IMG/VR virus record: IMGVR_UViG_3300023180_005138
Location: 1 to 64,000 of that record
From: a virus
DNA: 64,000 nt
Direction: 5' to 3' (one strand)
Each line of letters starts with the position of its first letter. Positions within the stretch are counted from its first letter, which is position 1. This document shows positions 1 to 64,000 of this stretch, piece after piece. The position numbers and the translations under genes are program-made. Under the pieces are notes generated by a model. That model did not search any database and had not been told where the DNA came from. It worked only from the letters and a program-made list of their open reading frames with translations.

Positions 1-937
1 GACGAGAGATATTTGTCCCTGTCATCATCGTTGCAATGGATGTGGCGATAACATCGTGTCCCTGTAGAACACCAACAGGAGTTGCAACAGGGTTGTCGAT
101 ACCAGATGCAGTTGGGGATAGAATTACGATCTTACCTTGCACAAATGATTCTTCAGCGTTCAGATCAATATCTGCAAGACTCATTGTTTTGGTTTTGTAT
201 TGGAAGTCAATCCAGATAGACCCATTTGCATCCGTAATGATTTTAGAGAACTTTGGAATACGAAGTGCCTCGACACCAGCCTCTGCGCTTGCCTTCATCT
301 GGTAGGATGGATCACCCGCTGCAACTCGTAGAGTTTCTAGTGAGATGGATGGAAAGAGTTGGTTGTTGATTTGCACTACAAGGGGAAGTCTACGAAGAAC
401 ACCATCTGCCTCTGGTGGACTACTCATCATACCCACACCAGCCGCAGCATCACCGATTATCTTAACTGGTCCAACAGCAGAATTGTATTCGTAAATCCAG
501 TTAGTCCAAGGGGGTTCCTCTCCGTTACCACCAATAACTGCTACACCTCTAGGAACTGGATTACCCTTTGCCTCATTGGCTGGTATCTGACCGATAACTA
601 CAGGAAAGGCAACAATTGATTTAGCAAAATCTAAATCCTTGCCACCACGGTCTGGTTGTGAAAATAGAATAGGCATTACGACCATACCAGCACCAGCGTC
701 AAAGAGTTTCTTTACTTCTCTTTGCATAATCTCGCGGGGCCAAGGCCATTGACCATTTTTATCCATAGTTTTATTATCAATTTCGACAGTAACGATGTCT
801 TCTAAGATAACGGTTTCTTGATTTTGCTGATGAATATCCAGCGCTTTCATTCTTACAGCTTCTAGTATCCACGGGTCCATATAACGAACACCACAGATAA
901 CTAGAAGCGTAAGAACTGTAATAGTCCATTTTTTCAT
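1..937 (-). CDS. CHASE2-domain sensor protein, partial (C-terminus beyond window)
   Basis: Reads leftward from an ATG at 937 and stays open to the window edge, so 312 codons are visible and any output domain is not. Residues 1-16 are hydrophobic and could be a membrane anchor. The region around residues 40-95 matches the CHASE2 pattern: VTVEIDNKT, then GQWPWPRE, then a glycine-rich strand and LFSQPDR. Further along are DGVLRRLPL and a PSISLETL helix, also typical of CHASE2. CHASE2 is an extracytoplasmic sensing domain, usually on inner-membrane cyclases, kinases or phosphatases, and is often encoded next to FecR-domain proteins; a FecR gene lies in this cluster. Eleven bases separate it from the upstream autotransporter-like gene, so the two are probably co-transcribed. 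The family call is good; signal and output are unknown. Confidence 0.8.
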   Translation of the reverse strand, partial: MKKWTITVLTLLVICGVRYMDPWILEAVRMKALDIHQQNQETVILEDIVTVEIDNKTMDKNGQWPWPREIMQREVKKLFDAGAGMVVMPILFSQPDRGGKDLDFAKSIVAFPVVIGQIPANEAKGNPVPRGVAVIGGNGEEPPWTNWIYEYNSAVGPVKIIGDAAAGVGMMSSPPEADGVLRRLPLVVQINNQLFPSISLETLRVAAGDPSYQMKASAEAGVEALRIPKFSKIITDANGSIWIDFQYKTKTMSLADIDLNAEESFVQGKIVILSPTASGIDNPVATPVGVLQGHDVIATSIATMMTGTNISR

Positions 938-948
938 TAAGCAGTTCC

Positions 949-2916
949 TTAAAACATAATTTTACCTACTAAAGAAGCTCTATTAATTGTTATATCTTCG
1001 TGAGTAACTCTACCTAGTATAACACTAATTGAGCTTGATTTACTTAAATTATATCCTACTCCGACTTCTGCTGTCAACCACTTATCTGTTGTATAAGAAA
1101 ATTGCCCGTGTAGGTCAATATCTTCAATAGAGGTCATAAGTCTAACACCGCCTTCAATATACTTTTCAGTCTCATCTACTGCTTCGATATCTCTAGCCGT
1201 GAGGTAGAAACCCGTTTCGTCTACGGCATCCACAGTGTGTTTCCCGTATGAACCACCAATGAATGGAATAATGTTCTCAGTTGCTTTGACGTAGATCCTG
1301 CCATTTACCCACATGTCTTTACCTTCTGTCTTGCTCTCATTAATCATCTCACCGCTAAATGGGATATATGAAGCGTATGGAAGACCTCTACCTGCATGGT
1401 AGTCGTTCTTACTGTAGTTTGCTGATACAGTCGCAATCATCATGTCTGATTCAGCCGTCACACCGATTGACCCATGAATCTTCTCGATTCCGCCCTCAGA
1501 CACTTCACCTGTCATCTCAGAACCAACTTTGTTCACAGAGACAATAGCCTTGACGTTATTGATTGGTGTGTTGATGACACCAGTTATACCAAAGCCCTTT
1601 GTTGTAGCATCATAGTCATTGGCTAGTGTGATCTTATCATAGTTACCATTGATGAAGAACTCACCGATCTCATTCTTTGCTCCGCCTTTTCTCCAAGGAT
1701 CATAAGTTAGGCCTCTGTTAATGCTCTTATTGATTTCATCTAGGACTTCGTACTGGTCGATTCTCCCGCTAACTGCTGGAAAATTCTCTGTAGTAGTTGT
1801 CACATCACCTGTTGATCCGTCTGAGTAGATGTCAGTAGAGGCAGTGTATAAAACGGTTGAAACAGATTGAACAGAACCATCAGCTGCTATATCAAAGTGT
1901 TTCAAAGAGGATGAAGTTGAACCGACAACTGTTGGTGCAGCAGTTCCACCAGACTCAGCAGCATCAGTAGCAGAACCAATGTCTGTTAGCTCGCCCGTAA
2001 GGATGCTCGTATCACCACCGGCGGCACCACTATCAACTGCTGTTTCAGCTGCGTCAAATGCACTTGGTCCAAAGATATATGCATAGTTTGCTGTGATGAT
2101 ATCACCCGCACTTACACCTGACCATACCCATGATAGACCAATCGTATCATCGCCTTGACCATAATTCAATGCATTACCGTCACCGTCCGTATACACCGTT
2201 CCGTTATAGCCATCAGCCTGCGTAGACCAGTTATTTACACCGGCGGTTACGTTAGTATTTGTAGTGTAAAGACCTAAGGCATAACGTGAGCTAAGTGCTT
2301 CAGAGAACGCAACGTTTGTTGTTGGGATTGCACCATAACCAATAACGTTATCCGTCGCTGAGCTGTCGCCGTCTGCCGCTCTTGCATCTGGATCAATGAA
2401 TCTTGCAAACCAAACAGTATGAGCATCGCTGCCTGCCGTAATTTGACTTGTGGTATCAATGAATTGTGATGTTGTACCTAGAATGTAAGTATTAGTGATT
2501 AACCAAGTCCCACCGTTATGAGTCCAACTACCGTTCCAAGTTAAACTATTCTCAGCGTCGGTAAGAGCACCTGTGCCTGTAATGTCAGTACCACCTCCGT
2601 TATTGTTGGTGTAGTTTGTCGCAGTACCACCGTCAGTGTCCAGAATCTTTACAGAGAAACCATCGAATGGTGATCCTGGGGTGAGATAGTCATATGAGGT
2701 ATTGAATGTACCTGTTCCTGTAGAATCATACAATAGACCTGGGCTTGTATTTCCACCAGATCCTAGAGTACCAGATGTTCCATTGACACCAGCTTTTACA
2801 TAGCTGTTCTCAAGAACGCCCATACCGGATGTTGTTGTACTTAAACTTGAAGTGTCTGCCCATGCTGGGACTGATAATAGTGTAGCAATTGCTACGCTAA
2901 AGATAATGCGTTTCAT
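949..2916 (-). CDS. autotransporter-like outer-membrane protein with signal peptide
   Basis: 655 residues. Residues 1-20 are a Sec signal peptide (MKRIIFSVAIATLLSVPAWA, cleavage before DTS). The next ~390 residues are rich in Thr, Ser, Gly, Asn and Asp, with almost no Lys or Cys, as in secreted passenger domains. From about residue 410 the sequence becomes alternating amphipathic strands and ends in VGKIMF; a terminal aromatic residue is typical of outer-membrane beta-barrels. A strong Shine-Dalgarno (AAGGAGG) precedes the ATG. It lies between the second curlin-like gene and the CHASE2 gene, all leftward. Base composition is visibly less AT-rich than in the neighbouring curlin and FecR genes, which may mark a different origin or high expression. 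A porin-like or adhesin role is inferred; the exact family is not recognised. Confidence 0.6.
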   Translation of the reverse strand: MKRIIFSVAIATLLSVPAWADTSSLSTTTSGMGVLENSYVKAGVNGTSGTLGSGGNTSPGLLYDSTGTGTFNTSYDYLTPGSPFDGFSVKILDTDGGTATNYTNNNGGGTDITGTGALTDAENSLTWNGSWTHNGGTWLITNTYILGTTSQFIDTTSQITAGSDAHTVWFARFIDPDARAADGDSSATDNVIGYGAIPTTNVAFSEALSSRYALGLYTTNTNVTAGVNNWSTQADGYNGTVYTDGDGNALNYGQGDDTIGLSWVWSGVSAGDIITANYAYIFGPSAFDAAETAVDSGAAGGDTSILTGELTDIGSATDAAESGGTAAPTVVGSTSSSLKHFDIAADGSVQSVSTVLYTASTDIYSDGSTGDVTTTTENFPAVSGRIDQYEVLDEINKSINRGLTYDPWRKGGAKNEIGEFFINGNYDKITLANDYDATTKGFGITGVINTPINNVKAIVSVNKVGSEMTGEVSEGGIEKIHGSIGVTAESDMMIATVSANYSKNDYHAGRGLPYASYIPFSGEMINESKTEGKDMWVNGRIYVKATENIIPFIGGSYGKHTVDAVDETGFYLTARDIEAVDETEKYIEGGVRLMTSIEDIDLHGQFSYTTDKWLTAEVGVGYNLSKSSSISVILGRVTHEDITINRASLVGKIMF

Positions 2917-3082
2917 TTATAGTTCCTCCTTTCCATTACGGATAGTATATTAACTCATTAATTTTCCTTTCTTTATGTGCAAATGCTTAAAGCAATTGAC
3001 ATTATTTGTTTAACATTAACATTAGCTGGAAAGCTAATTACTGCTAAACATATTAATAATAAAATTAACCAATATTCAGGTT

Positions 3083-3883
3083 TCATTGGCCTTGTGTAAC
3101 ACTTACACTACAACCGCCTGTGGTTTGACAGTCTTGCGTCAAACTATATGATTGTGCAGTGCTGCCTTGTTGTAACATATATAGGGATGTGGCATACAAA
3201 CCACTTAATGTAACTGTAGCACTGTGACCAGCATTACCTGTCTGTGCCATATCAACATCATTATTAGAATTATTAATAGTCAAGTTCATTGTCTTATTTT
3301 GGTTGCTGTCTTGTCTCATATAAACATTATTAGAATTACCGTATATACCAACTGTCATACTATGTTCGTGTCCAGAGTTGTTTGCTCGTTGTGCGCCGAG
3401 TAGTATGTTATTTGATCCGTGTATGTCTAATTGTGTAAAGTGTCCACCATACTCGTAACTATCGTAAGAATATGATCCACCAGTTGTTACAGTATATCCT
3501 TGATAAAAATCAACAGTGTTACTGTTGCCTGCGATATGAAACTCAAATCTATCACCACCACACACTGATTGATTACATAATTGTTTTACTGTAAGAGAAT
3601 TGCTATCACCGTCTAGGTCGCCGCCCCATGATGCGCCACTACCCCATGCTGTAGTATATCCAATATAACCATCTTTGCCCTTCTGTTCGATATTAACTGT
3701 GTTATTAGCACCGCCAAAACTAAAGTTAGTTATGTTATCACTACCCTCTACTGATACTGTAATATTGTTTGAGTTACCACTAGTAACTTGATTTATAGTA
3801 ACTGCATTATCCGCAAAAGCCTCAGTTCTGATTAATAACAATAACAGTATCGGAAGCGTTTTCTTGAGTGTGGAGAATGACAT
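3083..3883 (-). CDS. curlin-like secreted repeat protein (second copy)
   Basis: 266 residues with a signal peptide (about 1-24, ending AFA before DNAV). The mature part repeats a short unit with Asn-rich turns and a Gln after a beta strand: SGNSNNITVS, GANNTVNIEQKG, GDSNSLTVKQ, AGNSNTVDFYQG, GSNNILLGAQ, GNSNNVYMRQ, NSNNDVDMAQTG. This resembles the curlin repeat (QxGxxNxA...Q) that stacks into an amyloid beta-solenoid. There are four cysteines, two in LCNQSVCGG and two in DCQTTGGC, unusual for curlins. Its start overlaps the end of the FecR gene by 62 nt and has a perfect AAGGAGG ribosome site. With CsgG and CsgF upstream in the same cluster it is the likely export substrate or nucleator (CsgB-like role), which is inference. 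Confidence 0.65.
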   Translation of the reverse strand: MSFSTLKKTLPILLLLLIRTEAFADNAVTINQVTSGNSNNITVSVEGSDNITNFSFGGANNTVNIEQKGKDGYIGYTTAWGSGASWGGDLDGDSNSLTVKQLCNQSVCGGDRFEFHIAGNSNTVDFYQGYTVTTGGSYSYDSYEYGGHFTQLDIHGSNNILLGAQRANNSGHEHSMTVGIYGNSNNVYMRQDSNQNKTMNLTINNSNNDVDMAQTGNAGHSATVTLSGLYATSLYMLQQGSTAQSYSLTQDCQTTGGCSVSVTQGQ

Positions 3884-4892
3884 TATTACCTCCTTGGTTT
3901 AGTTGCATTTGGGTTTGTGAATAATTACCTACTTTTATACTTACTACTTTACCATCTACTTGTCTATATATTTCCCAATTTTCAGAAGCTCCTCCTATAA
4001 TTTGCGTATTTCCTTCTTCATATCTGCCAGGTTTAATAGGATTAGTTGGAAAAGTTTCTGTTTCCGCTAATAGTTTAGCATTTAACATATCAAGTATATT
4101 AGCTAGTAAATCGACATCTAATAAATTAAAATCTAATCTTGTAAAAACTAACTCGTCTTTATCAAGTTCATCATGTTTTAATAAATCAATATCTAATTCA
4201 TTAAAATCTAAAATTCCTTTTTCATTATTACTAGCATCTTCTGTTTTCTTTTCTTTTGGTTTTTTAACTATTAGTAAATTATTTATTTGAGCATCTGTTA
4301 GATCTAGTATAACAGGACGAGTAGGGGATTTTTCAGATGCTCCAACAACAGTAGCCTGATAAGCTTGATTGAGTATTACTTGACCTACATCTGACTCAAC
4401 AGAAATTTGACCCACAGAACCGTCTGCATTGGGCAAGAGTATTATTAAAGATTTACCTATTTCATCTACCGTCATACTAAAAGCAGTACCAAGAACGCCA
4501 ATACGTGCAGTAGGAGTCCTAATAGATACAGACTGTCGGTTATTTTTTGCAATAAGACCGCTAGCATACTTTACTGTTCCTAGTGCTATTTTTAATCCTA
4601 GCTTACTAGAAGTAGGTTTACTAGAATCATATACAAAATCATCAATAATAAGTTTTGAGTGTTTTTCTATTTGAACCTTTGTTTTATCAGTAAAACCAAT
4701 ACCAAGCACACCATTACCTGTACGGATATCATCATTCATCTCCACACCTGTATTTTTCTTTACTTCTAGCTTTGCCTTACTTCTATATAAATCTGCGGGT
4801 CCTGTTTGTTTTTCTACAGAACCAACAGAGGCAAAAGCACTAGTCGCTAACAGTAATAGTAACGGAAGAACTAGAACCATTCGTTGTAACAT
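3822..4892 (-). CDS. FecR-domain secreted protein with C-terminal curlin-like unit
   Basis: 356 residues with a signal peptide (about 1-21, ending AFA before SVGSVEK). Residues ~25-170 fit the periplasmic FecR domain: VEKQTGPADLYR, then DDIRTGNGVLGIGFTDKT, IALGTVKYASG and SIRTPTARIGVLGTAFSM. A charged middle region contains near-repeats LDFNELDIDLL and LDFNLLDVDLL, visible also in the DNA. The C-terminus (QLNQGGNNVILHTQ, then DTVIVINQ) looks like a single curlin repeat. FecR domains act in periplasmic signalling or bind beta-solenoid surface proteins, and often partner CHASE2 proteins. The gene overlaps its upstream curlin-like neighbour by 53 nt and the downstream one by 62 nt, implying tight co-expression. 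A role linking curlin fibres to the CHASE2 protein is inferred. Confidence 0.75.
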   Translation of the reverse strand: MLQRMVLVLPLLLLLATSAFASVGSVEKQTGPADLYRSKAKLEVKKNTGVEMNDDIRTGNGVLGIGFTDKTKVQIEKHSKLIIDDFVYDSSKPTSSKLGLKIALGTVKYASGLIAKNNRQSVSIRTPTARIGVLGTAFSMTVDEIGKSLIILLPNADGSVGQISVESDVGQVILNQAYQATVVGASEKSPTRPVILDLTDAQINNLLIVKKPKEKKTEDASNNEKGILDFNELDIDLLKHDELDKDELVFTRLDFNLLDVDLLANILDMLNAKLLAETETFPTNPIKPGRYEEGNTQIIGGASENWEIYRQVDGKVVSIKVGNYSQTQMQLNQGGNNVILHTQENASDTVIVINQN

Positions 4893-5544
4893 CTACAGTA
4901 CTCGCTTCTGCTCCAGATTGTGTCACACTAATTGTAGAACTACTACCTGTGTGATTAATTGTAGTATCGTGCTGAGAGGCTCCGCTCTTCGCAACAGTAA
5001 CAGTATTAGTACTACCTGTAATATCTATATCTGTAATTTTATCAGTAACGCTAGCCGCAGTGGAGTTTTCAGTAGCTGTAACAGTATTGCTACCACCATT
5101 AATGTTAATATCCATATTAACATCATCTACTCCAGAAGCTGTTGTACCAATATTAGCACTTACGGTGTTAGAGTTACCACCAGTAGCATTAATATTAAGA
5201 GTTACATCATCGCTCCCACCGTTACTACCTCCGGTAGTTCCAACATTGATATCTACATCTGAAGAGTTACCAGAAACATTAGAGGTAACATTTGCAGAAT
5301 CTCCATAGATATTATAGTCTAATTCGTTACTAGTACCTACCTGATCAATATCTAAAGTAGTAGTAGAACCACTACTACTACTGTCTGTACTGCTAGATCC
5401 GACTCGGTTTCCTGTACCATCTTGGTTAATATTTATTGAAGCAGAAGAACCAGATTGATCAATGTAAATCTCGTTATCTGCTAAAACTATAGTAGGAGTT
5501 ACTAACAAGCCTAATATAATTAATAGTAGCTTACTCCTTTTCAT
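4840..5544 (-). CDS. curlin-like secreted repeat protein (first copy)
   Basis: 234 residues with a signal peptide (about 1-22, ending VLA before DNEI). The first mature segment has clear curlin repeats: IDQSGSSASININQDGTGNRV is followed by IDQVGTSNEL, each matching QxGxxNx. The rest is a low-complexity Ser/Thr/Asn/Gly/Asp/Val protein with alternating pattern (VNDDIN-like strands) and ends TQSGAEASTVDV. It has no cysteine or tryptophan. This is the composition of CsgA/CsgB-type amyloid subunits, which leave the cell through the CsgG pore. It sits directly after csgG (14-nt overlap), so it is the best candidate major subunit. Repeat identity is clear at the N-terminus and weaker later. Confidence 0.7.
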   Translation of the reverse strand: MKRSKLLLIILGLLVTPTIVLADNEIYIDQSGSSASININQDGTGNRVGSSSTDSSSSGSTTTLDIDQVGTSNELDYNIYGDSANVTSNVSGNSSDVDINVGTTGGSNGGSDDVTLNINATGGNSNTVSANIGTTASGVDDVNMDININGGSNTVTATENSTAASVTDKITDIDITGSTNTVTVAKSGASQHDTTINHTGSSSTISVTQSGAEASTVDVTTNGSSSSVTITVSD

Positions 5545-6361
5545 TTTCCTTTCCTCCTGTAGACGCCTTTACCGTCTTATGAGTATAGTCCCAAAGTTTT
5601 TTCCTTCTCCCCTCTTTCACCATCTCAATAACTGCTGTTTCTATTGCTTGTCTAACAGCATAATTTACAGGCTCATTCGTGCTAGTCCCAGCTTCAACCT
5701 CAATTACTTTTGTACCCATATCATAGAACTTAAACACATTTAAGCCTACATTACAACTTAATATTGTTTTTTCGGTTGTAATAGTAAGTAGTACTTCTCC
5801 TGTAAGAACACTAATAACGCGTAATCCTACAGTAACAACGTCCATTCTCCACTCAGTTTGAGGTCCTATCCCTAGTAGTCTAATTCCTGCTCCACCAGTT
5901 TGTTTATTTGAGTCATATCCTACCACACCACCCTCAATCAGTATTCCTGCAAACTTAAGAGGAGATAGCTGTTTTGCTTTCTCTCCCTCAAAACTCTGTC
6001 TGGTGTTTCTAATTAGTTGTCTTTCTTTAATTAACGCCTCAAGACCCCCTCGCTCTACAACTTTAAAAAATTTTCCATCAGATATATCCATTAAGGCTTT
6101 TATTAAATAAACTTCTGCTCCTTGAGTAACTGCGCTACTTAAATTTGCAATATTATCCGCTGGTTTTCTTTGTCCAGTTAAATCTTTAAAACTGTAAACA
6201 GCTACTACCACAGGCTTACCTTTTATAGACGCAAAATCTCTTAATCCTGCTTTAAGAGGAGTAAAAGAAACAGAAGCAGGAGCTGGTTCCAACAAGCCCT
6301 GATGGGTTACGCAACCATTTAAAAATATAGCTAGAACAGCTACTCCTAATATCCGCATCAT
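5531..6361 (-). CDS. csgG: CsgG-type curli secretion pore lipoprotein
   Basis: 276 residues. A lipoprotein signal peptide ends FLNGC, with Cys17 the predicted lipidated residue. The body follows CsgG: VVVAVYSFKDLTGQRKP, an ALMDISDGKFFKVVERGGLEAL segment, KERQLIRNTRQ, LIEGGVVGYDSN, a GGAGIRLLGIGPQTEWRMD membrane hairpin region and a C-terminal VRQAIETAVIEMVKEG helix. Length equals that of bacterial CsgG (about 277). CsgG forms a nonameric outer-membrane channel that exports curlin subunits. csgF precedes it and a curlin-like gene follows, the order of an export operon, although CsgE, CsgC and CsgD are not visible. A host-acquired gene used by a phage, either to secrete amyloid or as an outer-membrane pore at lysis, is inferred. 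Confidence 0.93.
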   Translation of the reverse strand: MMRILGVAVLAIFLNGCVTHQGLLEPAPASVSFTPLKAGLRDFASIKGKPVVVAVYSFKDLTGQRKPADNIANLSSAVTQGAEVYLIKALMDISDGKFFKVVERGGLEALIKERQLIRNTRQSFEGEKAKQLSPLKFAGILIEGGVVGYDSNKQTGGAGIRLLGIGPQTEWRMDVVTVGLRVISVLTGEVLLTITTEKTILSCNVGLNVFKFYDMGTKVIEVEAGTSTNEPVNYAVRQAIETAVIEMVKEGRRKKLWDYTHKTVKASTGGKENEKE

Positions 6362-6373
6362 ATATATTTCCGC

Positions 6374-6820
6374 CTAAAAACCGAAGCCACTTGTCGGTAT
6401 TTCTACTGTTGTTACAGTTCCATTTGCATCTGTCACTGTCATTCTAATCATATCACCAATCGTCTCATATTGTATTGTATTTCCTAGAATAGTAATTGTT
6501 CCGCTCGACTGTGGGTTTTCCCCAAATAGCTTTTCACTTAACTGTTTACTAAGTTCTGCATAAACTCTACTCTCAAAATTTCTTAAAAACTTATTAATAT
6601 TAGTGTTTTCTGCTTCTCTTTCAGCTTCACGAGCCTCTGATTCTTTTTTTGCTTCTATATCCTTTTTTCTTTGAAAAGTTAAATTTTCTATGGTAAGAAC
6701 ATGAGAACTAAACCCCTGACCGTTAAAAGCCGGAGATTTAAAAGAATGTTTAAGTTCAGAAGCACTACTTGGGCTTACTAGGATGATCAAGGTCATCCAA
6801 ATTATCAATCTTGCCATCAT
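6374..6820 (-). CDS. csgF: CsgF-type curli assembly factor
   Basis: 148 residues with a signal peptide (about 1-20, ending SSA before SELKH). The mature start, HSFKSPAFNGQGF, matches the CsgF segment that inserts into the CsgG constriction. A charged helical linker (EAKKESEAREAEREAE) is inserted where bacterial CsgF has a shorter neck. It then continues with FLRNFESRVYAELSKQL and a C-terminal TITILGNTIQYETIG...MTVTDANGTVTTVEIP beta region, as in CsgF. CsgF sits outside on CsgG and couples secretion to nucleation. The gene lies 12 nt upstream of csgG and overlaps the preceding membrane-protein gene by 56 nt. The call rests on both end motifs and context. Confidence 0.85.
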   Translation of the reverse strand: MMARLIIWMTLIILVSPSSASELKHSFKSPAFNGQGFSSHVLTIENLTFQRKKDIEAKKESEAREAEREAENTNINKFLRNFESRVYAELSKQLSEKLFGENPQSSGTITILGNTIQYETIGDMIRMTVTDANGTVTTVEIPTSGFGF

Positions 6821-7055
6821 TATCTTTATCTCTTAATTGTAGAATAGTATTTAATTTTTGATTCAATCTAATTAAATCATTATCTAACATTCTAATTTGG
6901 TCAATTAGTTGAATAAGAGTACTTTGAGTTTCTGATATAACAGGTTTTACAATTTTAGTACTCCATGTCCATACATAATAAACAAAATAACCTAATCCCA
7001 TAGCTGCGATAATAGGAAATCCATATTTACTTATAGCATCTGCAATAGCATCCAT
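6765..7055 (-). CDS. small membrane protein with coiled coil and EF-hand-like loop
   Basis: 96 residues: a short N-terminal amphipathic stretch, one membrane segment (about residues 13-32, GFPIIAAMGLGYFVYYVWTW), a coiled coil (about 38-75, with MLDNDLIRLNQKLN) and a calcium-binding-like DKDNDGKIDNLDD loop near the C-terminus. It resembles the neighbouring gene at 7288-7566 in its GFP-I-AA membrane segment and its DLIR motif, so the two are probable paralogues. One membrane helix plus a coiled coil is common in phage holin-like or pore-support proteins, but function is not shown. It is encoded just before csgF, overlapping it. Confidence 0.6.
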   Translation of the reverse strand: MDAIADAISKYGFPIIAAMGLGYFVYYVWTWSTKIVKPVISETQSTLIQLIDQIRMLDNDLIRLNQKLNTILQLRDKDNDGKIDNLDDLDHPSKPK

Positions 7056-7070
7056 TATTTTTTTCTCTTT

Positions 7071-7304
7071 TTACTTACAGATTTTCTCACCCTCTTTAAA
7101 CGCTTTTTTTAATTCACAATCTTTACCTGTTACCCCACTAACTACATTATCAGTAAGATTTTTACCTGTCTCAGCTTCAACAGCGGAGTCAACTGCAAAC
7201 CACCCTATAGAACTAAATATTTGAGTGGCTGTTACAGCAGTGCAACCAGTTAAACAAAACATAAATAAAACACTAAGAATTAAATTTTTAGTCCCGTCTA
7301 GCAT
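7071..7304 (-). CDS. small lipoprotein of unknown function
   Basis: 77 residues from the ATG at 7304, chosen because AAGGAAAAG lies just upstream; an in-frame start 24 nt further up is less likely. The signal peptide ends FCLTGC, a clear lipobox, so the mature protein is lipid-anchored. The rest contains FSSIGWFAVDSAVEAETGKNL and two cysteines near the end (KDCELKK, EKICK). No family is recognised. Its place between two membrane-protein genes of the curli-type locus suggests an envelope role. Confidence 0.6.
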   Translation of the reverse strand: MLDGTKNLILSVLFMFCLTGCTAVTATQIFSSIGWFAVDSAVEAETGKNLTDNVVSGVTGKDCELKKAFKEGEKICK

Positions 7305-7566
7305 CTTCTTTTCCTTGTGCTCTAGCAATTCTTTCTATATCTGGTTTAGTACCTAACGCAGAAGACATTAAAATATCAATTCTAATCAAATCATGATTCA
7401 TTGTTTTAACACGATTATCTAGCGACATAATAATTCCTTGCATAGATTTTACAGATCCCATAACACTAGCTAATATAAATTTCATTGTTGTAAAAACAAA
7501 AAACCCGCTTGCAAGCGCAGCTGCAATCGGAAACCCCACCTCAGAAACTAATTTTAAAAAATCCAT
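7288..7566 (-). CDS. small membrane protein, paralogue of the 6765-7055 product
   Basis: 92 residues from the ATG at 7566, preceded by GGGAG; the longer reading frame upstream runs through a terminator hairpin and is rejected. Residues 5-35 form a membrane segment (VGFPIAAALASGFFVF...) followed by a predicted coiled coil (SLDNRVKTMNHDLIRIDILM). The segment and the DLIR motif match the other small membrane protein two genes downstream. First gene of the curli-type cluster. A holin-like role is possible but unproven. Confidence 0.6.
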   Translation of the reverse strand: MDFLKLVSEVGFPIAAALASGFFVFTTMKFILASVMGSVKSMQGIIMSLDNRVKTMNHDLIRIDILMSSALGTKPDIERIARAQGKEDARRD

Positions 7567-7580
7567 TTTTATTACTCCCA

Positions 7581-7626
7581 ATAAAAAAAAACATAGATAT
7601 ACATAATGAGTATATCTATGTTTTAA
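7581..7626 (-). terminator. intrinsic terminator, probably bidirectional
   Basis: A perfect 12-bp inverted repeat (ACATAGATATAC at 7591-7602, GTATATCTATGT at 7610-7621) with a 7-nt loop. It is flanked by a nine-A run on the left and TTTTA on the right, so a U-tract follows the hairpin in either direction. It ends leftward transcription of the spanin genes just before the curli-type cluster, implying that the cluster has its own expression control or depends on read-through. Confidence 0.8.
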
Positions 7627-7670
7627 TAAATTTACCAGCAAAATTTTCTTAAAGTAAGTTTTTACTTTGC

Positions 7671-8099
7671 TTACTGCTTATTTTTATCCGTATTATCTTT
7701 TGGTTTTTCAACTTTAGGTTTTATAGCCTCTTCATAATAAACTATAATTTTATCTTGCTGCTGAATATATCTTCTTAACTCAGATAGATTTATTGCTAAA
7801 TCCTCATAATCCCTGACACTAATTGCATAAAAAACAGTATTTCCATTTTCTTTTTCAAAACGTTTTAAAAAATCATTTAAATTCTTCTTCGTTACTACAT
7901 AAAATTTTACATTATTCATAGTAACAGGTTTTGGTTTTGTTTGAATTGGAATTTCGGGTCGTACAATTTTAGTCTGTACAGTCACCTTATCTTCTAAGAA
8001 GCCAGCACAACCTGTTAACGCAAGACTACTTAACAATAGGCTGCTTAGGAATAGCCCCTGTATCTTTTTCGATCTCTTCAAAAACTTTCTTTGTAGCAT
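7671..8099 (-). CDS. outer-membrane lipoprotein, probable o-spanin
   Basis: 142 residues. An N-terminal basic region and hydrophobic segment end in ALTGCAG, a lipobox (Cys about 31). The mature part is Pro/Lys/Val-rich then helical (KKNLNDFLKRFEKENG, INLSELRRYIQQQDKI) and ends in a charged Lys/Asp tail. Its start lies inside the end of the upstream gene (74-nt overlap), which encodes a membrane-anchored coiled-coil protein. This is the usual arrangement of Rz/Rz1 spanin pairs that fuse inner and outer membranes at the last step of lysis. The muramidase gene lies about 1 kb upstream. Confidence 0.65.
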   Translation of the reverse strand: MLQRKFLKRSKKIQGLFLSSLLLSSLALTGCAGFLEDKVTVQTKIVRPEIPIQTKPKPVTMNNVKFYVVTKKNLNDFLKRFEKENGNTVFYAISVRDYEDLAINLSELRRYIQQQDKIIVYYEEAIKPKVEKPKDNTDKNKQ

Positions 8100-8412
8100 T
8101 ATTAATTTTTCCTTCCACTAAAGCAGGTTTTTTCTCACTGAGAGCAGTGAGATCGTGCTTTCTTAGTTTTTGTCTTAATTCATCTCCATACGCTTCAGAT
8201 TCTTGTAATTGCTTTTGTAACTGAGAGTTTAGTTGAGAAAACTTTTTAGAATCTGCTTGAAGAGTATTGATTGTTTCTTGGTTAGTCTTATTAGCTACTT
8301 CAAGTTTAGCATTATTTTCTGTTAATATCTTAATTCTGGCCTGAGAGTCGTTATAGTACCAATAACCGGCTCCTGCCATTAAAATTATAACTACAATAAG
8401 ATATTTAGACAT
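8026..8412 (-). CDS. membrane-anchored coiled-coil protein, probable i-spanin
   Basis: 128 residues with one N-terminal membrane helix (about 3-20, YLIVVIILMAGAGYWYY) and then a long coiled coil (about 25-85, rich in Gln, Asn, Lys, Leu). The C-terminus is Pro-containing (GAIPKQPIVK). This is the shape of an Rz-like inner-membrane spanin. The overlapping downstream lipoprotein supplies the outer-membrane partner. The final ATG/stop junction with the previous gene shares one base (8412). Confidence 0.65.
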   Translation of the reverse strand: MSKYLIVVIILMAGAGYWYYNDSQARIKILTENNAKLEVANKTNQETINTLQADSKKFSQLNSQLQKQLQESEAYGDELRQKLRKHDLTALSEKKPALVEGKINNATKKVFEEIEKDTGAIPKQPIVK

Positions 8413-8576
8413 TAATATTCTCTCTTTGTAATTTCTTTATACATCTTTTTTATAAACTTACTAAAAGTATCATCAAAGATAAAAGGAAATACTGCATGAG
8501 TTAGTAGGCATACTCCCGTATAAAAAGATAAAAAAGAAGTAAAAATAGCAAATTTGAAATGTTGCCAATAACTCAT
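8412..8576 (-). CDS. small one-pass membrane protein, unknown
   Basis: 54 residues from the ATG at 8576, which has AAGGAAG upstream. One hydrophobic segment (about residues 8-31, FAIFTSFLSFYTGVCLLTHAVFPF) is followed by a basic C-terminal helix (FIKKMYKEITKREY). Small proteins with a similar MSYW-HF-FAI start occur in other marine phages, as I recall, without known function. It precedes the spanin pair, so a lysis-related role is possible. Confidence 0.5.
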   Translation of the reverse strand: MSYWQHFKFAIFTSFLSFYTGVCLLTHAVFPFIFDDTFSKFIKKMYKEITKREY

Positions 8577-8602
8577 TTTTACTTCCTTAAGATGATTAAA
8601 AT

Positions 8603-9181
8603 TTACCATTTTTCTTGTCTTTCAAAGTTAATATATAGCCCAGACTCAATAGAACGATCAATTAATGGGCCTAAAGTATCACTAACATACTCTTTTGCTG
8701 ATATTTCTCCAGAAAAATTTAATTTTGTTAATACATTACCTGGACAAATGCATAGTGTAATAATATCAGGATTATTTATATGATAACAAAGCCCTAACAT
8801 GTTAAAAGCTGCTTTACTACATTTGTGTAGTATGATGTCATTTGGAACTTTTTTAGATTCCTGAGTCCAAGAAAACACTCCTCCTGTAGAGGTTATTAAT
8901 ACTAATTTTTCTTTTATTTGTATATTTTCTAAAATTTTAGAGTAACTAAAGAGGTTTACTTTAAACATATTATAAACCTCTTCACTTCTTTGTGCAGCAG
9001 AAAAAATAACTAAATCAAAATAAACATCTTTTATTTTATTTATGAAATTAGCAACACTTTCTGTGTTACACAAATCTAACTCAGCTCTAGAAGTAGATAA
9101 GACATCATAACTGCTACTATGGTAGTTAGCTAATGCCTTACCTATACCTCTATTAGCACCTATTATTAATGCTTTTTTCAC
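8603..9181 (-). CDS. short-chain dehydrogenase/reductase-like protein
   Basis: 192 residues with a Rossmann nucleotide-binding start (IIGANRGIGKALA; glycines 8, 12, 14), an SAAQ motif in place of NNAG, and a TSTGG strand. The usual catalytic YxxxK reads HKCSK, so Tyr is replaced by His while Lys is kept. It is shorter than classical SDRs (about 250). The gene is wedged between the muramidase and the lysis membrane proteins. Either it uses an altered mechanism or it is a nucleotide-binding protein without normal redox chemistry; substrate unknown. Confidence 0.75.
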   Translation of the reverse strand: MKKALIIGANRGIGKALANYHSSSYDVLSTSRAELDLCNTESVANFINKIKDVYFDLVIFSAAQRSEEVYNMFKVNLFSYSKILENIQIKEKLVLITSTGGVFSWTQESKKVPNDIILHKCSKAAFNMLGLCYHINNPDIITLCICPGNVLTKLNFSGEISAKEYVSDTLGPLIDRSIESGLYINFERQEKW

Positions 9182-9183
9182 TT

Positions 9184-9723
9184 TTACCAGTCAGGTTGTT
9201 TTAACATTGACATTGCAGAGTCAGTAGTTTCTGTAACTCTCCTAGTCCAACCTCTACCAAAAGTATCAAAAGTTTTTAATGACTCATAATATGCTTGTCT
9301 ACGAGCTTGATATTCGCTAATTATTCCTTCTACGCTTTCCATATTCACAAACTCTGTAACTTTTCTTAGAGTTGCAGGACCAATCGCTCCATCAGCAGAA
9401 GCTCCAATCATTCTTTGTAAATATTTAGCAGCTCTACCTGTTCCAGCATTTACTCCAAAATCAAAAACACATAAATCAAGACCTACAGGAAGTTTATCGC
9501 ATTTTAAACGTCCCCAATAGTTCTTTTCATAAATGGGAGCAACATCTTCGATAGTTAAATCTTTCATGTCTTTTTGATGTAGATCATTTTCCATACACCA
9601 AGCTTCATAAACTCTTTTCGTAACTCCAAGATTTGTTTCTCCACCAGGGTCTTTAGGATGGTTTACGTAACCCCCTTCATGGTGAAGAATAATTTTTAGA
9701 CAATGATTAAAACTATTTGCCAT
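9184..9723 (-). CDS. GH108-type N-acetylmuramidase endolysin
   Basis: 179 residues. The N-terminal HHEGGYVNHPKDPGGETNLGV motif is diagnostic for glycoside hydrolase family 108, with catalytic Glu16. The helical middle includes FDFGVNAGTGRAAKYLQ, and the C-terminal part (GASADGAIGPATL) matches the family's peptidoglycan-binding domain. It cleaves the glycan backbone of peptidoglycan at the end of infection. No signal peptide is seen, so it probably needs a holin. It has its own promoter (9759-9787) and heads the lysis gene group. Confidence 0.92.
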   Translation of the reverse strand: MANSFNHCLKIILHHEGGYVNHPKDPGGETNLGVTKRVYEAWCMENDLHQKDMKDLTIEDVAPIYEKNYWGRLKCDKLPVGLDLCVFDFGVNAGTGRAAKYLQRMIGASADGAIGPATLRKVTEFVNMESVEGIISEYQARRQAYYESLKTFDTFGRGWTRRVTETTDSAMSMLKQPDW

Positions 9724-9736
9724 TTAATAACTCCTT

Positions 9737-9787
9737 TAGCTTAGTTAAGCTATATAAAATACTAACACAAATTATTTAATTTGTCAA
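9737..9787 (-). promoter_or_regulatory. leftward promoter with operator-like palindrome for the muramidase gene
   Basis: On the minus strand TTGACA (9782-9787) and TAGTAT (9759-9764) are 17 bp apart. A palindrome, ACAAATTA-TT-TAATTTGT (9767-9784), fills the spacer and overlaps the -35, so it could bind a regulator. A second inverted repeat, TAGCTTA-GT-TAAGCTA (9737-9752), lies in the 5' leader and could form an mRNA hairpin ahead of the ribosome site. Confidence 0.6.
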
Positions 9788-9793
9788 TACTTA

Positions 9794-10912
9794 CTATCCT
9801 AATTGATACTCTCTTACAGGTATTCTCTCCATATCAAAATTATTTAAATTTAAATAATTAGACCTTCCTATCTCTTTAACAATAGGAATAACTATACTAT
9901 CATTCCACAAATTCATTAAATTAGGAACATATTTTCTCATATGTTTATACACTAAAGAATCTTCATTATCACAAACATCAGATCTAAGATCATTTCCTAA
10001 TCCTGTGGGTTTTACTGCTTGCCATCTTTGATCAAACGGTAGTCTACAAGCCGCTTCTAAATGTTGTCTAATTGATCTGCCATCTTTTAGTATACTAGTT
10101 TCTTTATCGTTTAATCCTCCCAACACTTTATTTGTTGGAAGATTATACTCTTCCCAATAATTTTTAACTAAATAACACTGTTTTACATGTAATTTAGGTA
10201 GATCAGGGCTAGTAAAAAACCACTCTCCTGCTAAAGCAGCTGCGATTCCCCAGCCGCTTAATTTATTATACCAAGTTCCGTTTCTAACTGTTAGTACGGG
10301 TTTGTTCTCTCCATAGATTTGTCCAACATTGCCCTTCGCGTATATCTGACTATGGTTATACTCAGCGAAATCATAAGCCCCAAATCTTCTTATCATACCT
10401 ATGGTTCCATTAAAAGCGGTACCTACCCAACGATCTTTATTACAAAAATCAGTTATTATTTTTTCGTCTACGTGATTAATTGTAACTTTAGTTCCGGGCA
10501 TAAATCTAATATAGGTTTTTACTTTTTGAATAGCTAATTCTATATCTAGCAGGGCGGGGTCATTATTATTAAAACAGATTCGATTTATAACAATTTCGTC
10601 TAAAAAAGTTCTACTTTTTAGAAAACTTTGTAATACAGTTTCTGAGTCCGATCCTCCACTATAATATAAAATTAAATAGTCGTACTTATCTCTAAGTTGT
10701 CTACATCTTTCATCTAATAAATCTAAATAATTTTCTGTAGGCTCGTGGGACCAATCTACAGAATCCCAAAAACCACCGTCGTGAATCACTTCTAAATTAC
10801 TAAGAGTTTCTTTACTTAGTGCAACTTGTAACTTAGTAGAGTATATTTTTTTAGTAGTTTTACTGTGAACTTTAACTCTATCATCGTTTTGGACATGAAA
10901 TAAGTTTCTCAT
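9794..10912 (-). CDS. PP-loop ATP pyrophosphatase-like protein (copy 1)
   Basis: 372 residues. The PP-loop signature SGGSDS is at residues 85-90 after a YLILYY strand, so it should bind ATP and adenylate a substrate. It is not QueC, TilS or asparagine synthetase by its remaining motifs. It is clearly paralogous to the product at 18676-19749: both share HDGG/HDGQ-W, LDERCRQLR/LINRCRQLR, FNGTIG/FNGSIG and WFFTS/WFYTS...VKNY. In both arms the gene is paired head-to-tail with a DegT-family aminotransferase (here sharing one base at 10912). A joint role in making an amidated or amino-modified metabolite or sugar is inferred. Confidence 0.75.
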   Translation of the reverse strand: MRNLFHVQNDDRVKVHSKTTKKIYSTKLQVALSKETLSNLEVIHDGGFWDSVDWSHEPTENYLDLLDERCRQLRDKYDYLILYYSGGSDSETVLQSFLKSRTFLDEIVINRICFNNNDPALLDIELAIQKVKTYIRFMPGTKVTINHVDEKIITDFCNKDRWVGTAFNGTIGMIRRFGAYDFAEYNHSQIYAKGNVGQIYGENKPVLTVRNGTWYNKLSGWGIAAALAGEWFFTSPDLPKLHVKQCYLVKNYWEEYNLPTNKVLGGLNDKETSILKDGRSIRQHLEAACRLPFDQRWQAVKPTGLGNDLRSDVCDNEDSLVYKHMRKYVPNLMNLWNDSIVIPIVKEIGRSNYLNLNNFDMERIPVREYQLG

Positions 10913-12042
10913 TATAAAGAATTAGAAACCTCTATCATAATATCCTTATTTTCATCTGTTAAATACTCATGAAGGGGAAGAATAACTAATTCTTTTGCTA
11001 GTCGTTGTGCATATGGATACTCAACAGAGTCATAGTCAGAAAAACAAGGCATGTCAGGAAAACACGGATAAACACTAACACCTATTCCAACTTTTTTAAA
11101 CTCTCCTGCCGCTTCTTTTGCACTCATTTTAGAAGGAAAGAATCCAAATCCTGTACAAATATTATTTTCGCCAGTTAATCTTTCTTGTAGAATTTCTTTC
11201 TCAAATAGCTTATTATTTGCTCTACGCTGCTCTCTAACATCATTTTCTATTAGTATATCAATATCCTCTGCTATAATACGAGCAGTAGTATCGTCCATAG
11301 AACTTTTAGATGCAGGAGCAACAAACCCGTTTCTATTTTTATTGAATCCTTGCTGAGTTACTTCTTTCATATCATCTATTAGACGCTTACTAGAAGTGGC
11401 AACTGCCCCTCCTGTACCAGTGCTTGCTGGGTGTTTAGCAATATCAAAACTATAACAAGAAATATCTGCGTATCCCGGTTTATTACCTCCATCATTCATG
11501 TAGAATGCATTAGCAGCATCTTCAACAATCCACACATTTTTTGGGGCTATATTAGAAATCATTTCTACGTCTTGTACCCTTCCTAATAAATGAACGGGCA
11601 TAACAACCTTTGCAGTTGGAAATTTATCTAGAGCCTCTGCTAGACTATTAGGGCACATCATGGCGTCAGGTCCGTTATCACAGAATATAATTTTTCTGTT
11701 TATCCATAAAATGTTTTCAGGAGTAGCAATAAATCCCCAAGCGGGAATAATAACTTGATCACCTGGTTCTGTAGTTACTGCAAGTGCCGCTTGTATAGCA
11801 TCACTACCACAGTCAGTAAAATGCCAATGGTTAATTCCACTATGAAGTGTACATTTATTTGCTAAAGCGGCTCTACTAGGAGTATAATAATCGCTACTAG
11901 GCCCCGCACTTAGCCAGTCTGAGATAGTGTCTAGTCCTAATTCGTAGGCTTTTACATATCTATCTTTATATCTCTCGATTCTCTGTTTATATGCAAAATA
12001 TGGTACGTTTTGATTCTGATATTTATCTGGTATATCAACCAT
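10912..12042 (-). CDS. DegT/DnrJ/EryC1-type PLP aminotransferase (copy 1)
   Basis: 376 residues, fold type I. The PLP Lys is K203 in SFDIAKHPASTGTGGA; the cofactor-contacting VEDAANAF is at 173-180, and FTDCGSDAIQ (76-85) fits the phosphate-binding loop. The family transfers amino groups to keto sugars of nucleotide-activated glycans. It is paralogous to the product of 19749-20855 (both have H/YW-FTDC-DA-Q and the YSFD-K signature). It pairs with a PP-loop gene and ends in EVSNSL. A dTDP-keto-sugar substrate is possible because FdtA and RmlB are encoded in the other arm. Confidence 0.85.
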   Translation of the reverse strand: MVDIPDKYQNQNVPYFAYKQRIERYKDRYVKAYELGLDTISDWLSAGPSSDYYTPSRAALANKCTLHSGINHWHFTDCGSDAIQAALAVTTEPGDQVIIPAWGFIATPENILWINRKIIFCDNGPDAMMCPNSLAEALDKFPTAKVVMPVHLLGRVQDVEMISNIAPKNVWIVEDAANAFYMNDGGNKPGYADISCYSFDIAKHPASTGTGGAVATSSKRLIDDMKEVTQQGFNKNRNGFVAPASKSSMDDTTARIIAEDIDILIENDVREQRRANNKLFEKEILQERLTGENNICTGFGFFPSKMSAKEAAGEFKKVGIGVSVYPCFPDMPCFSDYDSVEYPYAQRLAKELVILPLHEYLTDENKDIMIEVSNSL

Positions 12043-12226
12043 TTTTTACCCTTTCTTTATACGCTTCTTCAAAACCTGTTTCGTGAAGATAGCTTTCTTC
12101 ATTATACCAACACCTTTTAAAAAAATTATCATAACAAGCTTGTTTAGTATTATCATCCCAGTGTTGTGGCATAAGAGTTCCTTTTATAATCCAATATAAC
12201 CTGTTCATTTCTATATCAGTAGGCAT
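12035..12226 (-). CDS. small protein of unknown function
   Basis: 63 residues, rich in Trp, Tyr, Asn and Glu (RLYWIIKGTLMPQHWDD, FFKRCWYNEESYLHETGFEEAY). No signal peptide or membrane segment. GGAG lies upstream of the ATG. It overlaps the aminotransferase start by 8 nt, so it is probably translated with it. Not recognised. Confidence 0.5.
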   Translation of the reverse strand: MPTDIEMNRLYWIIKGTLMPQHWDDNTKQACYDNFFKRCWYNEESYLHETGFEEAYKERVKNG

Positions 12227-12291
12227 ATTATTCTCCTATATAATAGTCTTTTCCAAAAGAATATTTAAGTATATCTCTAACCTAGCTGATT

Positions 12292-12597
12292 TCATATATT
12301 TTTTTCTAAAGCCGATAGCATAAACTCATATTCAAATTTAGGAATTTTATTCTCTTTAAAAGCTGTATGTATCCTATACTCTACTTTCTTTAATTTTTCT
12401 TGAAGTCCGTTAGCAAGTGTATTAATTACACACATACTTTCCCTGTCAAAAGGATGCTCCAATTCACACCCTGCTTTTTTAATTTGATCTGTAAGATTAT
12501 TAATAATCTTCATATATTTTTCTCTTTCTTTATCCAAAAGAGATTCCATTTTTTCCATAGTAAGAACTGTGTGTGGAGTTGTTTCTTCATCGACCAC
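12292..12597 (-). CDS. coiled-coil protein of unknown function
   Basis: 101 residues, almost entirely helical. Heptad-like stretches span about 15-45 (KMESLLDKEREKYMKIINNL) and 65-80 (LQEKLKKVEYRI). Two cysteines (44 and 56). It lies 1 nt from the upstream small gene. No family recognised. Confidence 0.5.
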   Translation of the reverse strand: MVDEETTPHTVLTMEKMESLLDKEREKYMKIINNLTDQIKKAGCELEHPFDRESMCVINTLANGLQEKLKKVEYRIHTAFKENKIPKFEYEFMLSALEKNI

Positions 12598-12598
12598 T

Positions 12599-12790
12599 TT
12601 ATTTATCTCCTGTATTGAGATACCTTTTTTCTATTTTTTTAATTGTATCCCATTGTACATTATTAAGTTGAAAATATAGTTTTTGGTGATTTAAACACCC
12701 TCTGATAAAATCATAATCTCTTTTATCTAACTCTACATTTAAATACTTTTCTAAATAATTATAAGGTAGTTTCCGTCTTTTATGTCTCAT
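12599..12790 (-). CDS. small basic protein of unknown function
   Basis: 63 residues, basic and aromatic (RHKRRKLPYNYLEKYLN, KLYFQLNNVQWDTIKK). No domain recognised. Its start overlaps the end of the nuclease gene by 11 nt, suggesting co-translation. Confidence 0.5.
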   Translation of the reverse strand: MRHKRRKLPYNYLEKYLNVELDKRDYDFIRGCLNHQKLYFQLNNVQWDTIKKIEKRYLNTGDK

Positions 12791-13451
12791 TAATTTTCTT
12801 GTACGTTAAAATTCTGTTTTTTAAATCAGGCAAAAATAAAACGGCGCGTTGCTCAAATATCTGAGGCTCTGCTTCTCCGTCTACACCAATTACTACTACG
12901 ATCTTCTTAATATCTGTTCCAAATAACTCATTATGAGCATAAGCATAACCAGAACATTGAAGATAGTAGTCTTTAATATCTTTTCCTTTTTTTAACTTCT
13001 TTGAAGTTTTAAAATCTATAATAGCTGGAACATCATTCCAACGTCCAATCATATCGACTCTACCAGCAAAGCCTAGAGAAGGGCTCCAAACAGGAATTTC
13101 TTGTGCCCAAACTTCGGTAACATTTTTAGAAGTTCCTCGTATAAGAGCATTAGCAGGACCACGTACTTTAGGAGATTCTTTAGCTAAATCTTCTGTAATA
13201 TCTTCGTCATTCCAGTACTTTTCTAAATATTCGTGTACTAATGTTCCTCGATCTGTTGCTTCTTTAGAGATACGAGCAGCTTCTTCTTCCCCTACTTTAT
13301 CCTTCCATTTTTGTAGCCAAACTAGACTAGGAGATGTTTTACCTAATAAGGTAGTAATACTAGGATAAGCACCATCTGGGGTAAAATAAGTACGTCCTGT
13401 CGGCAGCGTCTCTGCTGTCACAGATTCAGTAATTTCATAATTTAGTTGCAT
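12780..13451 (-). CDS. PD-(D/E)XK (RecB/Cas4-like) nuclease
   Basis: 223 residues. The nuclease core reads GRVDMIGRWNDVPAIIDFKTSK (about residues 130-151), giving the Asp and the D-x-K triad of the PD-(D/E)XK fold. An upstream DRGTLVHEYLEKYW helix (about 68-81) supplies the GxxxH motif. A QCSGYAYAHNELF helix follows, as in RecB-type exonucleases. There are no iron-sulphur cysteines of the Cas4 kind. Phage proteins of this type process recombination or replication ends. Confidence 0.82.
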   Translation of the reverse strand: MQLNYEITESVTAETLPTGRTYFTPDGAYPSITTLLGKTSPSLVWLQKWKDKVGEEEAARISKEATDRGTLVHEYLEKYWNDEDITEDLAKESPKVRGPANALIRGTSKNVTEVWAQEIPVWSPSLGFAGRVDMIGRWNDVPAIIDFKTSKKLKKGKDIKDYYLQCSGYAYAHNELFGTDIKKIVVVIGVDGEAEPQIFEQRAVLFLPDLKNRILTYKKINET

Positions 13452-13453
13452 TA

Positions 13454-13786
13454 TTAATAACTAATTTTAGTACCTTTAAGTAATATTTGATTACCCATAG
13501 ACAAGATACAACTAATCCCTTCTGCAAATGTAATAGTTAAAACAAAAGAATAGTTATCCTTTAAAGGACGACCCCAATAAGTAATTATATTAAGTCCCTC
13601 TTCTTCTACCCAGTTTTTTTGTACAGTAAAATTTTCATTTCTTAGTATGTCTAAAAACTCTTTACTGTTAGGGGAACAAAATAAAGGAATGGACAAATAT
13701 CCTCCGGTTGCTTGTGCTTTAACAGGCATTATTGGAAAGAGAATCATAAAAGCTACCAATAGTAGTTTTGTTAGTCTCTTTTTCAT
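13454..13786 (-). CDS. secreted small protein of unknown function
   Basis: 110 residues with a Sec signal peptide (about 1-25, KLLLVAFMILFPIMPVKA before QATGG). The mature part has two cysteines (LFCSPNS, ISCILSM), possibly a disulphide, and alternating strands. It lies immediately downstream of the hsp20 terminator, so it needs read-through or its own promoter. No family recognised; export to the periplasm is the only supported statement. Confidence 0.55.
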   Translation of the reverse strand: MKKRLTKLLLVAFMILFPIMPVKAQATGGYLSIPLFCSPNSKEFLDILRNENFTVQKNWVEEEGLNIITYWGRPLKDNYSFVLTITFAEGISCILSMGNQILLKGTKISY

Positions 13787-13790
13787 AAAA

Positions 13791-13820
13791 ATAAAAAAGG
13801 GGGTGCAATACGCACCCCCC
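13791..13820 (-). terminator. intrinsic terminator after hsp20
   Basis: On the minus strand an 8-bp perfect stem (GGGGGTGC/GCACCCCC, 13799-13806 with 13812-13819) closes a 5-nt loop and is followed by a run of six Ts. It lies between the hsp20 stop codon and the next gene, so it should end the heat-shock gene transcript. Confidence 0.9.
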
Positions 13821-13836
13821 TCCTCCTTAAGTTTAT

Positions 13837-14268
13837 TTACTTAATTGTAATTAACTTAGGCTTTTTCCCTTCTGGAATAATTCGCTCAAGCTCTACCGTG
13901 AGCATACCATTCGAGTACTCAGCGTCATTTACTACAATATCGTCTGCTAGAGTAAACTTTCTAGTGAACTTTTTAAAGGAAATACCTTTATAGATAGTAT
14001 CTGTTGCTGTGTCAACTCCTTCATAAGTAGAACGAACTGTTAGAACTCCATCAGCTACTTCAACCTCTAAGTCCTTTTTAGAAAGACCAGCTACTGCTAG
14101 GTCGATAAAGTATTTTTGTCCCTCTTTACGAATATTGTAAGGTGGGAACCCTGTAGACTGAGACTGATGCTGTGTGTATGTCATCAGCTGATCGAATAGA
14201 CGATCAAAACCTACAGCGTAGGGGGTTAGACGATTTACGTCAAAAAGTGATAGTTGATTGCTTACCAT
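13837..14268 (-). CDS. hsp20: Hsp20-family small heat shock protein
   Basis: 143 residues from the ATG at 14268, which has AGGAG seven bases upstream; a longer start would run through that site. The alpha-crystallin domain covers about residues 40-130: PPYNIRKEGQKYFIDLAVAGLSKKDLEVEV, then TVRSTYE, FTRKFTLADDIVV and NGMLTVELER. It ends with a Pro-Lys tail (KPKLITIK). Small heat shock proteins hold unfolding proteins without ATP; related genes are common in large marine phages. The 5' leader carries a ROSE-like thermometer (14276-14319), a candidate promoter lies at 14390-14418, and a terminator follows the gene, so it appears to be a self-contained unit. Confidence 0.93.
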   Translation of the reverse strand: MVSNQLSLFDVNRLTPYAVGFDRLFDQLMTYTQHQSQSTGFPPYNIRKEGQKYFIDLAVAGLSKKDLEVEVADGVLTVRSTYEGVDTATDTIYKGISFKKFTRKFTLADDIVVNDAEYSNGMLTVELERIIPEGKKPKLITIK

Positions 14269-14275
14269 TGTATTT

Positions 14276-14319
14276 CTCCTATTAAGCAAGATTTATTTGG
14301 GTTTCCATTAGGCAAACCC
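14276..14319 (-). promoter_or_regulatory. ROSE-like RNA thermometer in the hsp20 leader
   Basis: On the minus strand the Shine-Dalgarno AGGAG (14276-14280) can pair with CUUGCU (14285-14290) through a UAAU loop: C-G, U-A, U-G, bulged G, C-G, U-A. This is the conserved U(U/C)GCU anti-SD with unpaired G that defines ROSE elements. A second hairpin lies just upstream (14299-14306 with 14311-14319, eight pairs and one bulge), as in multi-hairpin ROSE leaders. Heating would melt the weak SD helix and allow translation. Confidence 0.7.
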
Positions 14320-14324
14320 TCTGG

Positions 14325-14369
14325 TTAGTTAATTTCTAATAATTTGTTGACTAATTTTTCAGTAGTCAT
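14325..14369 (-). CDS. possible 14-codon leader ORF upstream of hsp20
   Basis: An ATG at 14369 with GGAG eight bases before it opens a 14-residue frame (MTTEKLVNKLLEIN) that ends just upstream of the thermometer hairpins. It may be chance, or a translated leader that affects leader folding. Confidence 0.25.
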   Translation of the reverse strand: MTTEKLVNKLLEIN

Positions 14370-14389
14370 ATTAAACTCCACTATCAAAT

Positions 14390-14418
14390 AGAATACTATA
14401 AAAATAACTACTGTGCAA
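14390..14418 (-). promoter_or_regulatory. leftward promoter for hsp20 (TTGCAC-N17-TATTCT)
   Basis: Minus-strand TTGCAC (14413-14418) and TATTCT (14390-14395) are 17 bp apart. The same two hexamers with the same spacing occur upstream of the gene at 16819-17169, which supports a real promoter class. Confidence 0.6.
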
Positions 14419-14429
14419 GAAAAATTTCT

Positions 14430-15293
14430 CTATTTTTGGATAGCAGGTGACCAGTGTGTTGTTCTCTTATCATCAAGAACAATTCTTTCAATAGGGTTTC
14501 CATAGGGATCTTCTTTTTGAGAATAAACCATTACCCCTATTCTAGACTTCATCATATCATCTGCTTTAGACGGAAAAGCTACATAGTCACCTTGATTATT
14601 GTATAAATCAGAATAATTTCTAATGGTTGCACCACCAGACTCAAGTGAATTTTTAAGTACAGTTTTAACTGATTTGTATAGTCTAAGAAGTTCTTTTTCT
14701 GAGCAGCTACCCACTGTACGGTGAGGAGCCAAAGCCGATAAAAAAAGAGACTCAGATTTATATATATTTCCAACACCTGATACATTTTTTTGTTCCATTA
14801 AAAATTTTACTAAAGAGCTGTTTTTTCGCTTTTCGCATATTTGTAACCAAGTTTCTTCGTCACAAGGTTCATTTAACATATCTGGACCAATTTCAGATAG
14901 TTTTTTATTTAAATGTGTCTGACAGTCGGCACCCGAAAAAAATTTAAGAGTGCCAAAGTTACGCATATCGGAATAGTATACAGAAAAACCGTCATTAAAG
15001 TCCCAACGAACTCTTGCATATTTATTATCTTCTGTTTTATAAGTACCTGTCATACCCAGTGTACTAAATATAACTCCAGAGCTAGTAATCCAATAAATAA
15101 ACTTACCTTTATTGTTAACTCCAAGTACTTTTTGAGGCTCTTCGTTAATTGTATAGTCTAAATATTCTGTAAACCCGTCAGGTTCTTTTTTGAGATATCT
15201 TCCAGTTAAAATTTCTATATTTGAGATAGTCTTTCCATTTATAACGGAATGTAACTGTCGTGCTACTATAGTGCACTCCGGTCCTTCTGGCAT
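14430..15293 (-). CDS. Fpg/Nei-family DNA glycosylase lacking zinc-finger cysteines
   Basis: 287 residues. The start MPEGPE supplies the catalytic N-terminal Pro and Glu, and NNKGKFIYW carries the conserved Lys. The helix-two-turn-helix is at about 165-190 (NVSGVGNIYKSESLFLSALAPHR). The C-terminal zinc finger is present in outline (VYSQKEDPYGNPIERI...RTTHWSPAIQK) but all four Cys ligands are replaced, while the DNA-contacting Arg is kept. It is therefore a zincless finger, as in some eukaryotic and viral Nei proteins. The enzyme removes oxidised bases. The gene lies upstream of hsp20. Confidence 0.9.
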   Translation of the reverse strand: MPEGPECTIVARQLHSVINGKTISNIEILTGRYLKKEPDGFTEYLDYTINEEPQKVLGVNNKGKFIYWITSSGVIFSTLGMTGTYKTEDNKYARVRWDFNDGFSVYYSDMRNFGTLKFFSGADCQTHLNKKLSEIGPDMLNEPCDEETWLQICEKRKNSSLVKFLMEQKNVSGVGNIYKSESLFLSALAPHRTVGSCSEKELLRLYKSVKTVLKNSLESGGATIRNYSDLYNNQGDYVAFPSKADDMMKSRIGVMVYSQKEDPYGNPIERIVLDDKRTTHWSPAIQK

Positions 15294-15417
15294 TATACTC
15301 TCTTTCTTCTTTCATTTTACGAACTAAAAATTGATCCCAACTTTCATTTTCATGAGGGTGGTCTTTATAGTCAAAGGTCGGAGGCGGATCGTCTTTTTGC
15401 ACTTTCAACCAACTCAA
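15178..15417 (-). CDS. uncertain small ORF overlapping the glycosylase gene
   Basis: 79 codons from a TTG at 15417, overlapping the glycosylase gene by 116 nt and the gene above it by 47 nt. The first ~45 residues are charged and plausible (DQFLVRKMKEEREYNARR); the rest is the alternate frame of the glycosylase. No good ribosome site. Kept as a weak candidate because it fills the gap between two genes. Confidence 0.25.
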   Translation of the reverse strand: MSWLKVQKDDPPPTFDYKDHPHENESWDQFLVRKMKEEREYNARRTGVHYSSTTVTFRYKWKDYLKYRNFNWKISQKRT

Positions 15418-15673
15418 TAATAGTCATAATCTCAGTTTGTTTTTCTTCTAGCTCTTCTTTCTTGCGTTTGTAAAGAGCTGTTGCAGCAGCACGAATCGCA
15501 GAAGCATTAAAACCATAAGCTTCTTTTACTTCCTTTACAATATCGTTATTTAATTCACGAAAACTTTCAATCTGAAGAAGATTATCAGTAATCGCAGTAA
15601 TTTTTGTCATAAGCTCTTGCTTATCAATCATGCTCGGGTCTACTATACGGACCACGTTCTTCTCTTCTGGCAT
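15371..15673 (-). CDS. small helical protein of unknown function
   Basis: 100 residues, helical, with a GAGG ribosome site before the ATG. The centre (ELNNDIVKEVKEAYGFNASAIRAAATALYKRKKEEL) looks like a helix-loop-helix followed by a coiled coil. This pattern recalls small phage or GapR-like dsDNA-binding proteins, but the resemblance is too weak to assign. It overlaps the upstream gene by 50 nt. Confidence 0.5.
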   Translation of the reverse strand: MPEEKNVVRIVDPSMIDKQELMTKITAITDNLLQIESFRELNNDIVKEVKEAYGFNASAIRAAATALYKRKKEELEEKQTEIMTIIELVESAKRRSASDL

Positions 15674-15995
15674 TTAATTCCTCGTTTGTTATAAGTGTAA
15701 ATTTCTGTCTTTTATAATCTGGATCTTCTCTAAGAAGTCCATATTCTATTAAATTATCGCATAATTTAACTATATTGTCAATGTTAGATTCATCTCCGAA
15801 TTCTACATTGTTCGACTCAGCGACTTTTTGTATTGCTAACCATAGATTAAATAATCCTATATGTGTAGATCCATCTTCTCTAGATACTGCTAGTTCCCAC
15901 CTAGAGGTTCCAGATATAGACTCTTCTTCTTCGTCCATTACATCAATGGGAGTTTTTTTAAATAAAAGATATACATCTTTCTCAAGTTGATTCAT
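15624..15995 (-). CDS. protein of unknown function
   Basis: 123 residues, acidic, no signal peptide or membrane segment. It contains an acidic stretch (MDEEEES) and a helical segment (SNIDNIVKLCDNLIEYGLL) like a winged-helix edge, but no recognised motif. Overlaps both neighbours by a few to 50 nt, which suggests one operon. Confidence 0.5.
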   Translation of the reverse strand: MNQLEKDVYLLFKKTPIDVMDEEEESISGTSRWELAVSREDGSTHIGLFNLWLAIQKVAESNNVEFGDESNIDNIVKLCDNLIEYGLLREDPDYKRQKFTLITNEELNARREERGPYSRPEHD

Positions 15996-16774
15996 AAAAG
16001 GCTCCTTAAATCTTCAACTATTTCTTTTAAAGGTCTTATTTCTGTTATATGATCTATTCCGTACCCAGAATATATAATACCTTTTTTACCTGTTTGTACT
16101 CCTAATCTAAGATCATCTGTATGATTTAAATCGGTTGTTGTAAACTCAGTTAGTTTTAGTCCGTTTTTAGGCATTGTTACTATATCTTTAGTAGTTTTTT
16201 CTACTAGTAATTGTTTAGCTTCTTTTGATAAAGGACTTTCTTGGCTAGCAGCAAAAAGAGTGCCAATAGCACAAGCTATAGCGCCGTTATCTAAATAATA
16301 TTTTACTTGTTTTGGAGAGTGAATTCCTCCACTAACTATTATATCTTTATAAGGATATAAACTTTTTGCTTGAATAAAAACGTCTTTTAAAGATTTATCT
16401 CCTGGTAGTCCTGCAGCTTCTGCTCCTTTACAAAGTATAGTAGGAGCTTTATCCATATGTACTTTCTTAAATACAACTCTAATACCTGCATCTAATAATT
16501 GTTCTACTCTAATAAGTAGCTTTTCAAAATCAGAAACAGTATCAAAACCTAGTATTTCTATTATTTTAAAACCAGATTTTCTAAAATCTATTTTCATTAT
16601 TCTAGCAGCTACAACACTTACATATAAATAATTACCAAAATCTATTAAATCTTTTGAGGGAATTGTAGAGTTTCTATCAAAGAAAACTCCAGGAGTAATA
16701 TCTGCATCAATACAGGCTTCTATATATTCTCTACTATACACCTGATTCATAGGTGCTGATATTATATTTTTCAT
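15992..16774 (-). CDS. nitronate monooxygenase/FabK-like flavoprotein
   Basis: 260 residues from the ATG at 16774 (GGAG upstream); earlier in-frame codons cross a terminator. The sequence starts ISAPMNQVYS, as these TIM-barrel FMN enzymes do. It has CKGAEAAG (His of the usual GxEAGGH lost) and the FMN phosphate-binding motif IIVSGGIHSPKQVKYYLDNGAIACAIGTLF. The family oxidises nitronates or reduces enoyl-ACP. The altered active-site loop leaves the substrate open. Unusual cargo for a phage; its neighbours give no clear pathway. Confidence 0.7.
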   Translation of the reverse strand: MKNIISAPMNQVYSREYIEACIDADITPGVFFDRNSTIPSKDLIDFGNYLYVSVVAARIMKIDFRKSGFKIIEILGFDTVSDFEKLLIRVEQLLDAGIRVVFKKVHMDKAPTILCKGAEAAGLPGDKSLKDVFIQAKSLYPYKDIIVSGGIHSPKQVKYYLDNGAIACAIGTLFAASQESPLSKEAKQLLVEKTTKDIVTMPKNGLKLTEFTTTDLNHTDDLRLGVQTGKKGIIYSGYGIDHITEIRPLKEIVEDLRSLL

Positions 16775-16783
16775 GAGTCTCCA

Positions 16784-16810
16784 ATAAAAAATGGGGGCAC
16801 ACGTCCCCCA
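16784..16810 (-). terminator. intrinsic terminator
   Basis: TGGGGG (16792-16797) and CCCCCA (16805-16810) pair across a 7-nt loop. Reading leftward, the stem is followed by six Ts, ending transcription of the 16819-17169 gene. On the other side a T-rich stretch follows too, so it may work in both directions. Confidence 0.85.
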
Positions 16811-16818
16811 CTTTCTTT

Positions 16819-17169
16819 TTATACTGTATATGCCCAATCTTGTAGACGGTCTTCTGACATCCAAGAAAGTTCAGCGGCAATTTTATTAACCTTTTCAGAG
16901 ACGCTACCCTGTGTTCGAAGCACACTTCGAGAGTGGTCTAGGAAAAGATAATAAGGATTTTGTGAAACGTCATCACCAGGCTGAGGAACTCCGTTCCCAA
17001 GATACTTATGAGAAGGATGGCTAAACAACCAGTCTCCTGCATAATCATAGTTACTCATATGAGAAATAAGATCAATCTTCATATCATTACTTCCCTTTGA
17101 TAGAATAACGCGTTTTGTTTCACGATAAAAATTTAAGTATGGATTTTTGTTTTTCCAACGAATCATCAT
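16819..17169 (-). CDS. protein of unknown function
   Basis: 116 residues if started at 17169; a start at residue 30 (MKIDLISHMS), with GGGAAG upstream, is equally possible. No signal peptide or membrane segment. Contains HPSHKYLGNGVPQPGDD and a C-terminal SWMSEDRLQDWAYTV. It has its own promoter and terminator, so it is expressed as a single-gene unit. Not recognised. Confidence 0.5.
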   Translation of the reverse strand: MMIRWKNKNPYLNFYRETKRVILSKGSNDMKIDLISHMSNYDYAGDWLFSHPSHKYLGNGVPQPGDDVSQNPYYLFLDHSRSVLRTQGSVSEKVNKIAAELSWMSEDRLQDWAYTV

Positions 17170-17187
17170 TTATTTATTTCCACAATT

Positions 17188-17216
17188 AGAATAGCACACT
17201 TTTCAGGTTTGTGCAA
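17188..17216 (-). promoter_or_regulatory. leftward promoter (TTGCAC-N17-TATTCT)
   Basis: Minus-strand TTGCAC (17211-17216) and TATTCT (17188-17193), 17 bp apart, 19 nt before the next start codon. Identical hexamers and spacing precede hsp20. Confidence 0.55.
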
Positions 17217-17260
17217 ATTCAAAATTTCATTAATTCCTGCACTGCATTTTAGCCAGTGCT

Positions 17261-17554
17261 TTAGTCATAGGTTTCAAGCAATGTAACTCGTCGAACCCTA
17301 TCATTTTCCCAAACTTCACGTTTGTCATAGAAACGACAAGTTTCAAGATGATCTAGGTAATCATTCATACGTTTAGCTGCTCGATTATACGCACGAGCTT
17401 GAATATCGCTCCAGACACGCACAGAGATAGACTCCATCCAATCAATAGCTAGACGAGGATTCCAACGAACTACATTAGGACATTCACGAATATAATTATT
17501 TACATCCCAAGTTGAAAATCCTAGATTCTTAGATGTTTCTTTTCTTTTAACCAT
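17261..17554 (-). CDS. small basic protein of unknown function
   Basis: 97 residues, rich in Arg, Trp and Tyr (FSTWDVNNYIRECPNVVRWNPRLAIDWMES, AYNRAAKRMNDYLDHLE). Composition suggests nucleic-acid binding, but no motif is recognised. First three genes of the left arm (this, 17547, 17738) run without gaps and probably form an early operon from the promoter at 18024. Confidence 0.5.
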   Translation of the reverse strand: MVKRKETSKNLGFSTWDVNNYIRECPNVVRWNPRLAIDWMESISVRVWSDIQARAYNRAAKRMNDYLDHLETCRFYDKREVWENDRVRRVTLLETYD

Positions 17555-17729
17555 TTTTTACACGATCCATATTTAGTTGAAAATCAATATAAACATTACG
17601 GAGAAAGAGTGCTGCCACAAATTCTCCATTACTCTCTTTTAGTTCTTCATACTCTTCTAGGAGGATAGTCGCTGATTCGTGACCTTGATTAGATAGTTGT
17701 ATGAAGTACTGTTTTGCTTTTAGGTACAT
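17547..17729 (-). CDS. small helical protein of unknown function
   Basis: 60 residues, helical and acidic in the middle (ATILLEEYEELKESNGEF). No domain recognised. Overlaps the next gene by 8 nt. Likely an early accessory gene by position. Confidence 0.45.
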   Translation of the reverse strand: MYLKAKQYFIQLSNQGHESATILLEEYEELKESNGEFVAALFLRNVYIDFQLNMDRVKNG

Positions 17730-17737
17730 ATTTATCC

Positions 17738-18004
17738 TTATAGACCTGCCAATCCTGTATTTGACTGAATTTTTAGATCTTCTCTTGTTTTACGATTAAG
17801 CTCTTCGATAGCATCTACGCGTTCTGGCGAGAACACTAGATGAATACCTTCTAGAGCCAACTCAATTCGTTCGCCTTTATCATTAATAAAGAAACGAACA
17901 CTTGTCCCCTCAATTATGCCGTCTTCCTGTACATTTTTGATGTGTCTCCAGAAGAAGGACCGATGAGGGCGATACTTAACTTGATATTTAATAGCTTTTG
18001 CCAT
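17738..18004 (-). CDS. small basic protein, first gene of the left arm
   Basis: 88 residues. A strongly basic start (KAIKYQVKYRPHRSFFWRHIKNV) is followed by a small beta region (TSVRFFINDKGERIELAL) and a helix (AIEELNRKTREDLKI). GGAGG lies seven bases before the ATG. As first gene from the divergent promoter region it is probably made early; an RNA- or DNA-binding role is only suggested by charge. Confidence 0.5.
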   Translation of the reverse strand: MAKAIKYQVKYRPHRSFFWRHIKNVQEDGIIEGTSVRFFINDKGERIELALEGIHLVFSPERVDAIEELNRKTREDLKIQSNTGLAGL

Positions 18005-18023
18005 TGTTTTCCTCCATTTTCTT

Positions 18024-18029
18024 ATTATA
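18024..18029 (-). promoter_or_regulatory. leftward -10 box of the left arm
   Basis: A perfect minus-strand TATAAT lies 20 nt before the start of the gene at 18004. The -35 region 17 bp upstream (TGGTAA) is poor, so activation or an extended contact may be needed. It faces the rightward promoter across the 122-bp divergent gap. Confidence 0.5.
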
Positions 18030-18091
18030 CTAAATTTAAGTCTGTTTTACCAGAAAAATTTAGCAAATAAGCGTTTATCATGATATTTTAA

Positions 18092-18122
18092 TTGACTTTG
18101 GTATGGCACTATGATACCATAC
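18092..18122 (+). promoter_or_regulatory. rightward promoter of the right arm, with inverted repeat
   Basis: TTGACT (18092-18097), 17 bp, then TACCAT (18115-18120). Inverted arms GTATGG (18101-18106) and CCATAC (18117-18122) bracket the -10. The ATG of the first gene is at 18127, about where transcription would begin, so the mRNA could be leaderless. Confidence 0.5.
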
Positions 18123-18126
18123 AATT

Positions 18127-18393
18127 ATGCGTAATTTAGTAGAAATATCAGCATATCGCATTGACTTTAAAGAAACTATAGACCACTATGAAGAGCAAGG
18201 CTTCTCATATGTAAGTTCACATGTTACGCCAGAGCAAAATAAAACTGGTGAAATTACTATTGTTTTTGAAGGTTCACGCGAATATATTGCTGAAATTTCA
18301 GATGCAGACGGTCATCGTGCGTTCTTGCAATTCGATGACGGAACCGAATCTCCTTTATATATTAAACGAGAAAGAAACTTTTGGGAAGATTAA
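18127..18393 (+). CDS. small protein, first gene of the right arm
   Basis: 88 residues, acidic, mixed alpha/beta (DFKETIDHYEEQGFSYVSSHV, FDDGTESPLYIKRERN). No ribosome site is seen before the ATG, consistent with a leaderless transcript from the promoter at 18092. No family recognised. One base separates it from the next gene. Confidence 0.5.
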   Translation: MRNLVEISAYRIDFKETIDHYEEQGFSYVSSHVTPEQNKTGEITIVFEGSREYIAEISDADGHRAFLQFDDGTESPLYIKRERNFWED

Positions 18394-18394
18394 A

Positions 18395-18676
18395 ATGGCA
18401 GAATTTAAGCTCTGGGGTGTTTATACGCCTCTTTTAGAACAATGGACTCGTGATATGGGTAATCGCATGGAAGCCTATGTAGATACTAATGTTCATGATA
18501 TTGACGCTGAGTATTTTGATGAAGATGATCCTAGAGTCGCGCTATATGGATGGAAAAATTTTCCTCTATTTGTTGCTGTTAAGCATGGTCAACCTTTTCA
18601 AAAGGTAATTGGTAAACGTAACTGGGAATTTTATGAAGACTGGGTTAAAGGATTGGACTGGAAACGTGAGGCTTAA
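18395..18676 (+). CDS. small protein of unknown function
   Basis: 93 residues from the ATG at 18395; the frame is open further upstream, but that part overlaps the previous gene. Rich in Trp and acidic residues (LWGVYTPLLEQWTRD, DIDAEYFDEDDPRVALYGW, WEFYEDWVKGLDWKRE). Its TAA shares a base with the ATG of the PP-loop gene. Not recognised. Confidence 0.5.
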   Translation: MAEFKLWGVYTPLLEQWTRDMGNRMEAYVDTNVHDIDAEYFDEDDPRVALYGWKNFPLFVAVKHGQPFQKVIGKRNWEFYEDWVKGLDWKREA

Positions 18677-19749
18677 TGGAGTTTGACAGAGACTTTATCT
18701 TTTCTCATCAAAAAGTTTATAATATACACACAAATAAAAGTTATAATAGTAAAATATCTCTCATCTTATCTGATGAAACCCCTCAAAACTTAAGACTTCT
18801 TTTACATGACGGCCAGTGGGATCAATATAACTGGGAAATTGAACCGTCAGAATCTTTTGATAACTTATTAATTAATAGATGCCGACAACTAAGGCAGATG
18901 TACCCATATCTTACACTATACTTTAGTGGGGGAGCAGATTCTGAGACAATGGTACAATCATTTATAAAAGCTGGTATTGATCCTGATGAGATTGTAATAA
19001 ATGTATTCGAAGTCGCTAATGAAAATCCTTTACCTGATGTAGAATTAGCAATAAAAAAGCTAAACACCTATAAAAACTATTTACAAAAAACAAAGATTAC
19101 AATAAACCGATTCGGAAGAGAACTTCTGTTAAAGCTACTAGAAGGTAATCTTTGGTTTGACTCATACTTTAACGGGTCTATTGGTAATATCAGAAGGTTA
19201 ACCCTTCCAATTTATCAAGAGCTAGGGTTTTACAAAGATTCTGTACACTACACGGGTCATATTTTTGCTGATATGAAACCACAAGTAGAAGTAAAAAATA
19301 ATAAGTTTTATGCAAAAATGGGTCAAGGACTTAGCATAGGTCAATATGCAGACTGGTTTTATACAAGTTTAGATGCACCAGAGTTACAAATAAAACAAGC
19401 ACATTTAGTAAAAAACTATTTTAAAATACACGTTCCTACTGCTACTGGGTATTTAGGAGAACGTTCTAAGTATAAAGAAGATGTAATCAAAGCCTGTAGA
19501 TATAATTTTGACAACAGGTTTCAACCAGACAAGTTTGATGGGCTAGGATCAGATTTGCTAATTAAAAAGAAAACTGAAGATAGTGTAGTATATAATCTTA
19601 TGAAAAGCAAAGATCATCAACTATTTGATACCTACACTAGTAAAACTAAAGAACTTTTATCAGGAATAAAAAGTAAATCTCTAATTAGACCTGATACTTA
19701 TGATTTAGTGCCTATTAGTTATCAACAGGAATTTTATTTAGGTGAATAA
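18676..19749 (+). CDS. PP-loop ATP pyrophosphatase-like protein (copy 2)
   Basis: 357 residues with SGGADS at 84-89 after a YLTLYF strand. Paralogue of the left-arm protein at 9794-10912: the same blocks occur in the same order, including INRCRQLR, VQSFIKAG, FNGSIGNIRR, WFYTSLDAPEL and QAHLVKNYF. The PP-loop activates a carbonyl, carboxyl or nucleobase by adenylation. The aminotransferase gene follows, sharing one base, then two radical SAM genes, suggesting a multistep biosynthesis. The substrate is unknown. Confidence 0.75.
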   Translation: MEFDRDFIFSHQKVYNIHTNKSYNSKISLILSDETPQNLRLLLHDGQWDQYNWEIEPSESFDNLLINRCRQLRQMYPYLTLYFSGGADSETMVQSFIKAGIDPDEIVINVFEVANENPLPDVELAIKKLNTYKNYLQKTKITINRFGRELLLKLLEGNLWFDSYFNGSIGNIRRLTLPIYQELGFYKDSVHYTGHIFADMKPQVEVKNNKFYAKMGQGLSIGQYADWFYTSLDAPELQIKQAHLVKNYFKIHVPTATGYLGERSKYKEDVIKACRYNFDNRFQPDKFDGLGSDLLIKKKTEDSVVYNLMKSKDHQLFDTYTSKTKELLSGIKSKSLIRPDTYDLVPISYQQEFYLGE

Positions 19750-20855
19750 TGAAAAAAATAGCATTTATCCCTCATAAACAAAGATTAGAAAGACATAAAG
19801 TAGACTATTTAAGAGCCATGAGCGATGCTATGGACTATCCATATCAATCAGAAGATGGCAGAGATTTATCTCCTATACAACAAGCTCTTCATGATAAATG
19901 CGCAGAGCTTTCAGGCATTCCATATTGGACTTTTACAGATTGTTGTACTGATGCACTTCAAATTTCAATACATTGCTTAACTGAGCCTGGAGATATTATT
20001 GTAGTTCCCTCTTACGGATGGCGTGCTTTCGCAAATGCAGTGAAATTTATGAATCGAACTCTTCATTTTGTAGATTGTGATGAAACTGGTAATATTTCTA
20101 TAGATTCTTTAGAAGAGTATTGTAAAGAAGCAATTTTAGCTCCTGCAGCAGTAATTGCAGTACATAATTTTGGTACCGTTGTAGATTGTAGAAATATTAG
20201 AACTATTCTTGATAATGAAGGATTTGTAAATACTTGTATAATTGAAGATGCAGCTCCAGCATTTTATATGGGAGAGCCTTATGCTTATACCCCTGGTAGC
20301 TCGTCTGAAGCGGTATGCTATTCCTTCGACTTCACAAAATATCCAGGAACGCTTGGTAGCGGAGGAGCAATTGCAACACGTTTTGAGGACGTTAAGGAAA
20401 GGGTTTATCTTTCTTCAGCACATGGCAGAGCAAAATCTGGACAAATTATTACCTTTGGTACTAAGTCATATATGGATAATACCTCTTGTGCCGTTCTTTT
20501 AAAAGAGATTCAGTTGTTTGAGCAGTTTGAGTATAGAAAGCGTAGAGACGCAATTGCTACTTGGTATAAAAACAATCTTCCCTATCCAAACGTACCCGGC
20601 GATAATTATGTCTGGGAGAGATATACGATGGCAGTCTTTCCAGACCAGGTAGAGTCTGTTATAAAATCACTTAATGATGTAGGTTGTTTAGCAAGAACAT
20701 TCTTTAAAGAACCTCTCCATCAGTATGATTGGCTAAATGACAATAAAAAATGGTGCCCTATGACAGAACAGTTTACCGCTTCTACTGTTATGCTTCCTTC
20801 TCATCACTATTTAAAAGATGAAGAATTAGAAAGAATAGCAGAAGCCTTATGTTAG
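19749..20855 (+). CDS. DegT/DnrJ/EryC1-type PLP aminotransferase (copy 2)
   Basis: 368 residues. PLP Lys is K197 in YSFDFTKYPGTLGSGGA; IEDAAPAFYMGE (165-176) and FTDCCTDALQ (62-71) make the cofactor site. Paralogue of the left-arm aminotransferase, with the same unusual K(Q)R-ER start. Family members make amino sugars from keto sugars. It overlaps the downstream radical SAM gene by 7 nt. Together with FdtA and RmlB 5 kb downstream it could complete a 3-amino-3,6-dideoxyhexose route; this is inference. Confidence 0.85.
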   Translation: MKKIAFIPHKQRLERHKVDYLRAMSDAMDYPYQSEDGRDLSPIQQALHDKCAELSGIPYWTFTDCCTDALQISIHCLTEPGDIIVVPSYGWRAFANAVKFMNRTLHFVDCDETGNISIDSLEEYCKEAILAPAAVIAVHNFGTVVDCRNIRTILDNEGFVNTCIIEDAAPAFYMGEPYAYTPGSSSEAVCYSFDFTKYPGTLGSGGAIATRFEDVKERVYLSSAHGRAKSGQIITFGTKSYMDNTSCAVLLKEIQLFEQFEYRKRRDAIATWYKNNLPYPNVPGDNYVWERYTMAVFPDQVESVIKSLNDVGCLARTFFKEPLHQYDWLNDNKKWCPMTEQFTASTVMLPSHHYLKDEELERIAEALC

Positions 20856-21676
20856 ATCTAAGAATACTAGATGTAGTTGTATTATTAAATTGTAATCTTA
20901 ATTGTAGAGGTTGCAATAATTTTTGTGATCACAATGTAGCTGGTATAAGAAGTCTAGAAAACCTAAAACAAGATTTTATTAACTGGAAAACTAAAATTAA
21001 TCCTTCTAGAGTACAAATTATGGGAGGAGAAGCTTTATTACATAAAAATATATACGAAGTTATATATGCAGCTAGAGAGCATTTTCCTAATACTGACTTA
21101 AGATTATTTACTAATGGTCTTTTGTTAAATAAACACAAAGAATTAGTAAAAGTATTACAAGATACTAATTGTATGTTAGTAATTAGTGTACACTCTAAAG
21201 AGCCTAAGTATCTTAATTTTCTTTCTGATAGTGTACATTCTATTTTTAAAGGTTCTTTTAAAAATTCTGAAACAAAATCTTTAGTTTCTTATGGAACTGT
21301 ATATGAAAAAGAAGGTGTTACAATAGAATTTAGAGACATGACGAATCATTGGTATCAAACTTATAAAAATGGAGTAACCCCTTACCAAGATAATGACCCC
21401 AAAAAGTCCTGGGAAGCCTGTTATTTTAAATATTGCACTCAACTTTATGATGGAAAACTATGGAAATGCTCTCAAATAGCATATTTAGAGCCTTTAATGT
21501 CCCGTATCAATAATACAGAGTCTTGGGAAAAGTATAGAAATATTTATAAAGCATTAGATTATGATGGGTCAGATAAAGATTTTTTAGATTTTAGAACTAA
21601 TTTAAATAGAGAAGAGTTTATTTGTAATATGTGTCCGGCTAACCCAGAAATGCTGAGGTCAAAAAGTGTCTGGTAA
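20849..21676 (+). CDS. radical SAM protein
   Basis: 275 residues. CNLNCRGC near the N-terminus (about 15-22) is the CxxxCxxC that binds the 4Fe-4S cluster, and MGGEALL is the GGE strand contacting SAM. Four more cysteines towards the C-terminus (EACYFKYC, LWKCS, FICNMC) could bind an auxiliary cluster as in SPASM/Twitch proteins. Substrate unknown. It follows the PP-loop/aminotransferase pair and overlaps the next radical SAM gene by 11 nt. Confidence 0.85.
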   Translation: MLDLRILDVVVLLNCNLNCRGCNNFCDHNVAGIRSLENLKQDFINWKTKINPSRVQIMGGEALLHKNIYEVIYAAREHFPNTDLRLFTNGLLLNKHKELVKVLQDTNCMLVISVHSKEPKYLNFLSDSVHSIFKGSFKNSETKSLVSYGTVYEKEGVTIEFRDMTNHWYQTYKNGVTPYQDNDPKKSWEACYFKYCTQLYDGKLWKCSQIAYLEPLMSRINNTESWEKYRNIYKALDYDGSDKDFLDFRTNLNREEFICNMCPANPEMLRSKSVW

Positions 21677-22631
21677 AACTATTATTGGTATTAAACAAGA
21701 TGGAACAGTAGAAGAATTTTATCCTCAAGAATTAAGAGCTTCTAAGCTAAATGCTTGGAAAGGTTGGAAATGTTCTGTAGGACAATATAATATTGCTATA
21801 GCAGAAAATGGAGATATGAAAGGCGGAGATTGTGGAATCGGAGGACATCTAGGAAATATATATAAAGAGTTTCGTATTCCTAAGGAATGGCACACTTGTA
21901 CTATAGATTATTGTTCATGTTTTTTTGATATTGGAGTTCCTAAAGTATCTCAAGACCCCAACTCTGATTATAAAGAGTTTAGATCAAAAGAAATAGATTT
22001 AAAATTTGAATGGTTTTTGTCGGCTAAGTGTAACTATGCTTGTGAATATTGTCCTGATACGATTCATAATAATTTACCTCATAAAAATACATCAAAACAA
22101 GTATTTACCGGATTAGATAACTTATTTAAAAAACTAGATGGTAGAACATTTACAATGAGTCTTTGGGGCGGAGAGCCTACTATGTTTCCAGATTATATAG
22201 AAATTTGTAAAAAAATAAATGATTATGGAGCTAGAGTATTTACAACAACTAACGGAAGCAGAAGTGAAAAATACTTAGCAGAATTAATTCATCATAGCTG
22301 TTTATCTATATCAGTACATCAAGACTCTTATGATCAAGATAGAATGATAAATAATATAAAAGCTATAATAAGCGAAATAGATAAAAATAAGTTAGAAAAC
22401 TGGATAATGGTTAGGTGTATGGTTAAGCCAGGAAGTCTTTCTCACTGGAAAATTTTTATAGAAAGACTACAAAACGAAATACCCAACTTTACAAATAAAG
22501 CTAAATTAACATTAAACACCTTAGTAGGAGTATTACCTGATAGAAGTGATTGGACGGAAGATTTAATGGTAGGATATACAGAAAAAGAACTAAGTATATT
22601 AAAAAAATATGGTAGGTTGACAAATGTCTAA
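21666..22631 (+). CDS. radical SAM protein with N-terminal cysteine-rich domain
   Basis: 321 residues from a GTG. The first ~115 residues hold a cysteine-rich region (WKCSVG, GGDCGIGG, HTCTIDYCSCFFDIG) that could bind an auxiliary iron-sulphur cluster. The radical SAM core begins CNYACEYC, with LWGGEPTMFPD supplying GGEP. An auxiliary domain placed before the core is uncommon and recurs in the product of 47928-49013. Translationally coupled to neighbours on both sides (11- and 8-nt overlaps). Confidence 0.82.
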   Translation: MSGKTIIGIKQDGTVEEFYPQELRASKLNAWKGWKCSVGQYNIAIAENGDMKGGDCGIGGHLGNIYKEFRIPKEWHTCTIDYCSCFFDIGVPKVSQDPNSDYKEFRSKEIDLKFEWFLSAKCNYACEYCPDTIHNNLPHKNTSKQVFTGLDNLFKKLDGRTFTMSLWGGEPTMFPDYIEICKKINDYGARVFTTTNGSRSEKYLAELIHHSCLSISVHQDSYDQDRMINNIKAIISEIDKNKLENWIMVRCMVKPGSLSHWKIFIERLQNEIPNFTNKAKLTLNTLVGVLPDRSDWTEDLMVGYTEKELSILKKYGRLTNV

Positions 22632-23586
22632 TATATTAATTACTGGAGGACAAGGATTCATAGGGGCGGCAATTGCTGAAGTTCTTAAAAAAGAACATAC
22701 AGTAATTATTATGGATAAATGGTCAGAAAAGTATCCTGGGTACTCTGCTATTCATAGAGGTAAAGACGGACTAAAACCAGCTTCTATATTAGAAATGAAG
22801 CATAGAAAACAAGCAGCGGAATACAGAAATAATCAAATAAAAAATATATCTATTATAAAGTCTTGGACTTTTAATGAACATTTAGAAGATAAAATATCTC
22901 CTTTTTGGCCAGATTTAATTATAAATTGTGGTAGTTTGTCTGAGGCTATTTTATCTCAATATTTTAAGGAATTTACAGAAGACTCTATAGTAAGAGGCAT
23001 AGTTCAACTTAAATATATGTTTGATTGTCCTATACTTCATTTTTCTAGTTCCATGTCTTATGGATCTTGGACAGGGCCAATTAAAGAAGATGCTATGCAA
23101 AATCCAGTAGATTGGTACGGTAAATGTAAACAATTAAGTGAAATTTATATGGAAAGAGATAAAGATATAATAGTGCGTCCTATGCATGTTTATGGCTTCG
23201 GAGACGGTAAATTTCCAATGCCCATGAACATAGAAAGACAATATCAAAATGGCCGTCCTGTAACAGTAGAAGAGGCAGACTGCATCTATATTAAGGACCT
23301 TGTTGTAGTAATTAAAAAAATGATTGATAAATGGGTTCCAGGAGTGTATAATCTAAGTTCTGGATATCTTCGTTCTAAGGAAGTAATTAGAGAAGAATCT
23401 AAAAATATTCTTGGATATGAAATAGAAACAATTAATAAATCTGGTCCTACTGGTAAAGATAGAGGAACACTAGATTCTTCGAAACTAATGGAAGTTTATA
23501 ACTGGAACTCACAATATAAAAATTACAAAGAGACAATCATAGATTACTTTAATCAGTATAGGATAAATAATGAGAATAATAGTTAG
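22624..23586 (+). CDS. NAD-dependent epimerase/dehydratase (extended SDR)
   Basis: 320 residues. Rossmann motif ITGGQGFIGAAI at the start, an SSSMSYGS strand (catalytic Ser), and the YGKCK catalytic Tyr/Lys. A VRPMHVYGFGDG segment follows, as in nucleotide-sugar epimerases. Probably converts a nucleotide-activated sugar; exact activity not assignable. Overlaps the upstream radical SAM gene by 8 nt and the downstream bS21 gene by 17 nt. Confidence 0.85.
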   Translation: MSNILITGGQGFIGAAIAEVLKKEHTVIIMDKWSEKYPGYSAIHRGKDGLKPASILEMKHRKQAAEYRNNQIKNISIIKSWTFNEHLEDKISPFWPDLIINCGSLSEAILSQYFKEFTEDSIVRGIVQLKYMFDCPILHFSSSMSYGSWTGPIKEDAMQNPVDWYGKCKQLSEIYMERDKDIIVRPMHVYGFGDGKFPMPMNIERQYQNGRPVTVEEADCIYIKDLVVVIKKMIDKWVPGVYNLSSGYLRSKEVIREESKNILGYEIETINKSGPTGKDRGTLDSSKLMEVYNWNSQYKNYKETIIDYFNQYRINNENNS

Positions 23587-23899
23587 AAATAATGATCCTT
23601 TAAAGGCTTACAAGTTACTTAATAGAAAACTCCATGAAGCTAATATCTTTATAGAGTTAAAAGAAAGACAACACTATAAGTCTAAAGGAGAAAAAAGAAG
23701 AGAAAAGCGAAAAAGAGCTGTTGCTAGACAAAGAAAAGAGCATGCTCAAAAAGAAGCTATTCTATTAAAATTAGAAAACCAAATAACACGAGGAAATAAT
23801 GGTAGAAGAAACAACACAGGAAAACCAAATTCAAATAGAATGGGTTCCACTAACCGTAGCAGGAATCCTCAAAGTAAAGCTCCCAGAACCAACAGTTAA
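23570..23899 (+). CDS. rpsU: ribosomal protein bS21 homologue
   Basis: 109 residues. The first ~65 match bS21: IIVRNNDPLKAYKLLNRKLHEANIF, ELKERQHYKSKGEKRREKRKRAVARQRKE, i.e. the beta strand, helix and strongly basic tail helix. Bacterial bS21 is about 70 residues; here a ~40-residue Asn/Arg/Ser-rich tail is added, and its last 33 codons lie in a 101-nt overlap with the next gene. bS21 sits on the 30S subunit near the anti-Shine-Dalgarno and helps initiation. Phage copies are known and could bias ribosomes towards phage mRNA. Confidence 0.85.
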   Translation: MRIIVRNNDPLKAYKLLNRKLHEANIFIELKERQHYKSKGEKRREKRKRAVARQRKEHAQKEAILLKLENQITRGNNGRRNNTGKPNSNRMGSTNRSRNPQSKAPRTNS

Positions 23900-24491
23900 T
23901 TTCTTAACAGAACTTACAGATATTATTTTATCAGATGACCCTGATTTAGAAGGGCTATCATATGATGATAGGTTAGCTGGACAAATTAAAGCAGGAAAAC
24001 AACGAGAAATACCTCTTACTGAAGAAACTAGAAAATCAAAAGCTATGTCTAATTTCTTAACTTTTTCTTCTAATATTTGTCTTGAATGGATGAATGGTTA
24101 TCTACACTATAATCCAAAAGCACGTACTACTTGGAATGATACCATAAGTGTAGATATATATGAATTTTGGGTAAATAAACAGTTAACTGGTGATTATAAC
24201 CCTCTTCATAATCATTGTCAGCCTTTTGCAGCTCTTAGTTCGGTAATTTACTTGAAAGTTCCAGAACAGATTTCAAATAATAACGATTTAAAAAGCGATG
24301 ACGGAATGATTAAGTTTTTGTGGAGCGATAGAGGAAATCCTCATATGTTAGAATTTCCGGGCATGTTAACAGTAAAACCAGAAGTAGGAGATTATTATGT
24401 TTTTCCTGCTTGGCTAAATCATGAAGTATCACCCTTTAGAGGAGAAGGGGAGAGACGTTCTTTAAGTTGGAACGCAAAGCTTTGGGTTTAA
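23799..24491 (+). CDS. 2-oxoglutarate/Fe(II) oxygenase
   Basis: 230 residues. NPLHNHCQPFAALSSVIYL gives the first iron-binding His region, and FPAWLNHEVSPFRGEGERRSLSWNAKL the distal His and the 2-oxoglutarate-binding Arg, matching the 2OG-FeII_Oxy_5-type family common in marine phages. Substrate unknown. The ATG has GAGGAAATA upstream, so the start is sound despite lying inside the bS21 reading frame. Confidence 0.85.
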   Translation: MVEETTQENQIQIEWVPLTVAGILKVKLPEPTVNFLTELTDIILSDDPDLEGLSYDDRLAGQIKAGKQREIPLTEETRKSKAMSNFLTFSSNICLEWMNGYLHYNPKARTTWNDTISVDIYEFWVNKQLTGDYNPLHNHCQPFAALSSVIYLKVPEQISNNNDLKSDDGMIKFLWSDRGNPHMLEFPGMLTVKPEVGDYYVFPAWLNHEVSPFRGEGERRSLSWNAKLWV

Positions 24492-24499
24492 AATAAATC

Positions 24500-24537
24500 T
24501 TCTCTAATGCTTCTTTCAATGATATACTAATGGTATA
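24500..24537 (+). promoter_or_regulatory. weak candidate promoter with inverted repeat
   Basis: TATACT (24523-24528) is a good -10; the -35 17 bp upstream (TTCTCT) is poor. TATAC (24523-24527) and GTATA (24533-24537) form an inverted repeat over the -10. It would drive 24557, purS and the tmRNA. Confidence 0.4.
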
Positions 24538-24556
24538 AATTTGAAAGGAGTTTTTT

Positions 24557-24811
24557 ATGAAAGCGTACAAAGGTTCTTTTAAGAAAAAGAACGGCGATAA
24601 AAGAGAAATGGTATTCTCTAGAATCAAGGATTTACCTAACGGTTTTGTTGCTGCTTGTATTGTCGGAGCAGGATCAGAAAAAACATACCCAGAAGGTATG
24701 GAACTTGTATGGGACTTAGAGGCGGATGATTTTAGAATCTTTAATTATAAAACTGCTGATAGCGATATACAAGAACTAGATGTAGACGGAAGCTATTACC
24801 TAAAATTTTAA
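24557..24811 (+). CDS. small protein of unknown function
   Basis: 84 residues, beta-rich, with a strong AAGGAG before the ATG. A basic start (YKGSFKKKNGDKREMVFSRI) then an acidic beta region (MELVWDLEADDFRIFNYKT). No family recognised. Lies between a candidate promoter and purS. Confidence 0.5.
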   Translation: MKAYKGSFKKKNGDKREMVFSRIKDLPNGFVAACIVGAGSEKTYPEGMELVWDLEADDFRIFNYKTADSDIQELDVDGSYYLKF

Positions 24812-24832
24812 AAATTAAAAAAGGGGTTGACA

Positions 24833-25066
24833 GTGTCGCAAAAATCATATAAAATAACTATAATGCTAAAGAGAGGAATACTCGATAACGCAGGAAAAGC
24901 GACAACTAAAGCTTTAAATAATTTAGGGTTTAAAACTGTAGAAGATGTTAGAATTGGAAGATGCATCTATCTTACTACAGACAAAGATATTGAACCCATA
25001 GCTCAGTCTCTTTATAATAGTGTTATGGAAGAGTATGAAGTTAAGTGTCTTGATGACGTAGACTGA
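24833..25066 (+). CDS. purS: PurS subunit of FGAM synthase
   Basis: 77 residues from GTG at 24833, chosen because AAGGGG lies six bases upstream. The pattern YKITIMLKRGILDNAGKATTKALNNLGF, VEDVRIGRCIYL and NSVMEEYEVK matches PurS (about 80 residues). With PurL and PurQ of the host it makes the enzyme that converts FGAR to FGAM in purine synthesis. Phage-encoded purS is known from cyanophages. Its stop codon abuts the acceptor piece of the tmRNA. Confidence 0.9.
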   Translation: MSQKSYKITIMLKRGILDNAGKATTKALNNLGFKTVEDVRIGRCIYLTTDKDIEPIAQSLYNSVMEEYEVKCLDDVD

Positions 25067-25451
25067 AAACTGAACTGGACCGGGGGGCAGTACCCCGCGC
25101 CTCCACCATAAACATATGAAGGAAAAACAATGGATTGGTTTACAGCAGATTTAATACATGCAATGAACGAGACATCGTGGGTCGATGGCATTGGAACCAT
25201 TGTTGTTCTACTTGGTGCTTACTTTGTATACAAGTGGATTAACAATAAATTCAAATAATCGTGTGTTTATGATGGGGGCGAAATAGGATCGACAGGCAGA
25301 TAATAGGAAAGCCGAGAGACAGGTGCGCAAGCGACCTTAACCGCAAGAAAATCAATAAATGCAAACGATAATTTCGTAGCATCTGAGAATTATGCACTAG
25401 CTGCATAATCTTTCTGGGGTTCGGTAGGTTCCTAGCAACAGAATACCTACC
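25062..25451 (+). ncRNA. ssrA: circularly permuted two-piece tmRNA precursor
   Basis: The acceptor piece (about 25062-25108) ends ...GCGCCTCCACCA. The coding piece begins GGGGGCG at 25274. These pair as a 7-bp acceptor stem with G-U at the third pair, the alanine identity element, and discriminator A. The tag frame at 25361-25408 encodes ANDNFVASENYALAA then TAA, a normal ssrA tag with a degradation-signal end. The coding piece closes in a GGTAGGT/ACCTACC hairpin (25423-25451) containing CCTAGCAACAGAA, as I recall from alphaproteobacterial forms. Acceptor-before-coding order with a 165-nt intervening segment is the permuted, two-piece architecture. It would rescue stalled ribosomes and tag proteins during infection. 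Confidence 0.93.
25130..25258 (+). CDS. 42-residue membrane peptide encoded inside the tmRNA intervening segment
   Basis: An ATG at 25130 with GAAGGA about eight bases upstream opens a 42-codon frame ending at 25258, 15 nt before the coding piece. The peptide has a polar N-terminus (MDWFTADLIHAMNETSW), one membrane helix (about 19-36, DGIGTIVVLLGAYFVYKW) and a basic tail (INNKFK), so N-out or N-in single-pass topology. The whole frame lies between the two mature tmRNA pieces. Intervening segments are normally short and non-coding, so the arrangement is odd. Confidence 0.6.
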   Translation: MDWFTADLIHAMNETSWVDGIGTIVVLLGAYFVYKWINNKFK

Positions 25452-25465
25452 ATTTTGAGGGACAA

Positions 25466-25861
25466 ATGTTATACGAAATCTTAAAATTTCCTACTGTTTC
25501 TGATGACAGAGGCAATCTAACCTATATTAATAATCTTGAACAAATTCCTTTTGAAATTAAAAGAATGTTTACTGTTGATAGCGTCCCTGCCGGAGCTGTC
25601 AGAGGCGGTCATGCACATCATCAGCTTCAAGAAGTCTTAATTCCAATTTATGGAAGATTTATCGCTTATTTATCAGACGGAAAAACATCAGAAGAAGTAG
25701 AGATGATTAATCCTAGAACTGGTTTATTATTATATCCTCATATTTGGAGAGAAATAAAAGGGTATACAAAAGGAGCAATTTGTTTATCTCTTTGCTCTAT
25801 GACTTTTGATGAGTCTGACTATATTCACACATGGGAAGAATTTAAAAAAATATATGTCTAA
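25466..25861 (+). CDS. fdtA: FdtA-type dTDP-keto-hexulose 3,4-ketoisomerase (cupin)
   Basis: 131 residues. RGNLTYINNLEQIPFEIKRMFTV, then VRGGHAHHQLQEVLIPIYG and LYPHIWREIKGYTKGAICLSLCS match the FdtA/WxcM cupin family, with the HAHH active-site cluster. It isomerises dTDP-4-keto-6-deoxyglucose (the RmlB product) to a 3-keto sugar for transamination by a DegT enzyme. RmlB is encoded next (8-nt overlap) and DegT enzymes in both arms, so the core route is present. Confidence 0.88.
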   Translation: MLYEILKFPTVSDDRGNLTYINNLEQIPFEIKRMFTVDSVPAGAVRGGHAHHQLQEVLIPIYGRFIAYLSDGKTSEEVEMINPRTGLLLYPHIWREIKGYTKGAICLSLCSMTFDESDYIHTWEEFKKIYV

Positions 25862-26792
25862 AACTGTATTAGTAACTGGTGGATTAGGATTTATTGGTAA
25901 ACATTTTGTAAGTGAGTTGTTACATAAGGGCCATAACGTGATCAATATTGATTGTTACACTTATGCAGCGGATAGACACACTTCAAAAATATTTAAACAA
26001 AAGCCAAACTATATAGAATCAAGAGAATATATTCACAATTTAGGATATTTACCTATATGTGATTATGTAGTACATTTTGCAGCTGAGTCCCACGTAGATA
26101 ATTCTATTGCTGATAGCTCTAAATTTATTCATAGTAATATTACAGGTACACACCATATATTAGAATTATTAAGACGTATGCCAGAGAGTCATCGTCCTCA
26201 TTTAATTCATATTAGCACAGACGAAGTATATGGAGATTCTCAACCTAATCAACAGTTTCTAGAGACTGATATATTAAATCCTTCAAGTCCATATTCTGCC
26301 TCAAAAGCAGCAGCGGAACATTTAGTTACTTCTTATGCTAGAACATATGATATATCTTATAATATAGTTAGAATGACAAATTGTTTTGGTAATGACCAAT
26401 ACCCAGAAAAACTTATTCCTACTATTTGTATGAATCTTAAAAAAGATAAGCCTATACCAATTCACGGAACTGGAAATTATGTAAGAACTTGGTTATGGGT
26501 ACAAGACGCGGTAAAAGCTATAGAAACTATTATACAAACTGGCAATAAAAATGAAATTTATAACGTTTCAGGAGACTGGAGATTTTCTGTGCTAGAAATT
26601 GTTGACTTTTTCTGTAAAGTAGCAGGAAAAGGAGAGACAAAACTAGTAAAAAATAGACCTGGGCAAGATTTAGACTATCATATTAATGATGATAAAATTA
26701 GAAAACTTGGCTGGAATCCTACAAAAGGACCTGCTGAACTAGCAGAGGTCATCTATAGAAACTTTAATCCTAATAGATTTATAACAAAATAA
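25854..26792 (+). CDS. rmlB: dTDP-glucose 4,6-dehydratase-like enzyme
   Basis: 312 residues from the ATG at 25854 (ATGTCTAA junction with fdtA). VTGGLGFIGKHF binds NAD; AAESHVDNSI and ISTDEVYGD are diagnostic for RmlB, with YSASKAA giving the catalytic Tyr/Lys. MTNCFGNDQYPEKLIP is also conserved. It makes dTDP-4-keto-6-deoxyglucose. No RmlA thymidylyltransferase is seen, so dTDP-glucose would come from the host or another part of the genome. Slightly shorter than bacterial RmlB (about 350). Confidence 0.9.
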   Translation: MSKTVLVTGGLGFIGKHFVSELLHKGHNVINIDCYTYAADRHTSKIFKQKPNYIESREYIHNLGYLPICDYVVHFAAESHVDNSIADSSKFIHSNITGTHHILELLRRMPESHRPHLIHISTDEVYGDSQPNQQFLETDILNPSSPYSASKAAAEHLVTSYARTYDISYNIVRMTNCFGNDQYPEKLIPTICMNLKKDKPIPIHGTGNYVRTWLWVQDAVKAIETIIQTGNKNEIYNVSGDWRFSVLEIVDFFCKVAGKGETKLVKNRPGQDLDYHINDDKIRKLGWNPTKGPAELAEVIYRNFNPNRFITK

Positions 26793-27481
26793 TGAATATT
26801 TATATAAGAGTTAGCGAAAACCAAAAAACAATTAGTGGCGTTGATAGATGGAATTCTTATGATAAAAGAATGACACTTAAAAAGTGTTGGATGTCTCTTA
26901 TGATTAATGTTACTAGTGAAGATTTTATTACTATATATCACCACGATGTAAGAGATGAGACTCTTAACTGGTTATCTAATAAATGTTCAACTCTCCACAA
27001 TTTTGTAAAGATAAACTCATTAGAAGAAAGTTTTTTAGTGCCTTTAGAAGATATGAAGTCTAATCTAAAAGCAGAAAAGGATAAAAACAAATTATACGCG
27101 TTATTAGAGGATGATTATCTTTGGAATGGAAATGCGTTAAGAACTATAAAAGACGCTACTAAACATTGGAAAGGTTTTATAGCCCCTAATGATACTCCTG
27201 CTAATTATAAAGATTTTACACAAGCGCATATATTATTAGGACAAGATAGACATTGGAGAACTACTAACTATATTTCTTGGAATTTAATAGGCACACAAGA
27301 AATATTTTCTACTTTTATAGACGATATTATAGCTTCTGGTACTGATATAAAAGAATTAAATAATATTTTAAATAAAACTAAATGTATAAATCCATTACCA
27401 GGAGTCGCCACTCATTGTAAACAAGAAGATATGACTCCTTTAGTAAACTGGGATTATGTATGGGACGGAATTAAATTATGA
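26792..27481 (+). CDS. glycosyltransferase-like protein of unknown specificity
   Basis: 229 residues. YALLEDDYLWNGNAL carries an acidic D-D motif like the metal site of GT-A enzymes. FIAPNDTPANY and PGVATHCKQEDMTPLVNW at the C-terminus resemble small GT-like proteins. Position between RmlB and an epimerase supports a sugar role. Identity at family level is weak. Confidence 0.5.
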   Translation: MNIYIRVSENQKTISGVDRWNSYDKRMTLKKCWMSLMINVTSEDFITIYHHDVRDETLNWLSNKCSTLHNFVKINSLEESFLVPLEDMKSNLKAEKDKNKLYALLEDDYLWNGNALRTIKDATKHWKGFIAPNDTPANYKDFTQAHILLGQDRHWRTTNYISWNLIGTQEIFSTFIDDIIASGTDIKELNNILNKTKCINPLPGVATHCKQEDMTPLVNWDYVWDGIKL

Positions 27482-28497
27482 AAAAAGTATATATTACAGG
27501 AGCTGCCGGTCTTATAGGATCTGAGCTTGTTAGATTGTTTGTTTCTGTAGGAGCAAAAGTCAAATGTTGTGACACATTAATTGGAGGTCTTGACTCTAAT
27601 TTAACTAGATTTAAGAACAATATTGATTATAAACCAATTGATATTTTAGATTTTAAGTCTTTAAAAGAGCATATGGAAGGGGTAGACGCAGTATTTCATT
27701 GTGCTGCTTTACCATATGAAGGGTTATCAGTATTTTCCCCTAAAGTTGTAGCAGAAAATATTGTAGGAGGTACTGTTAGTGTAGCTTCTGCTTGTATTGC
27801 TAACAATGTTAAGAAACTATTTAACTTTTCTTCAATGGCTAGATATGGAGCACAAGAACCTCCTTTTACAGAAGATATGCCTAGAAAACCAGAAGACCCT
27901 TATGGACTAGCTAAAGCACAAGCAGAAGAACACCTAGAGCTACTAAGTAAATTACATGGATTAAGTTTTACTACTATTGTACCACACAACGTTATTGGAG
28001 TAGGACAAAGATATATGGACCCTTATAGAAATGTAGTAGCGATCATGATTAATCGAGTATTACAGAAAAAAACAATTATTATATACGGAGACGGACAACA
28101 AAAAAGAAGTTTTTCTAACATTCAAGATTGTGGAAGAGCTATTTGGCATTTGTATGAGTCCGAAAAAGATTTAACAGGACAAGTGTTTAATATAGGCCCT
28201 GATGACAATGAAACGACTATTAAAGATCTAGCACATCGAATCGGGCATCATTGTGGTATTTATCCAAGAATTGATTACTACCCAGATAGACCAGCAGAAG
28301 TTAAAAATGCTTGGTGTTCTTCAGAGAAAATTAAAACGCAATTTAATTATAATACTACTAAAAGTCTAGATGATACAATAGTAGAAATGATAAACTGGAT
28401 TTCAGAAAGAGGACCTGAGCCTTTTGTTTATGACTCTCTTTCCTTAGAATTTATTACAGAAAATACTCCCGCAACTTGGGTAGAAAGGTTAATTTAA
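27478..28497 (+). CDS. NAD-dependent nucleotide-sugar epimerase/dehydratase
   Basis: 339 residues. ITGAAGLIGSELV binds NAD; HCAALPYEG and FNFSSMARYG then YGLAKAQAE give Ser, Tyr and Lys. VFNIGPDDNETTIKDLA near the C-terminus is typical of GalE/UDP-glucuronate-type enzymes. A 40-residue tail extends beyond the usual end. Shares 4 nt with the previous gene; part of the sugar block. Confidence 0.87.
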   Translation: MKKVYITGAAGLIGSELVRLFVSVGAKVKCCDTLIGGLDSNLTRFKNNIDYKPIDILDFKSLKEHMEGVDAVFHCAALPYEGLSVFSPKVVAENIVGGTVSVASACIANNVKKLFNFSSMARYGAQEPPFTEDMPRKPEDPYGLAKAQAEEHLELLSKLHGLSFTTIVPHNVIGVGQRYMDPYRNVVAIMINRVLQKKTIIIYGDGQQKRSFSNIQDCGRAIWHLYESEKDLTGQVFNIGPDDNETTIKDLAHRIGHHCGIYPRIDYYPDRPAEVKNAWCSSEKIKTQFNYNTTKSLDDTIVEMINWISERGPEPFVYDSLSLEFITENTPATWVERLI

Positions 28498-29238
28498 ATG
28501 GCTACTATTATTTGTCCATATGTGTTTCCAGAAGAGATAGCAGGATTAAAAGACTCACTTTGGGAGTTAGATACTATATTTGAACAAGATACGTCAAAAA
28601 TAGGATCAGATATGATGTATCAAAAACTTTGGAAACAAACCGATGATGACATTATCATTCTTCATGCGGATATGCACCCTTTACCAGAAGATACAACCCA
28701 TATGTGGTATAAAGAATTAGTTAATTACGCAGAAAAATATCCAGAAGCAGGTATGTTAGGATGTAAGCTTCTTTATCCTGCTAAGAATGAAGAAGGTAAG
28801 TTTATTATTCAACACGCAGGAGGAAAAATTAATGAAGACGGAACTGCCGATCATTTTGGAAGCGGTTTTAGGATGGAAGATAAGAAATTCTGGAAAGCTC
28901 CAGAAGTTGATACTGGACAGTATGATAAAATTAGAGAAGTCGCTTGGTGCACCTTTGGAGGGTTATATATTAGAAGAAAAGTACTTGATGAAATAGGAGA
29001 TTTTGATGTGTCTTTTGAGTATACATACGAGAGAGATGTAGATTATTGTATGGAAACTCGTAAAGCTGGTTGGAAAATATATATGACTCCTTCAACTTTG
29101 ATTCACTGGGAAAGTAAAGATAATAAAAGAGTTATGACACAAAATCTTTATGACGCTCAAGCAAGAAATAAAGAAAGACTTAAAGAAAAATGGCAAGGAA
29201 CCGAATGGTTTAAAACCGTAGATACAGAGGTAGCTTAA
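28498..29238 (+). CDS. GT2-family glycosyltransferase
   Basis: 246 residues, a GT-A fold. DDDIIILHADMHPLPED provides the metal-binding acidic motif, GGLYIRRKVLDEIGDFDVSF the acceptor-site motif, and ERDVDYCMETRKAGWKIYMTPSTLIHW the catalytic-base region. Similar to rhamnosyltransferase-type enzymes. The start ATG follows the epimerase stop directly. Probably adds the sugar made by the neighbouring enzymes; acceptor unknown (host glycan, virion protein or DNA). Confidence 0.82.
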   Translation: MATIICPYVFPEEIAGLKDSLWELDTIFEQDTSKIGSDMMYQKLWKQTDDDIIILHADMHPLPEDTTHMWYKELVNYAEKYPEAGMLGCKLLYPAKNEEGKFIIQHAGGKINEDGTADHFGSGFRMEDKKFWKAPEVDTGQYDKIREVAWCTFGGLYIRRKVLDEIGDFDVSFEYTYERDVDYCMETRKAGWKIYMTPSTLIHWESKDNKRVMTQNLYDAQARNKERLKEKWQGTEWFKTVDTEVA

Positions 29239-29516
29239 TGGATGAGGAAAATATTTTTGTGATATCAAAAGAACATGCGATTGAAATTTTATCAGAAAAA
29301 ACTAAAAGCTACTTTTCAGGAGATAAAGTAAAGAACAATGTAATATATCTTACAGCATGGTTATTAATTGTAGCAGTTATAGGAATTACATGTTTAAGTA
29401 CTGCTATATTACTAATAATAACTGGTCCTTTCTTTTTACTAGAGTACATTATTAGAAAAATATTTAATAGAGGAGATAAAGTCAATGAAAACAATTACGC
29501 AATTGACGAAGAATAA
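29238..29516 (+). CDS. small membrane protein
   Basis: 92 residues with two adjacent hydrophobic segments (about 35-54 VIYLTAWLLIVAVIGITCLS and 55-73 TAILLIITGPFFLLEYI) and charged ends. It overlaps the next gene by 32 nt. No family recognised; lies in the sugar block, so could help at the membrane. Confidence 0.5.
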   Translation: MDEENIFVISKEHAIEILSEKTKSYFSGDKVKNNVIYLTAWLLIVAVIGITCLSTAILLIITGPFFLLEYIIRKIFNRGDKVNENNYAIDEE

Positions 29517-30189
29517 AATTATTGAAGCTTTTCATCAAGCCGAATTAGATAACTCAGGGCTTAGAGAGTTTGAAAGAGATTTATATGGAGCTAGTGGAAG
29601 AAAAACTAGACACGCAATTAATAATATTTGTGGAATAAAAGAAGGACTTACGTACTTAGAATTAGGAGTTTATAGGGGATCTACTTTAGTAGCTGCTAAT
29701 TATAATAATAAGTTGACTACATATGCTGTAGATGATTTTACTATGGATATTAAAGAACCAAAACAATACAAAGAGAATGGTTGGAGTAATGCTAGACAAG
29801 CTACTGTAGACCTATTAAATAGGTATAAATTTTCAAATGTCAATATCATTGAAGAAGATGCTTTTAAAGTAGATGTTAAAAAAATAGCAAAAAAAGTGGA
29901 TATTATACACTATGATTTAGATGAACATCACGCTAATGTAGAACAAATTTTAAGAAAATACTTATCAGTGTTTGATAAGCATACTGTGTTAATGTTCTCA
30001 AACTGGAATTCTAATGGAGTCAGAAAAGCATTTGCTCAGTTTACTAAAACTCCTGGGATTGAGATTGAGCCTCTTTTTGAAAAGCTTAGTAATAACGCAG
30101 GAGATAGTATGAATTGGTACAATGGTTTTGCTGTTTTCTTATTTACTCTAAACACAAAAGAAGTTGAAAAAGAGGTAAAAAATGATTAA
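29485..30189 (+). CDS. SAM-dependent methyltransferase-like protein
   Basis: 234 residues. LTYLELGVYRGSTLVAA fits class I motif I (the ExGxxxG form), followed by TYAVDDF, and HYDLDEHHANVEQIL in place of the family's metal-binding DxDH. Resembles the Methyltransf_24-like O-methyltransferases found in sugar clusters. Likely methylates a sugar or protein; not certain. Overlaps both neighbours. Confidence 0.65.
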   Translation: MKTITQLTKNKIIEAFHQAELDNSGLREFERDLYGASGRKTRHAINNICGIKEGLTYLELGVYRGSTLVAANYNNKLTTYAVDDFTMDIKEPKQYKENGWSNARQATVDLLNRYKFSNVNIIEEDAFKVDVKKIAKKVDIIHYDLDEHHANVEQILRKYLSVFDKHTVLMFSNWNSNGVRKAFAQFTKTPGIEIEPLFEKLSNNAGDSMNWYNGFAVFLFTLNTKEVEKEVKND

Positions 30190-31003
30190 AAAATCGGTAA
30201 TTTCTTTAATTAGTTATGATGCACATTTACTCCCTAATAGTATAAAATCTTACTATGATTACGTAGACGAGATTGTACTAGGATTAGATAAAGATAGATT
30301 TACTTGGAGTCACCAATCTTTTACATTTGACGAAAATAAACTTTGGGCAGAATTAAAAAAGATCGACACAAAAGGCAAAATTTCAGTAATTGAAGAGCAT
30401 TTTCATCCAAGTGGGCTTGCTATTGAAAATGATAACTATGAAAGAAATGTTTTAAAATCTCATTGCACTAATGACTGGATTATGTCTTTTGATGCAGACG
30501 AAGAATTGATTAATCCAAAAGAGTTCTTTTACTCTTGGTGTCCTTTGTTTGAGCCTTATTATAAAAAGTACGATTTAACTTTTACTTGGTTTTTGCCTTG
30601 GAAAGAGTTTGAAGAAGATATTCTTATGATTGCAGAGGAAGATACAAGTTTTATTAAATCAGAAAGACAAGGATTCGCTACATATAAAAATAATCAATTT
30701 ACCTATGCTAGATGGACTAATAATCAATTTAGAATAGAAACTCCTCTGTGTATCTTACATTGGAGTCTTTGCCGAAACGAAAAAGACTTAAATCAAAAAA
30801 TTAATAATATTGGTCACTCTGATAGAGTAAAAGAAGATCCTTTTTTTGATATTTGGAAACAGACTACTTTACAAAATTATGAACAATTAAGAAATTTTAA
30901 GACTTCTGGGCTAGGAGATCCAAAGCAGTGGGCTAGATTAACTAAAATTAAAAGAGCCGAATTAAATGATATATGTAAAATGGAAGCACAGAGGGTATAC
31001 TAA
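30182..31003 (+). CDS. glycosyltransferase-like protein (GT-A fold)
   Basis: 273 residues. It starts VISLISYDAHLLPNSIKSYYDYVDEIVLGLD, as in GT2-like enzymes. IMSFDADEELINP carries the DxD metal site, and LHWSLCRNEKDL the downstream His. Acceptor unknown. Ends in one base shared with the next glycosyltransferase, indicating coupled translation. Confidence 0.72.
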   Translation: MIKKSVISLISYDAHLLPNSIKSYYDYVDEIVLGLDKDRFTWSHQSFTFDENKLWAELKKIDTKGKISVIEEHFHPSGLAIENDNYERNVLKSHCTNDWIMSFDADEELINPKEFFYSWCPLFEPYYKKYDLTFTWFLPWKEFEEDILMIAEEDTSFIKSERQGFATYKNNQFTYARWTNNQFRIETPLCILHWSLCRNEKDLNQKINNIGHSDRVKEDPFFDIWKQTTLQNYEQLRNFKTSGLGDPKQWARLTKIKRAELNDICKMEAQRVY

Positions 31004-32166
31004 TGATAACAGTTGAAATATTAGGGAAATTTTTTGACAATCACTCACTAGCTATAATTAATAGAAAGCTAGCTGTTGGATTAAGTAAAAATAAAAACAT
31101 AAATACTATTATTACTCCGTTAGATTCTTATGATAGTTCCCACAAAGTAAATAAATCAGAAATTAAAGTTTTAAAGGGTATTTTACAAAAATCCGAAAAT
31201 GTAGAACCTGATATTCAAATTAGACACACCTATCCTCCTATTTGGAGATGGCCTGTTTCTGAAAAAACTAAAATTTTATTTATTCAACCTTGGGAATATT
31301 CAAAAGTACCATTTGAATGGCAATACAAATGGGAAAATTTTGCTGACGGAGTAATTACTCCTAGTATGTGGACAGGAGATAAATTTTTAGAAGGAGGGTT
31401 AGATCCAAATAGACTTTTTGTAGTTCCAAATGGTTATGACCCAACTATATTTAATACTAAACCGGAAGAGTCAAGGTTTTTTGACGCTAAAAAATTCACA
31501 TACTTATTTGTAGGTAATCATCAAGCTAGAAAAGGTCTAGATACCTTATTAAATGTTTGGAAAGAGTCTTTTGTTAGAGCTGATAACGTACAACTATTTA
31601 TTAAAGATACTCCTCAAATTTATGGACAGAACAATTTATTATCCCAAATTCTAAGTTTGCAATATCATGTAGACTGTGGTAAAATTATATATAATTCAGA
31701 CCTATTATCTGATCAAGATATGGCAAATATCTATAAAAATTCTAAAGTAGTAGTTCATCCATATAGAGGCGAAGGGTTTGGTATGCATATACAAGAATCT
31801 GTAGCGTGCGGTGCCTATCCTATTATTAGTGATCAAGGACCTACAGAAGAGTTTATTCCTAGAGAAATTGGCGCTAGAATCACAACGAACAGAAAACATG
31901 TTAATATTACAGACCCAGAGCTTTTTGCCCTAAAACCTGGGGATAGTGTTACTAATATGGGTGGACATGCTTGGATTCTTGATCCTGATGCAAATAATTT
32001 AAAGTTTCAAATGAAATTAATCTATCAGCATCACGAAAGAAAAAGAATTTTAGAAACTGTAAAGAACTATAATAACCCTAATACTTGGGACGCTATTATT
32101 GAAAATTACATTAATGTAATTACAGGAGTATATAATAATGAACAAAGACCAAGAAGATACACTTAG
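31003..32166 (+). CDS. GT4-like (GT-B fold) glycosyltransferase
   Basis: 387 residues. The C-terminal nucleotide-sugar domain includes FVVPNGYDPTIFN, YLFVGNHQARKGLDTLLN and the E-x7-E motif in GEGFGMHIQESVACGAYPII. The N-terminal domain binds the acceptor. Retaining enzyme by family. Its end overlaps the iron-sulphur carrier gene by 29 nt. Confidence 0.88.
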   Translation: MITVEILGKFFDNHSLAIINRKLAVGLSKNKNINTIITPLDSYDSSHKVNKSEIKVLKGILQKSENVEPDIQIRHTYPPIWRWPVSEKTKILFIQPWEYSKVPFEWQYKWENFADGVITPSMWTGDKFLEGGLDPNRLFVVPNGYDPTIFNTKPEESRFFDAKKFTYLFVGNHQARKGLDTLLNVWKESFVRADNVQLFIKDTPQIYGQNNLLSQILSLQYHVDCGKIIYNSDLLSDQDMANIYKNSKVVVHPYRGEGFGMHIQESVACGAYPIISDQGPTEEFIPREIGARITTNRKHVNITDPELFALKPGDSVTNMGGHAWILDPDANNLKFQMKLIYQHHERKRILETVKNYNNPNTWDAIIENYINVITGVYNNEQRPRRYT

Positions 32167-32584
32167 TATATGGAGCTATATAGAACAACCAAAAACTTTA
32201 GATGAAAAAATCTTAAGAGATTTTCATGGTAATGCTCCTATAGTAGACGAAAATCAAATAGAAAACCCTACAGTAGATGACGAATGTATAAAGTATTTTA
32301 ATACTCTTATAAAAGAAAAGAATGATTTTATAAGAATAGCTATTGAGGGAGGCGGATGCTCTGGTTTTCAATATGCTTTTTATATTAATGATCCAGAGAT
32401 AGAAGATTCTGATATTATTATAAATGAGTCTCCTAAAGTAGTTATAGATTGCGAAAGTATTAAGTATATGAAAGGTGCTATCATAAGATATGAAACAGCT
32501 CCTTTTAATCAAAGAGTTTATGTAGACAACCCAGGAGCAAAATCTAGTTGTGGTTGTGGAGAGTCTTTTTCTTATGAATTTTAA
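32138..32584 (+). CDS. IscA/ErpA/HesB-type iron-sulphur carrier
   Basis: 148 residues. The last ~105 are the A-type carrier domain: IEGGGCSGFQYAFYIND contains the first Cys and SSCGCGESF the C-terminal Cys pair. The first ~40 residues are an extra charged extension (EQPKTLDEKILRDFHG) not found in bacterial IscA. GGAG precedes the ATG. It could deliver clusters to the phage's own radical SAM enzymes, of which three are encoded here, or keep host cluster assembly going. Confidence 0.92.
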   Translation: MNKDQEDTLSIWSYIEQPKTLDEKILRDFHGNAPIVDENQIENPTVDDECIKYFNTLIKEKNDFIRIAIEGGGCSGFQYAFYINDPEIEDSDIIINESPKVVIDCESIKYMKGAIIRYETAPFNQRVYVDNPGAKSSCGCGESFSYEF

Positions 32585-33197
32585 CTGGATAAAAACAGAA
32601 AGTAGACTACCGTGGCTTCCTTTAGATATTTCTATTCCATACGAAGAAATGTTAGAGGAGGCTAAAAAAGTTAAAGAACGTTTTGTTTCACATAGAGACG
32701 GAGACTCTCCTGGAGGCTATAGACATCGAGGTTGGAAGAGCTTATGTATTCATGGAATAGAAGAGACTAAGACTAATCATTTTACTTCTTATGGATATAA
32801 GTCTCACGAAGATACCCCCTATAGATGGACTAAAACAGCTTTTTTATGTCCAATTACAACTAACTGGTTAATTAATAAGTTTCCAATGGAAAAATATTTT
32901 AGAGTTCGTTTTATGTTATTAGAACCAAATGGTTTTATTGCTCCTCATAGAGATATGGATAAAAATATGTTATCACCAGTAAATATAGCACTTAATCATC
33001 CCACTGGTTGTATATTTAAGATGGAGACTCATGGGGTAGTTCCTATGGAACCAGGATCTGTAATGTTGTTAGACGTAGGAAATACTCACGCCTATATTAA
33101 TAAGTCTGATGAAGATAGATATCATATTATTATTCATGGGGTAGAAAATGATAGGTATAGAAAGTTAGTAGAAGAGAGCTATAATAAATATGCCTAA
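32574..33197 (+). CDS. aspartyl/asparaginyl beta-hydroxylase-like 2OG oxygenase
   Basis: 207 residues from the ATG at 32574. APHRDMDKN gives the H-x-D iron site; CIFKMETHGVVPMEPGSVMLLDVGNTHAYINKSDEDRYHI gives the distal His and the Arg that binds 2-oxoglutarate, as in AspH-type enzymes. Substrate unknown. Overlaps the upstream gene by 11 nt and the downstream one by 8 nt. Confidence 0.8.
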   Translation: MNFNWIKTESRLPWLPLDISIPYEEMLEEAKKVKERFVSHRDGDSPGGYRHRGWKSLCIHGIEETKTNHFTSYGYKSHEDTPYRWTKTAFLCPITTNWLINKFPMEKYFRVRFMLLEPNGFIAPHRDMDKNMLSPVNIALNHPTGCIFKMETHGVVPMEPGSVMLLDVGNTHAYINKSDEDRYHIIIHGVENDRYRKLVEESYNKYA

Positions 33198-34548
33198 ATA
33201 TATAATCGGTATTTATGATGACAGAGATCAGATATATAAAAAAGATTTAGCAAATAGATATAAAGAATTAACTGAATTTTTTATTAGACATATGAGTTCT
33301 CCTACTCCCAGAGAATTACTTTATGGAAATTCTATCAATGAGGTTTTAAATAAAGCAATAAAAACAGAAAATACTCATTGTTTAATAATGTCTATAGGTC
33401 ATTTTATTCGAAGTCCTACCTTTTTTAAATATATAGATGAATGGATAAATAAAATAGACTTTTTCATAACTGGGCATATAATTGATAAAGATTCGGGCAA
33501 TTCACAAGAAAACAGTGATAATCATTATTATGGATTACACAAACAATGTCTATTAGTTAATTTAAAATATTACGAAGAGTTTAAAAAACCTGACTGGGGG
33601 GTAAATGTTAGAGATTCTGGTATGCCAGAAAAAGTAGCTGTAGCAAAGCGCTCTTCAGATAATATTCATGACGACTATACACCTTTATTCTTAGACCCTA
33701 CACAAGATACAAAAGTATGTACTCCTTATGTAGATGGATGGAACTTTATTAATACCTCATTAAATAATAATTTAAAAGTATATAATTTTCATCCTAAGAT
33801 AAGAGTTACTAAAAGATATGCATACCCTAACAAAGATTTAGATACCCTAAAAGAACAGCTTAATTGGATAGTAAACATATTAAATGGTGCTACAGACTGT
33901 GTATTTTTTTGGAACACAGAAGCTATGTTTGATGTTAAAAGATATACGAAAAAAGTACAAAAACCAATTAAAAAACTATATTCTGTAGCTGCCGGATTCA
34001 AACCCAACTATATGTTACATTCTATAGGTTTTACAGATACTACAGAAATCGTTTACTTTGATTATAGTAAACAAGCACTTAGTTTTAAAAAAGCCTTAAT
34101 AGACCTTTGGGACGGAAGAGATTATCCCAATTTTTTAAGAGAGTTAAAGAAAAAATTTAAAGTAAATGAAACTTTCGGAGCACAAACAGAGGGTAAGTCT
34201 TATGAAGAGCTGTGGGAAAGAGAATTAACTTATTGGGAGTCAGAAGAGACGTTCTACGAACACTGGCAACAATATAAAAAATTAAAACATACTTTTATAC
34301 ATTGTAATTTGTTAGAAAATTCAGAAAAACTAATAAAATTAATAGATGGTACGGAAGACTCTTATATTTGGTGGAGTAACTGTTTTCACACAGTAACAGC
34401 ACACTATACTATGCCTTTAAATGATTTAGAGAATTTATATAATAATTATGTAAAAAATATATACGAAAACAATAATAGTATAGTAGTATTTGGTGCAGAT
34501 CACATGAATAATAGAATAGAAGGAGTTAAAATTAGTGAATTACTTTAA
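33190..34548 (+). CDS. large protein of unknown function
   Basis: 452 residues, no signal peptide or membrane segment, Lys/Asn/Tyr-rich. Notable segments: YIIGIYDDRDQIYKKD at the start (like a nucleotide-sugar GT), ITGHIIDKDSG, FKKPDWGVNVRDSG, and a C-terminal WWSNCFHTVTAHYT and VVFGADHMNN. It lies between two 2OG oxygenase genes with overlaps of 8 and 14 nt, which suggests a shared pathway. No family is recognised. Confidence 0.55.
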   Translation: MPKYIIGIYDDRDQIYKKDLANRYKELTEFFIRHMSSPTPRELLYGNSINEVLNKAIKTENTHCLIMSIGHFIRSPTFFKYIDEWINKIDFFITGHIIDKDSGNSQENSDNHYYGLHKQCLLVNLKYYEEFKKPDWGVNVRDSGMPEKVAVAKRSSDNIHDDYTPLFLDPTQDTKVCTPYVDGWNFINTSLNNNLKVYNFHPKIRVTKRYAYPNKDLDTLKEQLNWIVNILNGATDCVFFWNTEAMFDVKRYTKKVQKPIKKLYSVAAGFKPNYMLHSIGFTDTTEIVYFDYSKQALSFKKALIDLWDGRDYPNFLRELKKKFKVNETFGAQTEGKSYEELWERELTYWESEETFYEHWQQYKKLKHTFIHCNLLENSEKLIKLIDGTEDSYIWWSNCFHTVTAHYTMPLNDLENLYNNYVKNIYENNNSIVVFGADHMNNRIEGVKISELL

Positions 34549-35092
34549 GCCTAATTTTACTATCAGTGCTAGTTGGGATAAAGAAATAGAAAAACTTCCA
34601 TATTTTGCTTGTAATGATTATGATTTAAAAAATGCAATAACTGCCTGTGCTATAAAAAGTGCTACAGGAAAAGAAGATGACTTATATAAATCTGAACTAG
34701 AAGATATACCAAAAAATTATAAATATACTAGGTTGATGGAAGTTCCTATTATTAATAAGGTAGTAGATTACTTTAAATTTGAAACTACAAGAATAAGAGT
34801 CTTTAAACAAGAACCAAAACATTCTACTCCTATGCATATTGATAAAGACGATCCTACTATCATAAGAATGTGGATGGCTCTAAATGAAGATGAAAAATTT
34901 AAATTCTTTTTTGGAGAAGAAAAAGAAGAAATAGTTTTAAAAAAAGGAGAAATAATATTCTTTAATCCAAACTATTTACACGGTGCTATTAATTTAAGTA
35001 ATAAAAATAGGTATACTTTAAATATCTGTGGAATTCCTAATAAATGGATAAAAGAATTATTAGAAGTTAGGAACAAGGTAGTATTTTTATGA
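34535..35092 (+). CDS. 2OG-Fe(II) oxygenase-like protein
   Basis: 185 residues from a GTG at 34535. STPMHIDKDDPTI gives the H-x-D motif; ILKKGEIIFFNPNYLHGAINLSNKNRYTLNI-like order at the C-terminus gives the distal His and Arg. Small for the family, but all ligands are present. Third such enzyme in the window. Coupled to the unknown gene upstream. Confidence 0.68.
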   Translation: MNYFKPNFTISASWDKEIEKLPYFACNDYDLKNAITACAIKSATGKEDDLYKSELEDIPKNYKYTRLMEVPIINKVVDYFKFETTRIRVFKQEPKHSTPMHIDKDDPTIIRMWMALNEDEKFKFFFGEEKEEIVLKKGEIIFFNPNYLHGAINLSNKNRYTLNICGIPNKWIKELLEVRNKVVFL

Positions 35093-35367
35093 TTGATATA
35101 GACGTTTTTAAAAAACCAAATGAAAATGTAGTAAAAGTTACTATGAGTGAATTTAGAGGACAAGTTTATGTACATATTCGAGACTATCAAATGGATGGTG
35201 ATACTGGATACTGGTTTCCAACCAAGAATGGGTATGCCTTTATTGCAGAAGAAACAGACTCCATTATACAAGCACTAGGAGAAGCTAGCGAATTTTACGC
35301 TAAGTATTCTAGAAACTTAGAAACAGCAGAACAACTGGAATTTAATTTTAGGGAAGAAAATGATTAA
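35089..35367 (+). CDS. small protein with PC4-like beta pattern
   Basis: 92 residues. VVKVTMSEFRGQVYVHIRDYQM then TGYWFPTKNGYAFIAEE resembles the beta sheet of transcriptional coactivator PC4-type ssDNA-binding proteins (IR-Y--D--G-W-PT-KG). This likeness is only by pattern. It shares bases with both neighbours (ATG and stop overlaps). Confidence 0.45.
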   Translation: MIDIDVFKKPNENVVKVTMSEFRGQVYVHIRDYQMDGDTGYWFPTKNGYAFIAEETDSIIQALGEASEFYAKYSRNLETAEQLEFNFREEND

Positions 35368-35675
35368 TGAGTATTAAAGCATGGTCAGACGAACAAGAAG
35401 CATCTTTAATAGATTTATATACAAATCAAAATAGGACAGATGTACACGAACTAGCAAAACATTTTGGAAAAGGATATAGGTCTGTAATTAGTAAGCTAGT
35501 ACAACTTAAAATATATCAAAAACCAGAAGACTTAGAAGAAAGTAAAACTAAAACAGTTAAAACTATGTTAAGAGAAATAGAAGAGTTGTTAGAGATTCAA
35601 ATTGAAGGTATTAACCTTAATAAAAAAGAAAATCTCGTAAAACTAGTAGAAGCTTTAAATAGTAAATTAGGTTAA
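35367..35675 (+). CDS. small helix-turn-helix protein
   Basis: 102 residues. Residues 1-48 (WSDEQEASLIDLYTNQNRTDVHELAKHFGKGYRSVISKLVQLKI) look like a SANT/Myb-type or GcrA-like HTH, followed by a C-terminal helical domain (TMLREIEELLEIQIEGIN). Probable DNA-binding regulator. The same HTH style recurs in the products at 38082 and 41251. Confidence 0.6.
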   Translation: MSIKAWSDEQEASLIDLYTNQNRTDVHELAKHFGKGYRSVISKLVQLKIYQKPEDLEESKTKTVKTMLREIEELLEIQIEGINLNKKENLVKLVEALNSKLG

Positions 35676-35677
35676 AT

Positions 35678-36124
35678 ATGATAGATTGGAAAATCTTAAA
35701 CTATTTAAATAAGCAAAAATATAAACGTATTTTACTTATTACAAAAAATTATAACCAAATAAAAAAATTTGTAAATAACCCCTGTATAACAGTAATTGAA
35801 GAAAAAAATTTTCTTGAACATTATCCAGAAAATGCGTATCATATAATTTCGACCTGGGAATTATTGTCTGAGGGGGCATCGGTATTTATCTATACCTATT
35901 TAGCAAAAATGAATCATCTCTTAAGAGATGATGGTCAGCTCTATTTAAGAGTTCTTCACAATCAAAATCATTTCGTTGAATTTGATACCCCTCCTTTTTG
36001 TTGGAATATAGAAAGAATAGACTCTTTTGGAAAAACAAAAGGTCTTAAACTATATAAAGAAGCACAAAAAATTACTACTAAAAAAGCTTCTTTCTTACGA
36101 TTTAGGTATATTCCAGCCATCTAA
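35678..36124 (+). CDS. methyltransferase-like fragment or unknown protein
   Basis: 148 residues. The second half (LAKMNHLLRDDGQLYLRVLHN) resembles motif V of class I methyltransferases, but the SAM-binding glycine loop is not seen in the first half (RILLITKNYNQIKKF). It may be degenerate or a different fold. Last gene before the ligase promoter. Confidence 0.4.
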   Translation: MIDWKILNYLNKQKYKRILLITKNYNQIKKFVNNPCITVIEEKNFLEHYPENAYHIISTWELLSEGASVFIYTYLAKMNHLLRDDGQLYLRVLHNQNHFVEFDTPPFCWNIERIDSFGKTKGLKLYKEAQKITTKKASFLRFRYIPAI

Positions 36125-36138
36125 ATTTCAATTAATTA

Positions 36139-36179
36139 TTGCCTATCGGTTAAAACTTATTGTATAATTTTTATACAAT
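36139..36179 (+). promoter_or_regulatory. promoter with perfect palindrome over the -10 (ligase)
   Basis: TTGCCT (36139-36144), 18 bp, TATAAT (36163-36168). A 9-bp inverted repeat, ATTGTATAA (36159-36167) and TTATACAAT (36171-36179) with three Ts between, covers the -10 and start region. Candidate operator. Confidence 0.65.
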
Positions 36180-36197
36180 AAAACGGATAACTATTTT

Positions 36198-37934
36198 ATG
36201 ACATACGAAGAATTAAAAGAACTGGTTGCCCATCACTGCCACTTATACTACGATATAAATCGTCCTGAGTTAAGTGATGCAGAATTTGATCAACTATATG
36301 ATAAACTGGTAAAAGTAGAAACAGATCAAGGATGGCATGATGCAGATTCTCCTACCGTTCGTGTAGGCGGTACAGCTGGTAAAGTGCGTCATCCATATAA
36401 ATTATACTCTCTTCGCAAAGTATATGATGAAGAAGAGATTGAAGACAAATTTATAGTTGAGACTCCTAAAATGGATGGAGCCAACTTAACAATTATCTAT
36501 AAAAATGGAAAACCTTCTATGGCTCTAACTCGCGGAAATGGTGAGTTTGGAGAAGATGTATCACATCTAATTCCAGGAATATTAGGTATTCCAGAACTTA
36601 TTGCCGGAGATGTCGCTGTAAACGGCGAATGTGTAACCGACAATGAAGTAGATAATTTTAGAAATTACGTTAGCGGAGCACTTGGTCTACTTGATCTTGA
36701 AGAGTTTCGTTCTCGTAATATTAGATTTATTGCACATGAACTTTTAGGTGTGGCTATGAATTACACCAATAAAATGAAAGTTCTATCTGCATCGTTGTTC
36801 CATACAGTTTTCGATGAGGAATTGTGTTCAAAGTATCCTCAAGACGGATTAGTGTATAGAATTGATGATTGGAGAGAGTGTGAAAGGCTAGGATATACCT
36901 CTAAATATCCGCGGTTCGCTGTTGCTCTTAAAGAAAAAGAGAGTCTTACAGCCACAACAACACTACAAGATGTGATTTGGGTTGTTGGTAGAACTGGAAC
37001 TGTTAATCCCACGGGCATAGTAGACCCGGTTGAACTTGACGGTGCGACGGTAAGTCGCGTAACTCTTCACAATATAGAATTCATCGAAAGTCATGACTTG
37101 GGCCTTGGCGACCTGATACAGATCGAAAGAGCAGGCGGGGTGATTCCGAAGTTTAATAGAGTACTCCAGCACTCACAACATAATCTAAAAATTAAACAAA
37201 GACATGCCGAAGAGAGCATTGGACACGCTCTTCGTAAAGTCGGCCCAAAGTTATTTGTAACTGATGCTTCGCAACACAGTACAAGTAAGTTGCTAGAACA
37301 TTTTATCAAGACCCTTGAAATCAAGGGACTTGGCCCTGCGTCCGTGTCTAAAATGGGACTACTTCATCCGATTGACCTTTTTGACAATCAAGATTGGAGC
37401 CTTCTTGGGGCAAATGGCGAAAAAGTTGTAGCAGAAATTGAACGTAGCAAGACAAAGCCTTATGAGCTAGTTCTTGCATCTCTGGGTATCCCTGGTGTTG
37501 GAAAAAGAGCTTCTAAGCTAATTGTAAAACACATACCTTCGTTTGATCGGTTGCGAGAGATCGAAACGGTGCAGATACACGGAATCGGGCCTAAAACCGT
37601 AGAAAATCTACTAGTTTGGCTTGACACGAACGAGGAGTGGGTCTATGGGCTTCCTCTTCGTCTAGAGCAGAATCAAAGCATAGACTTCGAGAGTGATTCC
37701 GACGAAGTACGAAAAATTTGCATAACAGGGAAAATGGATATGACCCGTAATGAACTTGCTGAAGTATTAGAAAGCAAGGGATTTAAGGTTACTAACACAG
37801 TCACAAAAGACTGCTATGCTTTGATAACTGCAGGAGATACTAGTAGCAGTAAATATAAAAAAGCTATTAGTAGTGGAATAAAAGTGGTAGACTATTGGGA
37901 AAATAGAACTGAAGTGTTAAACGGTGCTTTTTAA
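36198..37934 (+). CDS. ligA: NAD+-dependent DNA ligase without zinc-finger cysteines
   Basis: 578 residues (bacterial LigA about 670). Domain Ia (YYDINRPELSDAEFDQLYDKL) binds NMN; KMDG at 91-94 is the adenylated Lys; TRGNGEFGEDVSH, NGECV and VALKEKE are further nucleotidyltransferase motifs. The OB fold (WVVGRTGTVNPTGIVDPVELDG) follows. The usual four-Cys zinc finger before the HhH domain is replaced by a stretch with no Cys (about 320-375). Helix-hairpin-helix motifs (KGLGPASVSKMG, LGIPGVGKRASK, IHGIGPKTVENL) and a C-terminal BRCT (KICITGKMDMTRNEL) complete it. It seals nicks in replication. It has its own promoter and starts the DNA-metabolism block. Confidence 0.95.
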   Translation: MTYEELKELVAHHCHLYYDINRPELSDAEFDQLYDKLVKVETDQGWHDADSPTVRVGGTAGKVRHPYKLYSLRKVYDEEEIEDKFIVETPKMDGANLTIIYKNGKPSMALTRGNGEFGEDVSHLIPGILGIPELIAGDVAVNGECVTDNEVDNFRNYVSGALGLLDLEEFRSRNIRFIAHELLGVAMNYTNKMKVLSASLFHTVFDEELCSKYPQDGLVYRIDDWRECERLGYTSKYPRFAVALKEKESLTATTTLQDVIWVVGRTGTVNPTGIVDPVELDGATVSRVTLHNIEFIESHDLGLGDLIQIERAGGVIPKFNRVLQHSQHNLKIKQRHAEESIGHALRKVGPKLFVTDASQHSTSKLLEHFIKTLEIKGLGPASVSKMGLLHPIDLFDNQDWSLLGANGEKVVAEIERSKTKPYELVLASLGIPGVGKRASKLIVKHIPSFDRLREIETVQIHGIGPKTVENLLVWLDTNEEWVYGLPLRLEQNQSIDFESDSDEVRKICITGKMDMTRNELAEVLESKGFKVTNTVTKDCYALITAGDTSSSKYKKAISSGIKVVDYWENRTEVLNGAF

Positions 37935-37979
37935 TGATTTTCACAAAAGACCAAAAGACTAAATACTGTCACATTAATC

Positions 37980-38038
37980 TTGCTCTATCATCTTTTAACT
38001 GCTATAATCCTTTTATGACGTTGAGAGAAAAACTCTCA
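37980..38038 (+). promoter_or_regulatory. strong promoter and leader hairpin of the tandem-HTH gene
   Basis: TTGCTC (37980-37985), 17 bp, TATAAT (38003-38008). The transcript would begin just before a hairpin: TGAGAG (38022-38027) and CTCTCA (38033-38038) with a five-A loop. A 5' stem-loop of this kind can stabilise mRNA. The AGGAG ribosome site follows. Confidence 0.7.
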
Positions 38039-38081
38039 GTCAGAAAAAACCAAAATAACTACTGACAAATAAGGAGAAAAC

Positions 38082-38762
38082 ATGTCTAAGTTTGAATACA
38101 CTGATGAAATGGTCACCCGCATGAATGATGTCTGCGGCAGTGGCGTAACTGAGGATATTATCGAGTCACTTTGTGACGAGTTTGAGTTTCCTCGTCGTTC
38201 TGTAACTGCAAAGCTACGTAAGCTTGGTTACGACGTTCCTAAGAAGCCAGGTGCAGCACCTGTCTTTACCGCAGATGAGACTGATGCTCTCGCTGCTTAT
38301 CTTGAAGCTAACTCTGGTAACCAGACAGCTGAAGAGATTGCTGCTGGATTCGCGGACGGTAAGTTTACCGCTCGTCAGATTAATGGTAAGGCTCTCTCAC
38401 TAGAGATGACCTCACACATTAAGCCCGCTGAGAAGAAGGTTACACCTAAGACCTACTCTGCTGAAGAGGAAGAGAAGATTGCTTCTATGGTCGAAGATGG
38501 TGCGTTCCTTGAGGACATTGCCGAGGCAGTCGGCAAGACCGCTAACTCAGTTCGTGGTAAGCTTCTAAGCATGGGTCTTAAGGCCGAGCAGAAGAACAAG
38601 AAGGGTACTAAGGCCGATCCTTATGAAGGTATCGAAGATATGCTTGACCAGTCAGTTGAGCAGATTGCTGAGAACTTTGATAAGACAGTCCGTGGTGTCA
38701 AGACAGTTCTAACTCGTCGTGGTCTATCTTGCGCAGACTATACGCCAAAGACAGCTGAGTAA
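38082..38762 (+). CDS. tandem helix-turn-helix DNA-binding protein, probably abundant
   Basis: 226 residues built from at least three similar HTH-like modules: EYTDEMVTRMNDV...RRSVTAKLRKLGYDVP, FTADETDALAAYL...ARQINGKALSLEM and YSAEEEEKIASMV...ANSVRGKLLSMGL. A fourth, GIEDMLDQSVEQIAENFDKTVRGVKTVLTRRGL, closes the protein. Linkers are Ala/Pro/Lys-rich. Codon and base use is far less AT-rich than in neighbours (many GGT, CGT, CTT, AAG), as in highly expressed genes, and the promoter is strong. A nucleoid-like or regulatory role is inferred. Confidence 0.65.
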   Translation: MSKFEYTDEMVTRMNDVCGSGVTEDIIESLCDEFEFPRRSVTAKLRKLGYDVPKKPGAAPVFTADETDALAAYLEANSGNQTAEEIAAGFADGKFTARQINGKALSLEMTSHIKPAEKKVTPKTYSAEEEEKIASMVEDGAFLEDIAEAVGKTANSVRGKLLSMGLKAEQKNKKGTKADPYEGIEDMLDQSVEQIAENFDKTVRGVKTVLTRRGLSCADYTPKTAE

Positions 38763-38782
38763 TCAGTTACACTGTTAGAAAA

Positions 38783-38815
38783 TATAGAGTGGGGTGCTAT
38801 GCACTTCACTCTATA
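38783..38815 (+). terminator. long hairpin after the tandem-HTH gene
   Basis: TATAGAGTG (38783-38791) pairs with CACTCTATA (38807-38815); inside it GG/TT wobbles and GTGC-TAT-GCAC continue the stem, giving about 15 pairs and a three-base loop. No U-tract follows, so it may protect the 3' end, be a processing site, or stop polymerase only partly. Confidence 0.55.
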
Positions 38816-38829
38816 AGTGTATCTAAAAT

Positions 38830-39141
38830 ATGGCAGCAAAAGAGTTAACTTTAAACGAGATAGAAGAAGAAAAAATAGACATAGTTTTATCTTTGGATGA
38901 TCAAAGTAAAACAATATTTTTTGATAATTTGATTCAATTACACTATCCTAATATTAAAAGAGAATCGACAGAATATCATAATCTACAAGTACATTATAGA
39001 GCTTGTTGGTTAATGGAAAAGATTTACCGTAATAATGATTTTATGAAAGAGTGTTTTAGTGTAGTATATACAAAAACTGGTTTAATAAGAAATATTTGGA
39101 ATGATTTGTATTACACTGATGACGATTTAATAATACACTAG
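38830..39141 (+). CDS. small protein of unknown function
   Basis: 103 residues, helical, acidic (LTLNEIEEEKIDIVLSLDD), with a aromatic central region (YHNLQVHYRACWLMEKIYR). No motif recognised. Lies between the tandem-HTH gene and the nucleotidyltransferase. Confidence 0.5.
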   Translation: MAAKELTLNEIEEEKIDIVLSLDDQSKTIFFDNLIQLHYPNIKRESTEYHNLQVHYRACWLMEKIYRNNDFMKECFSVVYTKTGLIRNIWNDLYYTDDDLIIH

Positions 39142-39149
39142 GAGAATTA

Positions 39150-39911
39150 ATGAAATACGTATTAGTAACTGGAGGATTTGATCCTGTTCATTCTGGACAC
39201 ATAGAGTATTTTAAAGCAGCTAAGAAATTAGGCGATAAATTAATTGTAGGACTAAATTCAGACGAATGGCTTACTCGTAAAAAGGGTAAGCCATTTATGC
39301 CTTTAAAAGAGCGTATTAGTGTGGTAGAAAACTTAAAAATGGTTGACGAAGTTATAACCTGGGATGATTCTGATGGGTCAGCTAGTGCAGCTATTTTTAA
39401 ACTTCGTTGTACTACTGGGAATGATGACTCGATAATTTTTGCTAACGGAGGAGATAGAACAGAGACTAATACTCCTGAGCAAAAGCTATGGAAAGATACA
39501 ATAGGTGTTGAGTTTGCTTTTGGAGTAGGAGGGGGAAAACAAAATTCTTCAAGTGTTATTTTAAATAACTGGGATAAAGAGTTTGCTAACAGGGACTGGG
39601 GTAGTTGGAGTGTTTTAAAAGAATATCCTAATGTAAAAGTAAAAGAATTAGTAGTAAATCCTGGACAGTCATTAAGTATGCAAAGACACCAGCACAGAGA
39701 AGAGTTATGGTTTGTAGCAGCGGGAACTGCTACTGTAGGAACTTTAAATGTCTCAACAGATTATGATCTTTACACCGTAGAAAGGCTTAGTACTACAACA
39801 ATTAGAAAAAAACAATGGCATCAACTACAAAATAAACATGATGAAATACTAAGAGTAGTTGAGATTCAATATGGCGATCTTTGCGAAGAAGACGATATTG
39901 AAAGAAAATAA
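39150..39911 (+). CDS. cytidylyltransferase-cupin fusion
   Basis: 253 residues, two domains. Residues 1-135: a nucleotidyltransferase of the RfaE/TagD type, with TGGFDPVHSGHIEYFKAAKKLGDKLIVGLNSD (the HxGH motif) and KERISVVENLKMVDEVI. Residues ~148-253: a cupin like the C-terminal domain of mannose-6-phosphate isomerase/GDP-mannose pyrophosphorylase (VNPGQSLSMQRHQHREELWFVAAGTATV). An unusual fusion; it may activate a sugar phosphate and isomerise it. AGGAG precedes the ATG. Confidence 0.82.
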   Translation: MKYVLVTGGFDPVHSGHIEYFKAAKKLGDKLIVGLNSDEWLTRKKGKPFMPLKERISVVENLKMVDEVITWDDSDGSASAAIFKLRCTTGNDDSIIFANGGDRTETNTPEQKLWKDTIGVEFAFGVGGGKQNSSSVILNNWDKEFANRDWGSWSVLKEYPNVKVKELVVNPGQSLSMQRHQHREELWFVAAGTATVGTLNVSTDYDLYTVERLSTTTIRKKQWHQLQNKHDEILRVVEIQYGDLCEEDDIERK

Positions 39912-39914
39912 CGT

Positions 39915-39957
39915 TTGACTATTACTCTAACTTATTGTAAAATAGTAAAAAATAAGT
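39915..39957 (+). promoter_or_regulatory. promoter with inverted repeat (uvsE)
   Basis: TTGACT (39915-39920), 17 bp, TAAAAT (39938-39943). ACTTATT (39930-39936) and AATAAGT (39951-39957) form a perfect 7-bp inverted repeat around the -10. Confidence 0.7.
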
Positions 39958-39967
39958 AGGAGATAAT

Positions 39968-41065
39968 ATGTATTTTAACCAATCACAAACTGATTGGCGC
40001 ATTTCCCAATGCTGCCAATTTCACGATAAATCACTAGCTAAACGATACAATTTCGGAACAACGACAAAAACCTACGCTCTTAAAGACGGAGGTAAAGAAC
40101 GTGTTCAATCTAAAGCTATTGAAAATTGTACAAAACTAGTAGATATTCTTTCTACATATTTTACAAAACAACCTAAGAATTTGCGCTGTTTCAGAATCTC
40201 TTCTGAGCTGTTTCCTTGCTATACGCTAGAGTTTACAAAGCCTTGGTATGAAGAAATCATGCCAGAGATTTCTAAACTCCTAAAACAAGCAGGTGACATT
40301 GCTAAAGAGCATGAAATTCGTTTGTCTGTTCATCCAGGACAGTATACAGTTCTTGCATCTAATAATCCACAGGTAGTTGAAAACTCCGTTAAAGATCTAG
40401 AATACCATGCTTTATATGGTATTCTAATGGGTATCCCTGCTAAAGATTTTGCAATGAATATTCACCTTCAAGGGCTATATGGAGGCAAACACATTGATGG
40501 TATTAAGCGTTTCGCTACACATTTCGACTATCTTTCAGACTATGCTAAAGAATGTCTCACTGTTGAAAATGAAGACAAACCAAACGGATACGATATTGAA
40601 CATACACTAGAGCTTGCCCAACGAGTTCCTATTAGAACTTGCCTAGACATTCATCATTATGCTTGCCATCGTATGCGTACCTCTGAAAAAGCTATCAATT
40701 CATCAGGTAAAGAAGTTAATAAAAAGATTAGGGATGAAGTTACCCATATTACTGTGAATGATGATTTCTTCAAAGAAGCAGTAAAAACATGGGGTGATGT
40801 ACGTCCTCTATTTCATAAATCTCAGTCTTTTCCGATAGATAATGAAGATTACTGGATGAAGCCAAATGCACACTCTGATATGTATCATGATGAAGAGTTG
40901 ATGTCCTTGGCTATTCCAATGCTTGAGTATGCAGATTTTGAAGTAGAAGCTAAAAACAAAGAAGTTGCAGTGCAACACTTTTACAAATTTATACAAGACG
41001 AAGAGTCTATGGCAGGAGAAACCCTAACATGCAAAACTTTTGGAAATACTGGTGTAAAGCAATAG
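39968..41065 (+). CDS. uvsE: UV DNA damage endonuclease (UVDE)
   Basis: 365 residues. TIM-barrel UVDE motifs: LRCFRISSELFPC, EIRLSVHPGQYTVLASNN, EYHALYGILMGIP, MNIHLQGLYGGKH, CLTVENEDKPNGYD and RTCLDIHHYACHRM, with His/Glu/Asp metal ligands in each. The enzyme nicks 5' of UV photoproducts. About 60 residues longer than common UvsE because of an insertion between residues 30 and 55. Useful to a surface-water phage. The next small gene begins inside its end. Confidence 0.92.
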   Translation: MYFNQSQTDWRISQCCQFHDKSLAKRYNFGTTTKTYALKDGGKERVQSKAIENCTKLVDILSTYFTKQPKNLRCFRISSELFPCYTLEFTKPWYEEIMPEISKLLKQAGDIAKEHEIRLSVHPGQYTVLASNNPQVVENSVKDLEYHALYGILMGIPAKDFAMNIHLQGLYGGKHIDGIKRFATHFDYLSDYAKECLTVENEDKPNGYDIEHTLELAQRVPIRTCLDIHHYACHRMRTSEKAINSSGKEVNKKIRDEVTHITVNDDFFKEAVKTWGDVRPLFHKSQSFPIDNEDYWMKPNAHSDMYHDEELMSLAIPMLEYADFEVEAKNKEVAVQHFYKFIQDEESMAGETLTCKTFGNTGVKQ

Positions 41066-41187
41066 GTCAAAAAGCGTATGAAGATAATAAACAAGCAGAT
41101 CGAGTAGCTATTATTCGTACCTGTTGGATTATATTACATATTATAACGTGTTTTGCAATTATCGCAAATGCGGTAAGACACTGGTAA
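41029..41187 (+). CDS. 52-residue one-pass membrane protein
   Basis: Starts at ATG 41029 with AGGAG ten bases upstream and overlaps the end of uvsE by 37 nt in another frame. An aromatic-basic start (MQNFWKYWCKAIGQKAYED) precedes a membrane helix (about 27-47, VAIIRTCWIILHIITCFAIIAN). Similar small proteins sit near replication genes in marine phages, as far as I recall. Function unknown; good coding evidence from ribosome site and composition. Confidence 0.6.
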   Translation: MQNFWKYWCKAIGQKAYEDNKQADRVAIIRTCWIILHIITCFAIIANAVRHW

Positions 41188-41199
41188 TTTACATTTTAA

Positions 41200-41234
41200 T
41201 TGACATGTATTCTTCTTTATGTTAAAATAAAGAA
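41200..41234 (+). promoter_or_regulatory. near-consensus promoter of the replication operon
   Basis: TTGACA (41200-41205), 17 bp, TAAAAT (41223-41228). TTCTTTA (41213-41219) and TAAAGAA (41228-41234) are a perfect 7-bp inverted repeat bracketing the -10. It should drive 41251 onwards: regulator, helicase, primase, polymerase. Confidence 0.8.
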
Positions 41235-41250
41235 AAATAGGAGATTGACT

Positions 41251-42027
41251 ATGGCTAGGAAGCCAACAACAAACGAAATTTCAGAAACAAAAATTAGACA
41301 AGCTATCTGGATGGTAAAAGCAAATAAGACTAAAAAGTCTATTTGTGAACATCTTGGTATTGCTTACAACACAAAACGTCTCGACAATATTATTAACGAG
41401 TTTCAAGACAAAGAAAACAGACTAAAAGAGCTAAAAAAGAAACGCTCTAAAACTCCGTTTACCACAGAAGAAAAGAAAAGTATTGTAGACGATTATAATA
41501 ATGGCGAGAGTCAATCTGCCATTGCTACTCGTTTATATGCTTCTCCTCAGAGAATTAAAAACGTTCTAATCGAAATGAACGTTCCTATTCGCGCCCGATC
41601 TAAAACTGGCGAAGCAAAAGTAGATCACGTTGTTCAAGACTTAGACGTTATCTTTAAAAAAGAAGATAGAGTATTTATTCCAAAAATTAACGCTTTTGGA
41701 AAAGTAAAAGAAGTATTTGATGAAGAATGGATTGATTATCATAGACAGCCAGAACGTCGTCGATACGTAGAACTTCACGCACTAGAAGAAGCTAAGAAAC
41801 GGTATGGAGAAACGTTTGAAGGCCGTGAAGATGTACACTGGAATATTTACTGGCAATATGATAACGGAACTGAATGGAAAGAGTCTGCTATAAAGTATAA
41901 AATCGGTCAAGTAGAAAATATAATAGAAGAAACCGGTAGAGAGTACTATTCACTATTTGTAGACGGAGACTACGGACATTTTAGGAATGAAAAACGAGAA
42001 AATCTTTTCCCTGTAAAGAGTAATTAA
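41251..42027 (+). CDS. DNA-binding protein with two HTH-like motifs
   Basis: 258 residues from the ATG at 41251 (GGAG upstream; the longer frame crosses the promoter). Two HTH-like segments: IRQAIWMVKANKTKKSICEHLGIAYNTKRLDNII and FTTEEKKSIVDDYNNGESQSAIATRLYASPQRIKNVLIE. The C-terminal half is a mixed domain rich in charged and aromatic residues (GYGHF-like DGDYGHFRNEKRENLF). As first gene of the replication operon it could act in origin recognition or regulation. Stop and next ATG overlap. Confidence 0.6.
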   Translation: MARKPTTNEISETKIRQAIWMVKANKTKKSICEHLGIAYNTKRLDNIINEFQDKENRLKELKKKRSKTPFTTEEKKSIVDDYNNGESQSAIATRLYASPQRIKNVLIEMNVPIRARSKTGEAKVDHVVQDLDVIFKKEDRVFIPKINAFGKVKEVFDEEWIDYHRQPERRRYVELHALEEAKKRYGETFEGREDVHWNIYWQYDNGTEWKESAIKYKIGQVENIIEETGREYYSLFVDGDYGHFRNEKRENLFPVKSN

Positions 42028-43427
42028 TGGCACTAGACTTACAAAAACTTGCTATCCGAAGATTGTTGGATGGCAAAGACCCTGATTTTTATTCTAAATT
42101 AACCCCTGTGTACTTCACAGGGGCTAATTCTGCTTTGTTCAATAGAGTTCAAACATTTTACAAAGCTAATATTAGAATTCCAACTTTAGATGAGTTTCAG
42201 GTATTAAAGAAAGAATCCTCTCTTCAAGAGTATTTTGATACTCAAATTCTTGATGAAGATAATAAATATGATGAAGTTGCAGATGAATTTTTGGTCGGGC
42301 AACTACAGGATTACTATATCCGAGAAGAAACTATTGGATTCTTAGACAAATTTATTAATGATTTATCAGAACTAGAAAAAGTAGAAATAGTAGATCAACT
42401 ACAAACTCATTTATTAAATCTAAATAAGGCTCTTCCAATGACGGACGAGCTTTACGATGTTGCAGATCTAGATTTCTTTCCAAATCCTGATGATTTTATA
42501 TTACATCCGTCTGGATTAAGTGCTGAGTATGACTCTGCAAATGGAGGGCTTGCGCTACAAGAACTGGTATTACTTGGAGGGCGTCGAGGCTCTGGTAAAT
42601 CTATTATAAGTTTAAATCTAGCTATAAATAGGTTTTTACAAGGTAATACTATTGCATTTTTTACAATCGAAATGCGATATAAAGAAGTTTATGATCGTCT
42701 ACTAAGTATTCTTAGTGGAGTTCCTTTTCTATCTATTTTTAAGAATGAACTATCTAATGATCAAAAACTATCCCTTGTAAAAGCAAAGATTGATAATTTT
42801 TATGCTAAAGATTCAGTCATTGATGATTGGTACAAAGAATTATATTCTACAAAAGATTTTAAGAAGTTTGAGAAACGAGTAAAGTCGGAAAAACCTCCTT
42901 TACGAGACAATAGATTTTTTATTATTGATGATGAAGGACTGACCCTTAATCGTATTGATCATTATTGTAATATGTTTTCTAATCAATATGATAAATTTAA
43001 TATGGCTGTTGTAGATTATATTAATATTATTAAACATGACGACTCTAAAGACTGGAAAACACAAATTGTATTAGCAGAAGCTTTAAAAGGTATGAGTCGT
43101 AAATTTAATCTTACAATGCTGTCTCCTTATCAGATTGACGCAACTGGTGAAGCCCGATTTGCTAAAGGTATTCTTGATAGTGCAGATAGAAGTTTCGCTT
43201 TCTTTCCAGCAAAAGAAGGAGATGATAGAGCGCAAGAAAATAAGCTACAGATTCATACAACAAAGATTCGTAATGGTAAGCATATGAGTTTTGATGTTTA
43301 TATGGATTGGGCTTGTGTAAAAATTGACCCATCTCAAAGTCAGTCTATTAATGCCGCTCCGCATCGTGGAGCAATGTACGGAGACGATGAGAACGGAAAA
43401 TCATCAGAAGTGAGTCGCGACCTATGA
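42027..43427 (+). CDS. DnaB-type replicative helicase
   Basis: 466 residues. The RecA-like core contains Walker A GGRRGSGKSIISLNLA (about 189-204), IAFFTIEMRYKEVYDRLLS (motif 1a), Walker B with FNMAVVDYINII, and EALKGMSRKFNLTMLSPYQI (motif 3). The N-terminal ~150 residues are helical. Unlike T7 it has no fused primase; the primase is encoded next (4-nt overlap). Unwinds DNA at the fork. Confidence 0.9.
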   Translation: MALDLQKLAIRRLLDGKDPDFYSKLTPVYFTGANSALFNRVQTFYKANIRIPTLDEFQVLKKESSLQEYFDTQILDEDNKYDEVADEFLVGQLQDYYIREETIGFLDKFINDLSELEKVEIVDQLQTHLLNLNKALPMTDELYDVADLDFFPNPDDFILHPSGLSAEYDSANGGLALQELVLLGGRRGSGKSIISLNLAINRFLQGNTIAFFTIEMRYKEVYDRLLSILSGVPFLSIFKNELSNDQKLSLVKAKIDNFYAKDSVIDDWYKELYSTKDFKKFEKRVKSEKPPLRDNRFFIIDDEGLTLNRIDHYCNMFSNQYDKFNMAVVDYINIIKHDDSKDWKTQIVLAEALKGMSRKFNLTMLSPYQIDATGEARFAKGILDSADRSFAFFPAKEGDDRAQENKLQIHTTKIRNGKHMSFDVYMDWACVKIDPSQSQSINAAPHRGAMYGDDENGKSSEVSRDL

Positions 43428-44305
43428 ACATGATTGATGTTTTAGAGCAGCACGGATTAAACTATGAAAAAACTAATAATCCAATAGAAATTGTTTTACA
43501 ATGCACTTCTGGTAATCATGCAGATAACAGACCAAGTATGATGTATAACTTAGATAAAGATATATTTCATTGTTGGTCCTGCGGTTTCAAAGGAACAAAA
43601 CGTCGTTTTCTACAAAGTATTGGTATAAATACCGATATACCTTTTGATAGTAAACAGCCTTTTAAAATTCAAAAATTACGCGATAAATTAAATGAAGTAA
43701 TGTTTGAAGATAATATGACAGTTCCAGAGGATGCTCGGTCTGTTAACGGAACTGTACGCAATATCAGTGCTACCACCTTAAAAGATTTTGAAGCTTTCTT
43801 TACTGAGAAGCTTGGGCTAGAAGATTATATTTGCTTTCCTGTATCACAATTTGGTAAAATAAGATTTATAGAAGGTAGAAACAGATTTGCAAAATCTGAG
43901 AAACCAAAATATTATCGTCGTCCTGCTAAAGCTAGATCATCAGATATACTTTTTCCGTTGGATAAGATAAAAAACAAATCACAACTTATCTTAGTAGAAG
44001 GTTTATTTGATATGCTAAATATGTGGGACAAAGGTTATACCAATACCGTATGCGTATTTGGTGCAACTAACTTCAGTACTCCTAAACTGGAAGTTCTTGA
44101 TAAAATTGGAACAACTTTTGTTGAGATACTATTTGATGGAGATGCTGCAGGAGTATCTGGTGCAAACAAAATAGCAAACCTTTTAGAAAGACGATTTATA
44201 CAGTCAAAAATTATTAAACTACCGTCTGGTAAAGACCCAGGCGACTTAACACAAGATGAATTAAACATGATATTACCAAAGGATAGATATAAAAATGTCA
44301 AATAA
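43424..44305 (+). CDS. DNA primase with CHC2-like zinc motif and Toprim domain
   Basis: 293 residues. The zinc motif is CTSGNH...FHCWSCGFKG (about 21-54). Toprim motif: LILVEGLFDMLNM (Glu) and VEILFDGDAAGVSGANK (Asp-x-Asp). Equivalent to the N-terminal half of T7 gp4 as a free protein. Makes RNA primers; overlaps the helicase and polymerase genes, forming a replisome operon. Confidence 0.92.
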   Translation: MNMIDVLEQHGLNYEKTNNPIEIVLQCTSGNHADNRPSMMYNLDKDIFHCWSCGFKGTKRRFLQSIGINTDIPFDSKQPFKIQKLRDKLNEVMFEDNMTVPEDARSVNGTVRNISATTLKDFEAFFTEKLGLEDYICFPVSQFGKIRFIEGRNRFAKSEKPKYYRRPAKARSSDILFPLDKIKNKSQLILVEGLFDMLNMWDKGYTNTVCVFGATNFSTPKLEVLDKIGTTFVEILFDGDAAGVSGANKIANLLERRFIQSKIIKLPSGKDPGDLTQDELNMILPKDRYKNVK

Positions 44306-46523
44306 TGTAGCTTTTGTTTTTGCATCTACTTCTGAAAAAGACCCTCAGATTATGAGTAAGTATTTTGAAGAAGAGTTTGATGTACATTTCCTATGCTCAA
44401 AACCTAAAGATAAAATTCTAAAGAAAGATATTGATTTAGACTTGTCAGTTCTTGACGAGTATAAAGTAGTGTGTCCTGTTGGTGCAGAACCTCTAAAATA
44501 CGTAGCTGGTTTAACTGGTATTACAAAATATAATGGTATGTTTATTGAGAAGAAATGGTTACCATTTCTTCATCCTAACATGACAGTTTTCAAACCTCAA
44601 TATGAGGATGAAATCCTAAAAGCTACTATTCAACTTAAGAAAGTTCTATCTGGAGAAATTGACTCTAATATTCAAGAAAAAAACTATGTGTATATAGACT
44701 CACAAAAAGAATTAGATACTGTAATGGATAAGTTTATGTCTGCCGACCCTCTAATTGTAGATATTGAAACTTCAAGCCTATCCCCCAGAACTGGTAATGT
44801 GATTGGTATTGCTTTATCAACACAAGCACACGAAGGCTATTATATACACTCAGATCTAATAACAAATAACAAAGACTGGTTTCATAAACTGTTTGAGACT
44901 CGTAAATGTGTCCTTCATAATGCAAAATTTGATATGAACTTTCTTCAATATGAGTTTGGATTTGAGTTTCCAGACTTTGAAGACACAATGCTTATGCATT
45001 ATTGTCTAGAAGAATCTGTAGGTACACACGGTCTTAAACCCCTAGCTCTAAGATTTACTGATCTTGGAGACTATGAACGTGAGCTTGATGAGTACAAGAA
45101 AACTTTTGCGCGTAAAAACAAGATCAAACTAGAAGACTTTAATTATGGTATGATTCCAACAGACATTCTCGCTCCATATGCTGAGAAAGATGCCGATGCT
45201 ACATATCAACTGTGGAACAAGTTCAATCCACTAATTAGTAAAAATAAAGAGTTTTCTTATCTTTACAATAAGATTCTAAAACCTGCTACACTTGCTCTTA
45301 TGAGACTAGAGCATAATGGCGGTCCTATTGATATGGATAAGCTATCTTCTATAGAAGAAGAGTATAAAATTGATATAGAAGAATGTTTAGCTGAGATTGA
45401 ATTGCACGAAGATGTTAAAACTTTTGAACGTCTTCATAATAAAACATTTAATCCAAATAGTACTCAACAATTACAAGAACTTTTCTTTAAGATTATTAAA
45501 CTTAAACCTACCAAAAAAACTGCAACAGGTGCTTGGTCTGTTGATAAAGAAGTTCTTGCCGAGTTAAAACATCCACTATCTCAGGCTATTCTTGATCTTC
45601 GTGAAAAGAATAAGCTTCTAAATACCTATATTTCTAGTATTAGAAATGGTGTTGACCAAGATTTACGACTCCGTAGCGGATTCAATATTCATGGAACTAC
45701 TTCTGGACGACTGTCTAGTTCTGGTGTTCTAAATTATCAAAATATTCCAAGAGATAATAAAGATGTAAAAAAACTGTTTAAAGCACGCCCTGGATATAAA
45801 ATTGTTCAAGGAGACCTTGGAACCGCAGAAGTTTATATTGCAGCCGCACTAAGTAACGATCAGTTCTTACAACGAGCGTTTAAAGAAAAACTAGACTTTC
45901 ACTCTTATGTTGCAAAGCAGATTTTTAATCTACCTTGCGAAGTGAACGAAGTTAAAAGTGCGTTCCCAGATAAGAGACAACACGCAAAAGCTATTACCTT
46001 CGGTATTATGTATCAAGCTGGTCCGGCAAAAATTGCAGAAACTGCCGATGTAACACCTACAGAGGCTAAATCTTTTATCGCAAAATATTTTAGAGAAGCC
46101 TATGCCCTAAAATCTTATATTGATGATAGTAACTCTCAAATTGAGAATAATGCTTTTATCTATAGTTTCTTCGGGCGTAAACGTAGATTACCAGAATCGC
46201 GCTCTCCAAATCGTGGTGTAGCACAACATGCAATTCGTTCTGGTGTTAACTTCTTAGTTCAGAGTGTGGCTTCTGATATTAATATTTTTGGTTTAATCGA
46301 CTTAATTAAGTGGATTGATGATAATGAGTATCAAAATGATATTCTACCCTTTACAGTCGTACATGACTCTATTGTTGCAGAAGTTAGAGAAGATTTAATT
46401 GACTTATATATTTCTAAGACAAAAGAGTTTATTCAGATTGATAGAGGTTGCTCTATTGAAGACTGTCCTATTGGAATGGACTTCGAAGTAGGGCCTAGTT
46501 GGGGAGAACTCAACGATTATTGA
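44295..46523 (+). CDS. polA: family A DNA polymerase with 3'-5' exonuclease
   Basis: 742 residues. Proofreading motifs: LIVDIETSSL, LHNAKFDMNF and YAEKDADATY. Polymerase: TSGRLSSSGVLNYQNIPRD, motif A QGDLGTAEVYIAAALS, motif B RQHAKAITFGIMYQAG and motif C VVHDSIVAEV. Phe occupies the position of E. coli 762, the common state in virulent marine phages; the Gly after the O-helix Tyr is Gln here. No 5'-3' nuclease domain. The first ~130 residues are an extra N-terminal region unlike Pol I. Phage replicative enzyme; directly follows the primase. Confidence 0.95.
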   Translation: MSNNVAFVFASTSEKDPQIMSKYFEEEFDVHFLCSKPKDKILKKDIDLDLSVLDEYKVVCPVGAEPLKYVAGLTGITKYNGMFIEKKWLPFLHPNMTVFKPQYEDEILKATIQLKKVLSGEIDSNIQEKNYVYIDSQKELDTVMDKFMSADPLIVDIETSSLSPRTGNVIGIALSTQAHEGYYIHSDLITNNKDWFHKLFETRKCVLHNAKFDMNFLQYEFGFEFPDFEDTMLMHYCLEESVGTHGLKPLALRFTDLGDYERELDEYKKTFARKNKIKLEDFNYGMIPTDILAPYAEKDADATYQLWNKFNPLISKNKEFSYLYNKILKPATLALMRLEHNGGPIDMDKLSSIEEEYKIDIEECLAEIELHEDVKTFERLHNKTFNPNSTQQLQELFFKIIKLKPTKKTATGAWSVDKEVLAELKHPLSQAILDLREKNKLLNTYISSIRNGVDQDLRLRSGFNIHGTTSGRLSSSGVLNYQNIPRDNKDVKKLFKARPGYKIVQGDLGTAEVYIAAALSNDQFLQRAFKEKLDFHSYVAKQIFNLPCEVNEVKSAFPDKRQHAKAITFGIMYQAGPAKIAETADVTPTEAKSFIAKYFREAYALKSYIDDSNSQIENNAFIYSFFGRKRRLPESRSPNRGVAQHAIRSGVNFLVQSVASDINIFGLIDLIKWIDDNEYQNDILPFTVVHDSIVAEVREDLIDLYISKTKEFIQIDRGCSIEDCPIGMDFEVGPSWGELNDY

Positions 46524-46544
46524 GGGGGGAAGAGAGAATGACTA

Positions 46545-46997
46545 TTGAGAAATATATTACTAGCCTTAATATTATTTTTAATTCCCAAACAAATTAAAGC
46601 AAATGAAGCTTTGAACGAAGCTAGATCTTGGTTAGGGTATCACGAAAGAAAAAATAGAGTATCTTTAAAAAATTTTTTAAAGATAGACCCTGTAAGAGTA
46701 GAGTGGTGTGCTGCTTTTATGAACTCTGTTTTAAAAAAAGCAGGATATAAAAGCACTAATAGCTTAATGGCTAGAAGCTATTTAAGATATGGTAAAAAAA
46801 CTAGAAAACCAAAAGTGGGAGATATAGCTATCTTTAAAAGAGGTAGAAGTAGAATAACAGGACACGTTGCTTTCTATTTAGGTACTGAAATTATTAATGG
46901 TAAAAAGTTTATCAAAGTACTAGGAGGCAATCAAGATAAAAAAGTTAGTATTACTTTATTGCCTTACAAAAGACTGTTAGCATATAGGACATATTAA
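46545..46997 (+). CDS. secreted CHAP/NlpC-like amidase or peptidase
   Basis: 150 residues from a TTG at 46545; the ATG at 46538 is out of frame and gives only 19 codons. Signal peptide about 1-20 (LLALILFLIPKQIKA). The mature part matches the TIGR02594-like peptidoglycan hydrolase pattern: EARSWLGYHERKN, VEWCAAFMNSVLKKAGY (catalytic Cys) and TGHVAFYLG (catalytic His), then GGNQDKKVS. Probably cuts peptidoglycan cross-links from the periplasm. A second lysis or entry enzyme besides the muramidase. Confidence 0.75.
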   Translation: MRNILLALILFLIPKQIKANEALNEARSWLGYHERKNRVSLKNFLKIDPVRVEWCAAFMNSVLKKAGYKSTNSLMARSYLRYGKKTRKPKVGDIAIFKRGRSRITGHVAFYLGTEIINGKKFIKVLGGNQDKKVSITLLPYKRLLAYRTY

Positions 46998-47444
46998 ATG
47001 AATCTAATTGATACTACAGATGATAGGTTATATGCAACTTGTAACCATGTTGCTAAACCAGAATCTTTAAGTATAAAAATGCTTAGAGATAAAATGATTA
47101 AAGTTATGAAAAAAGAAAAAGGCATAGGATTAGCGGCTACTCAAGTAGGTAGGTCCGAGGCTATTTTTATTATGTATAAAGAAGGAAGAATCATAACTTG
47201 TTTAAACCCTGCTATTTCTTGGCAGTCAGACGATGTGGTAGAAATGAAAGAAGGATGTGTTAGCTTTCCTAATATGTTCGTTAACCTGTGGCGTCCTTCT
47301 AAAATTATTGCAGAATATACTGATATTAGAGGAAAAAGAATAACTGAAAAAATGGAAGGTATAGAAGCGAGATGTTACCAACATGAGCTTGATCATTTAA
47401 GTGGTATCACTTTTATCCATAGACAAAATGAACAAGTTCAGTAA
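46998..47444 (+). CDS. def: peptide deformylase
   Basis: 148 residues with all three family motifs: GIGLAATQVG (42-51), EGCVSF (85-90, Cys ligand) and QHELDH (128-133, two His and Glu). Slightly shorter than bacterial Def (about 170), ending soon after the last motif, as in known marine phage deformylases. Removes the formyl group from new proteins. Phage copies are thought to help maturation of phage or photosystem proteins; here it joins bS21 and tmRNA as translation-linked genes. Confidence 0.95.
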   Translation: MNLIDTTDDRLYATCNHVAKPESLSIKMLRDKMIKVMKKEKGIGLAATQVGRSEAIFIMYKEGRIITCLNPAISWQSDDVVEMKEGCVSFPNMFVNLWRPSKIIAEYTDIRGKRITEKMEGIEARCYQHELDHLSGITFIHRQNEQVQ

Positions 47445-47937
47445 GTTAAATTTTCCTATTTTCGGGTTAAAAACTGTTGTAGACTTTAATTTTACTATTA
47501 ATGAAATATTTACTACAATAAATGGACAAAAATATATCGTAGATGATAAATCTATTAATAATCCATCTTATTTAAGTAGATTAATAGAGTTAGACTCTAG
47601 AAAAAAGTATCAAAGACTAAAATTTGACTATACTATTAGAAATATGGAAGAATTATTAAAATCTGATTGTAAAGTAGGAATTGATGAGCTAGGAAACATT
47701 AGATATTTTGATGTAAAAGAACAATTTAAATATTCTGAGCGAAAAATAGTCAAAAATAGAAATAAACACTTTTGGTTTGATAAAATAAGCTACCCTTTTA
47801 CCTTAGATTTAGAGAATATAGAAAAAATTGCTGAAGATTACAAATACTATTATGGAAAACTAACATATATTAACAGAAATTGGTATTTTTTAGGTTTTTC
47901 TGATGAAAAAGGCACTAAAGATAAGATATGGATATAA
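47428..47937 (+). CDS. protein of unknown function
   Basis: 169 residues from the ATG at 47428 (a GTG 27 nt earlier is possible). Lys/Asn/Tyr-rich, no membrane segment. Contains FDYTIRNMEELLKSDCKVGIDELGN and a C-terminal LTYINRNWYFLGFSDEKG. Coupled to peptide deformylase upstream and a radical SAM gene downstream by small overlaps. Not recognised. Confidence 0.5.
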   Translation: MNKFSKLNFPIFGLKTVVDFNFTINEIFTTINGQKYIVDDKSINNPSYLSRLIELDSRKKYQRLKFDYTIRNMEELLKSDCKVGIDELGNIRYFDVKEQFKYSERKIVKNRNKHFWFDKISYPFTLDLENIEKIAEDYKYYYGKLTYINRNWYFLGFSDEKGTKDKIWI

Positions 47938-49013
47938 ACAAAGACACTTTTTGCTCTCGTCCTTTTAATGAAATTAATATTGATATATATGGAGGTATTA
48001 GCCCTTGTTGTACCATGTATGGTAAGCCTTATCAATCTATAAATAACTATTTAAACAGCGATTTTCTAAAAGATTTAAAAAAAGACCTTACTACAGGAGT
48101 TAAAAGTACCTCGTGTTTTAGATGCTGGATACACGAAAACAGAGGAACTTGGTCAAATAGAGAACTTAATGAGATAAAAGACTCTATAAACTATGCACAT
48201 ATAAAGTTTTCTAATAAATGTAATTTGAAATGTCTAATGTGTAGTAAATACCATTCCTCAGCAATTGGACAAGAAGAAACTGGTAAAACAAACATAGTTA
48301 ATGCGTTTGATAATAATGTTTTAAAAGAAGATTTTTACAATAATATACTTCCTAAATTAGAAATAGCATGTATAAGTGGAGGTGAGCCTTTTTTATCAGA
48401 GGATCATTTGCATTTTCTACTACATGCTCATAAAGTTAACCCTGATTTGATGTTAATATATAATTCTAATGTTACAACTTCTAGTTATAAAGGTTATAAT
48501 TTTGTAGATTTATGGAAAAAATATAAACAAGTATGGGTATCCCCGTCGGTTGATGGGTTTGGTAACATTCAAGAATATCAGAGATATGGAAGTAAATGGG
48601 AGATAATAGAAGAAAATCTACTTTATTTTAAAAATTATATAAATTTTATACATTGCTGCGTATCAATCTATAATATTAGTAATATTACAAAATTAATTAA
48701 CTGGTGTGTTAAACATGATACTAAAATAAGGTTTTTCTACGTAAGTGATCTTTGGCTAGACGCAATTACACTACCAAAGTTAGAAAAGAAATTAATTATT
48801 GAAGAATATAAACAATTAAAAAATATTCCAGAAGATTTACAATTAGAAATAAAAAATAATATACTAGTACCTTTATTAAATGAGGTTCCAGAGAAGTATA
48901 GGATAGAAAATAATAAAAAATTTAAAGAACACACAAAAAAGAAAGATAGGATTAGAAATAAATCTTTTATAGAAGAAGTTCCTTTATTGAAAGAATGGTA
49001 TGAAAAAATATGA
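47928..49013 (+). CDS. radical SAM protein with N-terminal auxiliary-cluster (twitch-like) region
   Basis: 361 residues. The first ~75 residues hold CSRPFNEINIDIYGGISPCC and CFRCWIHE, like an SPASM/twitch auxiliary iron-sulphur site placed before the core. The core motif is CNLKCLMC (about 95-102), and SGGEPFL gives GGEP. Substrate unknown. Similar layout to the radical SAM protein at 21666-22631. Followed by pyrB, sharing 4 nt. Confidence 0.85.
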   Translation: MDINKDTFCSRPFNEINIDIYGGISPCCTMYGKPYQSINNYLNSDFLKDLKKDLTTGVKSTSCFRCWIHENRGTWSNRELNEIKDSINYAHIKFSNKCNLKCLMCSKYHSSAIGQEETGKTNIVNAFDNNVLKEDFYNNILPKLEIACISGGEPFLSEDHLHFLLHAHKVNPDLMLIYNSNVTTSSYKGYNFVDLWKKYKQVWVSPSVDGFGNIQEYQRYGSKWEIIEENLLYFKNYINFIHCCVSIYNISNITKLINWCVKHDTKIRFFYVSDLWLDAITLPKLEKKLIIEEYKQLKNIPEDLQLEIKNNILVPLLNEVPEKYRIENNKKFKEHTKKKDRIRNKSFIEEVPLLKEWYEKI

Positions 49014-49810
49014 CAATAAACCACTTGATTACACTAAATAATTGGAGCATAAATACTTTTAACAGGTTTTTTATAACTGTAGATGAGTTTAGAAAAAATA
49101 GATTTATGCCTCATACTAGTAATAAAATAGTCGCAAATTTATTTTATGAGCCTTCCACTAGAACAAGCTCTAGTTTTTACGCGGCTGCTAAAAAAGTCGG
49201 GGCTGATGTTATCTCTATTAACAACGTTAACTACTCAAGCGTAGCAAAAGGAGAAACTTTAGAAGACACTATAAGGACTTTAGCCTGTTATAGTCAAATT
49301 ATAGTACTTAGGCACCCGGAAATTGGAGCAGCAAAGCGTGCAGCTAATATTTCTCCAGTTCCAATTATAAATGCTGGTGACGGAGCAGGAGAACACCCGA
49401 CACAAACACTATTAGACCTATATACTATATATAAAAACTTTGGAAAAATAGAAGATTTAAAAATCGCGTTCGTTGGAGATAATAAAAATAGCAGAACAGT
49501 GCATTCTTTAGGTAAGGTTTTAGAAAAATGCGCTGAAGTTTACTATTGTGATGATTATTCTGTTGATAATATACCAGAATCAGACATATATTACTTAACA
49601 AGAGTACAAAAAGAGCGAGGAAGCTCTGGTAGTTATGAATTAACAAAAGAACATATTGATAAATTACCAGAAAAATGTATAGTTATGCACCCATTTCCTA
49701 GAAATGAAGAAATTCCTCAGTGGTTTGATAGCGATCCAAGAGCAAAATACTTTGAGCAAATGTCAAATGGGCTTTATGTCAGAATGGCAATACTTTATGA
49801 GAGACTATGA
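49010..49810 (+). CDS. pyrB: aspartate carbamoyltransferase catalytic subunit
   Basis: 266 residues (bacterial PyrB about 305). Carbamoyl-phosphate site FYEPSTRTSSSF (STRTS 49-53) and SVAKGETLEDT; HPEIGAAKRAA and NAGDGAGEHPTQTLLDLYTI are the substrate signature. MHPFPR...GLYVRMAILY closes the protein as in intact ATCases. All catalytic residues appear present; the shortening lies in the second domain. No regulatory PyrI is seen. Commits carbamoyl phosphate to pyrimidines, so it would raise dNTP supply during infection. Confidence 0.93.
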   Translation: MTINHLITLNNWSINTFNRFFITVDEFRKNRFMPHTSNKIVANLFYEPSTRTSSSFYAAAKKVGADVISINNVNYSSVAKGETLEDTIRTLACYSQIIVLRHPEIGAAKRAANISPVPIINAGDGAGEHPTQTLLDLYTIYKNFGKIEDLKIAFVGDNKNSRTVHSLGKVLEKCAEVYYCDDYSVDNIPESDIYYLTRVQKERGSSGSYELTKEHIDKLPEKCIVMHPFPRNEEIPQWFDSDPRAKYFEQMSNGLYVRMAILYERL

Positions 49811-51099
49811 ACAAAATTAACATAAAATCAGCAACAATTACAGATAAAATATACATAAAAGAAGAAGATATTCAAGATATTTCTGCTTTTGAACAAGCAT
49901 ATACATATCAAATTGTTGATGATTTTCACTATACCTATGAATATGACGAAGATACTGGAATATATACTGTTCCTAGCAATTCTTATGCTAAATTAGATAT
50001 AGAAACTGTTGAAGACTTAAGAAATTTTGAAGATTCTGAGAAAAAATTTGAATTTAAAGGGCAATTAAGAGAAGAACAGCAAGATATGGTAGATGCTTTC
50101 TTCCAAATCAAGGACAGGGTGCGTAGTGGACTATTCCAAGCACCTTGCGGCTGGGGTAAAACCTATGTAGGATGCAATCTTTTAGCCCGTGCTAACAAAC
50201 CCACTTTAATTTTAGTTCACACAAAGCTACTTTTTAGACAATGGATTGAAGAGTTAGAAAAACAAATACCAGGAATAAAAATTGGTCGAGTTGGAGACGG
50301 TCTTTTAGATATTCAAGACATTACAGTAGGCATTTATAAAAGTGTATTGAACAATATTCCTCAACTACATGATAAGTTTGGTCTTCTAATGGTTGACGAA
50401 GCTCATTTATGTCCTGCAGATATGTTCTCTCAAGCAGTAAATGCTATAAATTGTAGAGCAAAAATAGCTATTACAGCTACTCCTCGTAGAAAAGATGGAA
50501 AACATATAGTTTTAGACGACTATTTTACCACATTTAAGTCATATGCGTATGACCCACGAGTTCTTGCAACTCCAAAAGTTGAAATATACCAAACAGCTAT
50601 TAGATTTAATGTGGTTGACCCAAAACGAGATTGGAGTAGGCAAACTAACTCTCTAGCAAAAAATTCACAATTGCGCCGGCTGGTAGCTGAAAAAGCCATA
50701 TCAAAAGTGAGTGGAGGTCGCTGTATACTCATTTTAGGAGAACGTCTAGATTGGCTTCGTGAGTTAAATAAAATTATACCTGAATCAGTTCTTTTAATTG
50801 GAGAAACTGGGGAAGAACAACGTAAAGAAATATTAGATAACGTAGGTACAAAGTATAAAGTAGTTTTAACAACTAAGTTATTTGATGAAGGCATTAGCTG
50901 TCATAGACTTGATACTTTATTTTTAGTATTTCCTTCTAATAATCCCATAAAACTGGAACAAAGAATTGGTAGAATTATTAGAGAACATCCCGAAAAGAAA
51001 CGTCCTCTTATTTGTGATTTTTGGTTAACAGGACCGATAGTACAAAAACAACAAACTAATAGAAGAAACTGGTATATACAAAGAGGGTACTCTCTATGA
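49807..51099 (+). CDS. UvsW/T5 D10-like superfamily 2 helicase
   Basis: 430 residues. REEQQDMVDAFF (Q-like motif), Walker A APCGWGKTYVG, MVDEAHL (DEAH), ITATPRR (motif III), TKLFDEGISCHRLDTL (V) and QRIGRIIREHP (VI). Residues 1-75 form an N-terminal domain. Proteins of this type remodel forks and branched DNA. Coupled to pyrB upstream and an unknown gene downstream. Confidence 0.9.
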   Translation: MNKINIKSATITDKIYIKEEDIQDISAFEQAYTYQIVDDFHYTYEYDEDTGIYTVPSNSYAKLDIETVEDLRNFEDSEKKFEFKGQLREEQQDMVDAFFQIKDRVRSGLFQAPCGWGKTYVGCNLLARANKPTLILVHTKLLFRQWIEELEKQIPGIKIGRVGDGLLDIQDITVGIYKSVLNNIPQLHDKFGLLMVDEAHLCPADMFSQAVNAINCRAKIAITATPRRKDGKHIVLDDYFTTFKSYAYDPRVLATPKVEIYQTAIRFNVVDPKRDWSRQTNSLAKNSQLRRLVAEKAISKVSGGRCILILGERLDWLRELNKIIPESVLLIGETGEEQRKEILDNVGTKYKVVLTTKLFDEGISCHRLDTLFLVFPSNNPIKLEQRIGRIIREHPEKKRPLICDFWLTGPIVQKQQTNRRNWYIQRGYSL

Positions 51100-51557
51100 G
51101 TTTTTACTTTAACTGGTATGAGTTGCTTAAAAAATCCAAAAAGGATTACGATTCAATAATCGTATTGACATATGCTTCTACTTTTGGATATAATAAGAAA
51201 ATTGCAAATAGCTCGTTAGAATTAGTAAAAAAACTATATGTTCATAGAATACCAAACTGGTTAAATTCTAGTTTAATAACAAATAGAAGTTTTGAAATCT
51301 TTAATAATTATAGAGTTGAAGAACCTCAAAGCTATTTTAGAAATCCATCATTTCTCAAAACTGTTACACCAGTAACACATAAAATACAATACTTATGGTT
51401 GCTTTCGCACAGAAGAAATGATGATAAAAACCCATTTATTAACAGAGACTTTTTTAAGTTAAAAGAAATAGATGGTATAAAAAGTAACCCATTTATAAGT
51501 ATTGACAAAGATAAGATAAATTTTATCTTAGAAAATACCTACACACAAAGAACATAG
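51096..51557 (+). CDS. protein of unknown function
   Basis: 153 residues, aromatic and basic (SFYFNWYELLKKSKKDYDS, YLWLLSHRRNDDKNPF). No signal peptide. Position between the helicase and the ssDNA-binding protein suggests a DNA-metabolism role, but no motif is recognised. Confidence 0.5.
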   Translation: MSFYFNWYELLKKSKKDYDSIIVLTYASTFGYNKKIANSSLELVKKLYVHRIPNWLNSSLITNRSFEIFNNYRVEEPQSYFRNPSFLKTVTPVTHKIQYLWLLSHRRNDDKNPFINRDFFKLKEIDGIKSNPFISIDKDKINFILENTYTQRT

Positions 51558-51581
51558 TTCAACAAGAAAGGAAACACTATT

Positions 51582-52241
51582 ATGGTATCATGGGACAAAG
51601 CTAAAGGAAACGCCGGAGGTGGCGGTGGCGGACAACGCCGAGAAATTGAGAGACTAACTCTCCCAGTCGGAGAAACAAAGATTCGACTAATTGGAGAAGT
51701 TATGCCTCGTTATGTATATTGGGTAGTAACCACAGAAGGCAAAAAGATGCCTGTTGAGTGCTTACGTTTTGATCGTCAGAAGGAAACTTTTAATGAGTCA
51801 AATAAAGACCCAATGACAGAAATTGACGAAGAGATTTATGCTGATAAACCCCAATTTGCGTATGTTTGTAATGTAATTGATCGTGCAGACAATAAGATTA
51901 AGATTTTTGATCTTCGCTCTACGATTTACAAGCAGATTGTAGACTATGCTACAAATCCTGATTACGGTAATCCAGCAGATGATAGTACAGGATATGATAT
52001 TACTATTAAGAAGGAAAAGACAGGACCTCTACCACAGAATGTTAAATATTCTGTAATTCCTGCTCGTAATAATTCTGCTCTTACAGATTCAGATAAGGGC
52101 CTAGAGCTTTTTGAACTTGATAAGATTTACAAGCGTCAATCTTATGAAGAGCAAAAACAGTGGCTTCTTCAAAATACGGCTTATTTTGCTGAAGAAGCTT
52201 CTGATGAATTTAAGCCAGAAGCAGTAGAGGATCTCGACTAA
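51582..52241 (+). CDS. single-stranded DNA-binding protein (gp32-like)
   Basis: 219 residues. A Gly-rich N-terminal arm (GNAGGGGGGQRR) is followed by an OB-fold-like region (LPVGETKIRLIGEVMPRYVYWVV, FAYVCNVIDRADNKIKIFDLR) as in phage ssDNA-binding proteins. An acidic tail (DEFKPEAVEDLD) is suited to recruiting replication proteins. AAGGAAA precedes the ATG. Base use is less AT-rich than nearby, fitting high expression. Confidence 0.75.
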   Translation: MVSWDKAKGNAGGGGGGQRREIERLTLPVGETKIRLIGEVMPRYVYWVVTTEGKKMPVECLRFDRQKETFNESNKDPMTEIDEEIYADKPQFAYVCNVIDRADNKIKIFDLRSTIYKQIVDYATNPDYGNPADDSTGYDITIKKEKTGPLPQNVKYSVIPARNNSALTDSDKGLELFELDKIYKRQSYEEQKQWLLQNTAYFAEEASDEFKPEAVEDLD

Positions 52242-53066
52242 ATGGCAAAAAAGTCACTAAGTGATTTTACTACAGTAGAAGCAGAGGAAAATTCTGCTCC
52301 TACTGGGGCCTTATTAGTAGGCCCAGAAGGTCAGACACAAGTTGACCTACAAAAACTAAGAGAAACCTGTTCTGTATTTTTTGCTACACCTTGCTATGGT
52401 GGTATGATTACAGACCAGTACTTTTTAAGTATTTTTAAAGCATCTCAAGAATTAGTAAGGCATAATATTACCTTCCGACTAACAACCCTTAGAAACGAAA
52501 GCCTTGTTACACGAGCTAGAAACATTCTTACTGCAATGTTTTTAGATTCTGGTGCTAGTCACCTATTTTTTATTGATGCTGATATAGAATTTGAACAAGA
52601 CGCAATTATTAGAATGTTAGCTATGGATAAGCCTATTATCGCAGCAGCATATCCTAAAAAAGCTCTACCAATTCAATATGCTATGAATTTCAAGTATATT
52701 GATCCTGTAAAACAACAAATCAGAGTAGAAAACGGGGCAGTAGAAGTTTGGGACGCATCTACAGGATTCTTCTGTATTAAACGTGAAGTTTTCGAAAAAA
52801 TGATGGTTGAATATCCACACCTTCATTATAAGAATGATAGTAATATTGACCCTAAACTACAAAAATATTGCTATGCATTTTTTGATACAATGATTGATGA
52901 AGATGAAAATGGTGACAATCGTTATCTATCAGAAGATTATACTTTCTGTCGTCTTTGGCAAAAGATGGGAGGAGAAATTTGGATGGACCCTAATACTAAA
53001 CTAAATCACGTAGGATCATATACTTTTGAAGGTGATTTAGGTAAAATTATTAATATGAAGAGGTAA
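52242..53066 (+). CDS. GT-A-fold glycosyltransferase
   Basis: 274 residues. ATPCYGGMITDQYFLSIF start, LVTRARNILTAMFLDSG, then FFIDADIEFE gives the DxD metal site, and SEDYTFCRLWQKMGGEIWMDPNTKLNHVG the catalytic region. Immediately follows the ssDNA-binding gene rather than the sugar block, so modification of phage DNA or a virion protein is possible but unproven. Confidence 0.75.
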   Translation: MAKKSLSDFTTVEAEENSAPTGALLVGPEGQTQVDLQKLRETCSVFFATPCYGGMITDQYFLSIFKASQELVRHNITFRLTTLRNESLVTRARNILTAMFLDSGASHLFFIDADIEFEQDAIIRMLAMDKPIIAAAYPKKALPIQYAMNFKYIDPVKQQIRVENGAVEVWDASTGFFCIKREVFEKMMVEYPHLHYKNDSNIDPKLQKYCYAFFDTMIDEDENGDNRYLSEDYTFCRLWQKMGGEIWMDPNTKLNHVGSYTFEGDLGKIINMKR

Positions 53067-53069
53067 TCA

Positions 53070-54245
53070 GTGAAACGTATTCTACTATTAGGAAGTGGTG
53101 AATTAGGTAAAGAAGTTGTTATTAGTGCTAAAAGACTAGGAATGCATGTAGTAGCTTGCGATAACTACTTCGGAGCACCTGCTATGTCAGTAGCAGATCA
53201 TGATGTTACTTTTGATATGCTTGATGCAAAACAACTTGAACGTGTTATAGATAAATATAAACCTGATTATATTGTTCCTGAAATAGAGGCTATTGCTACA
53301 GAAGTTTTACTAAAGAAAGAAGCAGAAGGATACACAGTAGTACCCTCTGCTAAAGCTGTAAACCTTACAATGAATCGTGATAAAATTAGAGATCGGGCAG
53401 CGGAGCTAGGCATTCGTACTGCCCGATTTTCTTATGCAGAGTCTTTAGCTTCTTTATATTCTATTGCAGATGAAATTGGATACCCTTGTGTAATAAAACC
53501 AGTAATGAGTTCGAGTGGTAAGGGACAGTCGATAGCAAACTCTGTAGAAGACCTAGCTTCTTCTTGGCAATATGCTGTGGATAATATGAGAGGAGACAGA
53601 GAAAAAGTAATCATAGAAGAGTTTATTAAATTTGATTATGAAATCACTCTTCTCACAATTAAACAACAAAATGGTCCTACTTTATTTTGTCCTCCTATTG
53701 GGCACCACCAAGAAAGTGGTGATTATAAACATAGCTGGCAACCTGCTACAGAAGAAACTTTTACAGGACATATTATTGAATCAGATGCTAGACAAATTGC
53801 AAAAACTATAACAGACGATTTAGGAGGTTCTGGCATATTTGGAGTAGAGTTTTTTGTAATAACTTCTTCAGATAGACCAGAAGTTATATTTAGTGAATTA
53901 AGTCCTCGTCCACACGATACAGGTATGATCACTATGATATCTCAAGAATTATCAGAATTTGATCTACATGTTAGGGCATTTACTGGACTTCCTATACCAG
54001 AAATTAAAGTTAGACCTAATAAAAATAAATGGGCAAGTGCTACTATTAATATTCCATCTGATACTAAATCAGGGTTAGTTTATGATCTAGAAGGTATTGA
54101 AGAAGCATTGGAACTGGGATGTGATATTAGAATCTTTGGAAAACCAAGTACAAAACCTAATAGAAGAGTAGGAGTGTTACTGTCTAATAATTTAGATACA
54201 GCACTAGAGGCTCAGAAGTTAGTCAAAATCAAGACGCAAGTGTGA
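53070..54245 (+). CDS. purT: formate-dependent GAR transformylase (PurT)
   Basis: 391 residues from a GTG, the length of bacterial PurT (392). ILLLGSGELGKEVVISAKRLGMHVVACD is the nucleotide-site start; EIEAIATE follows; the ATP-grasp region has CVIKPVMSSSGKGQS, EEFIKFDYEITLLT and FSELSPRPHDTGM. It makes formyl-GAR from formate without folate. With PurS it points to purine synthesis support. Followed by a structured intergenic region. Confidence 0.95.
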   Translation: MKRILLLGSGELGKEVVISAKRLGMHVVACDNYFGAPAMSVADHDVTFDMLDAKQLERVIDKYKPDYIVPEIEAIATEVLLKKEAEGYTVVPSAKAVNLTMNRDKIRDRAAELGIRTARFSYAESLASLYSIADEIGYPCVIKPVMSSSGKGQSIANSVEDLASSWQYAVDNMRGDREKVIIEEFIKFDYEITLLTIKQQNGPTLFCPPIGHHQESGDYKHSWQPATEETFTGHIIESDARQIAKTITDDLGGSGIFGVEFFVITSSDRPEVIFSELSPRPHDTGMITMISQELSEFDLHVRAFTGLPIPEIKVRPNKNKWASATINIPSDTKSGLVYDLEGIEEALELGCDIRIFGKPSTKPNRRVGVLLSNNLDTALEAQKLVKIKTQV

Positions 54246-54345
54246 CGTCTTAGGAAAGTAGCGCACTCCGTGCGCCCGGCTGTGTCTCTCCGAGACAACG
54301 TGAATGAACATCTTAGGTCAGCGCTGTCCAACAGCTGTTCACCTG
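54231..54345 (+). ncRNA. candidate structured RNA between purT and the dCMP deaminase
   Basis: GC-rich compared with the surrounding genome. Consecutive hairpins: AAGACG/CGTCTT (54231-54236, 54246-54251); GCGCAC-TCC-GTGCGC (54261-54275); TGTCTC-TCC-GAGACA (54283-54297); TGAACA/TGTTCA (54305-54310, 54336-54341) enclosing GCTGT-CCA-ACAGC (54323-54335). Three hairpins have three-base loops of TCC or CCA. TCTTAGG occurs twice (54248, 54311). No known RNA family is recognised; no U-tract, so not a simple terminator. Confidence 0.45.
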
Positions 54346-54383
54346 CGGTGGTATTTATTCACTAATTATGCACATAGAATAGC

Positions 54384-54426
54384 ATACTTTTTGCCTTTCG
54401 GCAAGTATATAAAATTAAAATTTTAT
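54384..54426 (+). other. hairpin and AT palindrome
   Basis: A TTGCC-TTTC-GGCAA hairpin (54391-54404) is followed by ATAAAATT-AA-AATTTTAT (54409-54426), a perfect 8-bp palindrome. Could be a terminator of the upstream transcript or regulator sites for the next gene. Confidence 0.35.
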
Positions 54427-54448
54427 CGTTGCTCTTTCTGGTGCAACG

Positions 54449-54481
54449 CTGTCATAAAACTGTAACAAAACTGTGATATAT
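54449..54481 (+). repeat. three 11-bp tandem repeats before the dCMP deaminase
   Basis: CTGT occurs at 54449, 54460 and 54471, each followed by an A-rich heptamer, giving three direct repeats with an 11-bp period, about one helical turn. They end 6 nt before the start codon. They could position a regulator. Confidence 0.4.
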
Positions 54482-54486
54482 TTATA

Positions 54487-54933
54487 ATGAAACTAAAACA
54501 TATTCATGCTCATATGAAATCTGCTTTTAACTATGCAGAGTGTTCCACAGCCGTCCGTCTTCAGGTCGGCTGTGTTATTGTAAAAGAAGATCGTATTATT
54601 AGCATCGGATACAACGGTATGCCAAGTGGTTGGAACAACTGTTGCGAAGACACTGTATTTTTTCAAGGTGGCAAGCAATTAGTAGAGCCTATACTAAAAA
54701 CAAAACCAGAAGTACTACATGCAGAATCTAATGCTATAGCTAAACTAGCACGATCACCTGAGAGTGGAGAAGGAGCTGTAGCTTTTATTACCCACGCTCC
54801 TTGTTTAGATTGTGCAAAACTTTTGTATCAAGCTGGTATCTGTGAAGTATACTACTCTCATAGCTATAGACTCACAGATGGAATAGATTTTTTAAAACAG
54901 TGTAAGATTAAAGTTCATCAGGTAGAACTATGA
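54487..54933 (+). CDS. dCMP deaminase
   Basis: 148 residues. Zinc site: LHAESNAIAKL (His, catalytic Glu) and APCLDCAKLLYQAG (two Cys). SIGYNGMPSGWNNCCED is the family signature of ComEB/T4 Cd-type deaminases. Converts dCMP to dUMP for dTMP synthesis. It works with the ribonucleotide reductase and dNMP kinase encoded downstream. Confidence 0.93.
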   Translation: MKLKHIHAHMKSAFNYAECSTAVRLQVGCVIVKEDRIISIGYNGMPSGWNNCCEDTVFFQGGKQLVEPILKTKPEVLHAESNAIAKLARSPESGEGAVAFITHAPCLDCAKLLYQAGICEVYYSHSYRLTDGIDFLKQCKIKVHQVEL

Positions 54934-55166
54934 AAAGAGTGATGTTTTCTGCTAAATTAAGTGATGAACTTGCAGAAGAACTCACAGATGCTATAGTAGA
55001 GATGCTACAAGAGGAACCTGAGATAGAGATTAAAGATCTATCTCGTAGATTAAAAATAGAGACGATTAATCTTCCCTGGGGAGTTGATTCTCCCTTTGCC
55101 TATATATTTAAAGAAGATCAAAAAACCTGGTGTTGTCTCAAACCTCAATATAGAAAGAGAGACTAA
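54930..55166 (+). CDS. small protein of unknown function
   Basis: 78 residues, acidic and helical at the start (KLSDELAEELTDAIVEMLQEEPEIEIKDLSRRL), then INLPWGVDSPFAYIFKED. Shares 4 nt with the dCMP deaminase gene. No family recognised. Confidence 0.5.
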   Translation: MKRVMFSAKLSDELAEELTDAIVEMLQEEPEIEIKDLSRRLKIETINLPWGVDSPFAYIFKEDQKTWCCLKPQYRKRD

Positions 55167-55168
55167 AA

Positions 55169-56128
55169 ATGGATGCAGTAACTATTTGGATGGCGATCGG
55201 ATTTCTCATGGCCGCATATAGTGTTATAGCAAACGATTCAGTCCAAACGCTTGGAACTTGGATTGCATCAAATAACGAACGATTCCACTGGACAGTTTTA
55301 TGGACCGCCTCTTCGGCGGTTTTGCTTTGGGCGCTATGGTTCGGTTGGTATATCAATGGAGGCGACATTTCATATGGTCGCCTAACTAAGATACCTTTCC
55401 AAGAGGTTCAATGGTATCATGCAGCTGCTCCAGCAATCCTTCTACTTCTAACTCGTGTGGGTGTCCCTGTCTCTACTTCCTTCCTCGTTCTCTCTGCATT
55501 TGCATCAACCTTTGTGTTAGAAAAGATGTTGATGAAATCTATCATGGGATATGCTGTAGCAGCTGTCACTGCCTACGCACTTTGGCATATCATTGCTCGA
55601 TTAATTAATGAAAAGAAGCCTATCGGTGATCACTGGAGTCGCCCATACTGGCGTGTAGCACAGTGGGTAACTACTGGTCTACTTTGGTGGACTTGGTTAT
55701 CACATGATATGGCAAACATTGCAGTGTTTCTTCCCAGACAAGTTCCATGGGATTTAATGATTATCATTTCAATCATCTTTGTCGCAGGACTAGGATGGAT
55801 GTTTATGGAACGTGGAGGTAAGATTCAAAATATTGTGTTAGAAAAATCTACAACACGATATATTAGATCAGCTACGTTAATTGATTTAGCGTATTTTGTT
55901 ATTCTCTACTTCTTCAAAGAACTCAATAATATTCCAATGTCAACCACATGGGTATTCGTTGGTCTACTGACAGGACGAGAACTAGCAATTGCTTCTGTAT
56001 ATAATACTAAGATGAAACAAATCTTTCCTTTAGTCACTCGTGATTTTATGAAAATGATGATTGGTCTTGGTGCTTCAGTAGGCATTGTACTATTAATTCA
56101 TTATGTAATTGTACCTAACGGTTACTAG
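55169..56128 (+). CDS. PiT-like phosphate (or sulphate) permease
   Basis: 319 residues with about eight to nine membrane helices. Two inverted-repeat motifs of PiT transporters are recognisable: ANDSVQTLGTWIASN near the start (compare AND-AN--GT), GVPVSTSFLVLSAFAS and NNIPMSTTWVFVGLLTGRELA (compare PVSTTH...G). Shorter than bacterial PitA (about 500). A phage-encoded importer would relieve phosphate limits in infected cells. Family call is by motif; the ion is not certain. Confidence 0.65.
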   Translation: MDAVTIWMAIGFLMAAYSVIANDSVQTLGTWIASNNERFHWTVLWTASSAVLLWALWFGWYINGGDISYGRLTKIPFQEVQWYHAAAPAILLLLTRVGVPVSTSFLVLSAFASTFVLEKMLMKSIMGYAVAAVTAYALWHIIARLINEKKPIGDHWSRPYWRVAQWVTTGLLWWTWLSHDMANIAVFLPRQVPWDLMIIISIIFVAGLGWMFMERGGKIQNIVLEKSTTRYIRSATLIDLAYFVILYFFKELNNIPMSTTWVFVGLLTGRELAIASVYNTKMKQIFPLVTRDFMKMMIGLGASVGIVLLIHYVIVPNGY

Positions 56129-56148
56129 AATTTAAATTTAAATAGTTC

Positions 56149-56186
56149 TGGACAATTATGGGATAGTGTAGTAAAATACACTATCC
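56149..56186 (+). promoter_or_regulatory. promoter with 10-bp perfect inverted repeat (sbcD operon)
   Basis: TGGACA (56149-56154), 17 bp, TAAAAT (56172-56177). GGATAGTGTA (56161-56170) and TACACTATCC (56177-56186) form a perfect 10-bp inverted repeat centred on the -10. Strong operator candidate. Confidence 0.75.
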
Positions 56187-56208
56187 TTAAATTTTTGGAG
56201 AAGCTAGA

Positions 56209-57177
56209 TTGAAAATTTTACACAGTGCCGACTGGCATATTAACCTACATAAGAAAAAAGTTCCCGCTAGTTGGAGTGCGAATCGTTTCAGACTTTTCTT
56301 TGAAGAGATTCATAAATTAGAAGAAACACATGATGTTCACTTCTTATCTGGTGATATTTTTGATAGAAAACCTGAACCAGATGAAATTTGTTTATTTCTT
56401 AGATTCGCAAATGCAGTAAAAATTCCAACCTATATTATCCCAGGAAACCATGAAGCTACGAAGAAAGGCGAAACATTCCTTGAACATTTCCATGAACAAC
56501 ATGCTATTACGAATCCAAACGTGGTTCTTATTACAAAAAATCAACGTGAAACTATACGGGGTCAAAGCGTATATTTCTATCCCTATGGAGAAATGCAAAA
56601 AGAAAATCTTCTGGATTTTGAGGGAGATGAAATTCTTGTTACTCATATTCGTGGAGAAGTACCGCCCCATATCACGGCTGAATATGATTTTGAAAAGCTT
56701 CGTCCCTGGAAACTCATACTTCTTGGTGACATACATTTTGCTCATCGTTACTTGGATTATCCTGCTTGGTATAGTGGTTCTCCGATGAATGTAAGTTTTG
56801 ATAGAGATGACTCTAGAGACTATGGAGTTAACTCTATTGATTTTAGATCTATTGATGATTATGAAGTATCTTTTCTACCACTAAAACTTCCAAAGCTAGT
56901 AAGAAAGACTCTACAAGTAGGAGAAGAAATGGTTCCTGATAATTTTAATCATGTAATATATGAAGTAACTGGTTCAGTAGATCAACTTGCTAAAGTACAA
57001 AACTCAGAACTACTTGATAAAAAGATTGCTCTAAAGCCAACTGAAAACTCAAAACTAGACTTAAAAAATATGAGTCTTATTGAAGAACTTAGAGCATATT
57101 TAGAATACACAAAAATTTCAAATACAGAAGAAATTATAAAAGACTTTCAAGACTTAAATATAAATGTTGGAACTTAA
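56209..57177 (+). CDS. sbcD: SbcD/gp47-type nuclease subunit
   Basis: 322 residues from TTG (GGAG eight bases before). Metallophosphoesterase motifs in order: HSADWHIN, GDIFDRKP, IPGNHEA, VTHIRGE and LLGDIHFAH. Partner of SbcC in the Mre11-Rad50 type complex that processes DNA ends and feeds recombination-dependent replication. A PP-loop gene is inserted between it and sbcC. Confidence 0.93.
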   Translation: MKILHSADWHINLHKKKVPASWSANRFRLFFEEIHKLEETHDVHFLSGDIFDRKPEPDEICLFLRFANAVKIPTYIIPGNHEATKKGETFLEHFHEQHAITNPNVVLITKNQRETIRGQSVYFYPYGEMQKENLLDFEGDEILVTHIRGEVPPHITAEYDFEKLRPWKLILLGDIHFAHRYLDYPAWYSGSPMNVSFDRDDSRDYGVNSIDFRSIDDYEVSFLPLKLPKLVRKTLQVGEEMVPDNFNHVIYEVTGSVDQLAKVQNSELLDKKIALKPTENSKLDLKNMSLIEELRAYLEYTKISNTEEIIKDFQDLNINVGT

Positions 57178-57982
57178 TAGAGTATATTGGGAATATGATG
57201 ATAGAAACTGGTGGCGACCAACTCCATACTCTCAAGCAAAAGTAACTTGTCCTAGATATAAAAGATATGGACCTACAATAAGACATGATTTATTTACTCT
57301 TGTAGAAAAATTTGTAGAAAAGTATCCTAAATATAACTATTATATAGCTATGAGTGGCGGCATTGATTCTGAAATCACTGCTGAAACTTTTTTTCAATTA
57401 GGTGTACCCTTTGAAGCTGTCAGCTTATCGCTATTCGAAGCACAAAATGCACATGACTTAATATATGTAAAACATTTTTGTCAACAAAGAAGTATAAACT
57501 ATAATTTTATAGATTTAGATTTAACTGATTTTGTAAATAATGTAATACCAAAAGCAGTAGAGTTTGGACAGTTTACTAATTCTTTGAGTCAAGTTGCCTT
57601 AACATATCTTTTTGAATTTATGGATGAAAAAGATATTCTTATTTTTTCTGGACATAACCCTGACTTTTGTTTAAAAGGTATAGGATGGTGGGAAGACTCA
57701 CCAAACTTGGTAAAGTATGCAATAAATACTGATAATAATTTTTTTACTTTTACAAGTTTAGAACCTATTTTTATGCACTATCTAATAAACTACGACCCAA
57801 GGCAGCCTGGAGATAAAGATAATACTTTTATATATAACTGTTATCCTAATCTAAAAAAGAGAACAAAAAGAACTGGATGGGAAGTATTAGGGCATATTCA
57901 AGATAAATATAAAACACTATTAGACACTCCTGTATTACTAGGAAGTGATACATATGAACAGGTATTTTTAACATGGAAATAA
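57164..57982 (+). CDS. PP-loop ATP pyrophosphatase-like protein (third)
   Basis: 272 residues. SGGIDS at 64-69 after the YYIAM strand. Shorter than the two paired PP-loop proteins and without their W(F/Y)TS-VKNY blocks, so a more distant relative. LIFSGHNPDFCLKGIGWWEDSP suggests a second nucleotide or substrate contact region. Lies between sbcD (14-nt overlap) and sbcC (10-nt overlap), so co-expressed with DNA repair. Activated substrate unknown. Confidence 0.7.
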   Translation: MLELNRVYWEYDDRNWWRPTPYSQAKVTCPRYKRYGPTIRHDLFTLVEKFVEKYPKYNYYIAMSGGIDSEITAETFFQLGVPFEAVSLSLFEAQNAHDLIYVKHFCQQRSINYNFIDLDLTDFVNNVIPKAVEFGQFTNSLSQVALTYLFEFMDEKDILIFSGHNPDFCLKGIGWWEDSPNLVKYAINTDNNFFTFTSLEPIFMHYLINYDPRQPGDKDNTFIYNCYPNLKKRTKRTGWEVLGHIQDKYKTLLDTPVLLGSDTYEQVFLTWK

Positions 57983-59799
57983 CATTAGAATCATTAAAAT
58001 TTAATAATATGTTTAGCTATGGAAATGATAATGAATTATCAATAAATAGCAATAAAATTACACAACTTACTGCTCCTAATGGAAGCGGTAAATCTACTAT
58101 TGCATTAATCATACAAGAACTGCTATTTTCTAAAAATATTAAGAATATTAAAAAAGGTGATATTTTAAATAGATACTCTAATGTAAAAGAATGGAACGGA
58201 TCTATTGAATTTAAAGTAAATGCTAAATCTTATAAAATAGACGTTAAAAGAGTAGGAGCCTCTTCTAAGGTTGCTCTTTATGAAAATGGAACGGATATTT
58301 CAGATCACAAAGTCCCTGATACCTACAAAAAAATAGCTTCTATTTTAGGAATGGACTTTGAAGTATTTTCTCAATTAACATATCAAAGCTCAACAGACTT
58401 ACTAGACTTTATTAAGGCAACTGATACAAACCGTAAAAAATTCTTAATTAACCTCTTTGGATTAGAAAAATATATAGGAATAGGAGATGCTCTTAAAGTA
58501 TCGCTATCTTCCCTAGAAAAAGATCTTGCTGGTAAAAATGGTGAAATGAAAACTGTTAAAGCTTTCTTAGAAGAGACTCAAATAGGAAGAGCAAAAAACT
58601 TAATTGAAGTACCAGAAGTAGATGATAGATTACGTCAAAGTATTGCTAGACTAAAAAACGAACTAGAAGATTACGAAGATCAATGTAAAAAGATTGATAG
58701 AAATAATTCCTTAATTGAGGATAGAGATTCTTTAAAATTTGATGTGTCATTAAAATCTCCCAAAATAAATGAGACGCTTTCTGACGAGTTAGAAACCGCA
58801 AAAAATGATGTATCAAAGAGAAAAAATCATATCTCTAACGTAAATAAACAACTTAAGGACATAGATACAGCCGATAAATGTTATGTGTGCGGACAGCAAA
58901 TCGACAATACGCATTCAATGCTTATGAAGGCTAATCTTGAAGAAGATTTATTCTCTTCTAAAAAAGAACTAGAAATTGAAGAACAAAAGTTACAAGAATT
59001 ACAAAAAACATTAGATGACTATCTTAAACTTGATAAAGAATATAGCAGAAACTTAGCTGCAATTGACAAGTTTGAGAATCTAACTCAAATTATTGATTCA
59101 TCTCTACCTGTAGAATATCCAGACTATACTCAAATAGAAACAGAAGCAAAGAAATTGTCAAAAACTCTTTTTGAACAAGAAAAAGAAAGAGACTTTGCTA
59201 TGGAACATAATGAACAAGTTAAGATTCATAATACTAAATTGGAAGCCCTGCAGGAACAAAAACGACAATTTTTAGTTAGACAACAGCTGTTAAATAATGA
59301 TATAATTTCTTTAACTTCAAAAATTAAAAATATAACAATTTTAAGAAAAGCATTTAGCACAACAGGTATTGTAGCGTTCAAACTTGAAAATCTAACAAAA
59401 GAACTTGAAGATACTATTAATAGATATTTATCAGAATTATCTGATGGTAAATTTCAAGTAGTTTTCAGACTAGAAGGCGAAAAACTAAATATTGTTGTAG
59501 TTAATGATGGAAAAGAGACTCCTATAGAAACCGTCTCTGGAGGAGAGTTTAGTAGAATACAAACTGCTATTCTTCTTTCTATAAGAAGCCTACTATCTAA
59601 AATAGGCGGAAATTATATCAATTTGCTGTTCTTAGATGAAATAACTGGTGTTTTAGATGATGCCGGTAAGGAAAAACTTATTGATATTTTACAAGAGGAA
59701 GAGAACTTAAATGTGTTTTTGATATCTCATGATTTTACACATCCTCTAATAGAAAAAGTTTCAATATTAAAAGAAAATAATGTAAGTCACATAGAATAG
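57973..59799 (+). CDS. sbcC: SbcC/gp46-type SMC-like ATPase
   Basis: 608 residues. Walker A in TAPNGSGKSTIAL (about 36-43), Q-loop LTYQSSTDLLDF, coiled coils about 175-280 and 330-450 separated by a zinc hook CYVC (about 300). Signature TVSGGEFSRIQTAILLSIRSLL, Walker B LLFLDEITGVLDD, and an LISHDF His switch. Length matches T4 gp46. With SbcD it forms an ATP-dependent nuclease. Confidence 0.95.
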   Translation: MEITLESLKFNNMFSYGNDNELSINSNKITQLTAPNGSGKSTIALIIQELLFSKNIKNIKKGDILNRYSNVKEWNGSIEFKVNAKSYKIDVKRVGASSKVALYENGTDISDHKVPDTYKKIASILGMDFEVFSQLTYQSSTDLLDFIKATDTNRKKFLINLFGLEKYIGIGDALKVSLSSLEKDLAGKNGEMKTVKAFLEETQIGRAKNLIEVPEVDDRLRQSIARLKNELEDYEDQCKKIDRNNSLIEDRDSLKFDVSLKSPKINETLSDELETAKNDVSKRKNHISNVNKQLKDIDTADKCYVCGQQIDNTHSMLMKANLEEDLFSSKKELEIEEQKLQELQKTLDDYLKLDKEYSRNLAAIDKFENLTQIIDSSLPVEYPDYTQIETEAKKLSKTLFEQEKERDFAMEHNEQVKIHNTKLEALQEQKRQFLVRQQLLNNDIISLTSKIKNITILRKAFSTTGIVAFKLENLTKELEDTINRYLSELSDGKFQVVFRLEGEKLNIVVVNDGKETPIETVSGGEFSRIQTAILLSIRSLLSKIGGNYINLLFLDEITGVLDDAGKEKLIDILQEEENLNVFLISHDFTHPLIEKVSILKENNVSHIE

Positions 59800-59811
59800 G
59801 AGAAAAATATA

Positions 59812-62112
59812 GTGTCAAACATAGAGGTAATAAAAAGAGATGGTAATAAAGAGTCTCTTAATCTAGAAAAGTTACATAAGATGACTTTTGAAGCCTGTGA
59901 TGGATTAAGTGGAGTTTCTGCGTCACAGATTGAAATGAATTCTGGTATTCAAATTTTTGATGGTATTACAACTAAAGATATTCAAGATATTTTAGTTAAA
60001 AGTGCTGCTGATCTAATTTCTTTAGACACACCAAACTATCAGTTTGCAGCTGCCAGACTACTTCTTTTTGCGCTTAGAAAAGAAGTAATGGGTCAGTTTG
60101 AATATATTTCTTTATCAGAAATGATTAATAGAAATATTAAGCATGGTGTCTATGATAGTACTATACTAGAGTGGTACTCTGCAAAAGAGATTGAAAAACT
60201 TGATTCTTATGTTAAACATCAACGTGACTTCGACTTTACATATGCTGGACTACGACAAGTAGTAGATAAATATTTAGTACAAGATCGTTCTAGCGGTCAG
60301 ATATATGAAACTCCACAATTTATGTATATTATGATTGCTGCAACTATGTTTGCACAATATCCGAAAGAGACTAGATTATCCTATGTTAAAAAATACTATG
60401 ATGCTATTTCTACATTTAAAATTAATATCCCAACTCCTGTTATGGCAGGCGTTCGCACTCCTATCAGGCAGTTTGCTTCTTGTGTTCTCGTTGATGCTGA
60501 TGATACTCTTCAGTCCATATTTAGTTCTGATATGGCTATCGGATACTATACAGCACAAAGAGCTGGAATTGGTATCAACTCTGGAAGAATTAGAGCGATC
60601 AATTCGAAAATTAGAGACGGAGAAGTACAACATACAGGGGTCATTCCTTTCCTTAAGAAATTTGAAAGTACAGTTCGTTGTTGTACTCAAAACGGTGTAC
60701 GCGGAGGCTCTGCGACAGTACATTTTCCTATTTGGCACAGAGAAATCGAAGACATTCTGGTACTAAAAAACAATAAAGGAACTGAAGATAATCGTGTTCG
60801 TAAGTTAGACTACTCTATTCAAATTTCTAAGTTATTTTATGAACGTTTTATTGAGGATAAACAAATCTCTTTATTTTCTCCTCACGATGTTCCTGGTCTA
60901 TATGAGGCTTTTGGCACTGATAAGTTTGATGAACTTTATGAAAAATATGAACGCGCTTATTCAATTCCTAAAAAGAAAGTTAAAGCTCAAGATATATTTA
61001 TGGCATTATTAAAAGAAAGAGCAGAAACTGGTCGTATCTATATTATGAATCTAGATCATTGTAATTCTCACTCATCTTTTAAAGACAAAGTATATATGTC
61101 TAATCTGTGCCAAGAAATTACGTTACCTACGAAACCGATTCAACACATTGATGATAAGAATGGAGAAATTGCTCTTTGTATCTTAAGTGCTCTAAACTTA
61201 GGTAAAATTAGTAAGCTAGATGAAATGGAAGAACTTGCTGATATAGCAGTTCGTGCGTTAGACGAACTAATAGATTTTCAAGGATACCCAGTCGATGCTG
61301 CAGAAAAGTCTACAAAAGCTAGACGTTCATTAGGTGTAGGATATATCGGAGTAGCACATTACTTAGCTAAGAATAAAGTAAAATATGATTCTCCAGAAGC
61401 TTGGCAGCTTATGCATGATACTACAGAAGCATTTCAATATTACTTAATTAAGGCTTCTGTGAATCTTGCTAAAGAAAAAGGAGCTTGTGAGTATTTTAAT
61501 CGTACAAAGTATTATGATGGTATTTTACCTATTGATACATATAAGAAGGAAGTTGACGCTCTTATTCGTGACCCCTCTTTAAAGTATGATTGGGAAAGAT
61601 TGAGAGAAGAAATTTGTAGGCATGGAATGAGACACTCTACTCTTACAGCACAAATGCCTTCAGAATCTTCTTCTGTTGTGTCAAACGCTACTAACGGTAT
61701 TGAGCCTCCACGAGGATACCTATCTGTTAAGAAATCTAAAAAAGGACCTCTGAAACAGATTGTTCCTGGATACTATCATTATAGAAACTATTATACCCTA
61801 TTATGGGATATGCCAAGTAATGATGGATATATTAACATTGTAGCCGTAATGCAAAAATTCTTTGATCAAGCTATTAGTGGAAACTGGAGTTATAATCCAG
61901 AAAATTATGAAGATAATGAGGTTCCGTTATCTGTAATGGCTAAAGATTTATTAAATACTTATAAACTAGGGTGGAAAACTTCTTATTATCAAAATACTTA
62001 TGATGCTAAGAAAGACGAAGATGAAGAGCCAAAACATAATATTGGCTGGCATGATGAAACAGATTTACCAAAATTAGAAGACCCAGAAGATTGTGAAAGC
62101 TGCACTATATGA
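59812..62112 (+). CDS. nrdA: ribonucleotide reductase class Ia, large subunit
   Basis: 766 residues from GTG (GGAG upstream). N-terminal ATP-cone (EVIKRDGNKESLNLEKLHKMT) for activity control. IRQFASCVLVDADDT (first active-site Cys), GIGINSGRIRAI, YIMNLDHCNSHSSF, SNLCQEITLPT (radical Cys), TALTAQMPSESSS-type loop, and the C-terminal redox pair CESC. Reduces ribonucleotides with NrdB; glutaredoxin downstream can re-reduce it. Confidence 0.96.
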   Translation: MSNIEVIKRDGNKESLNLEKLHKMTFEACDGLSGVSASQIEMNSGIQIFDGITTKDIQDILVKSAADLISLDTPNYQFAAARLLLFALRKEVMGQFEYISLSEMINRNIKHGVYDSTILEWYSAKEIEKLDSYVKHQRDFDFTYAGLRQVVDKYLVQDRSSGQIYETPQFMYIMIAATMFAQYPKETRLSYVKKYYDAISTFKINIPTPVMAGVRTPIRQFASCVLVDADDTLQSIFSSDMAIGYYTAQRAGIGINSGRIRAINSKIRDGEVQHTGVIPFLKKFESTVRCCTQNGVRGGSATVHFPIWHREIEDILVLKNNKGTEDNRVRKLDYSIQISKLFYERFIEDKQISLFSPHDVPGLYEAFGTDKFDELYEKYERAYSIPKKKVKAQDIFMALLKERAETGRIYIMNLDHCNSHSSFKDKVYMSNLCQEITLPTKPIQHIDDKNGEIALCILSALNLGKISKLDEMEELADIAVRALDELIDFQGYPVDAAEKSTKARRSLGVGYIGVAHYLAKNKVKYDSPEAWQLMHDTTEAFQYYLIKASVNLAKEKGACEYFNRTKYYDGILPIDTYKKEVDALIRDPSLKYDWERLREEICRHGMRHSTLTAQMPSESSSVVSNATNGIEPPRGYLSVKKSKKGPLKQIVPGYYHYRNYYTLLWDMPSNDGYINIVAVMQKFFDQAISGNWSYNPENYEDNEVPLSVMAKDLLNTYKLGWKTSYYQNTYDAKKDEDEEPKHNIGWHDETDLPKLEDPEDCESCTI

Positions 62113-62681
62113 AAAAGATAATATTTTTTAACGGACCTCCTAGATGTGGTAAAGATACTGCATCTAACGGTCTCCTATCTCATTATGAAAAATCAGAAAA
62201 TATTAAGTTTTCAGAGTCTTTAAAATCTTCTTTGCCTAAGTTTTTTGGTATTTCCGATGACTATGTAAGTGCCCTAGAAAATCATAAAGAGTTTCCTCTC
62301 GAAATTTTATTAGGCAAAACTTGGAGAGAGGTGCAGATCTCTTTATCTGAGTATTGGGCTAAACCAATATTCGGTAAAGATGTATTTGGTAGAATAGCAT
62401 CTAATAGAATAAAACACTCTAATAATGAAATTTTTTTTATTAGTGATAGCGGATTCTATGAAGAAGCCCATACTTTAGTAGAAGATTTTGGAGTAAAAAA
62501 TTGTTTACTAATAAGAGTAAAGCGAGAAGGTTACGATTTTTCGTCAGATAGTAGAAGTTACTGGAATAATATTGATGACATTTATGAAACAGCAGTGTAT
62601 AATAATAAAGATATAAATTCTTTAATAGAAACATGTATTAAAGAAATAAATAGGTGGCTAAATAATGACAACAGTTTTTAA
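62109..62681 (+). CDS. deoxynucleoside monophosphate kinase-like protein
   Basis: 190 residues. P-loop GPPRCGKDT at 9-17, a helical lid region and DSGFYEEA-like acidic segment. Related by pattern to phage gp1-type dNMP kinases. It lies between nrdA and nrdB (4- and 17-nt overlaps), so a role in dNTP formation is the best reading. Confidence 0.75.
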   Translation: MKKIIFFNGPPRCGKDTASNGLLSHYEKSENIKFSESLKSSLPKFFGISDDYVSALENHKEFPLEILLGKTWREVQISLSEYWAKPIFGKDVFGRIASNRIKHSNNEIFFISDSGFYEEAHTLVEDFGVKNCLLIRVKREGYDFSSDSRSYWNNIDDIYETAVYNNKDINSLIETCIKEINRWLNNDNSF

Positions 62682-63765
62682 TAAGAATAAAATAGATTTT
62701 ACTAAACAGCCTATGTTCTTTGGAGAAGAGTTAAATTCTCAAAGATACGATGCTTTTAAGTATCCAATTTTTGATAAGCTAACGCAAAGTCAGCTTGGAT
62801 ATTTTTGGCGCCCAGAAGAAGTATCTCTTCAAAAAGATCGTAATGATTATAATGAACTTAGAGAAGAACAAAAATTTATTTTTACTTCTAATCTAAAATA
62901 TCAAACGCTGTTAGATTCTGTTCAAGGTAGAGGACCTGCGCTAGCTTTTATACCTTTCTGTACTCTTCCAGAACTAGAAGCTTGTATGATTACTTGGGAC
63001 TTTTTTGAGACTATCCATAGTCGTTCATATACGCATATAATGAAAAATGTGTATTCTAATCCTAGTGAAGTATTTGATACTATTCTAGATGACCCTATGA
63101 TTATTGAAAGAGCTGAAAGCGTAACTAAAACCTACGATGATTTTATTGAGTATGGAAACCGTTTTAAGCTTGGATTAGTAAATGATACTAGAGAACTTAA
63201 AAAGAGGCTCTGGTTAGCTTTAATTAATGTTAATATACTAGAAGGAATTAGATTTTATGTAAGTTTTGCTTGTACTTTTGCCTTTGGCGAACTAAAACTG
63301 ATGGAAGGTAGTGCTAAAATTATTTCGCTGATTGCTAGAGATGAATCTCAGCACCTTGCTATTACTCAGCATATTATTAAAAACTATCGTGCTGCTGAAG
63401 GTGATTCAGAGATGCGAGAAGTTATTAAAGAATGCACTCCTACTGTTTATCAGATGTATAAAGATGCAGTTGCGGAAGAAAAACGTTGGGCTGAGTATCT
63501 TTTTGAACATGGTTCAATGGTAGGACTAAACGCAAAACTTTTATCAGATTATGTAGAGTGGGTTGCCAATAAACGTATGAAAGCTATTGGATTAGAAGCA
63601 ATATTTAGTCAGAAAACTAATAATAACCCACTTCCTTGGACACAACATTGGTTAAATTCAAGAGAACTTCAAAATGCTCCTCAAGAGACAGAAATTGAAT
63701 CCTACATAGTAGGAGGAATTAAACAAGACATTAATAAAAATACCTTTGAAGGATTTAAACTATGA
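62665..63765 (+). CDS. nrdB: ribonucleotide reductase class Ia, small subunit
   Basis: 366 residues. Di-iron ligands in ACMITWDFFETIHSRSYTHI (Asp/Glu and E-x-x-H) and ARDESQHLAITQHII (E-x-x-H); LEGIRFYVSFACTFAFGE carries another Glu and lies near the radical Tyr region. Length typical. Provides the radical for NrdA. Confidence 0.95.
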   Translation: MTTVFNKNKIDFTKQPMFFGEELNSQRYDAFKYPIFDKLTQSQLGYFWRPEEVSLQKDRNDYNELREEQKFIFTSNLKYQTLLDSVQGRGPALAFIPFCTLPELEACMITWDFFETIHSRSYTHIMKNVYSNPSEVFDTILDDPMIIERAESVTKTYDDFIEYGNRFKLGLVNDTRELKKRLWLALINVNILEGIRFYVSFACTFAFGELKLMEGSAKIISLIARDESQHLAITQHIIKNYRAAEGDSEMREVIKECTPTVYQMYKDAVAEEKRWAEYLFEHGSMVGLNAKLLSDYVEWVANKRMKAIGLEAIFSQKTNNNPLPWTQHWLNSRELQNAPQETEIESYIVGGIKQDINKNTFEGFKL

Positions 63766-64000
63766 GTAAAAATATTATATGGTCAAAAGACGATTGCATT
63801 TTTTGTCAAAAAGCAAAGTATGAATTAGAGTCAAGAAGCATTCCTTATGAAGAAAGAAAATTAGGAGATGGTTGGACAAAAGAACAGTTACTAGAAATAG
63901 TGCCGGATGCTAAAACTGTACCTCAAATATTCATGTGGGGTAAATATGTAGGAGGGTATACAGACCTACAAAATTACATTGAGAATCATGGAATGAACGT
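63762..64000 (+). CDS. glutaredoxin-like protein, partial
   Basis: 79 codons visible before the window ends. Redox site CIFC (residues 12-15), TVPQIFMWGKYVGGY with the cis-Pro and glutathione-binding GG. ATG overlaps the nrdB stop. Probable electron donor for the ribonucleotide reductase. Confidence 0.9.
   Translation, partial: MSKNIIWSKDDCIFCQKAKYELESRSIPYEERKLGDGWTKEQLLEIVPDAKTVPQIFMWGKYVGGYTDLQNYIENHGMN

Follow-up and report, generated by a model that had tools for sequence, protein, structure and literature searches.

A phage locus with a conserved gene frame and an exchanged enzyme interior, probably for amino-sugar tailoring of a surface glycan

What would a virus make with a PP-loop ATP-pyrophosphatase, an aminotransferase, two radical SAM enzymes and an epimerase encoded in one row? 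Marine phages carry sugar genes whose products, and whose reason for varying, are rarely clear, and such a row occupies positions 18676-23586 (+ strand) of the window, the 64,000-nucleotide stretch of IMG/VR record IMGVR_UViG_3300023180_005138 analyzed here. The source record is a 117-kb phage having a T5-like terminase and DNA polymerase; carriers of the cassette are uncultured, probably marine phages, with hosts that are possibly alphaproteobacterial. The DNA polymerase was matched at 63-94% in 6 of 20 relatives, and no terminase match was obtained in the relatives' contigs, an absence that shows nothing since the contigs are fragments. With 56 non-redundant related loci as the comparison set, the row is read here, at a probability of about 0.6, as part of a hypervariable amino-sugar tailoring cassette that diversifies a surface glycan of host or virion, whose substrate, product and target we infer.

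A sequence-only reading had proposed five genes with overlapping ends forming one unit. All five open reading frames were confirmed at the earlier coordinates, with lengths of 275-368 aa compared to a longest stop-free run of 80-139 codons in twenty 64-kb Markov sequences, and with neighboring starts and stops overlapping by 1-11 bases. The overlapping unit is wider than first described, and includes a small thioredoxin-fold gene upstream (Trx-like, 18395-18676, + strand) and ribosomal protein bS21 downstream (23570-23899, + strand; PF01165, E 4.2e-10), the latter forming the right edge of the locus and occupying the same place in most relatives. The five enzyme identities also held, by the SGGxDS motif for the PP-loop protein and by matches to PF01041, PF04055 (twice) and PF01370 for the others. 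That the genes are a biosynthetic unit is supported, with sugar chemistry most likely, and purifying selection on them (dN/dS about 0.07-0.32) argues for the glycan assignment.

The aminotransferase and epimerase are core genes. DegTa (19749..20855, + strand, adjoining the radical SAM gene at 20849) is a PLP-dependent sugar aminotransferase matching PF01041 at E 1.7e-41 and 143.1 bits (gathering score 19.8), and its Schiff-base lysine (in SFDFTK) and PLP aspartate (in IIEDAAPAF) are invariant in seven relatives. The solved structures closest by profile are the sugar aminotransferases WbpE (E about 1e-31) and QdtB (about 1e-24), a proximity on which the glycan interpretation in part relies. DegTa shares their PLP lysine and EDAA motif, but differs in having a long conserved N-terminus (KKIAFIPHKxRxExHKVDYLRA) and a PYQSEDGRD segment, and in lying under every NCBIfam equivalog cut-off. 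Named sugar aminotransferases tried there were DesI, PseC, LegC and WecE, none of whose cut-offs was reached; the best scores were 77 bits against 650 for DesI and 66 against 423.5 for PseC, and a DesI/DesII-type pair, prompted by the DesI match, was dropped because that score is far under cut-off. Relatives of DegTa at the same locus are 93-46% identical, and the best match among 50,697 phage genomes is about 25% identical. The epimerase-type enzyme Epi (22624..23586, + strand) is an extended SDR protein (PF01370, E 1.4e-13, 51.3 bits vs 20.9) with an NAD-binding GGxGFIG, an SSSM and a YGxCK motif containing the catalytic YxxxK; its same-locus relatives are 95-51% identical, and no relative was found at E 1e-8 in the 50,697 phage genomes.

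The two radical SAM genes occupy variable positions. rS1 (20849..21676, + strand) carries the motif CNLNCRGC and extra C-terminal cysteines, and rS2 (21666..22631, + strand, GTG start) an N-terminal cysteine domain; both exceed the PF04055 gathering score of 29.5 (E 3.2e-11, 44.1 bits and E 1.4e-11, 45.3 bits, respectively), and CxxxCxxC is present in 57 of 57 relatives. The N-terminal cysteines of rS2 are preserved in the relative from locus L042, and rS2 relatives in L055 and L063-L065 are 75-88% identical. Subfamily assignment had been proposed earlier as a check. Among the NCBIfam matches listed, rS1 and rS2 lie far under all curated cut-offs, the best being viperin-type (37-59 bits vs 180), whereas a third radical SAM gene, at 47928, is a Twitch-domain enzyme (NF033640, 217.2 bits vs a cut-off of 170). 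That gene had been suggested to belong to the pathway; it lies 25 kb from the cassette, beside an aspartate/ornithine carbamoyltransferase gene, and is thus not part of the five-gene unit in this genome, although a 35% identical family member is located within the cassette of relative L122. An A-type Fe-S carrier at 32138 is real (PF01521, above cut-off).

The only regular small partner in the cassette is the Trx-like protein, its first gene and a core member. Its AlphaFold model (pLDDT 86.7) superposes on thioredoxin with Z 12.2 and an rmsd of 2.5 over 88 residues, the predicted fold being that of thioredoxin; it shares with thioredoxin the cis-proline position, but the redox CxxC is absent from all 70 homologues. 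Residues E39, P57 and K74 are conserved in the alignment. A protein- or peptide-modification system has to be weighed at this point, comparable to RiPP or carrier-protein pathways: Trx-like or another phage protein would be scaffold or substrate, and that protein, or a molecule tethered to it, would be modified by the radical SAM, aminotransferase and PP-loop enzymes. The missing CxxC (0/70) and the standing of Trx-like as the steadiest partner of DegT (50 of 56 loci) would suit such a system, as would radical SAM enzymes with extra cysteines, which are common in peptide pathways, and weak NCBIfam similarities to maturases. However, the alignment shows no variable core-like tail, all curated peptide-maturase models score far under cut-off, and DegT and the epimerase are sugar-type enzymes; we consider protein modification rather unlikely.

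The PP-loop protein PPa (18676..19749, + strand, variable position; motif SGGADS) belongs to a mostly viral family without a curated name. No Pfam, PHROG, NCBIfam or PDB-sequence match was obtained, the SGGxDS motif alone being recognized; single-sequence and full-length searches for the family likewise gave no matches, relatives of PPa were absent from the 50,697 phage genomes, and a motif-only alignment recovered 32 viral loci. The predicted structure (pLDDT 87.2) is most similar to asparagine synthetase B (1ct9; Z 10.8 over 283 residues) and beta-lactam synthetase (Z 10.1), followed by LarE and NAD synthetase at about 7.5. PPa has in common with the first two the motif and a full-length predicted fold, and departs from them in lacking a sequence match and the N-terminal nucleophile cysteine for glutamine use (it begins MEFDRD), and in having its own invariant residues (R68, R73, S84, G85, G86, D88, S89, F96, D104, K201 and F228 in 34 aligned rows). 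That amide-forming synthetases appear, from the model, to be the nearest folds counts for a glycan cassette; the lesser resemblance to sulfur-transfer and NAD-synthetase folds counts against it, as does the one chromosomal PP-loop gene examined in Bacteriovoracales, within 7 kb of which no sugar genes lie. A second, diverged pair, PPb (9794-10912, - strand; 39% identical to PPa) and DegTb (10912-12042, - strand; 31% identical to DegTa), is preserved in L008 (460 and 630 bits). SGGIDS proteins of L049 and a 501-aa protein of L060 were tried as asparagine-synthetase-like; sequence searches support nothing beyond the motif, and the L049 proteins are classed only as motif-bearing, that of L060 as unassigned.

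Conservation of the neighborhood, set beforehand as a test, was found in a particular form: a constant frame with a changing interior. Trx-like lies upstream of DegT in 50 of the 56 loci, usually followed by the epimerase or bS21, and the genes between vary from none to three PP-loop ATPases and from none to four radical SAM genes, some of the latter B12-binding, together with an oxygenase and SGNH-like proteins. The frame, present in 50 of 56 loci, comes with 18 different complete gene contents, and the DegT tree requires no fewer than 13 and 16 switches of gene content, both of which favor a diversifying glycan cassette. In L048 the DegT and epimerase are 93% and 95% identical, yet the radical SAM proteins between them only 27-34%. 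The left exchange boundary falls at the DegTa stop (20836..20865; blastn homology ends at 20865 for L048 and 20836 for L045) and the right at the Epi start (22623..22634; homology resumes at 22630 and 22623, respectively), and in L055 a third radical SAM gene is inserted exactly at the right boundary. This coincidence of breakpoints with gene ends again argues for the cassette. The insertion site, which also speaks for the cassette, is common to relatives, with upstream neighbors shared in 31 of 34 and 30 of 34. Fixed slots, with ATPases before DegT and radical SAM genes after, were true of the first dozen loci and were broken in the larger set (L058, L074, L077, L110-L112 and L130). The frequent content changes, and the plastic regions with sugar genes in marine phages (PMC7029224), could also reflect chance accumulation of ordinary auxiliary sugar genes lacking a joint product. 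Against this, the order of the five genes is found again, unchanged, in a different DegT clade (L066/L072, 31-60% identity), few enzyme classes are inserted into a frame fixed in 50 of 56 loci, and translation overlaps under purifying selection; mere accumulation is quite improbable.

Downstream lie sugar-nucleotide genes (25466..28497, + strand): an FdtA-like isomerase (PF05523, E 3.7e-37), an RmlB-like dehydratase (PF16363, E 1.1e-53), a gene at 26792 that is glycosyltransferase-like by eye, and a second epimerase (PF01370, E 5.2e-43). They are followed (28498..32166, + strand) by glycosyltransferase-like genes at 28498, 30182 (weak GT2) and 31003 (GT4-like by eye), 66-84% identical in L045. 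Of 21 loci, 18 have a homologue of the 26792 gene no more than 8-12 kb downstream, and the RmlB-like gene (16/21) and second epimerase (15/21) recur in numbers that support glycan tailoring, as does the adjoining of cassette and tail genes in L042. Sugar-nucleotide and glycosyltransferase genes thus stand alongside, as in phage LPS-modifying clusters, with weak glycosyltransferase matches (PF13641 and PF13704, under cut-off, for 28498 and 30182). These weak or by-eye assignments count against the glycan assignment, as do the absence of a recognizable rmlA-like nucleotidyltransferase from the phage and the occurrence of FdtA in 3 of 21 loci only, so that the most evident supply of keto-sugar is not shared across the loci. 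A dTDP-Fuc3N(Ac) product made by RmlB, FdtA and DegTa, suggested by nearest 3-aminotransferases and by FdtA and RmlB downstream, was rejected as general on the same count, and is a possibility in this genome alone.

In other phages, DNA is a substrate of glycosyltransferases and of some carbamoyl- and PP-loop enzymes, and a NodU/TobZ-like carbamoyltransferase (by eye) lies near a PP-loop gene in L006/L007, so that DNA hypermodification, with amino-sugar or other cassette groups placed on bases by the glycosyltransferases, was weighed. A thymidylate synthase of hydroxymethylase type was not recognized in the genome, the thymidylate synthase encoded at record position 66104 looks by eye like ThyX, and variable chemistry would be unusual for whole-genome base modification; this is the least probable of the explanations. 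A diffusible antibiotic, signal or metallophore-like molecule produced during infection, in place of a glycan, is improbable to about the same degree as protein modification: amino-sugar chemistry with radical SAM tailoring recalls aminoglycoside pathways (literature), and a methyltransferase/nicotianamine-synthase-like gene (by eye) follows one chromosomal PP-loop gene, but the glycosyltransferase-like and sugar-nucleotide block is conserved downstream, and no exporter or resistance gene was recognized adjoining the cassette.

For the preferred glycan-tailoring function, DegT, whose family is clear, would aminate a keto-sugar nucleotide, with the epimerase as third fixed gene and the Trx-like protein, which lacks redox cysteines, as putative partner or scaffold. 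The PP-loop ATPases, judged by fold, may adenylate a carboxylate and form an amide; the radical SAM and B12-type enzymes would alter unreactive C-H positions, and at other loci the oxygenase or SGNH-like proteins may supply further interchangeable chemistries. Downstream glycosyltransferases would transfer the product onto a glycan at the surface, most likely the LPS-like one of the infected host, blocking rival phages, or else onto the virion. Recombination at gene ends would exchange the inner enzymes and so lead sibling phages to make different decorations; the interior, swapped even among close relatives, suggests that the viruses rapidly alter how some surface molecule is chemically decorated. 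In a bolder form, which we regard as unlikely, the locus would be combinatorial: a redox-dead Trx-like protein would hold or present the substrate, and oxygenases, amide-forming PP-loop enzymes, and radical SAM enzymes with or without B12 would act on it interchangeably, with gene-end recombination giving diversity like antigenic variation. From the frame and swap points of the 56 loci, siblings differing only in inner enzymes should differ in decoration. If confirmed, viruses diversify a glycan through combinatorial enzyme exchange, and the locus would provide radical SAM and PP-loop enzymes that are so far unstudied, along with a route to surface-glycan warfare in uncultured hosts.

The row had first been taken as not known in phages, a view not supported as it stood: pelagimyophages are reported to carry LPS/O-antigen type gene clusters in a host-recognition region and radical SAM cassettes that distinguish two close genomes (PMC7029224), a precedent that also favors the glycan assignment. 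Those clusters and this locus both have phage-borne sugar-nucleotide enzymes, glycosyltransferases and radical SAM cassettes that vary between relatives; the present phage is T5-like, however, with its cassette away from tail genes (adjoining them in L042), and has a fixed frame of Trx-like, DegT, epimerase and bS21, exchangeable enzymes and an uncurated PP-loop family. Aminoglycoside pathways (NeoN, AprD4; literature) similarly place radical SAM enzymes beside DegT aminotransferases and SDR enzymes, a likeness of gene company and not of sequence assignment. Sugar cassettes of marine phages are thus already known, and the fixed-frame, swappable architecture is a new form among them.

The five genes that the sequence-only reading had placed in one translation unit are real and lie in the order proposed, with reading frames far longer than chance. 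On the + strand they encode a PP-loop protein (PPa, 18676-19749), a DegT aminotransferase (DegTa, 19749-20855), two radical SAM proteins (rS1, 20849-21676; rS2, 21666-22631) and an SDR epimerase (Epi, 22624-23586), with stop/start overlaps of 1 to 11 bases. The unit starts one gene further upstream, with a 93-residue protein at 18395-18676, and its right end runs into the gene for ribosomal protein bS21 at 23570. A diverged second PP-loop and DegT pair occupies 9794-12042 on the opposite strand. The source record is a virus contig of 117,378 bases; its terminase and DNA polymerase share about 42% identity with their counterparts in T5-like phages, Erwinia phage KEY among them. A permuted tmRNA of alphaproteobacterial type at 24986-25454 (+; RF01849 117 bits, RF04321 116 bits; tag ANDNFVASENYALAA) is also present in L045, L055, L025, L092 and L080, thus lineage-wide, and hints at an alphaproteobacterium as possible host of this uncultured record. 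Two-piece tmRNA is known from marine phages such as Melnitz (PMC9004378).

Alignments of DegTa, Epi, rS1 and rS2 were used to scan for related loci, which were compared gene by gene after deduplication by a 100-residue stretch of DegT, under which near-identical strains may count separately. The 93-residue gene precedes DegT in 50 of 56 non-redundant DegTa loci, those without it including one contig that starts inside DegT and one relocated cassette. The full five-gene order recurs in L066, whose contig also carries L071, and in L072, whose contig also carries L068; the identities, gene by gene, are 31-32, 60, 42-45, 39-41 and 51%. The same left neighbours occur in 31/34 and 30/34 loci with enough sequence, so the cassette occupies a single site within a single phage group. 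In 6 of 20 contigs searched, DNA polymerase was 63-94% identical.

The strongest results of the analysis are that the frame is fixed, that the chemistry is swapped at gene ends, and that all measured versions are under selection (dN/dS 0.07 to 0.32 across all genes measured). Contents vary on both sides of DegT, from the 93-residue gene on the left to Epi or bS21 on the right: there may be no gene at all, one to three PP-loop genes, one to four radical SAM genes, B12-binding-type radical SAM genes (PF04055, weak PF02310), a 2OG-Fe(II) oxygenase (PF03171), weakly assigned SGNH-like proteins and, in L049, other proteins bearing an SGGIDS motif. Loci with the first gene and a visible end gave 18 complete combinations, assigned with profiles built here on fragmentary contigs, so that some genes that are short or frameshifted may have escaped detection; a quick tree of 54 DegT proteins (SH-aLRT support) requires at least 13 and at least 16 content changes. 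Nucleotide homology with L048 ends at 20865 and returns at 22630, the break lying between the DegTa stop and the Epi start; DegTa and Epi are 93% and 95% identical there, yet the radical SAM proteins between them are only 27-34% identical to rS1. Exactly this interval is missing in L045, and L055 has one extra radical SAM gene exactly at 22630. Another exchange site is seen in L048 (2956-5458, -), where an acyl-adenylate-ligase-like gene and an SGGVDS-motif protein are inserted as a pair elsewhere in this close relative. At 39150-39911 (+) the window encodes a cytidylyltransferase-like domain fused to a mannose-6-phosphate-isomerase-type cupin, and such a cupin occurs alone in the L064 and L081 cassettes.

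Searches of Pfam, PHROGs, NCBIfam and PDB sequences gave no match to PPa, and 50,697 phage records held no relative; a search with a motif-only alignment found relatives in 32 viral contigs. Cellular genomes seldom carry the family: with the patterns used, 84,980 species genomes yielded 4 loci. It occurs in 1/398 Pseudomonadota genomes, that one being the seed, and in 4/129 genomes belonging to the same order as a Bacteriovoracales genome. Among the invariant positions are the SGGxDS loop, K201 and F228. In fold the predicted model (pLDDT 87) is most similar to asparagine synthetase B (Z 10.8 over 283 residues), followed by beta-lactam synthetase (Z 10.1), which suggests adenylation followed by amide formation; as PPa has no N-terminal cysteine, free ammonia or an amine would be used. 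PPa may instead transfer sulfur, sulfur-transfer enzymes and NAD synthetase matching the model at about 7.5, behind the two synthetases. Only a few kb from chromosomal family members in Bacteriovoracales MAG contigs (L039 5106-9067, L040 7842-16145), in part on the opposite strand, lie a glycosyltransferase-like gene, a DegT and, in L039, an epimerase; in the phage loci L014 and L020, too, PP-loop genes have neighbours of this glycosyltransferase-like family. A NodU/TobZ-like carbamoyltransferase (assigned by eye) lies a few genes upstream of the family gene in L006 (984-2411) and L007 (6131-7528). A third PP-loop protein of the window (57164-57982, +; AMSGGIDSE) is weakly like MnmA or NAD synthetase, and several viral loci (L010, L014, L020) have relatives of it next to PPa-family genes.

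The 93-residue protein is predicted to have a thioredoxin fold (pLDDT 87; Z 12.2 over 88 residues), and its profile retrieves thioredoxins at E about 1e-3. CxxC was found in none of 70 homologues, so the protein does not act as a dithiol reductant and may instead serve as a partner or scaffold.

In profile comparison with solved structures DegTa comes closest to WbpE and QdtB, making a sugar-nucleotide substrate likely. The genes downstream of the cassette include one that is FdtA-like, one that is RmlB-like and a second epimerase; a glycosyltransferase-like gene is kept in 18/21 loci, an RmlB-like gene in 16/21 and the second epimerase in 15/21, further glycosyltransferases downstream being weakly assigned. 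In L042 the cassette adjoins tail genes. Together with the WbpE/QdtB kinship, these neighbours lead us to propose that the cassette would supply a surface glycan with amino sugars whose decorations can be exchanged. The analysis demonstrates gene families, gene order, exchange, selection and neighbourhood, from which substrates, reactions and the sequence of steps are inferred; the target would be the host surface or the virion, and the benefit may be to avoid or block recognition.

Two more radical SAM genes lie in the tail gene region of the record, both on the - strand (70654-71634, L003 10654-11634; 84422-85597, L004 4422-5597), the former being kept (79%) next to the relocated cassette of L042. 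In a 2058-residue tail protein at record positions 76355-82531 (-), an early CFAPDTLISIESGFKPISDIEVGD stretch looks like a domain of Hint/intein type. A curli-like locus at 949-6820 (-) encodes CsgG (PF03783, E 5e-48), CsgF (PF10614, E 5.7e-19) and a protein with a FecR domain (3822-4892). Two other genes there, at 3083-3883 and 4840-5544, encode secreted, repeat-rich proteins of CsgA/B-like character, the first with a weak curlin repeat. Melnitz is said to be without other curli genes; here candidate fibre subunits adjoin CsgGF. Pelagimyophages carry LPS-type genes, and radical SAM cassettes distinguish two of their close genomes (PMC7029224); these cassettes are of the same broad kind as that of the window, which differs from them in its fixed frame, exchange points, PP-loop family and phage group.

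Follow-up and report, generated by a model that had tools for sequence, protein, structure and literature searches.

Can the part of a tmRNA precursor that is cut away during processing also be the message of a protein? The question arises from a virus genome in IMG/VR (record IMGVR_UViG_3300023180_005138, 117,378 bases), the first 64 kb of which form the stretch analysed here, hereafter the window. A sequence-only reading had noted, in the segment that processing removes from a permuted tmRNA, a 42-codon ORF with a ribosome site, and had proposed that one transcript would be both message and tmRNA precursor. We have examined the locus and its relatives for coding potential, mobility, gene context and predicted folding.

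A small ORF nested in the intervening segment of a permuted phage tmRNA

ARAGORN called a permuted tmRNA at 25016–25499 with the tag ANDNFVASENYALAA, and the Rfam families (RF04321/RF01849) matched about positions 25046–25454, with scores of 117 bits for alpha_tmRNA and 116 bits for tmRNA_permuted. The locus has the architecture of RF04321, that is, an acceptor piece followed by a coding piece, the two joined by the acceptor stem, and a tag frame with an ALAA-like end. With CGCCUCC-A-CCA, the acceptor strand, finishing at 25108 and the partner strand GGGGGCG beginning at 25274, the excised segment covers 25109–25273, as the sequence-only reading had proposed. The ORF is likewise found at 25130–25258 within it, with the sequence AAGGA (25119–25123) six bases 5′ of its ATG. 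The features of the locus are as follows.

24833–25066, + strand: purS-like gene with a GTG start, an upstream TTG at 24827 being possible (Pfam PurS, E 9.7e-17)
25046–25108, + strand: tmRNA acceptor piece, with the T arm, CGCCUCC, A, and CCA at 25106–25108 (Rfam RF04321/RF01849, ARAGORN)
25109–25273, + strand: intervening segment of 165 nt, excised on tmRNA processing; its 3′ end is the conserved UGAU
25109–25119, + strand: predicted closing stem, 5′ strand, reaching 25107 in the minimum-energy fold; the stem is common across phage segments
25119–25123, + strand: AAGGA, Shine-Dalgarno sequence for the nested ORF, situated at the margin of the closing stem
25130–25258, + strand: nested 42-aa ORF from ATG to TAA, phrog_9048-like small membrane protein
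25259–25269, + strand: closing stem, 3′ strand, from the fold
25274–25454, + strand: tmRNA coding piece, with the acceptor 5′ strand GGGGGCG at 25274–25280 (ARAGORN, Rfam)
25361–25408, + strand: tag reading frame ANDNFVASENYALAA and stop (ARAGORN)
25466–25861, + strand: downstream gene, FdtA/WxcM-like sugar isomerase (Pfam FdtA, E 3.7e-37), starting 11 bases past the tmRNA match

The order of purS-like gene, tmRNA and FdtA-like gene is operon-like, and the stop codon of the purS-like gene falls within the tmRNA acceptor piece. Judged by gene content, the window phage is a T4-like marine phage resembling the pelagimyophages; a search of the 117-kb record for Gp23 gave no match, and neither did the control genomes.

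The nested ORF has the marks of a protein-coding gene

When the segment was dinucleotide-shuffled 5000 times, an ATG-initiated ORF of 42 codons or more with a ribosome site arose in 0.4% of the shuffles. The nested peptide matched the profile of PHROG 9048 over residues 6–41 (E 1.1e-5) and is 71% identical to Mosig_00134, a 42-aa gene of Pelagibacter phage Mosig. A scan of IMG/VR for relatives of the nested ORF found 77, among them 17 further contigs in which the ORF is also nested in a permuted tmRNA segment. Together with the window this makes 18 nested copies and eight distinct coding sequences. Conservation in the segments of related phages had been set as a check of the sequence-only reading, and it held: frame, start and stop were intact in all 18 copies, and the nested relatives also have the ribosome site. 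The second check, on Ka/Ks, pointed to purifying selection, with dN/dS values of the window ORF of 0.11 and 0.16 against the two nearest nested lineages (L129 and L149, respectively). Between the window and L149, 13.7 of 25.3 synonymous sites had changed, compared with 13.3 of 97.7 non-synonymous sites. Comparisons with the most diverged copy (L199) gave higher values, 0.36–0.63.

A chance ORF kept open by RNA constraints would find some support in the short length of the frame, since ORFs that long arose in 5% of the shuffles when any start was accepted and no ribosome site was needed; the low dN/dS, the ribosome site and the existence of homologues outside tmRNAs rule it out, leaving it practically no probability. 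Conservation of the segment as RNA alone is rejected as well, because synonymous changes are in excess. On these comparative grounds we regard the nested ORF as a genuine protein-coding gene. Because this gene lies within the excised segment, the proposal that the same transcript is mRNA and tmRNA precursor gains support from the sequence comparisons. The further part of that interpretation, in which processing would destroy or free the message and so time its expression, is a conjecture.

The AlphaFold model of the window peptide consists of one helix spanning residues 2–41 (pLDDT 79). The best 19-residue Kyte-Doolittle mean was 1.52, just below the usual cut-off of 1.6, a threshold that the relative L149 passes at 1.65. 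The peptide is a probable membrane helix, short and of moderate hydrophobicity; the 'clear membrane helix' of the sequence-only reading is slightly overstated for the window copy. Pfam and PHROGs gave no function for the peptide, and no holin or other lysis family matched it.

The intervening segment behaves as an exchangeable slot

Comparison of the window with L129, a locus cut at its contig end, showed that the segments are identical at 158 of 165 positions (96%), whereas the two tmRNA parts agree at 48 of 93 and 101 of 159 positions (52–64%), and the acceptor stem and tag of L129 differ from those of the window. The opposite pattern was seen between L149 and L199, whose tmRNAs are 92–94% identical while their segments share 73%, the ORF being far more diverged than the tmRNA. 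In a tree of 72 ORF sequences, which is small, poorly resolved and built on a short alignment, nested copies appeared in three places. In Mosig the ORF is located next to a baseplate-hub gene, and the tmRNA, found elsewhere in that genome, has a short segment without the ORF. This permuted tmRNA (L207, Mosig 111558–111772) still contains ATGAAGGAAATTAATG in its short, ORF-less segment. Three other phages (L761, L762 and L764) have a tmRNA with a segment of just 12 nt and, about 1 kb downstream of it, a free copy of the ORF. In Mosig the ORF adjoins phrog_10198; the window record, which is possibly incomplete, gave no match to it, and hence no direct donor site can be demonstrated. Taken together, sequence comparison indicates that the segment moves between different tmRNAs and behaves as a slot, stable and exchangeable, in which small genes reside.

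Unrelated small ORFs occupy the same segment in other phages

At least ten unrelated small ORFs occupy the slot in other phages. One group, family 2, has a membrane peptide of 38–48 aa and an overlapping leader ORF in the segment. ARAGORN called a permuted tmRNA at 58 of the 80 family 2 loci; visual inspection revealed one junction or both in about a dozen others, and a few copies stand free of any tmRNA. In this family (L036, L050, L071, L116 and others; segments of 159–183 nt) the leader is acidic, the membrane peptide is read in another frame, and its ORF ends at a UGA directly 5′ of the mature tmRNA 5′ end. Further occupants are the Melnitz type, the CVEYICINNYS type, membrane types of 73 and 45 aa, the YYVMNLKTG type, and singletons in L083, L254, L363 and L377; the last three include a 30-aa membrane peptide, a 67-aa soluble type and a 43-aa type. 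The ORF of the CVEYICINNYS type (L130 3306–3467, L023, L020) reads through the closing stem, and in L130 it continues into mature tmRNA sequence. Nine pairs of these other slot ORFs were compared, and dN/dS was 0.05–0.33 for eight of them and 0.74 for the other. A search for isolates in a phage collection gave no match for families 2 and 4 and one weak match for family 6.

The frequency of such ORFs was estimated from two unselected pattern scans with a threshold of at least 25 codons. An ORF with a ribosome site was present in at least 18 of at least 126 distinct phage segments among the matches listed, against about 1.5 expected from shuffles. A loose pattern of CCA, ribosome site and ATG retrieved mostly unrelated DNA, plus three further nested ORFs. 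Bacterial segments were short (median 34 nt, maximum 74, n = 33) and none of the 33 contained a ribosome-site ORF, a control that is biased because it consists of best-scoring matches, which favour short segments; three longer bacterial segments, inspected by eye, had no obvious ribosome-site ORF. A nested ORF as a general feature of permuted tmRNAs is ruled out by the same 33 best-scoring bacterial segments.

A promoter-like element precedes most ORF-bearing phage tmRNAs

Most ORF-bearing phage tmRNAs carry TATAAATA, in a sharply defined position, 74–80 bases (around −76) before the CCA end. The element was found in nine of 10 nested family 1 loci, 35 of 40 family 2 loci, 51 of 95 short-segment phage tmRNAs and none of 33 bacterial ones, and many of these sites have a TTGACA box about 17 bases upstream. 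Its sequence would suit either a sigma-70 −10 element or the T4 late motif, and in combination with the TTGACA box it possibly constitutes a combined early/late phage promoter. The window tmRNA is without TATAAATA, and its nested copy is probably transcribed together with purS. A promoter-like site, TTGACA-17-TAAAAT, at 24827–24855 overlaps the start of the purS-like gene.

Gene context suggests a probable role in lysis

Free and nested copies of the ORF have lysis genes as neighbours in several phages. One free copy (L153) overlaps or abuts a spanin pair; another (L718) stands in a series of lysozyme, spanin pair, nuclease, ORF and membrane protein; and a contig similar to the latter (L720) has a spanin at the same distance. 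Many other free copies are found in settings unrelated to lysis, with baseplate or basic small proteins as neighbours. Nested membrane-peptide loci of families 1 and 2 had an endolysin on the same strand within 3.5 kb upstream in 28 of 41 cases, compared with 12 of 93 ORF-less loci (Fisher P = 3.5e-10, calculated without correction for relatedness); since related phages share gene order, the 41 loci do not count as independent events. The window phage has its endolysin and spanins on the opposite strand, at a distance of about 16 kb from the nested ORF, together with two other holin-like candidates. This cluster (6374–9723, minus strand) comprises a GH108 endolysin, a spanin pair, a 65-aa DUF6356 membrane protein overlapping a spanin, and two phrog_18771 membrane proteins that are paralogues of each other and match holins weakly. 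From gene context, that is, by guilt by association, we consider with moderate confidence that the nested peptide is most likely lysis-related.

A predicted stem closes the segment

The precursor fold is predicted to be strong (z = −5.4). The predicted acceptor stem runs on, through an A-U pair and the CCA, into a stem made of the two ends of the segment, with the ORF in the loop. This closing stem was present in 96% of the segments and in 12–21% of the controls. As it is nearly universal regardless of whether an ORF is present, it belongs primarily to tmRNA processing.

In family 2, the Shine-Dalgarno sequence of the leader is predicted to be buried in the closing stem, where it pairs with the last codons of the ORF. 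Across 38 sequences, this ribosome site had a mean unpaired probability of 0.00 once the precursor is complete, against 0.58 as long as the 3′ strand has not been made. The corresponding means in the window family were 0.42 and 0.50, a small and inconsistent change, and the window copy itself went in the direction opposite to family 2, with 0.86 in the full fold compared with 0.36. Because the stem does not clearly mask the ribosome site in this family, the folding models do not support a translation switch by the closing stem for the window copy itself.

Proposed role and alternative explanations

The explanation that we favour, with moderate confidence, is that a real membrane-protein gene occupies an exchangeable slot of the tmRNA, has a role in lysis, and is translated before processing. 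The peptide, a holin-like or lysis-timing membrane protein, would partner the endolysin in lysis of the host cell. Its translation from the precursor would precede the action of RNase P and of 3′ trimming, which part the two mature tmRNA pieces. Translation as far as the stop codon, which lies 15 nt upstream of the mature 5′ end, would hold the acceptor stem open for a short time, and by this proposed effect each molecule would be message first and tmRNA afterwards. The broader claim that the slot is a standard site for lysis-related membrane peptides in marine phages, with peptide translation and tmRNA maturation mutually exclusive, we regard as doubtful.

It is conceivable, if rather unlikely, that the segment is a passive cargo slot, a harmless site with a free strong promoter, in which case the peptide could have any function and translation would not be coupled to maturation. 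Very different ORFs, soluble and membrane, are indeed found in the segment; the same ORF occurs free elsewhere, as in the baseplate region of Mosig, whose tmRNA segment lacks it; the closing stem forms with and without an ORF; and the comparative evidence fits a gene riding on the tmRNA promoter equally well. Against this, the membrane peptides of the slot go with an endolysin far above chance, though the loci are related, and the burial of the first ribosome site of family 2 in the closing stem (unpaired probability 0.00 in 38 sequences) suggests more than passive lodging. The same burial, with its contrast of 0.00 and 0.58, would fit a structural switch, in which closure of the stem on tmRNA folding stops translation and gives one short burst of peptide per transcript, tied to the supply of tmRNA; the high frequency of the stem relative to controls also agrees with it. 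We think such a switch improbable, given that the change in the window family is small and inconsistent, that it is reversed in the window copy, and that these values come from thermodynamic folding.

The function of the peptide could also lie in another membrane process, such as superinfection exclusion or modification of a host membrane enzyme, with lysis neighbours by chance. Most free copies are outside obvious lysis cassettes and no lysis family of Pfam or PHROGs matches the peptide, as this would predict; but lysis genes adjoin free copies in two unrelated settings and precede most nested copies, and we consider another role unlikely. If the lysis role is true, phages of very abundant ocean bacteria would combine ribosome rescue and the timing of lysis in a single transcription unit. 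The nested gene also gives a function to a stretch of the tmRNA precursor regarded as waste, offers a compact case of a single transcript that is message and precursor of a stable RNA, and adds several small phage protein families overlooked in annotation, because a gene caller and an RNA finder will each take the locus as its own.

Comparison with known systems

Permuted tmRNAs have been reported for phages Melnitz and Mosig (PMC9004378). The available part of that paper makes no mention of an ORF in the Melnitz tmRNA segment; we find one in its 142-nt segment (L002). Melnitz is a cultured phage with a nested ORF of another family, in which translation of the precursor is directly testable. 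No description of a protein gene nested in a tmRNA segment was found in the open-access papers searched, and priority is uncertain.

Like the holins and pinholins, the window peptide is short and probably a single membrane helix, and endolysin or spanin genes adjoin the ORF in several relatives; unlike them, it has no match to a known holin family. With PHROG 9048, represented in T4-like cyanophages and by Mosig_00134, the nested peptide shares its sequence family; the known members are free-standing genes of unknown function, whereas the window copy is nested. The two-piece permuted tmRNAs of Alphaproteobacteria and phages (RF04321, RF01849) share their architecture with the window, whose segment codes for protein while the bacterial segments surveyed are without such an ORF.

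Cargo in tmRNA genes has been described as group I introns with homing endonuclease genes and, in permuted intervening sequences, as one tRNA-Ala and one repetitive element (PMC11915505); no protein gene in such sequences is mentioned in the accessible part of that source. The present case resembles this cargo, as there described, in that extra genetic material, once a gene (tRNA), resides in the removed part of the precursor. It differs from what that part describes in that no intron is involved and the material is a protein gene that is conserved and under selection, recurs in phages and comes in several unrelated families.
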